DNA of 40,003 nt, from NCBI GenBank assembly GCA_037139415.1, contig JBAXGN010000056.1, positions 1 through 40,003 of the forward strand. Reading direction: 5' to 3'. The position numbers were made by a program, and so were the translations under genes. The stretch is from Verrucomicrobiota bacterium. GTDB lineage: Bacteria > Verrucomicrobiota > Verrucomicrobiia > Limisphaerales > Fontisphaeraceae. Of this stretch, positions 1-40,003 are shown piece by piece. The notes below the pieces were generated by a model. It was not told where the DNA came from, made no database searches, and saw only the letters and a list, made by a program, of their open reading frames with translations. The stretch's first letter is position 1; each line of letters begins with the position of its first letter.

Positions 1-54
1 GGTGCGCAAAACGACGCCACAACCAGAGTAGTTAAAGTTACGAAGTCAAATTAA
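1..54 (+). other. Open tail of an upstream reading frame (partial)
   Basis: Frame 1 is open from the window edge to a TAA at 52-54, which overlaps the ATG of the next gene (TAATG). It would encode only about 17 residues, ending VVKVTKSN. I cannot tell whether this is the end of a real translationally coupled gene or chance. It does not resemble the sensor half that the downstream kinase lacks. Confidence 0.2.
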
Positions 55-1664
55 TGCTCGGCTTCTTTCTCTCCCAGGCTCTGGTGAATCCCATCCTGGC
101 TCTGGCTGATACCGCCAAACTTGTCTCCGCACGCAATGATTACTCGCTCCGCGCCCCCAAGCCCGCTCCTGGTGAGAACGACGAGATCCGCCTCCTGAGC
201 GACACCTTTAACCAGGTGCTCATCCAAATCCAACAGCACCAAACGGACTTGAATCGCGCGCAGGCCGTGGCCCATATCGGCAGTTGGCGCTCACATCTTA
301 AGAACAAGGAAATCCATTGGTCGGATGCCACCTACCGAATCTTTGGTATTCCTCAAGGAACGGTCATGACGCACCAAGCGTTTCTGGAGCGGGTGCATCC
401 AGAGGACCGGGAAACTGTGAATCGCGCCTGGCAGGCGACGCTGCAAGGCGCGCCGTATGACCTCACCCACCGGATTATTGCCAACGGAACAGTAAAGTGG
501 GTGCATGAACAGGCGGAATTGGAACGCGACGCACAAGGCGTGGTGGTAAGCGGATTCGGAACGGTCCAGGACATTACCGCGCGCAAACGGGTGGAAGACG
601 CGCTGCGGGAGTCTGAAGAAAAATACCGCGGCCTCTTTGAAAACTCCCGGGATGCCATTATGACGCTGGAACCCCCTTCCTGGAGGTTCACCTCTGGAAA
701 TCCGGCGGTCGTCAAGCTGTTTGGAGCGAAGAGCGAAGCAGAGTTTATTGCCCACGCGCCATGGGAACTGTCTCCGAAATGTCAGCCGGACGGGAGCGCA
801 TCCACCGGGAAAGCCAGGGAGATGATTGAAACGGCCGTGCGCGAAGGAGCCCACTTCTTCGAGTGGACCCACCGGCGAATTGATGGCACGGAGTTCCCCA
901 CCAATGTGCTGCTGACCCGCATGACGCTAGACGAAAAAACGGTCGTCCAGGCAACCATCCGGGATATCACCGCGCGCAAACGCAACGAGGAATCGTTGCG
1001 CAAACTGTCGTTGCAGTTGAGCCGGGTGGAAGAGGAGGAGCGCCGCCGCATTGCCCGCGAACTGCATGATTCCACCGGCCAGAAACTCGCCGCGTTGAAC
1101 ATGACCCTCGGACTGCTCCAGGAGGCCACGACCGACCCGGATGGCAAGCGGGAGAAAATGTTCACCGAAGGCCTGGCGATGATTGAACAATGCGCGCAGG
1201 AAATCCGCACGCTCTCCTACCTGTTGCATCCGCCGTTGCTGGATGAGCTGGGGCTGGCCGCCGCCATCAGCAACTACGTCGAGGGCTATTCCAAGCGGAG
1301 CGGTGTGCAGGTCACTTTTAATCCACCTCCCGACCTCGAACGGTTGTCCGACGAAGTCGAGATTACGTTGTTCCGCGTCGTGCAGGAAAGTCTTGGCAAC
1401 ATCCACCGCCACGCTGGCGCCACAACCGCGCGGATCCGCCTCACCTGCGACGCGGAGCGGGCGATGCTGGAAGTGAGCGACCAGGGCCGCGGCATATTCC
1501 CGGAAATAATCCGTGCGCTTGAAGCGGGGCGCGGCGCGGCGGGGGTTGGCATCGCGGGGATGCGGGAGCGGCTGCGGCTGCTCGGTGGCCGACTGGAAAT
1601 CGAGTCCGGCGCGCAAGGCACCACCGTGCGTGCCATCATTCCGCAACGGGAGGAACCCACATGA
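54..1664 (+). CDS. Sensor histidine kinase (HAMP-PAS-PAS-HisKA_3-HATPase), sensor half missing
   Basis: This is a 536-aa two-component kinase of the NarX/DegS type (HisKA_3). The protein opens directly in the end of a membrane helix plus a HAMP linker (residues 1-62, VNPILALADTAKLVSARNDY). Two PAS domains follow (about 70-180 and 190-310, each ending in DITARKR), then the dimerisation/phosphoacceptor helix with His338 (RRRIARELHDSTGQ), then the ATPase domain (VVQESLGNIHRHAG; GIAGMRERLRLLGG). Relatives normally carry two membrane helices and an extracytoplasmic CHASE-like sensor before HAMP. Here an in-frame stop at 33-35 prevents any extension, so the gene looks 5'-truncated or frameshifted; a contig edge is also possible. 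Its stop overlaps the response-regulator start (ATGA, 1661-1664), so the two are coupled. Confidence 0.85.
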   Translation: MLGFFLSQALVNPILALADTAKLVSARNDYSLRAPKPAPGENDEIRLLSDTFNQVLIQIQQHQTDLNRAQAVAHIGSWRSHLKNKEIHWSDATYRIFGIPQGTVMTHQAFLERVHPEDRETVNRAWQATLQGAPYDLTHRIIANGTVKWVHEQAELERDAQGVVVSGFGTVQDITARKRVEDALRESEEKYRGLFENSRDAIMTLEPPSWRFTSGNPAVVKLFGAKSEAEFIAHAPWELSPKCQPDGSASTGKAREMIETAVREGAHFFEWTHRRIDGTEFPTNVLLTRMTLDEKTVVQATIRDITARKRNEESLRKLSLQLSRVEEEERRRIARELHDSTGQKLAALNMTLGLLQEATTDPDGKREKMFTEGLAMIEQCAQEIRTLSYLLHPPLLDELGLAAAISNYVEGYSKRSGVQVTFNPPPDLERLSDEVEITLFRVVQESLGNIHRHAGATTARIRLTCDAERAMLEVSDQGRGIFPEIIRALEAGRGAAGVGIAGMRERLRLLGGRLEIESGAQGTTVRAIIPQREEPT

Positions 1665-2317
1665 ACACCATCCGAATATTGATTGCCGACGATCACGACG
1701 TCGTGCGCGAGGGGCTGAGGACACTCCTCGCCGCGCGCGCGCATTTTGAAGTCTGTGGGGAAGCCGCCACCGGCCGCGCCGCCGTCGCCCTAACGCTTAA
1801 ACTAAAGCCCCACGTGGTGGTGATGGACTTCAGCATGCCGGAGTTGAACGGCCTGGAAGCCACGCGCCAGATCCGCAAGACGCTGCCCGACACCGAGGTG
1901 CTCATCCTGACCATGCACGACTCCGAGACGCTCGCGCGCGCGGTATTGGCGGCGGGTGCGCGCGGGTTCCTGCTGAAAACCCATGCGAAGGGACAGCTTG
2001 CTGCCGCCGTGGACACGCTGGCCCAGCACCAGCCATTCTTCACCGGCACCCTCTCCGTCCATGTCGTCAACGCATGCTTGAATCCCGGCCAGTCTCTCGC
2101 AAAAAACGGTGGCGCTGCCGACCGGCTCACGCCGCGCGAGCGGGAGATCGTTCAGCTCATTGCCGAGGGCCGGACGAACAAGGAGATCGCGCTCCAGCTT
2201 GGCCTCAGCGTGAAGACGGCGGACGCACACCGGGCGAACGTGATGCGCAAGCTCGACCTGCATTCGGTCAGCGAGCTGGTGCGCTACGCCGTGCGCAACC
2301 AGATCGTGCAAGCGTAG
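1661..2317 (+). CDS. NarL/LuxR-family response regulator
   Basis: This 218-aa regulator has an N-terminal receiver domain (acidic pocket around Asp10-Asp11, phosphoacceptor Asp56 in VVVMDFSMPE, conserved Lys in GFLLKTHAKG). Its C-terminal LuxR-type helix-turn-helix spans about residues 150-212 (LTPREREIVQLIAEG, TNKEIALQLGLSVKT). It overlaps the kinase gene by four bases (ATGA), so it is the cognate partner that His338 of the kinase should phosphorylate. A dimeric DNA-binding output is expected. The 16-bp palindrome just downstream (2346-2361) is a candidate binding site, but that link is inferred only from position. Confidence 0.93.
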   Translation: MNTIRILIADDHDVVREGLRTLLAARAHFEVCGEAATGRAAVALTLKLKPHVVVMDFSMPELNGLEATRQIRKTLPDTEVLILTMHDSETLARAVLAAGARGFLLKTHAKGQLAAAVDTLAQHQPFFTGTLSVHVVNACLNPGQSLAKNGGAADRLTPREREIVQLIAEGRTNKEIALQLGLSVKTADAHRANVMRKLDLHSVSELVRYAVRNQIVQA

Positions 2318-2344
2318 CGTCCCTTGTTTCTTTGGTATTACCAT

Positions 2345-2362
2345 CTAGGGTGTTTACCCTAG
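2345..2362. promoter_or_regulatory. Palindromic candidate operator upstream of the stand-alone receiver
   Basis: CTAGGGT and ACCCTAG form a perfect 7-bp inverted repeat around GTTT. The symmetry extends imperfectly outwards (ATTACC on the left, GGTAAT on the right). It lies 28 bp after the response-regulator stop and about 70 bp before the receiver start at 2431. No T-run follows, so it is unlikely to be a terminator. A near-identical 16-mer occurs at 24204-24219 upstream of the superoxide dismutase gene. Confidence 0.5.
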
Positions 2363-2430
2363 GTAATGGCTACTGTTTCTTTCTCCTCACAGGTGCGCGA
2401 TTATTGACTTGGTTCAGTAGTGAACCGGCA

Positions 2431-2859
2431 ATGAAAGCCCAAACCAACAACCATGCCAGTGCGCCCGGACGGATTCGTACGCTCATTGCGGATGACTCAG
2501 CGGCCTTCCAGAAAGCCATCCGGCAATTCCTGGAGTGCCTGCCGCAAATCGAGGTGGTCGGCATTGCCGAGGACGGGGTTCAGGCCGTGACTTTGGTCGC
2601 CAGCACACGGCCGGACTTGGTGTTGATGGATATGCAAATGCCCCGGCTCAACGGCCTGCATGCCACCCGGCGGATTCGCACCAAGTTTCCGAGCGTGCAG
2701 GTCATCATCACCACCCTTCACGATTCCTGCGAACTTAAGGCTGCTTCCCTCGCGGCGGGGGCCAAGCGTTTCATCCCGAAACAATGTCTGGGCGAGGAAC
2801 TGACCATCGCGATCGAACAACTGTTTCCCGGAAAAGAGAAGGTAAATGGAGGCATTTAA
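2431..2859 (+). CDS. Stand-alone receiver-domain response regulator
   Basis: This 142-aa protein is a single CheY-like receiver domain: acidic residues Asp21-Asp22 (LIADDSAAF), phosphoacceptor Asp67 (LVLMDMQMP), the Thr of IITTLHDS and a conserved Lys in RFIPKQ. There is no DNA-binding output domain. The first ATG that gives a sensible receiver is 2431; the frame is open further upstream but that part only shadows the preceding gene. It is transcribed in the same direction as the kinase/regulator pair, separated by 113 bp containing the palindrome at 2345-2362. It may act in a phosphorelay with the upstream kinase (inference). Confidence 0.85.
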   Translation: MKAQTNNHASAPGRIRTLIADDSAAFQKAIRQFLECLPQIEVVGIAEDGVQAVTLVASTRPDLVLMDMQMPRLNGLHATRRIRTKFPSVQVIITTLHDSCELKAASLAAGAKRFIPKQCLGEELTIAIEQLFPGKEKVNGGI

Positions 2860-2941
2860 CCTTTATGCACCAGCTATTTTGCCTGGTTGGTCTCCCCATT
2901 TTTGACTTTGCCTGAAGACTGGAATGCGGTATCTTTCTCCT

Positions 2942-3160
2942 ATGAAAGCGGATGAGCTAATTTCGGTTGATGCGGATGTCCTTGGCGGCACGCCGGTGTT
3001 TAAAGGGACACGCGTTCCAGTGAGAACGCTCTACGATTACCTTGAGGGAAACTATACGCTGGAACAATTTCTGGAGTGTTTCCCGTCGGTGACACGGGAA
3101 ACGGCCTGTCAGGTATTGGAATGCTCCGAATCGGCCTTGCTTGCCCCGACGCCGGCATGA
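2942..3160 (+). CDS. DUF433 antitoxin-like protein
   Basis: This 72-aa protein belongs to the DUF433 family (VapB45-like, winged-helix fold), with the characteristic VLGGTPVFKGTRVPV motif and the ending FPSVTRETACQVLE. The in-frame ATG at 2924 would add six residues; 2942 (MKADELISVD) fits the family N-terminus better. It overlaps the following gene by four bases (ATGA, 3157-3160), as expected for an antitoxin-toxin pair. Families of this kind commonly pair with DUF5615 PIN-like proteins. Confidence 0.85.
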   Translation: MKADELISVDADVLGGTPVFKGTRVPVRTLYDYLEGNYTLEQFLECFPSVTRETACQVLECSESALLAPTPA

Positions 3161-3474
3161 GGATTTTGCTGGATGAATGTGTGCCGTGGCCGATGCATAA
3201 GCTGCTCGCTGATCACGAGTGCTGTCCCGCCCAACAGCGTGGCTGGAGTGGCTTCAAAAATGGCGATCTCGTCAGGTTGGCTGAACCCGAGTTCGATCTT
3301 TTCATCACCAGCGATCAGAATATCCGTTACCAACAGAATCTGGCCGGACGGCGCATCACTATCCTGGAACTTTCCACCAACGACCTCCGTCGTATTCGCG
3401 CGGCTGCCGTTCTGATTCAAATGATGGTTGTCGCCATGCAGCAAGGAGAATTTCGCAGGCTCGAAATCCCGTGA
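3157..3474 (+). CDS. DUF5615 PIN-like toxin-type protein
   Basis: This 105-aa protein starts MRILLDECVP, the signature of the DUF5615/Mut7-C PIN-like family. An acidic first strand (Asp6, Glu7) and a later DLFITSDQNI strand supply the putative metal-binding residues of a ribonuclease-like site. The frame is open further upstream, but the ATG at 3157 overlaps the DUF433 stop and gives the family start. It is probably the toxin of a VapBC-like module; activity is inferred from family and gene arrangement. Confidence 0.85.
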   Translation: MRILLDECVPWPMHKLLADHECCPAQQRGWSGFKNGDLVRLAEPEFDLFITSDQNIRYQQNLAGRRITILELSTNDLRRIRAAAVLIQMMVVAMQQGEFRRLEIP

Positions 3475-3498
3475 GGCAATATTATATCCCCATATTCT

Positions 3499-4980
3499 AT
3501 GGCATTTAAATTGGTCAAGATACCGTCACTCAAGACAACGACCGACTTCCGCGCTCATGTGGCCTCACTGGGATTGGAGCTGCCATGCGACGATACTATC
3601 CTGGCGGGCGCGACCTCCCCGCTATCGCAGCCGGTCACCAGCGTGCAAATTAACGGCAAGACCATCGGCAACCGCGTGTGCATCTCCCCGATGGAAGGCT
3701 GGGACGGTCTAACCAACGGCGATGCCTCGGAAAACACATTGCGGCGCTGGCAGCGCTTTGGCGAGAGCGGGGCCAAACTGGTTTTTGGCGGCGAAGCCAT
3801 GGCTGTGCGGCCGGAAGGACGGGCGAATCCCAACCAGGTGATGATCCGCCCGGAGAATCTCGCCAGCTTGAAGCAGCTTCGGGAAACCTTGTTGTGCGCG
3901 CACCAAGAACGGTTTGGCCGGACGGATGATTTGGTAATCGGTTTTCAACTCACGCATTCGGGACGCTTCTGCCGTCCGACTGATATGAAAACCTGGGAAC
4001 CGCGCGTCGCCTTCCGGCATCCCATTCTCGACCGGCGCTTCAAAGTCACCAGCGACGCCCAGGTGTTCACTGATGATGAAATCAAACGGCTCATTGAAAG
4101 TTACGTGGTCGCCGCGCGCGTGGCGGCGCAGGCAGGCGCGGATTTCGTGGACATCAAGCATTGCCACGGCTACTTGCTGCATGAATTTCTGGGGGCGCAC
4201 ACGCGGCCCGGACCCTATGGCGGCTCCTTTGAAAACCGCACGCGCATTCTGCGCGAAATCGTCGCCGGCATCCGCGCGAGCGCCAACCCCATTGACCTGG
4301 GGGTGCGCCTGAGCGCCTTTGACTTTGTGCCGTTCCGGCCCGATCCCGCGCTGAGCCAGCCCGGCAAACTCGGGCCGGGCATCCCGGAAGATTACGCGCA
4401 TTGCCTGCCGTACGGCTACGCATTCGGCGTCAACCCCAGCAACCCGGTGGAGTACGATCTCACCGAGCCGTTCCAATTCATGGCGCTGTGCGGAAAACTG
4501 GGCATCAAGATTCTGAACCTGAGCGCGGGCTCCCCGTATTACAATCCGCATATCCAACGGCCCGCCGCGTACCCGCCCTCAGACGGCTACCAGCCGCCGT
4601 ATGATCCGTTGGTGGACGTAGTGCGCCAACTTCAGGTGGTGCGGCAACTCAAGGCCAAAGCGCCGCCCGGTTTGCTCATCGTGGGCAGCGCGTACAGTTA
4701 TTTGCAGGAATACACGCCGCATGTATGCCAGGCGGTGGTGCGCGCGGGTTGGACGGATATGGCTGGCATTGGCCGCGCCGTGCTCAGCTACCCGGCCATG
4801 CTGGCGGACGCCCTGGAAAAAGGCACGCTGACGCCGCGGTTCATCTGCCGCACGTTCAGCGACTGCACCACCGCACCCCGCAACGGACTGATCAGCGGCT
4901 GCTATCCCTTGGACAAGTTTTACACCGCCAAACCGGAGTTCCAAAAACTCAAGGAACTGAAACGGGCGGCGGGAGTTTAA
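3499..4980 (+). CDS. Old-yellow-enzyme-type NADH:flavin oxidoreductase
   Basis: This 493-aa FMN-dependent TIM-barrel oxidoreductase is of the old yellow enzyme superfamily. The N-terminal strand carries IGNRVCISPMEGWDG, the mid-barrel block HGYLLHEFLGAHTRPG leads into YGGSFENRTRIL (the family signature), and VGSAYSYLQ near the C-terminus corresponds to a phosphate-binding strand. It is longer than typical members (about 350-400 aa) because of an N-terminal extension of about 50 residues and inserts around residues 275-310 and 345-370. No signal peptide is visible, so it should be cytoplasmic. The C-terminal FICRTFSDCTTAPRNG segment has Cys residues, but no complete iron-sulfur motif is evident. 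The substrate is unknown. The metallophosphoesterase gene follows 10 bp later. Confidence 0.85.
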   Translation: MAFKLVKIPSLKTTTDFRAHVASLGLELPCDDTILAGATSPLSQPVTSVQINGKTIGNRVCISPMEGWDGLTNGDASENTLRRWQRFGESGAKLVFGGEAMAVRPEGRANPNQVMIRPENLASLKQLRETLLCAHQERFGRTDDLVIGFQLTHSGRFCRPTDMKTWEPRVAFRHPILDRRFKVTSDAQVFTDDEIKRLIESYVVAARVAAQAGADFVDIKHCHGYLLHEFLGAHTRPGPYGGSFENRTRILREIVAGIRASANPIDLGVRLSAFDFVPFRPDPALSQPGKLGPGIPEDYAHCLPYGYAFGVNPSNPVEYDLTEPFQFMALCGKLGIKILNLSAGSPYYNPHIQRPAAYPPSDGYQPPYDPLVDVVRQLQVVRQLKAKAPPGLLIVGSAYSYLQEYTPHVCQAVVRAGWTDMAGIGRAVLSYPAMLADALEKGTLTPRFICRTFSDCTTAPRNGLISGCYPLDKFYTAKPEFQKLKELKRAAGV

Positions 4981-4990
4981 ACGTTTTCAG

Positions 4991-5872
4991 ATGGCCAAAC
5001 GCTGCAAACTCGGTTTCACTACGCGCATGAGAATAACTGGTTCCGCCCGATTGTCGGTCGCACACTGGGTCATCGCCCTGCTACTATCTGCCCTCGTTAC
5101 GTTCGCCGCCGAGGTGCGGGTGGCGCTGTTTTCGGACACGCATTGGGCGCCGTTGACCAATAAAAACCAACGCGCCTTCCGCGCGAACCTCGATAAGGTG
5201 ATTGCCGCCGTCAACCAGGCAGAGGTGAAACTGGTAGTCATCACGGGCGACCTTACGGAGAATGGCAAGACCGAAGAGTACCGGGAGGTAAAACAGAAAT
5301 TCGCAGAGTTAAAGGCCCCGACCCTGTGGATACCCGGCAATCATGACGTGGGCGCAAAAATCATTCCCACCGGGAAAAGAAAAGGGGTGACCTCGGCGTC
5401 GGTGCAGCGCTACGAGGCGATTATGGGACCGTCCTCTTTTTGTCGCGAGGAAAGCGGGGTGCGCGTAATTGGCATCAATTCCGCTCTGCTGGGCAGCGGT
5501 CTGCCGGAAGAGCAAGCACTGTGGGGATTACTGGAAAAAGCGCTGGCCAAGCCCGGCGATAAACCGACCCTGCTGCTCACCCATTACCCGCTCTATGTCG
5601 AACAACCGGACGAACCGGGCGGCGAGTATTGGAATGTGGAACCGGAGCCGCGCCAGCGCTTGCTCAAGCTGCTCAAGCAAGGCGGCGTAAAAGCGGTGTT
5701 AAGCGGGCATCTGCATCGCACCGTGACCAACTCGCTGGATGGCATGGCGATGATTACCACCACCTCGGTTGCGTTTGGGTTACCCAGCCTGCTGCAGCCG
5801 GATGCTTGGACCTTGCTCACGGTGCCCGCCACCGGCAACATCACCTACGAATTCAAAAAACTGGAGGAATAA
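4991..5872 (+). CDS. Secreted calcineurin-like metallophosphoesterase
   Basis: This 293-aa protein carries all blocks of a dimetal phosphoesterase in order: FSDTHW (D-x-H), GDLTENG (GD), GNHD, THYPLY (H) and SGHLHR (GHxH). The N-terminus contains a strong hydrophobic segment (HWVIALLLSALVTFA) with an alanine-rich cleavage region, so export is likely. The start could be 4991 or the in-frame ATG at 5027, which gives a shorter, more typical signal peptide; neither has a clear ribosome site. It probably forms a short operon with the flavin oxidoreductase gene. The natural substrate is unknown. Its 3' end faces fabH on the other strand, 55 bp away. Confidence 0.88.
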   Translation: MAKRCKLGFTTRMRITGSARLSVAHWVIALLLSALVTFAAEVRVALFSDTHWAPLTNKNQRAFRANLDKVIAAVNQAEVKLVVITGDLTENGKTEEYREVKQKFAELKAPTLWIPGNHDVGAKIIPTGKRKGVTSASVQRYEAIMGPSSFCREESGVRVIGINSALLGSGLPEEQALWGLLEKALAKPGDKPTLLLTHYPLYVEQPDEPGGEYWNVEPEPRQRLLKLLKQGGVKAVLSGHLHRTVTNSLDGMAMITTTSVAFGLPSLLQPDAWTLLTVPATGNITYEFKKLEE

Positions 5873-5927
5873 TCCAAGCAAGCGCGTCCGCGATGGCTCA
5901 GCTTGGTGGTCTGAATGCGATTTGGAC

Positions 5928-6965
5928 TTACCACTCGATGACGGCGGCGCCCCAGGTAAATCCGGCTCCGAACACGACCAGCAACACCAAATCGCCACGC
6001 TGAATGCGCCCTTGGGAAACGGCCTCATCCAGCGCGATGGCCACCGACGCAGCGGAAGTGTTGCCGTATTTGTCGAGGTTGATGAAGACTTGCTCGGGCG
6101 TCACATTGAGACGATCGCAGACGGCATCCACAATCCGGCGATTGGCCTGATGGGGAATGACACACTTGATCTTGGTAATATCCAATTCGCACCGGCGCAA
6201 GGCTTCTTTCCCCGCGTTCACCATGGCGGTAACCGCATTTTTGAACGTCTCCTTGCCGTCCATTTTCAAATAATGGAGTCGAGCGTTCACCGAATCCACC
6301 GTCGCTGGCTGCATACTGCCGCCGCCGGGCATGCAAAGCACACCGCCCTTGGCGCCATCCGCCCCCATGCAAGTGGTCAGCAGGCCATGGCTGTCCGGAC
6401 GGTTTTGCAGAATGGCTGCGCCGGCCCCATCGCCAAACAACACGCAGGTGTTGCGGTCCTGCCAGTCGGTAATCGAGGAGATTTTTTCCGCCCCGATGAC
6501 GAGCACGGTTTCATACGTGCGCGTCATGATAAATTGTTGGCCGATTTCCAACCCGAAAATAAAGCCCGAGCAGGCGGCTTCAATATCAAATGCCGCCGCG
6601 CGCGTGGCACCGATTTTTTGTTGCACCAGGCAGGCCGTGTTGGGAAACAGCATGTCCGGCGTGATCGTGGCCACAATGATGAGGTCAATATCCTCCGGTT
6701 TGATGTTGCCCCGCTCCATCGCCATCAGCGCCGCCTTGGCGGCCATGTCGGAAGTGGCTTCATTCGCCGCGGCAATATGCCGTTCACGAATGCCGGTGCG
6801 CGAGATAATCCATTCGTCCGTGGTATCCACCATTTTCTCGAGTTCGGCGTTGGTCAAAACGCGTTCGGGCACATACGAGCCGACGGAGGTGATGGAACAG
6901 GAGCGCCCTTGGTAATTATGGCGCGCACGTGGATTGGTAAAGGTATTTTCGGGAGTTGGATTCAT
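5928..6965 (-). CDS. fabH: Beta-ketoacyl-ACP synthase III
   Basis: This 345-aa condensing enzyme starts fatty-acid elongation by joining an acyl-CoA primer to malonyl-ACP. The catalytic triad is visible: Cys132 (EAACSGFIFG), His272 (VIPHQANRRI) and Asn302 (YGNTSAAS). It is slightly longer than usual (about 320-330 aa) because of about 20 extra N-terminal residues (MNPTPENTFTNPRAR). The ATG overlaps the plsX stop by one base (TGATG), so it is the last gene of coaD-yceD-rpmF-plsX-fabH, the standard arrangement linking lipid and ribosome synthesis. Confidence 0.97.
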   Translation of the reverse strand: MNPTPENTFTNPRARHNYQGRSCSITSVGSYVPERVLTNAELEKMVDTTDEWIISRTGIRERHIAAANEATSDMAAKAALMAMERGNIKPEDIDLIIVATITPDMLFPNTACLVQQKIGATRAAAFDIEAACSGFIFGLEIGQQFIMTRTYETVLVIGAEKISSITDWQDRNTCVLFGDGAGAAILQNRPDSHGLLTTCMGADGAKGGVLCMPGGGSMQPATVDSVNARLHYLKMDGKETFKNAVTAMVNAGKEALRRCELDITKIKCVIPHQANRRIVDAVCDRLNVTPEQVFINLDKYGNTSAASVAIALDEAVSQGRIQRGDLVLLVVFGAGFTWGAAVIEW

Positions 6966-7942
6966 CAGGCGTGATGCACCGGGAGATGGTTGACACGTTC
7001 CACCCCGGTTTTAATCAGATCCAGTAAGTTATGCCGGACGGTTTCCGCCGCGCCCCGGATGGCGTTCATGATGGCGGTTTCACGAGAGGCGCCGTGCGCA
7101 ATCATCACCAGCCCGTTGACGCCCAACAGTGGCGCGCCACCCACATTGTCCGGGTTCGTCCGCGCCCGCCATTTGGCGAAGGTGTTTGGCGCCTCATCCT
7201 TGAAGGAGACCAGCACCATTTTGGCCATGCTTTCGCTGGTTTTCAAGAATACGTTGCCAACAAAGCCATCACACACCAGGACGTCCACCCGGCCAGCAAA
7301 TACATCACGGCTTTCCACGTTGCCGATAAAGTTAAGCCCGGATTTCTGGCAGAGCTTGAACGCCTCGCGGGTGGCCTTGTTGCCCTTCGTATCCTCGGTG
7401 CCAACACTTAACAGGCCGACGCGTGGTTGCGGGCAGGCCAGCGCCACTTGCGCGTACATATTGCCCATGACGGCAAAATGCAACAAGTGCTGCGGCCGGC
7501 AATCCACATTCGCCCCGGCATCAATTAAAACAAAGCGGCCTTGGGCCGACGGCATGATGGCGGCGATGGCAGGACGTTCAACGCCATGCACGAGCCGCAG
7601 ATTCATGGTGGCGGCGGCGACGACGCTGCCGGTGTTACCCGGCGACACCAAGGCATCCGCCTGCCCATGCTTGAGCAGCCCAACGGCTTTGGCAATGGAG
7701 CTATCCCGCTTGGAACGCAGCCCGGCGACCGGCGAATCCGCCATGGTCAACACCTCGGAGGCGTGAACCACCTTCACCCGGCCATCCACCGGCTTGTGAT
7801 CAAGGACGGCTTTGATTTCAGCCTCATTGCCAACCAGCAATAGCTCGGTCAATCCGGGAATGGATTCCAGCGCTTGCAACGCCCCATCCACCACCACGGC
7901 GGCACCGTGGTCACCGCCCATGACATCCACTGCGATGCGCAT
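6965..7942 (-). CDS. plsX: Phosphate acyltransferase PlsX
   Basis: This 325-aa protein starts MRIAVDVMGGDHGA, the PlsX signature, and carries SPGNTGSVVAAA and VCDGFVGNVFLKTSE. The enzyme makes acyl-phosphate from acyl-ACP for membrane phospholipid synthesis; it is peripheral to the membrane. It sits between rpmF (48 bp upstream) and fabH (one-base overlap), as in many bacteria. Length and motifs are normal. Confidence 0.97.
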   Translation of the reverse strand: MRIAVDVMGGDHGAAVVVDGALQALESIPGLTELLLVGNEAEIKAVLDHKPVDGRVKVVHASEVLTMADSPVAGLRSKRDSSIAKAVGLLKHGQADALVSPGNTGSVVAAATMNLRLVHGVERPAIAAIMPSAQGRFVLIDAGANVDCRPQHLLHFAVMGNMYAQVALACPQPRVGLLSVGTEDTKGNKATREAFKLCQKSGLNFIGNVESRDVFAGRVDVLVCDGFVGNVFLKTSESMAKMVLVSFKDEAPNTFAKWRARTNPDNVGGAPLLGVNGLVMIAHGASRETAIMNAIRGAAETVRHNLLDLIKTGVERVNHLPVHHA

Positions 7943-7990
7943 ATTGGATAGATCGCGGCAGCGCTTCCGCCGCCGCCATTGACGCTCAGC

Positions 7991-8179
7991 TTATTTCTTA
8001 GCCTTGATGGTCAACACCTGGCGCCCTTTATAAAAGCCGCACGCCGGGCAAACCCGGTGCGGGATATAGGGCTCCCCGCATTGCGGGCAAGTGTTTAATT
8101 GCGGCAAGGCCAATACACTGTTGTATGCCCGGCGCATACGTTGACGGCTCCGGGACGGTTTACGCTTTGGTACACCCAT
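7991..8179 (-). CDS. rpmF: 50S ribosomal protein L32
   Basis: This 62-aa protein starts MGVPKRKPSRSRQRMRRA and has a four-cysteine zinc ribbon (CPQCGEPY...CPACGF), the zinc-containing form of bL32. It is located 26 bp after yceD and before plsX, the usual position. No strong Shine-Dalgarno sequence is visible before the ATG. Confidence 0.97.
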   Translation of the reverse strand: MGVPKRKPSRSRQRMRRAYNSVLALPQLNTCPQCGEPYIPHRVCPACGFYKGRQVLTIKAKK

Positions 8180-8205
8180 AACTCAATCTCGTGTTGTTTG
8201 TTCGA

Positions 8206-8688
8206 TTACAGTTTCAACTTATTCAACGCATTCCATGGGGATGACCCCTGGTCAAACCCACCCGTTCCACTGGCCTGCGTCTTGTCAGCCAGACTTTTAA
8301 GCCCGCCGCACTCAGCTTCACACAACGGATGTTGCGGAAAGCCGAGAATAATATCTTCTCGAATGAACGGAGTCAAGTCCACCTCGTCAGAGATTATTTT
8401 CACAGCTTCCTCGCCCGACAAAGGGATCAAGCAACTCCATGGGTCCAACTCCAATCGGAAGACCAATGGTTTGAGGCAACGGACACATTCGCAGTCCAAT
8501 AAAAGCACCAAAGAACCCTGCAAAAGCAGGCTTTCTTCGAGTTTTTGGACTTCCAAATCGTACTTTAACGATTGCGTAACCCGAATGCACTCATCCATCG
8601 CTTCGAGCCCTAATTCGGCGGGCGACACTTCCCCTTCCAACTGTAAATTTTGTTTTTCCAGATGCCTTAAATTGATGGTGACACTCAT
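8206..8688 (-). CDS. yceD: YceD/DUF177 family protein
   Basis: This 160-aa protein has the family block DCECVRCLKPL (Cys-x2-Cys) in its middle and the acidic C-terminal region with LTPFIREDIILGFPQHPLC. YceD is associated with 23S rRNA accumulation/50S assembly and almost always precedes rpmF, as here. The ribosome site GAGG lies inside the end of coaD, and its start is only 2 bp from the coaD stop, so the two are translationally coupled. Confidence 0.9.
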   Translation of the reverse strand: MSVTINLRHLEKQNLQLEGEVSPAELGLEAMDECIRVTQSLKYDLEVQKLEESLLLQGSLVLLLDCECVRCLKPLVFRLELDPWSCLIPLSGEEAVKIISDEVDLTPFIREDIILGFPQHPLCEAECGGLKSLADKTQASGTGGFDQGSSPWNALNKLKL

Positions 8689-8690
8689 AG

Positions 8691-9188
8691 TTACCTCTGC
8701 TTTTTTGTGTTTCGCCCGAGTTTTTTGAACAAAGCGGTCTTGACGTGCAGCGGAACAAAGGGGGTGATATCTCCGCCCAAAACGGCCACTTCTTTGACCA
8801 GTCGGCTGCTTAAAAAAGTATAGGCTTCTTTGGGCATCATGAAAATGGTCTCCACCTGCGAATTCAATTTCCGGTTCATCAAGGCCATCTGAAACTCATA
8901 CTCAAAATCAGATACCGCCCGCAAGCCGCGGATCACCGCCTGACCTTTCCGCTGCTCCACATAATGCACCAGCAAACCGGTGATGGTATCCACCTCCACG
9001 TTCGGGAGGTTCATGGTCGAGTGCCGTAATAATTTCAGCCGTTCCGGCAAGGTGAACAGGGGATGTTTGGCCTCGTTCTCCGCCACCGCCACAATCAGGC
9101 GATCAAACAAACGCGCCGCCCGATGGATCAAATCGAGATGTCCATTGGTCAACGGATCAAAACTGCCGGGATATATCGCCGTGCGCAT
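8691..9188 (-). CDS. coaD: Phosphopantetheine adenylyltransferase
   Basis: This 165-aa nucleotidyltransferase catalyses the penultimate step of coenzyme A synthesis. It starts MRTAIYPGSFDPLTNGHLD, containing the nucleotide-binding TNGH motif; IRGLRAVSDFEYE and FLSSRLVKEVA are the other conserved blocks. It is the first gene of the minus-strand lipid operon. The 209 bp between it and the divergent SGNH hydrolase gene should contain both promoters; I see no element there that I can name. Confidence 0.97.
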   Translation of the reverse strand: MRTAIYPGSFDPLTNGHLDLIHRAARLFDRLIVAVAENEAKHPLFTLPERLKLLRHSTMNLPNVEVDTITGLLVHYVEQRKGQAVIRGLRAVSDFEYEFQMALMNRKLNSQVETIFMMPKEAYTFLSSRLVKEVAVLGGDITPFVPLHVKTALFKKLGRNTKKQR

Positions 9189-9397
9189 ACCTTAAGGGTT
9201 GGTGCAATGGCCGAAAAGTGCAAGGCCAATTTTTTTCTGCCATCAGTAGCCGGAACGGGAAACCAAGATGAAAATGGTCCGGCCCGATTTTTGCGTAACC
9301 ATGCGGGTTCAAATACCAGCAAGGCGATCATAAAATCCAAGGTGTCGCTGGATTTTTACGGCTTGACGCTGGTGAGTGGGAAAATACCATCACCACA

Positions 9398-10756
9398 ATG
9401 AAATCGTACCCGAGGCAAGGCCATTTGAATAGACCAACGTTCCTGCTGTCCATGACCCTGATGGGGCTTGGCTGGGGCCTTCTTTCGCTCGGTGCCCAAA
9501 CCGGGTACGAACCCAAACCGGCTGATCCGTATTTCGAGAAGTTCAATCTGCGGCGGGCGCCCGAGCCCGGGCCGTTGCTGCTTAAAACGGGTGATCGCCT
9601 GGCCATCGTCGGTGATTCCATCACCGAGCAGAAGCTGTACTCGCGCCTGATTGAGACGTACCTGACGGTCTGCGTGCCGGATCTCAAGGTGACCGCGCGC
9701 CAGTACGGCTGGAGCGGAGAGACCGCCGCCGGTTTTTTGAAGCGGATGGACCAGGATTGCCTGCGGTTCCAGCCCACGGTGGCCACGTTTTGTTACGGCA
9801 TGAATGACGCCAAGTACCGTCCGTATGATGATCTCAATGGCGAATGGTACCGGGATAATTACACTGCGCTGGTGCGCGCCTTCAAGGCGGCGGGCGCGCG
9901 GGTGGTGCTCGGGTCCCCGGGTATTTCCAGCAAGCTGGCGTCGTGGGTGAAGACCAAGAGCGGCACGCTCGACGAGCTGAATTTAAACCTGGGCGCATTG
10001 CGTGATATCGGCATCGGGATTGCCCAACGGGAAGAAGTGCGGTTTGCGGATATCTTCTGGCCGATGTTCAAAGCCGAAGTTGAGGGGCGTAAACGGTACG
10101 GTGAATCGGATGGCCGACCATATTCCTTGGCCGGCAAGGATGGCGTGCATCCCGGCTGGGCCGGGCAACTGGTCATGGCATACGCCTTTCTGCGGGCCAT
10201 GGGTTTGGATGGGGACCTGGGGACGGTCAGCGTGGACATGTCCGCCGGGAAAGCGACCGCCGTTGCCGGTCACACGGTGGACGCCTTTGCCAACCAGGTG
10301 GTCCGCCTCACCAGTGTGCGTTATCCCTTCTGCGCCACCGGCGAGACCAACCTGGATGCTTCACTGCGCTCCGGCATGACGCTGATCCCCTTCAATGCCC
10401 AGTTAAACCGTTTTATGCTGATCCTCACCGGCGGCACGGCCGCGCAATATCGCGTGACATGGGGCGCCAAAACCATGACCTATGAAACGACCCGTCTCGC
10501 CAAAGGGGTGAACCTGGCCGAGGATTTTGAGGAAAACCCCTTTTCCGGCGCATTCAAAAAAGTGGACGAGGCGGTGGCGGCCAAGCAGGCCTATGAAACC
10601 AAACAAATCAAACAGGTTATCCACAACGCCAAGGGCAAGGCCGACGTGGATGCGGCGGTCGCCCGCACCGAGGCGGAGCGCGCCCCATTGGTCGAGGCAA
10701 TTCGTGCGGCTTTTGTGCCGGTAAAGCACGAAATCAAAATTGCGCCGGTGCCGTGA
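9398..10756 (+). CDS. Secreted SGNH/GDSL-family hydrolase
   Basis: This 452-aa protein has a signal peptide (TFLLSMTLMGLGWGLLSLGAQ). The SGNH domain (about 60-280) shows the nucleophile Ser74 in VGDSITEQ, the oxyanion Gly in YGWSGET, the Asn of CYGMNDAKY and the Asp/His pair in DGVHPGWAGQ. It resembles the GDSL esterases often found with glycan-degrading genes, which remove acetyl or other acyl groups. The C-terminal third (about 285-452) is a separate beta-rich then charged helical region with no name I recognise. Its stop codon lies inside the first copy of the 80-bp direct repeat. Confidence 0.88.
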   Translation: MKSYPRQGHLNRPTFLLSMTLMGLGWGLLSLGAQTGYEPKPADPYFEKFNLRRAPEPGPLLLKTGDRLAIVGDSITEQKLYSRLIETYLTVCVPDLKVTARQYGWSGETAAGFLKRMDQDCLRFQPTVATFCYGMNDAKYRPYDDLNGEWYRDNYTALVRAFKAAGARVVLGSPGISSKLASWVKTKSGTLDELNLNLGALRDIGIGIAQREEVRFADIFWPMFKAEVEGRKRYGESDGRPYSLAGKDGVHPGWAGQLVMAYAFLRAMGLDGDLGTVSVDMSAGKATAVAGHTVDAFANQVVRLTSVRYPFCATGETNLDASLRSGMTLIPFNAQLNRFMLILTGGTAAQYRVTWGAKTMTYETTRLAKGVNLAEDFEENPFSGAFKKVDEAVAAKQAYETKQIKQVIHNAKGKADVDAAVARTEAERAPLVEAIRAAFVPVKHEIKIAPVP

Positions 10757-10830
10757 GCGGGAGCGCCAGTCTCAATGGTGTGACAACCTCGCTATTTCCA
10801 TGGGCAACACCGCCGATTGCGGAATAGGAG
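10751..10830 (+). repeat. 80-bp direct repeat, copy 1
   Basis: This stretch matches 14017-14096 with five mismatches in 80 bases (94% identity), in the same orientation. It starts within the last codons of the SGNH hydrolase and ends 3 bp before the stop codon of the RCC1/NHL gene, so that large gene sits precisely between the two copies. Confidence 0.9.
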
Positions 10831-10832
10831 TA

Positions 10833-13775
10833 TCATCGGTATAGCAGGCGGTAGAACCGGGGCGGTTGGCTGGCGGTGTTGGTGTCGTCGAACATGACGC
10901 TGCCATTGGTGAGGTAAAACCCCGAACTAAATGATTGCCAATTGGTGTCCACACCACTTGGCAGATTGGTACGCCATAGTAACTGAATCAAACTCAAGTC
11001 GGAGGGTACACCGCCATCGGTATCCTGAAACACCAAGTGGAGGGGTTGGCTGGCACTGAATTTTGGCGGCTGCAACACGGGCGGAAGCAATGCACGGACG
11101 GTGGCATTAACACAGCACCAGTTTCCCAAAGCATTGGTCACCAGCACGGAATAAACGCCGGCATTGGTCCGTGTCACTGGCCCGAGATCGAGGTTGGCAT
11201 TCGTTTGTCCTGGCAGCGGCACGTCGTTGAAGGTCCACTGGAAGGCAAATGGGCCATCGCCAGAAGCACCCACATTCAGGGTGACATTTTGCCCGGATGG
11301 CACACCCTGACTCTGCGGCCATGGATTGACGGCGAAGGGGACACCTTTGCGGATACTACGATTGCCTTCGTCGGTCAAATAGAGATTGCCCATGGTATCT
11401 ACCACAATTCTGCCAATCGTTTTGAACCGGGCGTTGCAACCCGTTCCATCTGCACTGCCAGAAGTTCCAGCCAACCCGGCCACTGTCGTTACTATGGCGT
11501 CAGGAGTAACAACTCGAACCGTGTAGTTTAAAGCGTCTCCCACGTACACGTTACCAGCCGAATCCACTGCGGCACTGTGCGGAAAGTTGAACCTCGCGGC
11601 AGCACCCTGTCCATCATTTGTCCCCGTGGAAGTATTTCCTGCGAAAGTACTAACCATTCCAGTGGGTGTAACTTTTCGCATCCGAGAACTATATTCATCC
11701 GCCACGAATATATTCCCCGCTTTATCAATTCCTATGCCCGCAGGCCTGGTAAATCGCGCGGCACCGCCAAGCCCATCAATCGTACCAGTAGCTCCGGGTG
11801 AACCGGCCAGGGTGCTCACGATTCCACCAGGTGTAATTTTCCGAATTGTGCTATTGTAAAAGTCGGCGACATACATATTCGTAGCACGATCCAACACGAT
11901 GGAATCTGGACCGTAGAAGAGCGCCATGCCAATTGCCCCATCACTGGACCCACTCTTGGCTGGCACACCGGCATAGGTACTCACCATTCCATCCGTCGTA
12001 ATCTTCCGAATCGTGTTATTGAGGGTGTCAGCCACATACACAGTGCCACCGCTATCCACCATCAAGTCCCACGGACTGTTGAACCGGGCGGTGGCTACTG
12101 GCCCGTCATTGGTTCCGCTACTTCCCGGCGCACCGGCAATGGTGGTGACCCATCCGTCTGGAGTGATCTTCCGGATCGTATGATTAAGATCGGATACGTA
12201 AACGTTGCCGTTGCCATCCAAGGCCATCCCATGCGGAGTCCCAAACCTGGCTGCACTGCGGAAACCATCATTGGTTCCGACCGGACCGTTCAATCCGGCC
12301 ATTGTGGTGAAGGTGTAAACCAGAACGGTCAAGGTGACATTCGAACTAATGACCATGCCTTCAGCGGTGCTCACCATAACCGAGTACGTTCCGGTCTGGG
12401 ACTTTTGTACATTAGTTAGCGTCAGCACAGCATTCGTAGCGCCCGACAAATTCGTGCCATTGAACAGCCACTGGTAACTGAATGGAGCGCGTCCCTGTGG
12501 GGTGACGCTAAAAGTGGCTCCGTTTCCAACCAGCACAGCTTGGGGATTTGGCTGGGCGGTAAATCCAACAGGACTTACTCGAAGCAGGGTGGTGGCACTG
12601 TTCGTCGTTCCAAAGGCATTGCTGACGGTAATTGAGTACGAGCCGGATTGCTCCAGATGAAGATCGGTTAATACCAATACTGCATTGGTCGCTCCGGGAA
12701 TATTTGTGCCATTGAAGTTCCACTGGTAACTGAGCGGTAAAGCACCGGTAGCTTGAGCGCAGAGGAAGGCCGTCATAGTGCTGGCCAATGTCAGGTTGGA
12801 CATCGAGCCGCTGAAAGCGGCAATGAAGGGGGGACCATTTCCCGCCAGCGCCAGGGTGTGATTGCCGCCGCCAACCACCGCCACCACGTTGCTGACACCC
12901 ACAGGCACAGCGGACTGTTTGTAGGCATTGTAACCCCACGCTACCACTGAGCCATCGGTTTTCAGGACTACATTATGGTTGTTACCCGCCGCAATGGCCA
13001 CCACGTTAGAAATGCCCCCAGGCACGCTACCTTGGCCATAATTATTGTAGCCCCAGGCAACTACGGATCCGTCAGTTTTCAACGCCAAGCTATTACTATT
13101 CCCTACGGATATTGCGACCACATTGCTCAAACCCGCAGGGACCGTGGCTTGGCTGTAATTGTTGAACCCCCACGCCACGATGGTGCCATCGCCCTTCAGC
13201 GCCAGACAGTGATTGGCTGGGCCGGCCGCCAAGGCGACCACGCCTGACAATCCCAGCGGCACATTCATCTGGCCGTAATTATTGGTGCCCCATGCAACGA
13301 TGGTGCCGTCGTTTTTCAGCGCCAGACTGTGGCTTATGCCCCCCGCAACGGCCACCACATTAGTCAATCCCGCCGGAACATTGGTCTGGCCAGAGGTGTT
13401 TAATCCCCAAGCAGTCACCGTGCCATCGGCCTTCAAGGCCAAGTTATGAGCACTGCCAGCGGCAATGGCTATTACATTAGACAATCCGGCCGGAACGTTG
13501 GTTCTCCCATTGGCATTATTTCCCCACGCCACCAATGTGCCATTAGCCAGTAAGACCAAGTTATGGGAGTCTCCGGCCGCGATCGTCACGACGTTCGTTA
13601 ATCCGGCGGGCACATTCGTTTGGCCATAATAGTTGTAACCCCAAGCTGTGATGGGGCTGTTTGCAATAGCCCGGTTGCTTCCTGAAAAAATATAGACACA
13701 TGCCAGGAGAAGAAAAAAACGAGGCGCGCTAAACTGGCCCATCGCAATCAACTGGCTGGCGCAATTAGTATTCAT
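10833..13775 (-). CDS. Large exported RCC1-repeat / Ig-like / NHL-repeat protein
   Basis: This 980-aa protein has a signal peptide (FFLLLACVYIFSGSNRAIA; ATG at 13775, alternative 13742). Residues 41-314 are seven RCC1-type repeats of about 39 aa (VAWGYNNYGQ...NVVAIAAG..H.LALK.DG). Two Ig-like domains follow (about 318-485; SYQWNFNGTN, TLTNVQKSQTGTYSV). Then comes a beta-propeller of NHL repeats (about 490-790; GNVYVSDLNHTIRKITPDG), a third Ig-like domain (about 800-890) and a C-terminal domain ending RFYRLLYR, a common ending of secreted verrucomicrobial proteins. It is probably a cell-surface or secreted binding protein without an obvious enzyme site. The ligand is unknown. It is flanked by 80-bp direct repeats. 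Confidence 0.9.
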   Translation of the reverse strand: MNTNCASQLIAMGQFSAPRFFLLLACVYIFSGSNRAIANSPITAWGYNYYGQTNVPAGLTNVVTIAAGDSHNLVLLANGTLVAWGNNANGRTNVPAGLSNVIAIAAGSAHNLALKADGTVTAWGLNTSGQTNVPAGLTNVVAVAGGISHSLALKNDGTIVAWGTNNYGQMNVPLGLSGVVALAAGPANHCLALKGDGTIVAWGFNNYSQATVPAGLSNVVAISVGNSNSLALKTDGSVVAWGYNNYGQGSVPGGISNVVAIAAGNNHNVVLKTDGSVVAWGYNAYKQSAVPVGVSNVVAVVGGGNHTLALAGNGPPFIAAFSGSMSNLTLASTMTAFLCAQATGALPLSYQWNFNGTNIPGATNAVLVLTDLHLEQSGSYSITVSNAFGTTNSATTLLRVSPVGFTAQPNPQAVLVGNGATFSVTPQGRAPFSYQWLFNGTNLSGATNAVLTLTNVQKSQTGTYSVMVSTAEGMVISSNVTLTVLVYTFTTMAGLNGPVGTNDGFRSAARFGTPHGMALDGNGNVYVSDLNHTIRKITPDGWVTTIAGAPGSSGTNDGPVATARFNSPWDLMVDSGGTVYVADTLNNTIRKITTDGMVSTYAGVPAKSGSSDGAIGMALFYGPDSIVLDRATNMYVADFYNSTIRKITPGGIVSTLAGSPGATGTIDGLGGAARFTRPAGIGIDKAGNIFVADEYSSRMRKVTPTGMVSTFAGNTSTGTNDGQGAAARFNFPHSAAVDSAGNVYVGDALNYTVRVVTPDAIVTTVAGLAGTSGSADGTGCNARFKTIGRIVVDTMGNLYLTDEGNRSIRKGVPFAVNPWPQSQGVPSGQNVTLNVGASGDGPFAFQWTFNDVPLPGQTNANLDLGPVTRTNAGVYSVLVTNALGNWCCVNATVRALLPPVLQPPKFSASQPLHLVFQDTDGGVPSDLSLIQLLWRTNLPSGVDTNWQSFSSGFYLTNGSVMFDDTNTASQPPRFYRLLYR
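12834..13655 (-). repeat. Seven in-frame coding repeats of about 117 bp (RCC1-type)
   Basis: The DNA encoding residues 41-314 of the large exported protein repeats seven times with a period of about 117 bp. Each unit encodes AWG-x-N-x5-VP-x-G-x-x-x-VVAIAAG. Units are diverged at third positions, so the array is old rather than a recent slippage product. Confidence 0.85.
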
Positions 13776-14016
13776 TGTTTTTACCCTGATTTAATAATAG
13801 CGATGGTAATTCTTTCTTAGTTTCTGTCAAGCGCCTTCAGGGCCTAAATATCACTCCATTTGCTTTCCGGACAAACCGTCCTATCGTTTGCGTAGCAAAG
13901 TTGTCCGCACAGGTCCAAGTACCGGTCTGGAGACCAGTGAACCGGGGCGTCAGGACCAGCCGTATGACGGCTCACTCCCAAGTGGAGTTGCGCGTCGCGA
14001 GCATTGCTAACCAATC
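13776..14016. other. Intergenic region with small palindromes, no gene
   Basis: The 477 bp between the RCC1 gene start and the sigma factor gene hold no credible CDS. Two perfect small hairpins are visible: GGTCT-GG-AGACC (13924-13935) and AGCCGT-ATG-ACGGCT (13958-13972). They resemble REP-type palindromes. The AT-rich 13776-13850 part should contain the promoter of the minus-strand gene. The second 80-bp repeat follows. Confidence 0.6.
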
Positions 14017-14096
14017 CCGTGAGCGGGAGCGCCAGGCTCAATGGTGTGACAACCTCGCTATTTCCATGGAAAACACCGCCGCTTGCGGAATAGGCG
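14017..14096 (+). repeat. 80-bp direct repeat, copy 2
   Basis: This is the partner of 10751-10830 (75 of 80 bases identical, same orientation). It lies 241 bp upstream of the RCC1/NHL gene start and 54 bp before the sigma-factor promoter-like element. It contains no ORF of note. Confidence 0.9.
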
Positions 14097-14150
14097 TTTT
14101 ATCCTATCCGTGCGATTCGTGAAATCCGTGGTTAAAATTGCTTTTCCCGA

Positions 14151-14177
14151 GTAACATTTTCACCGGGTCTCCGTTGA
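14151..14177 (+). promoter_or_regulatory. ECF-type promoter-like element upstream of the sigma factor
   Basis: GTAACATT (14151-14158) is followed at fixed spacing by CC-G-R-GT-Y-TCC-K-TT-R-A (14163-14177). The same composite pattern occurs at 14998-15024 before the kinase gene. The two halves are about the distance expected for -35 and -10 boxes. ECF sigma factors usually transcribe their own gene, so this is probably the autoregulated promoter (inference). Confidence 0.55.
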
Positions 14178-14252
14178 ATCGTGGTGGATGCCGGACGCCA
14201 TTCAACGCATGACAAGCTTGGAGGCGCATGGCATCTTTGACGAAACGATGCC

Positions 14253-14981
14253 ATGACCGACCTTGAAAAACGCCGGGATTATTTTGCCACCACCCGCTGG
14301 ACGGTGGTGCTCACGGCGGCACGCACGGATACGACGCGCGCCCGCAAGGCGCTTGCCGAGCTGTGCCAGGTTTATTGGTATCCCCTCTACGCCTATGCCC
14401 GACGGCGCGGCCATTCCGTGCATGACGCGGAGGATTTGACCCAGGGATTCTTTGCTCACTTGCTACAGCAGGATTTTCTCGCCGGGCTCAGCCAGGAAAA
14501 GGGCCGATTCCGCGCCTTCCTGCTGGCATCCATGAATCATTATATGGCCGACGAATGGGACCGGGTTTCCGCCCAAAAGCGTGAGGCGAAGAAAACCCTC
14601 TCCCTGGAGGCGGAGACGGCGGAGCACCGTTACCAGACTGAGCTGGCGGAGCAATGGACCCCGGAGCGCGTGTTCGAACGGCAATGGGCCATGATCCTGT
14701 TGGAAACGACCGTCCAACGACTTGCCCGGGAATATGAAACCGCTGGCCGGGGCGCGCTGTTCACCGAAATTCAATTTGCCATTTTGGGCGAGCGCAGCGC
14801 GGTGCCCTATACAGAATTGGCCGCGCGGTTGAACCTGAGCCATGAGGCGGTGCGGGTGGCGGTGCATCGGCTACGCCAGCGCTACCGGAGAATCCTGCGC
14901 GAGGAAATCGCCCACACGGTGACCGGTGAAACCGATATTCTCGAGGAACTCAACTATTTGCGCCAGGTGCTCGCATCTTGA
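14253..14981 (+). CDS. ECF-like RNA polymerase sigma factor
   Basis: This 242-aa sigma-70-family protein has a region 2 at about residues 28-95 (YPLYAYARRRGHSVHDAEDLTQGFFAHLL) and a region 4 helix-turn-helix near the C-terminus (YTELAARLNLSHEAVRVAVHRLRQRYRR). It starts MTDLEKRRDYFATTRWTVVL, typical of the Verrucomicrobia/Planctomycetes ECF groups found next to Ser/Thr kinases. The middle linker is longer than in classical ECF factors. It is 62 bp upstream of the kinase gene in the same direction, so kinase phosphorylation probably controls it, replacing an anti-sigma factor (inference from family context). Confidence 0.92.
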   Translation: MTDLEKRRDYFATTRWTVVLTAARTDTTRARKALAELCQVYWYPLYAYARRRGHSVHDAEDLTQGFFAHLLQQDFLAGLSQEKGRFRAFLLASMNHYMADEWDRVSAQKREAKKTLSLEAETAEHRYQTELAEQWTPERVFERQWAMILLETTVQRLAREYETAGRGALFTEIQFAILGERSAVPYTELAARLNLSHEAVRVAVHRLRQRYRRILREEIAHTVTGETDILEELNYLRQVLAS

Positions 14982-14997
14982 AAAATGCAATTACCCT

Positions 14998-15024
14998 GTA
15001 ACATTCGTGCCGAGTTTCCTTTAA
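14998..15024 (+). promoter_or_regulatory. ECF-type promoter-like element upstream of the kinase
   Basis: GTAACATT (14998-15005) followed by CCGAGTTTCC (15010-15019) and TTTAA aligns position for position with the element at 14151-14177. It lies between the sigma factor stop (14981) and the kinase ATG (15044). The kinase therefore probably has its own promoter read by the neighbouring sigma factor, in addition to read-through. Confidence 0.55.
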
Positions 15025-15043
15025 TGCAAGGTAGGGAACCTTT

Positions 15044-17602
<2,559 letters not shown>

Positions 17603-17631
17603 AACTCCTATGACTTTCAGGTCGAACGTCT

Positions 17632-18633
17632 TCATATTTGGCTCTCTTTGCCCTTAAAGATATGGAATAGGAACGCCAAAGATGGTACTAACACCACTGC
17701 ACCAACAGCCAATGCCAGGATCAGCAAACGCAACGTGGTTTCTGGTGCGTGTGCATTCGCGACGGTAACATCCGGCGTAACAAGATAAGGATATTGAGCC
17801 AAACTCCACCCCACGAGAATCATAGTAACCTGTCCGCCGACCGCTATGCGCGCCCACACAAACTGTCGCTGCCACAGCGCCATCATCGTGGCCAAGGCGA
17901 GCAGGCACGTCGCCGCGAGCAGCACCGGGGCCCACCAGCGGGTCAGGCAATGGAACATGACCGGTGCGTCTTGCTTGGAAAGGAGAAGGACCACAAACGC
18001 GATTGGCATCAATGCCACCCCCGACCAAAGTGCCCGCCGGCGAAAATCATTTTGCAAGTCAAGCTGCTGCTTCGTATCGAGGGTCAAGTAAGTGGCCGCC
18101 AGAAAGGCAAACAGTCCGAGGGCGAATACCCCACAGGCAAGGGCGAACGGGGTCAGCCAGCCTGCGAAGAAGCCAGTGACGACTTGACCATTCACGACGC
18201 GAATCTGCCCCGTGGCCAACGCGCCGATGGTAACGCCTTGAAAAAACGGGGTAATAAAGCAGGCGACGCCGAACATTGCGCTCCAGCGGCGTTGCACCGC
18301 GTCCGATTTGGAGTCGTATTGGCGAAAAATGAAAGCGGATCCGCGCAGCACGATGCCAATGAGCATCACCGTCAGCGGAACGTTCAGCGCGGTCATCATC
18401 GCCGCGAACGCTTTCGGAAAACCGGTGAATAGAACCACCAGGACGAGAATAAGCCAGACATGGTTGGCTTCCCAAATGGGGTCGATGGCTTCGGCGATTG
18501 CCTGTCTTTGCCGCGGGGCGCGCGGGCCCGCCGCCAGCAGATCCCACATGCCACCACGAAAATCCGCGCCGCCCGTGAGGGCATATAGGATCAGCGATAG
18601 CAAAATGCAAATGGCAACAATTATTTCAAGCAT
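17632..18633 (-). CDS. cydB: Cytochrome bd-type quinol oxidase subunit II
   Basis: This 333-aa multi-spanning membrane protein starts MLEIIVAICILLSLILYALTGG, followed by FRGGMWDLL and EAIDPIWEANHVWLILVLVVLF, the conserved first helices of CydB. The frame is open 22 codons further upstream, but that would run into cydA; the ATG at 18633 lies 4 bp from the cydA stop and fits the family. With CydA it forms the terminal oxidase that reduces oxygen to water with quinol. The bd family is known for high oxygen affinity and peroxide/NO tolerance, consistent with the stress genes upstream. Confidence 0.93.
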   Translation of the reverse strand: MLEIIVAICILLSLILYALTGGADFRGGMWDLLAAGPRAPRQRQAIAEAIDPIWEANHVWLILVLVVLFTGFPKAFAAMMTALNVPLTVMLIGIVLRGSAFIFRQYDSKSDAVQRRWSAMFGVACFITPFFQGVTIGALATGQIRVVNGQVVTGFFAGWLTPFALACGVFALGLFAFLAATYLTLDTKQQLDLQNDFRRRALWSGVALMPIAFVVLLLSKQDAPVMFHCLTRWWAPVLLAATCLLALATMMALWQRQFVWARIAVGGQVTMILVGWSLAQYPYLVTPDVTVANAHAPETTLRLLILALAVGAVVLVPSLAFLFHIFKGKESQI

Positions 18634-18637
18634 GGAG

Positions 18638-19957
18638 TCACGTCGTTGGTGTTGCAGAAATGGTCGGGGGCGGCGGCAAAAACTGGCGACGCAAAACAAA
18701 TATAACGACGAAGGCGAGGTAAACGTACAACACCGTAAAAGTGACGAACGGCACGACCAGCCCCGGCATCGGCGTGACGGCGGCTTCCGTTCGCATCACA
18801 CCGTAAATAATCCAAGGTTGGCGCCCGACTTCGGTTACGACCCAGCCGGTTTCAATCGCCACAAATCCCAACGGTCCGGCGGCCACCAACGCGCGCAACA
18901 GCCACGGGTGCCCAGCCAGCGGTCGGCACTTCCACCAGAGCCAACCGGCCCATACGGCCAAAGCCAGCATCGCCATTCCGGCGGCAACCATGAGGTCGAA
19001 CGACCAATGAACCATGCGCACGTTAGGCCAGTCGTCTTGGGGAAACTCTTCAAGACCTACGACCTTGGCGTCAGGGTTGTCGGTGAGCAGGAAACTCAAG
19101 CCGCGCGGAATACGGAGCGCATAAGAGGTCGTACGCGTCGCATCGTCCGGAATGCCACCGACGAGCAGAGGCGCTCCCATTTGCGTCCGATAATGCGCCT
19201 CCATTGCCGCGAGCTTGGCCGGTTGCAGCCTGCCCACGGTGCGGGCGCTAAAATCGCCGCTCAAGATTTGCAGCGGGATGCTGACGCAAGCAACGGCCAA
19301 GGCAATGCCCAATGCGCTCCGATGGAAAAGGCTGTGCCGGTCGCGCAACAGGAAGAAGGCGTGCACGGCCGCCACGGCGAAGCCCGTGGCCACAAAGGCT
19401 GCCAGCGTCATGTGCAGGACTTCATGAAAGCTGGCCGGATTCAACATGGCCGCGATCGGGTCAATCTCGGTAATCCTGCCCGCCGCCATCTTGAAGCCCG
19501 TGGGCGCATTCATCCACGCATTGGCCGTCACCACGAATATGCCGGAAAAGATGCCACTAACAGCGACGACGACCCCCGAAAGCCAGTGCAAGAAGGGCGA
19601 GAGTCGGTTCCAGCCATAGAGATACACCCCTATAAAAATGGCTTCGGTGAAGAAGGCGAAGCCTTCCAGGGAAAAGGGCATGCCGATGATCGCACCGGCC
19701 TTTTCCATAAAACCCGGCCACAACAAACCGAGTTCGAAGGACAGCACGGTGCCGGACACCGCGCCCACCGCGAACAGAATGGCTGTGCCGCGCGCCCAGC
19801 GTTTGCTGAGTTCGAGATACACCGGCTGCCGGGTGCGGAGATACACTCCCTCCGCAATCGCCATGAGCAGCGGCATCCCGATGCCCAGCGCCGCGAAGAT
19901 AATATGGAAGGCCAGGGACATGGCCATCTGCGAACGGGCAAAAAAGAAATCACTCAT
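18638..19957 (-). CDS. cydA: Cytochrome bd-type quinol oxidase subunit I
   Basis: This 439-aa protein starts MSDFFFARSQMAMSLAFHII, with the conserved heme-ligand His in the first helix. Later blocks include FAFFTEAIFIGVYLYGWNRL, FHEVLHMTLAAFVATGFAV (second His) and ETGWVVTEVGRQPW. Nineteen further upstream codons are open but look non-family. The Q-loop region is short, as in cyanide-insensitive-type CydA (inference from total length). It lies 93 bp after the alpha/beta hydrolase gene and is the seventh gene of the minus-strand stress block. Confidence 0.93.
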   Translation of the reverse strand: MSDFFFARSQMAMSLAFHIIFAALGIGMPLLMAIAEGVYLRTRQPVYLELSKRWARGTAILFAVGAVSGTVLSFELGLLWPGFMEKAGAIIGMPFSLEGFAFFTEAIFIGVYLYGWNRLSPFLHWLSGVVVAVSGIFSGIFVVTANAWMNAPTGFKMAAGRITEIDPIAAMLNPASFHEVLHMTLAAFVATGFAVAAVHAFFLLRDRHSLFHRSALGIALAVACVSIPLQILSGDFSARTVGRLQPAKLAAMEAHYRTQMGAPLLVGGIPDDATRTTSYALRIPRGLSFLLTDNPDAKVVGLEEFPQDDWPNVRMVHWSFDLMVAAGMAMLALAVWAGWLWWKCRPLAGHPWLLRALVAAGPLGFVAIETGWVVTEVGRQPWIIYGVMRTEAAVTPMPGLVVPFVTFTVLYVYLAFVVIFVLRRQFLPPPPTISATPTT

Positions 19958-20050
19958 TGGATAACCCTCAATCCAAGGGCGCAGCCCAATTGGTCCAGGG
20001 GACGACCGAAACACTGAGCCTCATCGCAATCAATCAGATGTTTTCTTTGG

Positions 20051-20899
20051 TCAAGATATTGCGCCAACACGTCTATCAGTATCCAGAAAGGCCAAAAGAT
20101 CCGCGTTGAGTTGTTTCTTGTGTGTGTCGGTAAGGCCGTGGGGTGCTCCGGCATATACCTTCAGGGTCGAGTTCTGGATGAGTTTTGATGAGGCCAGAGC
20201 CGACGCGCCGATCGGTACAATCTGGTCGTCGTCACCGTGAATGATAAGCGTCGGGACATCGAACTTTATGAGGTCTTCGGTGAAGTCGGTCTCGGAGAAC
20301 GCTTTGATGCAGTCGAAGGCGTTCTTGTGACCGGCTTGCATCCCCTGGAGCCAGAACGAGTCGATCATGCCTTGCGAGACCTTGGCGCCAGGCCGGTTGG
20401 CCCCGAAGAACGGGCCACTGGCGAGATCCCGGTAGAATTGCGAGCGGTCGGCGGCACAGCCGAGGCGAATCTTTTCGAACACCTCTATCGGCAAGCCGCC
20501 GGGGTTGGCGACCGTCTTCAGCATCAACGGCGGGACGGCGGAAATCAACGCCACCTTTGCCACCCGTTTCGTGCCGTGGCGTCCGATATAACGGGCTACT
20601 TCGCCACCGCCGGCGGAGAATCCGATCAGGACGGAGTTCTTCAGGTCCAACGTGTCCATCAAGGTTGCAAGGTCATCGGCGTAGGTGTTCATTTCATTGC
20701 CATTCCAGGGTTGACTGGATCGGCCGTGGCCTCGACGGTCATGTGCGATGCAGCGATAGCCGTTGGCCGCCAAGAAGAGCATTTGAGCCTCCCAACTGTC
20801 TGAACTCAACGGCCACCCGTGACTGAACATGACGGGCTGACCTGCGCCCCAGTCCTTGTAGTAGATTTGTGTGCCGTCTTCGGTGGTAATCGTATTCAT
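20051..20899 (-). CDS. Alpha/beta hydrolase of the non-heme chloroperoxidase type
   Basis: This 282-aa protein shows [13 protein letters not shown] (oxyanion region), [13 protein letters not shown], the nucleophile elbow [12 protein letters not shown] (Ser95), the acid residue in [12 protein letters not shown] and the catalytic His in [11 protein letters not shown]. This is the arrangement of bacterial cofactor-free haloperoxidases/esterases (perhydrolases). The elbow has Ala where most relatives have Thr (GHSTGGGE). It is probably cytoplasmic. It sits between the catalase-like gene (81 bp) and cydA (93 bp) in the stress block. The real substrate is uncertain; simple ester or lactone hydrolysis is as likely as peracid chemistry. 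Confidence 0.88.
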
Positions 20900-20980
20900 G
20901 TTGTGCTCTCCTCATTTGTTGCGGTTGTGATTTTCATAATGTTGCTGAATCTGTTCACTGTCGTGCCCTGTGTTAACGCT

Positions 20981-22114
20981 TTACCGTAAGGGCTCTTCCT
21001 GCGGCACACCGTTGAGTTCGTGGCGGCGGGCGGAGATGGCTTCGTAGATGCTTTTGCGCGCGCGGTTGATGCCGCCGAGCGGGCGGAGGTCGGCCACCGA
21101 GTGCCAGGGATTGAAACTGAGATTTTCGCCAAATTCCATTTGCGCGCTTGATTCGAAGGACTGAATGGGGATGCGAATCGTGGCGACCTGGACAAAGGGA
21201 GCGGCGGTTTCATCCCAGGCGATGGTTGGATCTTCCACGGGCATCGTGACCGGGTCGGTCTGAACTTGGACCAAAAAATCGAAGACCGCTTCGTGTTGCT
21301 TCAGGTGTGAGGACAGCGCGAGCCGAAGCTTGTCTTTGGAGTTGGATTTCGGTGCGGCGGGTGTGCCGACGAGGTTGGGGCGCGCGGAAAATTTCATCGC
21401 GCCGGGGCCGAGCTTGGAGGGCGTGGTGCTCCAGTAGCGAATCTGGAGCGGGCTGTCGGGGCGCTTGCTGCCGGTCGCGCGCAGGAGGCGGAATTTGTAA
21501 TTCGGCGAGAGCAGTATCTTGAGGCCAGTAAAACCCTTGGTGACGAAATTACCGGTGGCGACACGGTGGAAGTCCTTCATAAGCGGGACGTAATCATTCA
21601 CGTCTTTAACAAAGAAGATCGGATGATCGATCATGATGAAGTCCTGGGTCGGCGCGGCTGGCTCGGTTTCGAGGACCTTCCCGCCTTCGACGCCAAGCAA
21701 CTTGATCGCCATGCCGTGCGCATCCGGTTGGTTGTCGTTCTGACCCCGGCCATTCGAAAACCGAATCAGGGCTTGAAAGGTCTGCGGCTGGCTGAACACT
21801 CCGTGGCGGAGGTTTGCGGGGAGGTTGGGCTCAACGATGAACTGCGCCCGGACCAGGCCATGCTGCTTCGGATGTTGGCCACGCGGGACCGGTGCGTGTT
21901 TGCGATCGGCTTTTTCCTGAACATCGCGGTGGAGGGCGACAAGCTGATTGATTTGCGCCTCCTCGCCGTCGGGGATGTATTCCTCACCGAGAGCAATGCG
22001 GCCCGGTTGATGGTTCATGGAATGATTGGTTCTTGCACATCCGGCGAGCAGGACGAGCATAAGGCTGAGGGCGATCCATTGGCCCAGCAGGTTCAGACGT
22101 TTTGACTCTTCCAT
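20981..22114 (-). CDS. Catalase-family lipoprotein
   Basis: This 377-aa protein has a lipoprotein signal (LMLVLLAGCARTN, lipobox Cys near residue 26). The mature part shows HGLVRAQFIVEPNLP, ALIRFSNGRGQNDNQPDAHG, FIMIDHPIFFVKDVNDY and a C-terminal LSFNPWHSVADLRPLGGINR followed by RKSIYEAISARR. These are blocks of the short catalase-like heme protein family, lacking the long C-terminal parts of true catalases. The R-x3-Y-type element near the end may supply the proximal heme tyrosine (inference). Attachment to a membrane from the periplasmic side would put peroxide or lipid-peroxide removal in the envelope. Confidence 0.85.
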   Translation of the reverse strand: MEESKRLNLLGQWIALSLMLVLLAGCARTNHSMNHQPGRIALGEEYIPDGEEAQINQLVALHRDVQEKADRKHAPVPRGQHPKQHGLVRAQFIVEPNLPANLRHGVFSQPQTFQALIRFSNGRGQNDNQPDAHGMAIKLLGVEGGKVLETEPAAPTQDFIMIDHPIFFVKDVNDYVPLMKDFHRVATGNFVTKGFTGLKILLSPNYKFRLLRATGSKRPDSPLQIRYWSTTPSKLGPGAMKFSARPNLVGTPAAPKSNSKDKLRLALSSHLKQHEAVFDFLVQVQTDPVTMPVEDPTIAWDETAAPFVQVATIRIPIQSFESSAQMEFGENLSFNPWHSVADLRPLGGINRARKSIYEAISARRHELNGVPQEEPLR

Positions 22115-22155
22115 AACGTCTTGGTTTGAAATCAGGTTGGTCCTGGCACCCGGTG

Positions 22156-22773
22156 TCAGGTGTCATGTTTCAACACAAACGGCGACGATTGTCCCCACTT
22201 ACCGGTGAACACAAACTTACCCAACGGCTTTCGTTGCCGGGGGGTCAGGTCGCGCTCTCTCAAGGCATCTGGCAGTATTGCCGGATCGGCTTGGTATCCG
22301 ATGGCCAAGGCGGTCCACGCCTCGAAATGCTCCGGGATCTGGAAAACCTCGCGCGCTTTGTCGGGGAGGATGCCGATCATCTGATGCACTGCGAGACCTC
22401 GCGCCGTTGCCTCCACCACCAGATTCCCGGCGGCCAAGCCCAGGTCATGAACGGCAGCACGATTGTCCTGTTTGTTTTTGGCAAATTGCAAACTCACCAC
22501 CCCCAAGACAAGCACTGGCGCGGTCTTGGCCCATGCCTGGTTTGCCTCCACGAGACAGCCGAGAAGTCGTGCGAACTCTGGGGCGTTCTCTCTGGTCGCA
22601 ACCAGGTAGTTCCAAGGCTGTTCGTTATAGGACGACGCGGCCCAGCGAGCCGCCTCAAACAACGATCGGAGGTCAGCCTCCGACACCGAACGATCTCCGA
22701 AGCCATAGGGACTCCACCGTTCCGCGAGAACCTGCATGATGGGCCAATCGGTTGCTGCTTTCTTGATATTCAT
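22156..22773 (-). CDS. Nitroreductase-family flavoprotein
   Basis: This 205-aa FMN oxidoreductase shows RWSPYGFGDRSV (Arg-Ser FMN contact), LFEAARWAASSYNEQPWNYL (family block), and a later region from DLGLAAGNLVVEATARGLAV. No signal peptide. It belongs to the nitroreductase superfamily; NAD(P)H-dependent quinone or nitro reduction is the general activity, and the physiological substrate is unknown. It lies 6 bp after the small basic protein gene and 41 bp before the catalase-like gene. Confidence 0.9.
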   Translation of the reverse strand: MNIKKAATDWPIMQVLAERWSPYGFGDRSVSEADLRSLFEAARWAASSYNEQPWNYLVATRENAPEFARLLGCLVEANQAWAKTAPVLVLGVVSLQFAKNKQDNRAAVHDLGLAAGNLVVEATARGLAVHQMIGILPDKAREVFQIPEHFEAWTALAIGYQADPAILPDALRERDLTPRQRKPLGKFVFTGKWGQSSPFVLKHDT

Positions 22774-22779
22774 AATTGA

Positions 22780-22959
22780 TTACTTTTTCTTCCGGCCAGA
22801 GCCGCTCTTTTTGCCGCCGCCGCTGAGTTTGTTGACAGTGGCCCACGCCCGCGCTTCCGCAGTTTTCGGGCTGAGCCCCTTTTTCTCGTAGCCAGCTTCG
22901 ATGTGTCCCGCCTGCCGCTTCTGTTTGTCCGTGTAGCTGGATTTATCGCCTTGAGGCAT
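22780..22959 (-). CDS. Small basic protein, 59 aa (often called plasmid-stabilisation-like)
   Basis: The 59-aa protein MPQGDKSSYTDKQKRQAGHI... continues through EARAWATVNKLSGGG and ends in a lysine-rich tail (KKSGSGRKKK). I recognise it as a widespread small family whose members have almost the same layout; some databases call them plasmid stabilisation proteins, but the function is unknown. A good ribosome site (AAGGAG, 6-nt spacing) precedes the ATG at 22959. It sits 9 bp after the ferritin-like gene and 6 bp before the nitroreductase gene, so it is clearly part of the stress operon. The basic tail suggests nucleic-acid binding (inference). Confidence 0.85.
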   Translation of the reverse strand: MPQGDKSSYTDKQKRQAGHIEAGYEKKGLSPKTAEARAWATVNKLSGGGKKSGSGRKKK

Positions 22960-22968
22960 AGCTGCTCC

Positions 22969-23469
22969 TTATTTGGTTTCGACCGGTTTTCGGTCCGCAG
23001 CCTTCGCCGGGAGAGGCACGTTAATGCCCAGCGCAGAGCTTAAATCAATTTCGTGCTCCTGCTCCTGCACGATAATTGCGCGCAAGGTCTCGCTTAATGC
23101 AAATTCCCCCATCGCCTCGGCTTGGCGGATGCGCTCGCGATAACGCCCCACCGTTTCCCGTTCGTTCTCCAAATCGGCGCGCAGCATTTCAACCGGGTCA
23201 CGTGAGGTCTTCACCGGTTTGGGCAGCACGGCCGGCATGCCGCCCAGATAATCAATCTGTTTGGCAATTTTGATGGCATGCGCCAGCTCTTCCCCGGCAT
23301 GCGCTTCCAATTCCCGCGCGATGTCGGTGTATGCGGCACCCTTCAGCACCTGGCTGTACACGGTGTAGGCAATGATCGCCTGGTATTCCCCCGCCAGATC
23401 CTCGTTCAGCAGTTGGATCATTTGTTCGCGGGTGATGTTCAATCCGGTAGTTGGGTTTTCTTTAGTCAT
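22969..23469 (-). CDS. Ferritin-like / bacterioferritin-type protein
   Basis: This 166-aa four-helix protein carries carboxylate/His diiron ligands: Glu28 (LAGEYQAIIAY), the EELAHA pair (Glu61, His64), NERETVGRYRERI and IIVQEQEHEIDL. The start MTKENPTTGLNI at 23469 is 14 bp after the dismutase stop; a longer open frame upstream overlaps the dismutase gene and is not family-like. It probably oxidises and stores iron or scavenges peroxide as in bacterioferritin/Dps relatives. Its place directly after superoxide dismutase supports a role in limiting Fenton chemistry. Confidence 0.9.
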   Translation of the reverse strand: MTKENPTTGLNITREQMIQLLNEDLAGEYQAIIAYTVYSQVLKGAAYTDIARELEAHAGEELAHAIKIAKQIDYLGGMPAVLPKPVKTSRDPVEMLRADLENERETVGRYRERIRQAEAMGEFALSETLRAIIVQEQEHEIDLSSALGINVPLPAKAADRKPVETK

Positions 23470-23483
23470 AAATAGTTGCAGGT

Positions 23484-24098
23484 TTAGAAATGTTTGGCTA
23501 CTTCCGCCCAGTTCACCACGTTCCACCAGGCCTTTAAATAATCGGCGCGCTTGTTCTGATATTTCAAATAATAGGCGTGCTCCCAAACGTCCACGCCGAG
23601 CACCGGCTTGCCTTCGCAACCGGCAATGGCTTTGCCCATGAGTGGGTTGTCCTGATTTGCCGTGGAAACGATTTCGAGCTTGCCGCCGTTCGCGACGAGC
23701 CAGGCCCAGCCGCTGCCAAACCGTCCGAGGCCCGCAGCCTCAAACTTTGCCTGAAAATCGGCAAAGGAGCCGAACGCGGATTGGATGGCGTCGCCAAGCT
23801 TGCCGGAAGGTGCGCCGCCAGCCTTGGGTGCCATGAGTTTCCAGAAGAACGAATGGTTCCAATGCCCACCACCGTTATTGCGCACCGGCCCGCGGATATT
23901 GTCGGGCACAGAGGCGAGGTCGCCGATCAACAGGTCGAGCGATTTGGCTTCCAGCGCGGCGTGGCCGGCAATGGCCTTGTTGAGATTGTCCACGTACGCC
24001 TTGTGATGGCGGTCGTGATGGATTTCCATGGTTACCGCGTCAAGATGCGGTTCCAAGGCTTCCTTGGGATAAGGTAGAAGGGGTAGTTCGTGTGCCAT
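23484..24098 (-). CDS. sod: Superoxide dismutase, Mn/Fe family
   Basis: This 204-aa enzyme starts [20 protein letters not shown] (an in-frame ATG three codons earlier is possible). Metal ligands are His27 ([13 protein letters not shown]), His82 ([10 protein letters not shown]), Asp170 and His174 ([12 protein letters not shown]). The NNGGGHWNH block together with [11 protein letters not shown], whose Gln is in the second domain, points to a manganese-preferring form (inference). No signal peptide, hence cytoplasmic. It is the first gene of the minus-strand stress block; the candidate operator 24204-24219 lies about 106 bp upstream. Confidence 0.95.
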
Positions 24099-24203
24099 AA
24101 TGGTCAATGCTTTCGTTTATTAACTTTTCAAGAACCGACTGGTTTGCGTTCTGGTGTTTATCATCAGATAACACACCATACACGCCAGTTGGATCGTTAA
24201 CAA

Positions 24204-24219
24204 TGGGGTGTTCACCCTA
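24204..24219. promoter_or_regulatory. Palindromic candidate operator upstream of the dismutase-led operon
   Basis: TGGGGTGTTCACCCTA is identical at 14 of 16 positions to TAGGGTGTTTACCCTA at 2346-2361. Its core GGGTG-TT-CACCC is a perfect palindrome. It lies in the 241-bp gap between the heparinase-like gene end and the dismutase start, about 106 bp before the dismutase ATG. No matching regulator is encoded next to it; the NarL/LuxR-type regulator at 1661-2317 is the best candidate in this window. Confidence 0.5.
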
Positions 24220-24339
24220 TAGCCAGTCACAAGCCCGTCTCCCAGTAATCGAGGATAATTACTACGGCTTGAGAGTTCAGGTTTCCTTTGCTCTCCCTTC
24301 CCAAGGTGGATCAATCAAAACTAAATTCGTCGTGGTAAT

Positions 24340-26757
24340 TCATTGCTTCGTTTTTCCCCCGTCAATCCGTTTCAGTTCGACTTTTCCAGCAAGAGCATCG
24401 AAATGCGCCAAGTGGCCCGCTTCGGTGACTGGTCCCTGAAGCGTATTACCCTGACCTTGGGCCGACCAACTCCCCGCAGCGAGGCCGGTCACGGTCACTT
24501 TCATCGGGTGATTGCCGGGGAGATCGAGCGTGATCGCTCCCTCCAGCAGGCCGTCCCCCTTCGGGAAAAGCACCGCATGATCCGCAATCTGAAACCCGAT
24601 GCAATCAGCCGTTTCCAGGGACGTCACCGGCAAGGGGCGGGAAGCCGGTTGGTTGTCGTGGACCTGCATGACCACCAGGAACCGATCCTGTTTTTGCGGA
24701 AGCGTCGGGGACAACTCCAGCCGCCAGCCAGCGCCTTCGTCATCGCTGCCACTGGACTGGGAAATCGGATAGTTCTTCCCGTCAGCCAGATACTGGGCTC
24801 CGGGACCGCCCAGCATCTTAAGCGCATAGTTTCCCTTTGCCGGCAGCAGCACGGAAGCATCCATGCGTCCGCCCCACAGGCTGGGCACCGCAAAACCATC
24901 CGGTTCAACGCTGGGTTTTTCCAGCGCATGCAGCAACCAGCTTTTGGCAAACGACGGATTGGCGGAGCGGACGCGGTCGTAAACCGCGAGCACGGCCGGA
25001 TGATCCTTTTGGCCGAGGTTCAGGAACAGGAAGGACCGCGTGAAATTCTCGACCTTGGGCCCGTAGCTCTGAATCTTGCCGCAGAGATGGCTGTAGATCG
25101 GCCGGGCCGGGTCAGGGCCAATCTGATGAGCCAGGACCTCGCCAGCCTGATAGCCTTGCTTCAAGAGTTCGTCGAGCGTGACGGGTTCCCGTCCGTCTTG
25201 CGGCCAGCGCTGTCCCCCGTCATTCGCCACCGGTGTCTTTATCCAGATGAACTGCTCCTGCGGATCCTTCACCGTCACGGTGTTGTGGGCAACGCTCCGT
25301 TGATAATAATTCGCCCAATGCGCACTACCGTAGCCGGCATAGGCACCCGAATCTACCGCCAACATACCCTTGTACCAAATTTGAAAGTGGCCGGCATCCA
25401 AGTGCTGGTGGTTGCCAAACATCCACGGCGCAATCTTCATCATTGCCACTACAGTTGGGGACTCTTTGCCTTCCTGCCATCCCGTGCGCGCCAGCATTAC
25501 TCCCGAAGGATCCTTGAAGTACCGGCTCAGCGGTAGCGTCTCAAGCGGCTGGGTCGGGAGCTGTGGTTGTGCGAACAGAAAATAGGGAAGCGTATCGGTA
25601 AGGTCATCCTTCATGGTAATATGCTTCTGGAGCATCCCCGCGATGACCGGATCGTGGGATAGGAATACGCTCAGCAGCTCGCCGTTCACATCCGCTGTGG
25701 GGTGACTGCCCCACTTCTTCGGAATCGCGGAGCCATCGCCATCGGCCATCTGTATGTGATCCGGGCGCAGCGAATAATAGGTGCCATAAAGGAGCTGCTC
25801 CTGGCCCTCGGCAAAGACGCGCGCGCCGGCCATGCGTTGGAAGATACAGGCGCACCATAGCTCCCACTTGGCGCGGACATGTCCGTACGAACTGCCCTGA
25901 TGGTGCCAATGGGATGGATAGAAGTAGTTCCGCGCCGGAATATGTTCCTCAAAGAGCCGTTTGGCCGTGAGCTGGTAGATTTCGGGATCTTCATCGTACA
26001 CCGCGATGCCGGCCGCGGTCAGGTCGCGAAAAATGTTTGCTTCACCGCCATGCCCCACCACGGCACCGGCCCGCACCGGTGGGAACCCCACCTCCAGCAT
26101 CGCAGCAATGCGGCGGATATGCGCAATGATGGAGGCTTTTTGCGGGGAGCTTAACAGCGGATAACACCAATCATAGACAATCGCGGCGGTGGTGATCGTC
26201 GCGCCTTTACCCCGCGTAATATCCATGGCCTCCTTTTTGTTGGGGAAGGTAACTGTGGCGAGAACTGTTTCGAGCAACTGGATCGCCCGTTTGCCCATGG
26301 CTTCATTCTGTTCGACCACATAGCGCAGGGCGCAGAATTCAATCAGATCGTGGAGCCGGGGATCATAATTCTGGGTCTTGCTTGGGGCGAGGCCCCGGCT
26401 GCTGCGTCCCCATTCCATCCAATTCCGGGGGGCTGAGTCAAACCGCTCGGGCACCGGCAGTTCGCCGTTCCAGCCCGATTCGCTGAGCGCCCTCACCCGT
26501 TTAGCAAAACGCGTAAAGGCCGGTTCCCCGAGCCGCCGCCGCATCTCGGGCAGATCGGTGGACCGCAACAGCAACCGGGGATGTCCCGCCGGCGGCAGGA
26601 TCGGTGGAACGAACGCCTGCCCGGCCTCTAGCGGCCGTGGACTGCCTTGCGCTGATTTCTTCGGCCCGCCTTCAGCCGCCAGACAAACGTGGACCGCCAG
26701 CAACGCGACTAGCGTGCCAATCGCCGGAAAACTGAACTGACTTGTGTTAGGTGACAT
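24340..26757 (-). CDS. Heparinase II/III-like polysaccharide lyase
   Basis: This 805-aa exported protein (signal peptide GTLVALLAVHVCLAAEG) has an alpha/alpha-toroid N-terminal half (about 50-400; LLLRSTDLPEMRRRLGEPAF, YDWCYPLLSSPQKASII, GHGGEANIFRDLTAAGIAVYD). The central heparinase II/III block carries GNHQHLDAGHFQIWYKG and the following LAVDSGAYAG. A beta-sandwich C-terminus follows. The paired His residues and Tyr in NYYQRSVAHNTVTV are typical of the catalytic/zinc region of this superfamily. The substrate is probably an acidic polysaccharide (uronate-containing), but it cannot be fixed from sequence. It starts a glycan-degradation neighbourhood running to 37432. Confidence 0.85.
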   Translation of the reverse strand: MSPNTSQFSFPAIGTLVALLAVHVCLAAEGGPKKSAQGSPRPLEAGQAFVPPILPPAGHPRLLLRSTDLPEMRRRLGEPAFTRFAKRVRALSESGWNGELPVPERFDSAPRNWMEWGRSSRGLAPSKTQNYDPRLHDLIEFCALRYVVEQNEAMGKRAIQLLETVLATVTFPNKKEAMDITRGKGATITTAAIVYDWCYPLLSSPQKASIIAHIRRIAAMLEVGFPPVRAGAVVGHGGEANIFRDLTAAGIAVYDEDPEIYQLTAKRLFEEHIPARNYFYPSHWHHQGSSYGHVRAKWELWCACIFQRMAGARVFAEGQEQLLYGTYYSLRPDHIQMADGDGSAIPKKWGSHPTADVNGELLSVFLSHDPVIAGMLQKHITMKDDLTDTLPYFLFAQPQLPTQPLETLPLSRYFKDPSGVMLARTGWQEGKESPTVVAMMKIAPWMFGNHQHLDAGHFQIWYKGMLAVDSGAYAGYGSAHWANYYQRSVAHNTVTVKDPQEQFIWIKTPVANDGGQRWPQDGREPVTLDELLKQGYQAGEVLAHQIGPDPARPIYSHLCGKIQSYGPKVENFTRSFLFLNLGQKDHPAVLAVYDRVRSANPSFAKSWLLHALEKPSVEPDGFAVPSLWGGRMDASVLLPAKGNYALKMLGGPGAQYLADGKNYPISQSSGSDDEGAGWRLELSPTLPQKQDRFLVVMQVHDNQPASRPLPVTSLETADCIGFQIADHAVLFPKGDGLLEGAITLDLPGNHPMKVTVTGLAAGSWSAQGQGNTLQGPVTEAGHLAHFDALAGKVELKRIDGGKTKQ

Positions 26758-26901
26758 GGAGAAAAATCGTAAGCCATAACCATTGCCACCAGCAAGAATT
26801 GAATTGGTTGCTTGATGGCGGCGGCTGCGCCAACGCCGGCAGACCCAGAAGAACGAGCTGGAGGCTGAGCAGAAGAGCTTTCGCGGAGCGCTTCCAAAAG
26901 C

Positions 26902-27075
26902 TGGAACGGAACGGACACCGCTTTTTGGCGCGCTTCATGCCTGCACAGGTCGTGCTGCGGCAGGGCATTGCTTTGGGCTCACCATTCATGAGGGCTAACT
27001 TTCCCTCACCCCGGTTGGGGAATCAAGGGGGATTTTATGCCGGGTCAGTTCGAGGGGTGAACTGTGGTGGACTGG
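26902..27075 (+). repeat. Composite dispersed repeat, copy A (full length)
   Basis: This is the most complete copy of a repeat with a left module (CATGCCTGCACAGG...GGCATTGCTTTGGGC) and a right module (GGTTGGGGAATCAAGGGGG...TGCCGGG). It aligns over its whole length with 35653-35820; partial copies are 30449-30510, 34650-34729 and 36430-36531. The reverse strand always begins ATG-x-x-x-GAGCCAAAAGCAATG, giving peptides like MNGEPKAM / MHREPKAM. The 26758-27155 gap (398 bp) otherwise holds no gene. Confidence 0.8.
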
Positions 27076-27155
27076 AAAATCGCGCGCGCTTCAACACCAC
27101 CGCCTTGGGGTGCTAGCCGCGTTTCGTGTTTCCAAATGGAACGGTGCAACTTGGA

Positions 27156-27950
27156 TTACCGGCGACGGCGGAAAACGAACACTGCCGCACCACCCAAACC
27201 GAGAAATGCAAAGGTCCCGGGTTCAGGGACGGATGTTCCGTCGGTGCCATAAATGCGCAGGGCAACACTTTGATTCTGTTGGCCCAGTGATCGAAGCGTG
27301 GAGGTAAAGTTACCGTTGGTTTCCGAGGCGGCGTTGCGGTAATAGCCGTTGAAAACCTGTGAGCCAACCGTTGGCAGCATGCCGTACGAGATAAGCGAGG
27401 TGAGGCTGTTGACGTTATTGTACGTTACGCCATCGGTGGTGCCTTGATAGTTAAAGGTGATCCCGATGGTCGTACTCGTGAGCTCGATTGGGGTGCCGAG
27501 GGTGTATCCGGGAGCGGAACCTACCGGTGTGCCTTCAAATGGATAGTAGAATCCCGAGTTATAAGTGCCGGCAGACGTGAAGCTGTAGCTGCCCAACAGC
27601 GTGCCGAACGCCGGCGTGGTGCTATTGACCGTACCAGTATTGACAGTTCCCCAGACAAACAGGTTGAGCTTTAGCCCCGTGTAGCTGGTGCCCGAGAGGT
27701 TGACGGGGTAGAGGTCAAAACCGGTGATCGTCGTCGTTCCCGCAGCCACGGTGTAGGCGTCGCCCATGAATGTGTTGGGCGTGGAGCCGGTGGAACTCAC
27801 ATGCGCGTTGGTGTTTCCCCCTTGAAGATTCGACATGTTGTCGAATACCACCCCGGCCCTGACACTCGTGGCTGAAAGTAATACCGCCAGTGCCGCCGCC
27901 GTTCGCAACCAGCTCCCGCCAACCGTCAATGTATTCAATAAATGTTTCAT
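27156..27950 (-). CDS. PEP-CTERM sorting-domain exported protein
   Basis: This 264-aa protein has a signal peptide (TAAALAVLLSATSVRAGVVF), a Ser/Thr/Gly-rich beta-type body (about 30-235) and a C-terminal PEP-CTERM tail: VPEPGTFAFLGLGGAAVFVF followed by RRRR. Such tails are removed by an exosortase, so the cell must encode one elsewhere. The body (GFDLYPVNLSGTSYTGLKLN, a jelly-roll-like pattern) recalls other PEP-CTERM proteins of unknown role in surface or biofilm matrix. It lies between two enzyme genes transcribed in the same direction. Confidence 0.88.
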   Translation of the reverse strand: MKHLLNTLTVGGSWLRTAAALAVLLSATSVRAGVVFDNMSNLQGGNTNAHVSSTGSTPNTFMGDAYTVAAGTTTITGFDLYPVNLSGTSYTGLKLNLFVWGTVNTGTVNSTTPAFGTLLGSYSFTSAGTYNSGFYYPFEGTPVGSAPGYTLGTPIELTSTTIGITFNYQGTTDGVTYNNVNSLTSLISYGMLPTVGSQVFNGYYRNAASETNGNFTSTLRSLGQQNQSVALRIYGTDGTSVPEPGTFAFLGLGGAAVFVFRRRR

Positions 27951-28192
27951 AGGGACATCTTCATCTTAAGTTAACCGCTCACCGAGCCATGCAAAGTAAT
28001 CGTTTCTTAACGGCGCGCAAATTTATTTGTTAAGGGAAATTTATGATGATGATAAGAATATGTATTTGGCGCGGTGTGGTGCTTATGGTTGCCAGCGGGC
28101 AAAATGTTCTCGGAATAGTTCCGTTCCGGCGCCGGCCCCAATTCCGGCTAGCAGCGACCGCTGGCAAATCCGCTTGGGGCAGCAGCTTCCCT

Positions 28193-30451
28193 TTATGGCG
28201 CTTTCACTGCTCCGTAGGCAAAGCCTGAGCCCGCGAAACCCATATAGACCTTGCCGAAGACTTCTTTGTCGCCATCCATGGCATCCACGTAGTCAAAGAT
28301 GCCGAGGGGATAGTTGCCGACTTTGTCCCAAGTGGCGCCCGCATCGGTGGAGCGATAAATCCCCGTTTGGTTGCCCGCAATGCCCGCCACAAAAACGGTC
28401 GGGTATCCGCCGTCCTTTTCCGGCTTGCCCAAGCCGACATTAAAGGCCTGTTTGATGCCGGGTGCCTGGGTCCAGGTGGCGCCGCCGGTGGTGGAATGCC
28501 ATACGCCGCCCACCGTTCCTTCGGCAAACCAGAGGTCCCGGGCATGTCCGGGGGTGGATTTCAAAATGGAGTTCCACCGCTGAGGAACCGGGTTGCCGGC
28601 CTTGACGAAATTGGCGCCCCCATTGGTCGAGCAATAAACCCCATCCTCCGGACGATAGCAGTAAAAGGTGTCGGGCAACACGCGGTCGGCGCACAGGGGC
28701 TTATGGGGGCTGGCATACGACCAGAATCCCGTGTTGGTCGGTCCGCCGAAGGAGGACTGCTGCCAGGTCGCCCCTTTGTCCGTTGTATAATAAGGCAGCT
28801 TCTTCATCGCCGGAGCCCATACGATGTTGTCGGTGCGGTTGGCGGATACCGCGATGACCCCGAACTCCAATTCTGCGGGAGCCGAGCCGTGGTTCACGGC
28901 CGGGAATCGGGTCCAGGTCTGTCCGCCATCGGTTGAATACCCGGTGGAATTCGGATGAGGTGAGATACCCAGGTGGTTCCGGAACACGCCGACGATGAAT
29001 TTCGGATCCGCCGGACACCAGTCGAGCGCCCAGCACGACATGAAGTAGGGTTGGGAACGCTGGGCGGTATAGGAATCCACGCCGCTGAAATAAAACGCGC
29101 CCAGGTCCCACATCGCGGCCACGGGCTTGCCGCCGGGCGGGGCGATCACGTCGTTGCCGCACATTTCCTCGATGCCTTCGCTGGCGGCCTGCCATTCGAT
29201 ATTGGGCGTGGTCAGGTCCTTGGTCCACCAAACGCCAAAGCCTTCCGCGAACCAGAGCTTGCCGCGTTCGAACGGATCAAAGGCGAGCGCGCCCGCGCTG
29301 AGGAAATAATTCCCGGTCTGCTTGCCGAGCCACTGGACATTGCGGCTGTTGAGATGAAACATGTGGACGGTCCAGGTGGCGCCTTGATCGGTGGAGTTCC
29401 AGCATCTGCCGCCGTTGCGCATGACGACGATATGCCTGGCGTCGGCCGGATCAACCGCCAGTTCCCAATACGCCTGGTCGCCGCCCTTCGCGTCGGTCGG
29501 CGTAATGTTGGTCCACACACCATCCGGCGAACATTTCCAGACGGAGCCGGCGAATTCCTTTTTCTTCGCCTTATCCTGGTCCTTGGTGAAGGCGACGTAA
29601 TACGTGCTGTCCGGCCCGATGGCCGCATCGTGGGGCATCCCGGTCAGGCCGGGACCGGAATTCGCGATCTGCGTCCAGGTGGCGCCGGCGTCCGAAGTCT
29701 TGAACACGCCCCCCTCGTTGACGGTGACGTAAATCACCTTCGTCCTCACGCCGTTCGTTTTTGACGCAAGCACGCCCGCGGCTTTGTCGAAGTGGACCGT
29801 GTTGACGCCATGCGGGGCCGTTCCCGCTGGCAAGCCCGCCACCTTCGTCCAGGCGGCCCCGCCATTCTGGGTGGTCCACAGGCCGTCCGCGATGGAGCCA
29901 AAGTAAACCACGTCGCTGTTGTTGGGATCAACGCACAGGCGCTCGCCCTCCTGCCGCCCCTTGCCGTTGGGCTCCATCTTGACTTGGTTCGTCTTGAAAT
30001 TCGTTGCGATCCAAGTATCGCCGCGATTGGTGCTCCTGAAGATCTGCCCGATGGCCTCTCCATAAGGCTGGCCCGCGAACGCCATGTAGGCCACCTCCGG
30101 GTCCTTGGGGGCGCTGACGATGCTGTCAACCCCCGCATACTTGGCATACCCCACCGAATCCGCAGGCATGCTGGCGGACGTGACCAGTTGCTTCCAGGTG
30201 GAGGTGGTGGGATTCCAGCGATAAGCGCCCGAGACATCGGCGCGGACATAGATGAGCCCCTTTTCGGTAGGGCTGATGTTCATGCCCACCACCCATCCGC
30301 CGCCGCCAATCTTCATCGGCTTCCAGGCGTAATGCCCGCTCAAATCTGCGGCCTTCGCATTAAGACCAGCCGCCAGGCAAATTCCGGCAACGAACAGCGC
30401 CATCCAAAGTGATCTGTCCTTATTACTGGGGAAACTACGTTTACTAGTCAT
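28193..30451 (-). CDS. GH74-like secreted beta-propeller glycosidase
   Basis: This 752-aa exported protein has a signal peptide (SLWMALFVAGICLAAGLNAKA). Tandem BNR/sortilin-type propeller repeats follow (STNRGDTWIATN, TTQNGGAAWTKV, TSDAGATWTQI, STDAGATWDKVGN). The N-terminal block WKPMKIGGGGWVVGMNISPT and VRADVSGAYRW match the first catalytic-Asp region of GH74 xyloglucanases; DPNNSDVVYFGS is another family block. Xyloglucan or related beta-glucan hydrolysis is the likely role; a non-catalytic propeller cannot be excluded. The start codon lies exactly at the edge of repeat copy B, which supplies its 5' leader. Confidence 0.8.
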   Translation of the reverse strand: MTSKRSFPSNKDRSLWMALFVAGICLAAGLNAKAADLSGHYAWKPMKIGGGGWVVGMNISPTEKGLIYVRADVSGAYRWNPTTSTWKQLVTSASMPADSVGYAKYAGVDSIVSAPKDPEVAYMAFAGQPYGEAIGQIFRSTNRGDTWIATNFKTNQVKMEPNGKGRQEGERLCVDPNNSDVVYFGSIADGLWTTQNGGAAWTKVAGLPAGTAPHGVNTVHFDKAAGVLASKTNGVRTKVIYVTVNEGGVFKTSDAGATWTQIANSGPGLTGMPHDAAIGPDSTYYVAFTKDQDKAKKKEFAGSVWKCSPDGVWTNITPTDAKGGDQAYWELAVDPADARHIVVMRNGGRCWNSTDQGATWTVHMFHLNSRNVQWLGKQTGNYFLSAGALAFDPFERGKLWFAEGFGVWWTKDLTTPNIEWQAASEGIEEMCGNDVIAPPGGKPVAAMWDLGAFYFSGVDSYTAQRSQPYFMSCWALDWCPADPKFIVGVFRNHLGISPHPNSTGYSTDGGQTWTRFPAVNHGSAPAELEFGVIAVSANRTDNIVWAPAMKKLPYYTTDKGATWQQSSFGGPTNTGFWSYASPHKPLCADRVLPDTFYCYRPEDGVYCSTNGGANFVKAGNPVPQRWNSILKSTPGHARDLWFAEGTVGGVWHSTTGGATWTQAPGIKQAFNVGLGKPEKDGGYPTVFVAGIAGNQTGIYRSTDAGATWDKVGNYPLGIFDYVDAMDGDKEVFGKVYMGFAGSGFAYGAVKAP

Positions 30452-30510
30452 GGGGGCGAACTTTCCCTTACCCCGGTTGGGGAATCAAGGGGGATTTTCT
30501 GCCGGGCCAC
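30449..30510 (+). repeat. Composite dispersed repeat, copy B (right module only)
   Basis: Positions 30449-30508 match 26987-27046 with five mismatches in 60. Similarity begins exactly at the reverse-strand ATG of the GH74-like gene; in the other copies this ATG opens the MNGEPKAM-type peptide. The left module is absent, replaced by the gene. The reverse strand offers an AAGGGAAAG sequence upstream of the ATG that could serve as ribosome site. Confidence 0.75.
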
Positions 30511-30515
30511 GTGGC

Positions 30516-30641
30516 GCAGGTTTCCAAACCTGCTGTATCGCCGACTTCCCAGTCGGCAGACCGTGGGGAATCGCTAACGCTGGGGATAGCATGAAGGTTT
30601 GCGGATTGGAAATCCGCGATACAGCAGACTTGGAAGTCTGC
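30516..30641. repeat. Nested array of four hairpins
   Basis: Four palindromes lie within 126 bp: GCAGGTTT-CC-AAACCTGC (30516-30533), GCCGACT-TCCC-AGTCGGC (30540-30557), GCGGATT-GGA-AATCCGC (30601-30617) and GCAGACTT-GG-AAGTCTGC (30624-30641). The spacers TGTATC and GATACA mirror each other, so the two hairpin pairs are also inverted copies of one another. The element therefore has hairpin symmetry at two scales. It directly follows repeat copy B. Confidence 0.85.
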
Positions 30642-30698
30642 GCTACGGGGGGTGCCTGTCCACCGGAGTTTCTTTCGTCCCATCCGAGATGCGTTCGC

Positions 30699-30791
30699 CA
30701 ACTCCAACGGAGTTGTGGCCTCCAGCCCAGCAGCGAGGCACGAGCACCCTGGGTCAGGCGGTTCATTAAATCCCCAACCCTGAAGGGGTTG
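30699..30791. repeat. Pair of short hairpin repeats
   Basis: CAACTCC-AAC-GGAGTTG (30699-30715) and CAACCC-TGAAG-GGGTTG (30775-30791) are two hairpins of similar design, separated by about 60 bp. They belong to the gene-free stretch after the four-hairpin array. The second one supplies the last codons and the stop of the ORF 30766-31014. Confidence 0.7.
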
Positions 30792-31014
30792 CGGCCATGC
30801 CCGGCGGCGGGATCGCAGACCCAATGCCCCCCAAAGTGATCGCCAGAGGGGCAAAAGTGACCGTTTTGGCCTTTTCCACGATCATTTTTGTGGTTTCCAT
30901 GGCCAGTTCCGGATTTTTCATGGTCAGTTCGGCGGCTTCATAGGGCTCTTGCATGGGTTGCCCGTGATCGAATGTGGCCGTTTTTATGCCGAATTGATCG
31001 GGAATTGAAATCAT
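30766..31014 (-). CDS. Hypothetical 82-aa protein ending in a repeat
   Basis: The 82-aa ORF starts MISIPDQFGIKTATFDHGQP and continues through the helical ELTMKNPELAMETTKMIVEK. A hydrophobic stretch TFAPLAITLGGIGSAI follows. The last residues (PPPGMAATPSGLGI) are encoded by the hairpin at 30775-30791, so the original C-terminus may have been replaced by the repeat. A G-rich sequence that could act as ribosome site precedes the ATG. I recognise no family. It could be a real small protein, a gene remnant or chance. Confidence 0.35.
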   Translation of the reverse strand: MISIPDQFGIKTATFDHGQPMQEPYEAAELTMKNPELAMETTKMIVEKAKTVTFAPLAITLGGIGSAIPPPGMAATPSGLGI

Positions 31015-31061
31015 CGCACCCCCCTGCCGCCGGATTGGTTAAGCTGCGGTTAGGGGGTGCG
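31015..31061. repeat. Inverted repeat with 9-bp arms
   Basis: CGCACCCCC (31015-31023) and GGGGGTGCG (31053-31061) are perfect 9-bp arms around a 29-nt loop containing GGTTAAGCTGCGGTTA. It directly precedes the reverse-strand ORF 30766-31014. An attC-like role was considered and rejected. Confidence 0.6.
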
Positions 31062-31225
31062 TTGTTTTTGGGCCGCGATGCCGGGGAAGGTGCCTGCGCT
31101 GAATCTGGTTGGGGAGTTAAGGGGGAACGTCCAGAGCTCAGCGACCCGGCCCACGAGGGCGTGCGATTGCAACCACGACGCCCCAACCGGGTTCGCTGCA
31201 GCACATGGTTGGGCGACTTTAGTTG
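31062..31225. repeat. Verrucomicrobial intergenic repeat with conserved spurious ORF
   Basis: The reverse strand reads SPNHVLQRTRLGRRGCN...PSWAGSLSSGRSP. From memory, very similar peptides appear as short hypothetical proteins in many Verrucomicrobia, which marks a dispersed non-coding repeat rather than a gene. It contains another match to the GGTTGGGGA...AAGGGGGA core of the composite repeat (31108-31126). The gap 31062-31326 holds no other gene. Confidence 0.5.
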
Positions 31226-31326
31226 AGCGTGTTGAGTGGTCATGGCCGAGCGAGTGCGGATGTCAATGAGCATCGAATGTGAGTTGATGCTTTGATTTTG
31301 CGCATGGCAGTGAACTCCACAGCGGG

Positions 31327-32322
31327 TCAGGGTTTAGGTGCAGCTCCTTGTTCGGCTTTTTGGCTAGTTGGGTCGGCCGCAGTTTTGTGCGGAACCTCCC
31401 AAATTTGGCTAGCACACCAGTTGGGAGCGCCTTCAGGCGTGCCGATCACGAAGTAGGGCAGTCTTCCTTCGGCGTGCCAGACGGTTCGAAAGGGTCTTAC
31501 ACTTTCGCCCGTTGGCAAACCGTCTTTAGCGAGGGTGCCTCCTCCCGGTGCTGTCCAAGCGCCAACCGTGACTATAAAATTGTCCCACCATGCCTCTTTC
31601 ACCTTGATCGCTTTCACAGTCGTCTTGGTCTTGGAATCGCGACAGCCGTTGTCGATTTCCTCTTCAGGATAAACGGTCGCGTCCCAATACCACCGCCATC
31701 GGAATCGTGAATTCTCATCTTCACCAATAGTGCCCCATACCTGAATGCGATAGCTCTTTCCATTCTGGTTGAATCGCAAATATGGCTGTCCACGACTGCC
31801 ACACCGCGCATAGGTGCCATTAGCGATCAAATCCTGCGTCGGACTTCCCTCAGGGGTGAAGAGAATCTTGCTCGATTGGACAGCGTGTTCGCTCCTCGCC
31901 TTTGTGATTTCGTTGTAGTTGATGTACTTATCCAACCAAAGCCAGGGTTCAGCACCCGGATTCTCGCAGTAACGAAACTGCTCAATGTCATATTGACCGG
32001 GTGCTTGCCCTGGTTTGTCCGTAAACCACAGGCGAAACGTCGTGTCGTCGACCTTGGTATTGGTAATCGTCATCACGCGTTGTGTTCGGTCTGCAGCTCT
32101 GACGAGGCGCCACCCGCGCTGAGAGGCGTTGATCGGCCAGTATGAATCAAGCTGCCTTGTTGGATTGACCTTGGGTATCGCCGGGCGAGGTGGTTCTTCT
32201 GCCTCCCTCAATCCATCGACAGACCACCCACAGACCGTGGTGCCGAGAACGCAGCACCAGAGACTCATCCGACGGAAGATGCTTGTGGCGAGAGAAACAG
32301 GGGAAGGAATGTTTTTGTTCAT
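31327..32322 (-). CDS. Hypothetical exported protein
   Basis: This 331-aa protein starts MNKNIPSPVSLATSIFRRMS followed by a hydrophobic LWCCVLGTTVCGWSV segment, a probable signal peptide. A TTG five codons earlier (32337) could also serve as start. The body is rich in Trp/Tyr/Arg (GEDENSRFRWRWYWDATVYP, EPWLWLDKYINYN, EGRLPYFVIGTPEGAPNW) with alternating beta-type pattern. I do not recognise a family. It ends in an Ala/Lys/Gln-rich tail. It is divergently transcribed from the GH50-like gene, with 223 bp between the starts for promoters. Confidence 0.75.
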   Translation of the reverse strand: MNKNIPSPVSLATSIFRRMSLWCCVLGTTVCGWSVDGLREAEEPPRPAIPKVNPTRQLDSYWPINASQRGWRLVRAADRTQRVMTITNTKVDDTTFRLWFTDKPGQAPGQYDIEQFRYCENPGAEPWLWLDKYINYNEITKARSEHAVQSSKILFTPEGSPTQDLIANGTYARCGSRGQPYLRFNQNGKSYRIQVWGTIGEDENSRFRWRWYWDATVYPEEEIDNGCRDSKTKTTVKAIKVKEAWWDNFIVTVGAWTAPGGGTLAKDGLPTGESVRPFRTVWHAEGRLPYFVIGTPEGAPNWCASQIWEVPHKTAADPTSQKAEQGAAPKP

Positions 32323-32545
32323 GGAAAGGGCGAGCAATCCCTTAACAATAATATTGAACGCCCTTTTCGTTCGTGGTTACGAGTGGCGGTTTATTCATGG
32401 TGGTTGGGATGCTGAATAGGGAAATTGGGATTGTCAATGGCGTATTGACTTTGATGTGGAAGGTCTTGCAGGGCGACCGATTTTTTGGGTGCTCCGAATA
32501 GTGGAAGCATGGCAAGTGCGGTCGTTCTTGAATCGCGGGGCGCGG

Positions 32546-34609
32546 ATGGTTAAAACTTCCGGCATGAGATTTGTCATTGCAGCGTTTTGCGTGGTGACGG
32601 CGGGCCTCGGAGCCAGTGGAGTTCCAGGCGCGGAGCCGGTTCCACCCATTGTTTTTGGCGGGCCGGAGGCGTTGGGCAAAGTCACGCCGCATTCGGCCAA
32701 GGCGCAATTTGCGGAGCGGGCGATGCGCGTGGAGTTCGGGAAAAGCGATTATCCCAACGTGACGTTCGCGGCGGGCAAGGCGTATGCGGCGGCTGATTGC
32801 GGCAACGTCGGCGCGATTGTGTTTGACGTGCGGAATCCCGGCACGACGCCGATTGACGTGCATGTGCGCGGCGACGCCACGGGCAATGGCGAGAAGTTCG
32901 TGCGGCAGGGGCACCTGGTGGTGGAGCCCGGCGAGCGGGTGGCGCTGGTATGGGGCGCGCAGCCCGCGCCCGAGGGGATGAAGGCCGGTCCGCCGGTGGA
33001 GACGCCGCCCGGCGCCCGCCAGATGAAGGTTTCCGGCAACTGGCCGGCGCAGGGGCCGTTGACGGCCTTTCAGATCTTCATGAACCAGCCCGAGCGGCCG
33101 GTGGTTTTGGAAGTCCATTCGATCCAGTTCCTTCCCAAGGCGGAGTTGACCGGCATTGTGGATCGCTACGGGCAGTACACGCGCGCCCAGTGGCCGGGGA
33201 AGGTGGGCAAAGACGAGGACCTGGCGCGCGTCCGCGCCGAGGAGGAAGCCTGGTTGCAGGCGCATCCGGCGCCGGGCGATCGCGATGAATACGGCGGCTG
33301 GCAGACCGGCCCGCAGCTCAAGGCCACCGGGTTCTTCCGCGTCGAGCGCGTGGAGGGACGCTGGTGGTTGGTGACGCCCAAGGGCCGGCTGTTCTGGAGC
33401 GTGGGGCCGACGTGCGTGCGGCCGGATTCCAGCGGGCCGGTTCGCGGGCGGGAAACGATGTTCACCTGGCTCCCCGAGGGCGCAGCCAAGCGGAACTCGG
33501 CGGATTTCTATCAAGTCAACCTCGCCAGGAAATACGGCGAATCATGGAATGACCTTTGGGTCAAGCAGACGGCCGCGCGCCTGCCGGCCTGGGGATTCAA
33601 CACCATCGCCAACTGGAGCCATGAATCCGCGTACGCGCCTCATCGCGTGCCGTTCACCGCCACGGTGAGCCTCGGCGGGTTGCCGGCGATCGGCGTCCGG
33701 CCCGCGCCGGGCAAGCCCGATAATCGGCTGCACGATTACTTTGATGAGTCGTTCCCGCGCAAGGCGGACGACGCCATCGCCAAACAGGCGGACAAATGGC
33801 GCGACGATCCCTGGTGCATCGGATTCTTTGTGGACAACGAAATTCACTGGGACGCCTGGACGGCCGGCGGCAACGAGGGGGTCGCGGCCCGCGCGGTGTT
33901 AGCTTCGCCGCCGACGGTGGCGGCCCGGCAGGCGCTGGTGAAGTTGCTGCGCGCCAAATACGGCACCGTGGGCGCGATGGCCAAGGCCTGGGGCATCACG
34001 TTGACCGACTGGGATCAACCGGTCACCCTGACCGCCAAACAGCTTAACGACGCGGCCCGGGCGGATTGCTCGGCGTTTCTCGCGGCCATGGCGGAGCGGT
34101 ATTTCTCGGTCATCAGCGCGGCCATGAAGAAGCACGCGCCCGACCGCCTCTACCTGGGCTGCCGCTTTGCCCAGCGGCCCCAGGAAGTCGTCAATGTCTC
34201 CGTCAAATACTGCGACGTGGTCAGCTTCAACATCTACAACGACACGATTGACCCGAAGAACTGGGCCTATCTGAACGAGCTGGGCAAGCCGGTGATCATC
34301 GGGGAATTCCACTTCGGGGCCACGGACCGCGGCATGTTTCACACCGGCCTGCGGCCCACCGGCAGCCAGGCCGAGCGCGCCGCCGCGTACGCCGCTTACG
34401 TCCGGAGCGCCTGCGCGATGCCGGCGCTGGTGGGCTGCCACTGGTTCCAGTACGTGGACCAGCCGCTGACCGGGCGCTTCGACGGCGAGAACTACAACAT
34501 CGGGCTGGTGACGGTCACCGACGCCCCCTACCCGGAACTGCGCGCATCGGCGCGAGACGTGAATGCCGAAGTGTACCGCCTGCACAGCGCGGCAACAGCC
34601 GGAAAGTGA
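32546..34609 (+). CDS. GH50/beta-agarase-like glycoside hydrolase, exported
   Basis: This 687-aa protein (ATG 32546; in-frame alternatives GTG 32456 and ATG 32564) has a signal peptide (MRFVIAAFCVVTAGLGASGVPGA). The N-terminal beta-sandwich (about 30-200) is followed by GFFRVERVEGRWWLVTPKGR and LFWSVGPTCVRP, a block typical of agarase-like GH50 relatives. The TIM barrel shows WCIGFFVDNEIHWD (acid/base Glu codon 33839-33841) and VIIGEFHFGATDRGMFHTGL (nucleophile Glu codon 34304-34306). Beta-linked galactan (agar-type) hydrolysis is the family role; the actual substrate here is not proven. Confidence 0.82.
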   Translation: MVKTSGMRFVIAAFCVVTAGLGASGVPGAEPVPPIVFGGPEALGKVTPHSAKAQFAERAMRVEFGKSDYPNVTFAAGKAYAAADCGNVGAIVFDVRNPGTTPIDVHVRGDATGNGEKFVRQGHLVVEPGERVALVWGAQPAPEGMKAGPPVETPPGARQMKVSGNWPAQGPLTAFQIFMNQPERPVVLEVHSIQFLPKAELTGIVDRYGQYTRAQWPGKVGKDEDLARVRAEEEAWLQAHPAPGDRDEYGGWQTGPQLKATGFFRVERVEGRWWLVTPKGRLFWSVGPTCVRPDSSGPVRGRETMFTWLPEGAAKRNSADFYQVNLARKYGESWNDLWVKQTAARLPAWGFNTIANWSHESAYAPHRVPFTATVSLGGLPAIGVRPAPGKPDNRLHDYFDESFPRKADDAIAKQADKWRDDPWCIGFFVDNEIHWDAWTAGGNEGVAARAVLASPPTVAARQALVKLLRAKYGTVGAMAKAWGITLTDWDQPVTLTAKQLNDAARADCSAFLAAMAERYFSVISAAMKKHAPDRLYLGCRFAQRPQEVVNVSVKYCDVVSFNIYNDTIDPKNWAYLNELGKPVIIGEFHFGATDRGMFHTGLRPTGSQAERAAAYAAYVRSACAMPALVGCHWFQYVDQPLTGRFDGENYNIGLVTVTDAPYPELRASARDVNAEVYRLHSAATAGK

Positions 34610-34649
34610 TGGGGCAAACGGTGGATGCAGCCAGCCCGGCCCTTCCTTT

Positions 34650-34729
34650 GGGAACTGAAACTGATAGATGGTTTTTGGGCACGGTCCATGCCTTCACTGG
34701 TTGCGTTGCGGTAGAGAAGCATTGCTTTT
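34650..34729 (+). repeat. Composite dispersed repeat, copy E (left module)
   Basis: The stretch contains TTTTTGGGCACGGTCCATGC and CTTCACTGG...GCATTGCTTTT, aligning with the left module of copies A and C. The right module is missing. It lies in the 307-bp gap between two convergent genes (GH50-like and the lipoprotein at 34917); nothing else is recognised there. Confidence 0.7.
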
Positions 34730-34916
34730 CAATCCCAACACGAGGACATCACATCAGACTGCCAGGGCAGGGGCAAGCGCCCATGCATAGATGTTTTGGA
34801 ACTGGTTGGCATTGCGACAAGCTGACTCTGGCAAAGGCAGGACGTAAAACGAACCAGGCTACGGTTTGACGCCTGCACCTTCTGCACTGGACATATCGGT
34901 TTCGCAGAGGCATGTC

Positions 34917-35747
34917 CTATCGTTCTGGTCCAAAGAATTGCACGACCGCCGCGTTTTCCCCGCCCACCCGCATTCTTACGCTACGCCACAACAAGGGCTT
35001 GTATTTCGTAACCGGGAGACCTTCAGTCAGAATCTCTCGGACCGACTTGTTTCTCGCGTGGATCGTGATCCTTGTCTCGCAGTCCTCAAAACCACCCTGC
35101 CTGCCGTCGGGATATCCACCCTGAATACCCTTTACGAGCTTGGCTAGCGATCGCAGAAGGCCCACACTATCGATTGCTTTTCCGCCCTTGCCATCCGAGA
35201 CCACAAACCCCTCAAGGTATCCGGAATAGTCTAAGGAAACGACGGCGTTTAAGGGGTACGTGCTGTCCGAGTAGAGGTCATTTTGCACCACATGAAAGGT
35301 TCGCGGATGGTTGCCGCTTTGGAGAATAGTGAAATCTTTCAGTTCACGATGGAGTGTGGTTAGTACGGAATCGAGAGACTCCGAGTTCCCGAGGGTGAAG
35401 ATGTTGTCCCCAAGAGCTGGGGCCTTGCCATCGGCGAACGAGTACTCCAACGTGAAGTGACACCCAAACCTTTTGCCTGCGGCGGTCAAGAACCCCTCGC
35501 AGTTCCACGCCGAAGGTGGCTCAGGGGGATTCGTATCTGGGCGCCGGTTTCGGGGGAAGGCGCAACTGCTCAGTAACGCAGTGAGGAGAAGCGCCGTAAG
35601 GTTACGGCACCAAGGGAACCCGTGAGGGTGACTTTCGGCAGGCGTTCCAGATAGGGACGGACTGATAAGAAATTGCTTTGAAGTACTATTCACGCCTTCA
35701 TTGGGCGCGCCGCAGTAAAGGAGCATTGCTTTTGGCTCACGATGCAT
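34917..35747 (-). CDS. Hypothetical lipoprotein
   Basis: The ORF encodes 276 aa. A lipoprotein-type segment (CRNLTALLLTALLSSCAFPR) indicates export and lipid attachment at Cys62. The body has TLEYSFADGKAPALGDNIFT and SLDSVLTTLHRELKDFTILQ, an STN/secretin-N-like feel, and a C-terminal ITIHARNKSVREILTEGLPV. No family is certain. The first 18 residues (MHREPKAMLLYCGAPNEG) come from composite repeat copy C; a GTG at 35693 would start after the repeat, so the true start is uncertain. Confidence 0.7.
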   Translation of the reverse strand: MHREPKAMLLYCGAPNEGVNSTSKQFLISPSLSGTPAESHPHGFPWCRNLTALLLTALLSSCAFPRNRRPDTNPPEPPSAWNCEGFLTAAGKRFGCHFTLEYSFADGKAPALGDNIFTLGNSESLDSVLTTLHRELKDFTILQSGNHPRTFHVVQNDLYSDSTYPLNAVVSLDYSGYLEGFVVSDGKGGKAIDSVGLLRSLAKLVKGIQGGYPDGRQGGFEDCETRITIHARNKSVREILTEGLPVTKYKPLLWRSVRMRVGGENAAVVQFFGPER

Positions 35748-35820
35748 GTGGCTGACCCTACGCCCACAACAGTTGGGGAATCAAGCGGGATTTCTTGCTG
35801 GGACAGCGGTGGACTGGAAT
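35653..35820 (+). repeat. Composite dispersed repeat, copy C (full length)
   Basis: It aligns with 26902-27075 over both modules with the same order and spacing (CACGCCTTCATTGGG...GAGCATTGCTTTTGGCTCAC, then AGTTGGGGAATCAAGCGGGA, then GGTGGACTGGAA). It overlaps the start of the lipoprotein ORF at 34917-35747. Confidence 0.8.
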
Positions 35821-35860
35821 AAACCAGCAAACTGACCGCGATGCGGTTAAACGGGATTTC

Positions 35861-36172
35861 TTATCTAATTGGCGGTCGCAACCGACGCCTCAACTTTCCA
35901 GGGGCTTGCGAACAATGAAATACGTATTGGACGAATACGCTCTTATCATCGTACTCAAAGTAGATCGCGTACGGAAACCGATGAACTAATATTCGGCGAA
36001 AGGTATCAAAACGGATGGAATAATGAAGCGGATGCTCAGCGATCAGGGTGTAAGCTTGCTCCAGGCAATCCAGAAAATCCTCTCCTAACCCCGGGGCTTC
36101 TCCTTCGTACCACTCATAGGCGTCGGCGATGTCAATCACCGCCTCTGGCACCAAAATAATGGCTCTACGCAC
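35861..36172 (-). CDS. RelE/ParE-family toxin
   Basis: This 103-aa protein has the family pattern IDIADAYEWYEGEAPGLGED, IAEHPLHYSIRFDTFRRILV and FPYAIYFEYDDKSVFVQYVF. The GTG at 36172 overlaps the antitoxin stop by 8 bases, the normal antitoxin-first arrangement; the frame is open further upstream within the antitoxin gene, but that part is a shadow. RelE/ParE toxins act on ribosome-bound mRNA or DNA gyrase; the target here cannot be told from sequence. Confidence 0.87.
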   Translation of the reverse strand: MRRAIILVPEAVIDIADAYEWYEGEAPGLGEDFLDCLEQAYTLIAEHPLHYSIRFDTFRRILVHRFPYAIYFEYDDKSVFVQYVFHCSQAPGKLRRRLRPPIR

Positions 36173-36383
36173 TGAGGGATTGGATTTTCTTTTTCGCGTG
36201 CTGCCACAGTATCCCCGAAGTTGGATTTGCCATGAAACGGGCCTTGCGGGCACGCAACTCCGCGACCACAGCGGGAGAATCCGCCAAGCAGTTTGGATCT
36301 TCCGCGATTGAGTTCCATAAATCTTCAACCAACCGCAATCGTTCAGCGACCGGCAAAGATCGTAATTCGTCTATCGCAATCAT
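36165..36383 (-). CDS. Addiction-module antitoxin (TIGR02574/Unstab_antitox type)
   Basis: The 72-aa protein MIAIDELRSLPVAERLRLVE...LWNSIAEDP matches the putative addiction module component family, in which the N-terminal helix LPVAERLRLVEDLW is conserved. The usual C-terminal SWEEVKARI-like ending is replaced by ILWQHAKKKIQSLSA. It precedes and overlaps the RelE/ParE toxin gene. The pair sits inside the glycan-degradation region next to composite repeat copies C and F. Confidence 0.87.
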   Translation of the reverse strand: MIAIDELRSLPVAERLRLVEDLWNSIAEDPNCLADSPAVVAELRARKARFMANPTSGILWQHAKKKIQSLSA

Positions 36384-36429
36384 AGAACAACCCTAATTCA
36401 ATGGGCAGGAACGCGCAAGCGGGCGTTTT

Positions 36430-36531
36430 GAGAAACTGTTAGACTTTGCTTTTGGGCACGGTTCACGCGTGCGCACTCCAACGCCACGACCTTGAGGTAA
36501 TGTTCATGCCTTCACTGGCCGTGATGCAGTA
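36430..36531 (+). repeat. Composite dispersed repeat, copy F (interrupted left module)
   Basis: GAGAAACTGTTAGACTTTGC and TTTTGGGCACGGTTCA (36430-36465) match the start of the left module. After a 36-bp interruption, TTCATGCCTTCACTGGCC and GTGATGCAGTAA (36502-36531) continue it. The copy lies 47 bp upstream of the antitoxin gene (36383, minus strand) and before the 3' end of the GH16 gene. Confidence 0.6.
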
Positions 36532-36580
36532 ACCGCCAGTGCCAACCGATCGGCTCTGTCGCGTTTGGGAAAGATTTTCC

Positions 36581-37432
36581 TCAGTTCAACTTCTTCTGAT
36601 AGAGGCGGACGTAGTCCACGACCAGGGTATCTTCGGGGGGCAGGAAGTTCTCCCATTGGCTTGTGGGCCCGCACCAAGGGGCGGCTTCGACGCTGATCTT
36701 GATGAACGCCGGTTTGCGGCAGGTGCCCTGTGATTTGGCCAGCGGGGCGCCGTCCTTGCCCTTCGCGGCGCCCAGCCCCAGGGCGTCGGTTTCCATGATC
36801 GCGACGCCGTCAATATAATAGACATACTTGGTCTCGTCCCAGTAAAGGCCGTAGGTGTGGAATTGCCCGTCCAACAATTCGAGGTGCGGGCCGGTTTCTT
36901 TGCCCCCGGCGTTGTGGGTCTTGCCATAGCCGCCCCAGTGCAGGTTGTGGGACATCCGGCCCAGGTTCCATTGGTTGAACGTCTCGAAGATGTCCACCTC
37001 GGTGCCCAGACGGGTATCGGTGGTGCGGCCCGCGACGACGTCGCCCGCCAAAAGCCAGAAGCCCGTCCAGTAATCGCTGCGGACGTGTTTCGGGAGGCGG
37101 AGGCGCGTTTCGCGGTAGCATCCGAAGGGCAGAGTAATGACGAGCCCTTCGCTGCCCTCAGCGGTCAGCAGCAGCCGCAGGGTGTCCCCCCGGAACAGGA
37201 AGGCGTCCGCGCTTTTCGCCTTGGGAAAAAGCTTGGCCGGGCTCTCGTTCACCGACCACGCAACCTTGCCGCCGAAGCCGTCCGGCGCGACATCGAAGTG
37301 GTGCGAAATCTTATACGCGCCTTCCGGGGCGTTGGCGCTTTTGAGGATAAGCTGCCCGCCGGCCTTCGCCTCCAAGGTCATTTTCACGCCGCCCCGGTAA
37401 GTGAGGTAAGCGACTTGGTTGGACACCGCCAC
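36581..37432 (-). CDS. GH16-family endo-glycosidase, apparently 5'-truncated
   Basis: The 283-aa ORF has a beta-jelly-roll GH16 domain with the catalytic signature GTEVDIFETF (E-x-D-x-x-E, both catalytic Glu and the Asp present), the substrate-cleft TGFWLLAGDVV, DGQFHTYGLYWDETKYVYYI and the C-terminal ENFLPPEDTLVVDYVRLYQK. The start is a GTG at 37432. The frame upstream reads VNPSGPVEVAVSNQVAYLTY but meets a TGA about 35 bp further up, and no signal peptide exists, unlike other GH16 enzymes. The gene is probably cut by a repeat-mediated rearrangement at about 37465. The substrate (laminarin, agar, carrageenan or mixed-linkage glucan) is undetermined. Confidence 0.8.
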   Translation of the reverse strand: MAVSNQVAYLTYRGGVKMTLEAKAGGQLILKSANAPEGAYKISHHFDVAPDGFGGKVAWSVNESPAKLFPKAKSADAFLFRGDTLRLLLTAEGSEGLVITLPFGCYRETRLRLPKHVRSDYWTGFWLLAGDVVAGRTTDTRLGTEVDIFETFNQWNLGRMSHNLHWGGYGKTHNAGGKETGPHLELLDGQFHTYGLYWDETKYVYYIDGVAIMETDALGLGAAKGKDGAPLAKSQGTCRKPAFIKISVEAAPWCGPTSQWENFLPPEDTLVVDYVRLYQKKLN

Positions 37433-37494
37433 CTCGACCGGCCCGCTCGGATTGACCCCTCTTCAGGAAAAAGTACTCCAAAAGTAGCCCAAAA

Positions 37495-37598
37495 TTACAC
37501 CAGTGGGGGCGGTGTAATGGTGTAGTTTTATGGGAGACCTGGTTCATAAGCCATTGCAAGGTAATCGGTTGATTCGTTTGCGCCGACTCACGTCGGCG
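37495..37598. repeat. Two hairpins upstream of the GH16 gene
   Basis: TTACACC (37495-37501) and GGTGTAA (37511-37517) form a perfect 7-bp stem with a 9-nt loop. CGCCGAC-TCAC-GTCGGCG (37581-37598) is a second perfect stem with a 4-nt loop, of the style of REP palindromes. Both lie in the 948-bp gene-free stretch 37433-38380. Confidence 0.65.
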
Positions 37599-37631
37599 AG
37601 TACGCCGAAGCAGGTGGTGCAGTTTTGGGAA

Positions 37632-37707
37632 TTGTGATGAAATTGTGATAAACAGATTTTTTATCACAAAATGTGATGTTTTTGTGATGAAATGATTTTT
37701 TATCACA
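37632..37707. repeat. AT-rich cluster of TGTGAT / ATCACA boxes
   Basis: Within 76 bp there are two direct copies of TTGTGATGAAAT (37632, 37682), two of GATTTTTTATCACA (37655, 37694), a 10-bp inverted repeat TTGTGATAAA/TTTATCACAA (37643-37669) and an ATCACA-AAA-TGTGAT palindrome. AT content is far above the surroundings. Confidence 0.7.
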
Positions 37708-37711
37708 TTTC

Positions 37712-38140
37712 TTTGACCGACTTTTGCAGGAAAATGAACCGGCATAAAAATGGGAAGCCGGACATGGCAGAAAAATTTACTGGCAAAAAAATTATGACCG
37801 GAAGGTGCCAAGACCGAAGACCGGAGCCCGCGAATCACGCCAATCCACGCGAATGGTTGCCGCCAGTTCGGAGTTCGAAATTCGGGTCTCGAATATCTAT
37901 TCATATTCATGTCATTCATGGGCGACACGGTAGCAGGGATTGGTTGTGGGTGGTTTCCTCCCAGAGGAGAATAATTCAAATGCGGAACTCTCGATTTCGG
38001 ATTTCGGATTGCGGAATGCGGAATGCGGAATGCGGAATGCGGAGTGCGGAGTGCGGACTGCGGAATGAAATATGTTCAGGCAGAAAAATCACCGCCAGAA
38101 AATAGAAGCTGGGAGTTTGGAGTTAGAATGCCAGGTAGAA
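37712..38140 (+). repeat. Left block of a long repeat flanking the lipoprotein/RAYT region
   Basis: It shares several segments with 39623-39960: 27 identical bases (37757-37783 = 39926-39952), 24 identical bases (38107-38130 = 39693-39716), TGCCAAGACCGAAG (37806 and 39726), and related TTTGACCGA(C/T)TTTT starts. Segment order is partly shuffled, which suggests repeated units of a common 'GGCAGAAAAATTT' element rather than one simple duplication. Confidence 0.7.
37997..38066 (+). repeat. Heptanucleotide tandem repeat, 10 units
   Basis: Ten 7-bp units run without interruption: two TCGGATT, four GCGGAAT, two GCGGAGT, one GCGGACT and one GCGGAAT. It lies inside the left repeat block and codes for nothing convincing (the plus-frame reading CGMRNAECGMRSAECG is a well-known type of spurious peptide). 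Confidence 0.9.
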
Positions 38141-38380
38141 TGACAAAAACGGGCGACTGGGAGGTGCCAATGGGACAGATAGGACGAATAGGATGCATGG
38201 GCACCCACGCATTAGAACGTCCCAAGGCATCGGTGACGTTGGTCAACACTTGGCTATTCGGTCGGGGCTTAAACTGGAATGGTTATCATGGTTCCCATTT
38301 TTTAGTTCCTGGCGGTCGAACTTTCAAGTCATTGTTCGAGTTTGACCCTTTTTTTCTTTCTAGGCGAACCTCTTTTCTTT

Positions 38381-39253
38381 TTAATTGTAGTAGAAAACCA
38401 CCTTCAGGGAGCGCACTTGGGAACCCATGCTGGCACGGGCAGCGGCAGGCCATGGCCGATAAGGTGCGCCGTTGCGAACCGCCCGGAGGTAGAACTGTCC
38501 CAGCGTCTCGTTAAGCGTATTGCTGATGATTTTCAACGAAGTGACGCTGCCAATTTCGTCCAGATCGCACTGAATCATCACCTTTCCCGGCGGGAGCTGG
38601 ACAAAAAGGTCTGGGTTGTTCTTCTCAGCTTCTTTATGGACAGCTTCCATCATCGCGTGAATAAGCAAAGAGTCATAAGCAGCAAAGTCGCGCTCGCCCT
38701 TTGATGATTCGATGCCTACGCTCAAATTGCCCTTGGCATAGACCTGCGGTTTTAAGATGTCAGCGACGTTGTCGGCTGGCATCTCTCGGTTTACCGAAAA
38801 ATCCCAAGTGTCATAGACAGATTGATTGATGATCAATTTTAATTTGTAATCACCGCTCTTGCGGATAGGCAGTTTAAACACTGCCGCTTTGCCGGCCAGC
38901 GAACTGCCAGTCATGTTTCCAAGAACCGTGCCGCTGGAAGCTTCGACTAATTCGAGGATGAATGCTTGTGGGCGGTTGAATCCTCCGGCCCAATAGCCGT
39001 AACCCACGACTACTGCGGCCGGTGTCTGGTTTGGCCCGAAAATTTTGCAACTGACGTAACCAGAGCCGGGCATATCCAGATGGTGTCCCTCGACCGCCAC
39101 GGTAGTATAAACGCCGCGGTCCTTGACAAAAGTTATGTTGTTGGCAGCGCAACCGGCCAGACAGAGAATGCTTCCGAAGGAAAGTAGCGCAACATAGAAT
39201 AATTTTCTAATTTCCAAAAAAGGGGGCCAACTATAATAACGGCATATTTTCAT
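38381..39253 (-). CDS. Lipoprotein with a TonB-C-like C-terminal domain
   Basis: This 290-aa protein has ATG at 39253 with a good ribosome site (AAAGGA, about 9-nt spacing). A lipoprotein signal (FYVALLSFGSILCLAGCAAN) is followed by a beta-rich N-terminal domain of unknown family (about 30-170). The C-terminal about 95 residues show PPGKVMIQCDLDEIGSVTSL, NETLGQFYLRAVRNGAPYRP and SLKVVFYYN, the pattern of TonB_C domains, where a conserved strand ends in basic aromatic residues. A partner system (TonB/ExbBD) is not in this window. The start lies inside the 3' part of the RAYT remnant. Confidence 0.82.
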   Translation of the reverse strand: MKICRYYSWPPFLEIRKLFYVALLSFGSILCLAGCAANNITFVKDRGVYTTVAVEGHHLDMPGSGYVSCKIFGPNQTPAAVVVGYGYWAGGFNRPQAFILELVEASSGTVLGNMTGSSLAGKAAVFKLPIRKSGDYKLKLIINQSVYDTWDFSVNREMPADNVADILKPQVYAKGNLSVGIESSKGERDFAAYDSLLIHAMMEAVHKEAEKNNPDLFVQLPPGKVMIQCDLDEIGSVTSLKIISNTLNETLGQFYLRAVRNGAPYRPWPAAARASMGSQVRSLKVVFYYN

Positions 39254-39575
39254 CTGATTTTTCCTTTCGTTTTCTTTGTTGCAGTCGCGTCGTGGCACTT
39301 TTCAAACTGCCCAAGTGCAACCGGGCGGCTATCGCTTTGATCGTCAATGTCGTTTCCCGCCGCAACCGGGCCGCCACCGCCACCTTTTCCGGATCACTCT
39401 TGGTCCGTGGTTGCAAAGCATGCACTTGGAAATCCGCCTTTTGACAGGCATCCGCAAGGGTTTTGAGGAAATCCTGACGGTCCACCTCGTCGTGGAAGAT
39501 GTCTTCCCGCCGATCCCCATGCGACATCACATGGCAGATGGCCCCGGGATATTCAACGCGCAATTGCCGTGGCAT
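39231..39575 (-). pseudogene. REP-associated tyrosine transposase (RAYT), internally deleted
   Basis: The 114-codon ORF opens MPRQLRVEYPGAICHVMSHG then DRREDIFHDEVDRQDF, the N-terminus of Y1-type RAYT transposases. After residue 53 (FQVHAL) it jumps to DPEKVAVAARLRRETTLTI then KAIAARLHLG, the C-terminal part. The middle part of about 150-200 residues with the HUH metal-binding motif and catalytic Tyr is missing, so it cannot be an active transposase. The reading frame is intact. Its end overlaps the start region of the lipoprotein gene on the same strand. It may be neutral debris or a leftover DNA-binding peptide. Confidence 0.82.
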
Positions 39576-39622
39576 GGTGAGAAGCTACACAGTTTGCTCT
39601 AAATAGTAAAGCTATTGTCATA

Positions 39623-39960
39623 GTTTGACCGATTTTTCGGGAATCTAGCAGAAAGATGAAACCGGCAGAAAAATTTGACTGAAGAAGATAGGAGCTGGGA
39701 GTTTGGAGTTAGAATGACCAGAAGATGCCAAGACCGAAGGCCGAAGCCAACTTTTGCAGAAATGTTTTCAGGCAGAAAAATATCACTGAAGAAGACAGGA
39801 GCCTGGAGTCAGGAGTTGGAACCTTCAAACCGCGAAACAGGCTAACAACGCGAAAGTTGGAAGAAGACAGGATGGAATACGTCCGAAGCGCGAACACCGA
39901 AAGAACTTTTGCAGAAAAATGGGCAGCCGGACATGGCAGAAAAATTTACTGGGTCGAGTA
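39623..39960 (+). repeat. Right block of the long repeat flanking the RAYT remnant
   Basis: It contains three units of the element with GGCAGAAAAATTT/GGCAGAAAAATAT followed by ACTGAAGAAGA(T/C)AGGAGC, and matches 37712-38140 as listed there. The 39576-40003 stretch holds no CDS; one 78-codon plus-strand ORF (39725-39961) is composed of these repeats. Confidence 0.7.
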
Positions 39961-40003
39961 GGACTGAGGCGCACGCAACCTTGCGGTCCATGTTTCCTCA
40001 GTC

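Follow-up and report, generated by a model that had tools for sequence, protein, structure and literature searches.

According to the accessible text of one study (PMC3189936), transposition of IS91 and IS801 begins at the right end of the element and may stop early; 26% of the IS801 insertions described there were short right-end fragments of 229, 360 or 679 nt, upstream DNA was occasionally carried along, and insertion showed preferred tetranucleotides. Elements of the IS91 family make no direct repeats, as far as the available portion of a second source goes (PMC9330008), and the oriIS end of ISCR1 is described, in the accessible part of a third (PMC6218425), as containing two functional outward-facing promoters, whose effect on reporters is 13- to 15-fold.

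The stretch of DNA analyzed here (the window; 40,003 nt) is contig C56 of a draft Verrucomicrobiota genome of 7.9 Mb in 378 contigs. It holds six sites of a small repeat, all on the minus strand, which belongs to a family of approximately 130 dispersed copies in the same genome. By analogy, this family fits the right-end scheme of IS91 and IS801. We consider it likely, with a probability of roughly 0.8, that the repeat is the right (origin) end of an IS91-family rolling-circle transposon, occurring as left-truncated copies and carrying an outward promoter. This reading is based on a mostly constant right edge, on lengths graded from the left, on a transposase subgroup encoded upstream and on the lack of target duplications. 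No description of the repeat was found among the literature matches listed, in a search whose coverage left out most subscription papers.

Family size and copies in the window

A BLAST search with the copy at 26902 retrieved 18 places in the genome, and a 28-mer core allowing up to three mismatches retrieved 55, against none for the reversed pattern. A profile built from the sequences of 11 copies (R1) gave 133 matches at E ≤ 1 in a genome search in which 150 of 1700 candidates were scored. With an iterated nhmmer profile, 130 copies were identified at E ≤ 0.01 in 914,480 bases, comprising the window and 60 stretches that were fetched as copy-bearing; in an initial tally, 52 of them extend to both ends, 54 consist of the 3' part alone (termed S), 19 of the 5' part alone, and five extend to neither end. 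On 40 contigs without an R1 match (800,000 bases) the profile found three copies at E ≤ 0.01 and none in the reversed sequence; since these contigs were chosen as match-free, this result indicates that few copies were missed and gives no unbiased density. Copy density is uneven, reaching 9 per 10 kb on some small contigs. The genome-wide search proposed in the first-pass annotation, which had listed five copies in the window, revealed a family far above chance expectation and larger than those five.

All five copies were recovered at their positions and in a single orientation, on the minus strand; a sixth had been overlooked. The first full copy (26907..27029, minus strand), with promoter-like elements, ATG and leader, lies upstream of a heparinase II/III-like gene (24340-26757), the protein of which has a Pfam Hepar_II_III_C match. 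As read from the sequence, its -35-like hexamer is TTGATT (27021..27026, minus strand), and 18 nt from it the -10-like position, located by sequence and family profile, reads AAAGTT (consensus TAnnnT; 26997..27002, minus strand). The leader ATG (26987..26989, minus strand) opens an 80-codon frame that includes a signal-peptide-like stretch and ends at the heparinase start. A PEP-CTERM protein gene (27156-27950) adjoins this copy. The 5'-only copy at 30441..30491 (minus strand) comprises the promoter-like part and an ATG (30449-30451), which supplies the first codon of a sortilin/BNR (GH74-like) frame of 752 aa (28193-30451). Just upstream of it, positions 30507-30650 form an inverted repeat with 43-nt arms (81% complementary), and related sequences occur on two other stretches (L075, L145); these probably constitute a separate MITE-like family.

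The overlooked sixth copy (31001..31123, minus strand) was recognized by profile, belongs to a second, diverged subfamily and is 88% identical over 139 bp to a copy on another contig (C35:5359). A left-truncated copy (34660..34738, minus strand; model positions 48-129) has convergent genes on both sides. The second full copy occupies 35661..35788 (minus strand), and its ATG (35745-35747) opens a 276-aa frame (34917-35747) with a lipobox-like signal peptide (...LTALLSSCAF). The copy annotated at 36430-36531 is present, but as two fragments rather than a single unit: the left part of an S-only copy (36493..36534, minus strand; positions 70-111), upstream of an antitoxin/ParE pair, and a second fragment of the same S module (36435..36472, minus strand; positions 94-132 of an earlier profile). 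The ATG followed by an EPKAM-type peptide, which had been attributed to the repeat, is found in two of the five originally named copies (MNGEPKAM at 26902 and MHREPKAM at 35653) and not in the other three: at 30449 the ATG is kept and runs straight into the gene (MTSKRSF...) with no EPKAM part, and at 34650 and 36430 the ATG/EPKAM part is absent.

Further repeated sequences are found at this end of the locus. The antitoxin/ParE stretch (36148-36430) is 97.5% identical over 283 bp to a stretch of contig C106; close by, 186 bp match contig C185 at 94% identity, and the antitoxin/ParE module seems to be duplicated within the genome. The 3' end of a GH16-like gene (36589-36728) matches contig C121 (L096 from 4995) at 94% identity over 140 bp, and the matching stretch there abuts an S copy of the second subfamily.

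Anatomy of the repeat and its relation to genes

The profile of the family has the layout CnCgCTTGanTC - N - TAggnT - N7 - ATGaatngnGagCcAaAAgCaaTGctCcnTtACCGCaaCGCGaCaAGTGaanGcat...GtGccaaAAAgcaAaTTCcTATCAGT. In the full form, TTGann is followed after 18 bases by TAnnnT, then by an ATG located 6-9 nt past the -10 and by a conserved leader ending in TATCAGT. The TTG of the -35 is near-invariant in 44 aligned copies, and the combination of TTG, 18-base spacer and TAnnnT looks like a sigma70 promoter. An ATG occupies the expected site in 64 of 71 full or 5'-only copies; the frame from it spans at least 60 codons in 26 of these 64, with an early hydrophobic stretch in 22 of the 26. The S part, corresponding to the last 55-60 bp, has a sharp left edge, TTACC (TAACC in the second subfamily), which is nearly constant as TTAC, TAAC or TCAC, and its right edge, TATCAGT, is mostly constant across copies. 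The only bias in the flanks of S is a T at +1 (59%). Conservation within the genome concerns the DNA and not one reading frame, the same stretch being read as EPKAMLLYRNA, QKQCSLTASR or AKTNAPLPQRDK, and a conserved leader peptide was ruled out because the frame varies between these copies. Copies in relatives retain the ATG frame as far as the core (51 of 53), though not always beyond it.

A stretch that is conserved, probably transcribed and located upstream of genes might also represent a structured regulatory RNA of the riboswitch type in the 5' leader. However, Rfam gave no match in the window at the gathering threshold, RNAalifold predicted no pairs in 44 copies and -0.99 kcal/mol in 11 copies, and the folding z-scores of ten single copies ranged from -1.5 to 1.2; lacking an Rfam match, a consensus fold and unusual single-copy z-scores, this explanation was rejected as extremely improbable. 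A 3-bp hairpin, CGCnnnGCG, is present in 72 of 117 copies of the genome compared with 2% of shuffled sequences; 91.5% of cells are paired versus 90.1% in shuffles (41 of 500 shuffles as high), and no other conserved hairpin was found in these copies.

Gene contexts were assigned by a codon-usage script of our own rather than by a published gene finder, and with slightly different size limits the copies were divided into 59 full, 47 S-only, 12 5'-only and 12 other. Of the full copies with a called downstream gene, 54 of 56 face or start a same-strand gene and two an opposite one, at a distance of mostly less than 200 nt and at most 925. A gene was called downstream of 44 S-only copies and is on the same strand in 31 of these; 10 of 47 S-only copies lie between convergent genes. 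Within tandem gene pairs, S runs in the direction of the genes in 19 cases and against it in three. The over-representation upstream of same-strand genes, suspected from the window, is therefore borne out by full copies, which depart clearly from the equal mixture of orientations without start sites that would have argued against it; the association is looser for S-only copies (54 of 130). Full copies appear to persist at sites where they form the 5' end of a gene, and S-only copies seem to be largely leftovers. No tRNA genes were detected in the window; on contig C4, 3 nt separate the end of an S copy (L115:8385-8442, minus strand) from the 3' terminus of a tRNA-Pro gene (8305-8381, plus strand).

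The genes downstream are diverse. A Pfam scan covered 68 of the 77 proteins encoded downstream, 47 after full or 5'-only copies and 21 after S; no family occurred in more than two proteins of either set, and this heterogeneity rules out a regulon of one pathway. Acquired low-GC islands were likewise dismissed, as the difference in local GC is small (0.554 versus 0.571). A hydrophobic N-terminus is encoded by 32 of 49 genes behind full copies versus 257 of 533 background genes, a modest link of full copies to signal peptides. As judged from sequence, the transposon end would carry an outward sigma70-type promoter together with an ATG at or near the first base of the transcript; an adjacent gene would be transcribed from it and would often gain an N-terminal extension of about 20-30 residues before its own signal peptide. 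Unrelated genes beside the copies are thus probably switched on from the transposon end. We infer that transposition occurs and that both the promoter and the near-leaderless ATG function.

Linkage to an IS91-type transposase and edges of the repeat

The conserved stretch upstream of full copies in several genomes (C179:177 in the genome of the window) encodes the C-terminus of an IS91-type transposase. When 20 genomes were searched for Y2_Tnp, the only match of this genome at E ≤ 1e-5 was on contig C179, where a 454-aa frame with no internal stop (456-1817, minus strand) is followed 126 nt downstream by a full copy on the same strand. The product is assigned to the IS91 family by NCBIfam NF033538 (183.8 bits; cut-off 125) and has the Pfam domains Zn_Tnp_IS91 (67 bits) and Y2_Tnp (79.3 bits). 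For one transposase subgroup, all 35 rows of C-termini in fetched DNA are followed on the same strand by the element, at a distance of 70-256 nt (19 distinct places by our count, once overlapping stretches are merged); this proportion is biased because most transposase stretches were fetched as element-bearing. Among stretches fetched by their transposase (20 rows, 19 places), the element lies downstream in seven and not in 12; it is present in all six such places that match the C179 transposase through its C-terminus, and three of the 12 element-free transposases, once translated, proved to be IS91 relatives of clearly other sequence. On contigs C6 and C336 the gene is reduced to its final 53-66 codons (from residues 402 and 389, respectively), and a left-graded series with one right end extends from the whole gene on C179 through these remnants to full copies and S copies. 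No Y2_Tnp match was obtained in seven copy-bearing relatives (G165, G261, G273, G256, G259, G263 and G066), yet G256 and G259 have a C-terminal transposase remnant beside a copy.

Transposition would start at the repeat end and would often stop early or run into neighbouring DNA; such early stops and run-on, with the transposase acting in trans, would lead to many one-ended copies. The position of full copies at the starts of genes (54/56) that belong to diverse families (no Pfam family shared by more than two of 47 proteins) would also agree with a mobile promoter or leader that has no transposon of its own, was passed between gene starts by recombination and was retained through selection for expression. 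The steady linkage to one transposase and the S-only copies located between convergent genes (10/47) and beside truncated gene copies make this possibility very unlikely.

Full copies that are up to 95% identical precede unrelated genes. In one such comparison (L065.11884 and L065.8098) the likeness is restricted to 162 bp, and in most close pairs it stops within a few bases of the TATCAGT edge; in some pairs it continues to the left of the element for as many as 330 bases. The copy at 26907 and its counterpart on contig C71 (89% identity over 224 bp) form an exception at the right edge, sharing approximately 85 bases past it, the signal-peptide-coding stretch included. Homologous flanks stop at the element in several cases, truncated gene copies among them: L109.1100 and L063 are 99% identical over 403 bp up to the S edge, and L069.11482 and L108 form a second such case. 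Upstream of the full copy on contig C162 there is another dispersed repeat of about 95 bp, found on L083, L103, L130, L096 and L143.

Searches for target duplications and terminal inverted repeats, both suggested by the first-pass annotation, were negative: at least four flanking bases match in two of 37 S copies, which is not above the shuffled mean of 2.0, and no inverted repeats were seen at the edges of the window copies. The lack of both is as expected of IS91 and unlike a classic MITE. There is no fixed tetranucleotide beside the right edge, and the constant left edge of S (TTACC/TAACC) is unexplained by random early termination; both points count against the IS91 reading, as do the pairs that stay alike past the usual edges, the weak hairpin and the seven copy-bearing relatives lacking a Y2_Tnp match. 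No empty site spanning a copy was matched in the fetched DNA, and two genus-level searches yielded no exact empty site, only one gene with and without elements. A gene between two elements in G261 has a homologue in G165 that is 88% identical over 2378 bp and has no element beside it, and the likeness (6828-9204 of L311) falls entirely between the two elements. The repeat had been proposed to be either a mobile leader with expression signals or a non-autonomous mobile element; both options are partly supported and seem to be true at once, the former by full copies that contain a promoter-like pair, an ATG and a leader, and the latter by an origin as an IS91-type right end.

Relatives, arrays of S and known systems

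With R1, the family was identified in its own genome and in one of 38 relatives at E ≤ 0.01. A second profile (R2), comprising 39 copies from this genome and five from relatives, gave matches at E ≤ 0.001 in 52 of the 320 genomes searched within the order (a count that includes the genome of the window), spread over 41 of 118 genera; in a sample of the phylum, three of 387 genomes had matches at E ≤ 0.0001, namely the genome of the window itself, a second member of its order and a further genome from its class. The two other genomes of the same family gave no match in either the R1 or the R2 search. A 24-mer of the form found in relatives occurs in 61 stretches of named genomes, labelled as Verrucomicrobia (46), Akkermansia (5), only 'bacterium' (4) or other groups (6), and 28 of the 46 are labelled Limisphaerales, subdivision 3 or Pedosphaera. 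Viral contigs contained no exact match to this 24-mer, and named genomes none to a 25-mer taken from the core of the genome of the window. Of the 61 stretches, 53 have an ATG shortly before the core (34 at 18 nt, 16 at 21 nt), which is in one frame in 51 of the 53; downstream, the best coding strand agrees with that of the repeat in 45 stretches, opposes it in 13 and is too short to call in three. Two or more ATCAGT units are present at the right edge in five of the 61, a possible trace of slippage, and head-to-tail partial copies occur in relatives on L195/L257 and L196.

Arrays of S were studied in 15 stretches from one genus (g43) and from two genomes of another, mostly picked for several S matches; 14 of them hold 50 S matches at E ≤ 0.05. 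All 36 consecutive S pairs have the same orientation, as do a further 24 of 24 pairs at other loci of relatives, some of which overlap, and mixed orientation was seen on no contig among the genus-level matches from which the stretches were picked. The number of genes between consecutive S parts is zero in six pairs, one in 22, two in seven and three in one. A full copy heads some arrays (L307, L312) and not others (L303/L304, L306, L316). In the genome of the window, same-strand neighbours are more often full-then-S (12) than S-then-full (4), neighbours within 5 kb have the same orientation in 48 cases and the opposite in 13, and neighbouring S parts are somewhat more alike than others (0.74 versus 0.69; 6 of 2000 samples as high). 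A replication-strand bias behind the one-orientation arrays received no support, the positive-skew strand accounting for 26 of 47, although the skew is weak here.

The uniform orientation of S pairs (36/36, and 24/24 elsewhere), the presence of exactly one intervening gene in 22 of 36, and the order (12 to 4) and greater likeness of neighbouring S parts resemble a system of integron-like cassettes, in which S would be an attC-like site, the full form a promoter with an attachment site, and an integrase would capture genes. However, three consensus S sequences fold no better than shuffles on either strand (z from -0.64 to 0.06), no attC boxes were recognized in them by eye, 12 of 39 array genes are reversed (27 same-strand, 12 opposite), and neighbours in the own genome are mixed (48 same, 13 opposite). 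Integron integrases scored above the curated cut-off in five of 13 genomes (four in G277, and others in G273, G097, G147 and G013), but not in the own genome or in the array-bearing G165 and G261, and six integrase stretches contained no S at E < 0.5, among them the five fetched stretches with an integrase above the cut-off (L318-L322). A classic integron with attC sites was rejected on fold and integrase linkage, and the cassette explanation as a whole is regarded as unlikely.

Returning to the transposon end, a candidate explanation for the one-orientation arrays is one-ended capture that stops at an upstream S. It is possible, though doubtful, that the ends act as an integrase-free cassette platform, each event carrying a gene plus S and entering beside, or stopping at, an existing S. 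If so, one-orientation arrays behind a promoter-bearing end would represent a second route to integron-like arrays, and captured genes would receive a promoter, a start codon and an N-terminus. If the transposon-end reading is right, an order of soil and water bacteria possesses, in the ends of one rolling-circle transposon lineage, a reservoir of promoters and gene starts amounting to about 130 copies in one genome, and what is known of ISCR1 and resistance genes would be extended to ordinary gene evolution in a little-cultured group. Odd annotated N-termini in these genomes would be explained, and the arrays would offer a setting where gene capture of the IS91 type can be tested by strain comparison.

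Compared with known systems, the repeat shares with IS91, IS801 and IS1294 an IS91-family transposase, a constant right end, a variable left end and the lack of target duplication, and short right-end derivatives, which in IS801 are mobile according to the accessible text of PMC3189936. It differs from these elements in having approximately 130 ends per genome, no right-edge tetranucleotide and a recurrent minimal form of 55-60 bp, and its transposase is 29-30% identical to the best eight plasmid rows. As in the POUT promoters of ISCR1, where outward sigma70-type promoters in the oriIS end express downstream genes (available part of PMC6218425), the promoter would point outward; unlike in ISCR elements, an ATG lies 6-9 nt past the -10, the reading frame in many cases continues from the element into the gene, and no integron or resistance context was seen among the scanned neighbours. 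The arrays resemble integrons and CALINs in their short sites of one orientation, mostly with one gene between them and some led by a promoter, whereas S does not fold, no linkage to an integrase was seen and large genes lie in both directions. Enterobacterial RU repeats and the promoter repeats of halovirus HF2, as far as the portions of their descriptions at hand go, are likewise small and dispersed and contain open frames or promoters; the present repeat is distinguished from them by having no palindrome or terminal inverted repeat and by its tie to a rolling-circle transposase.
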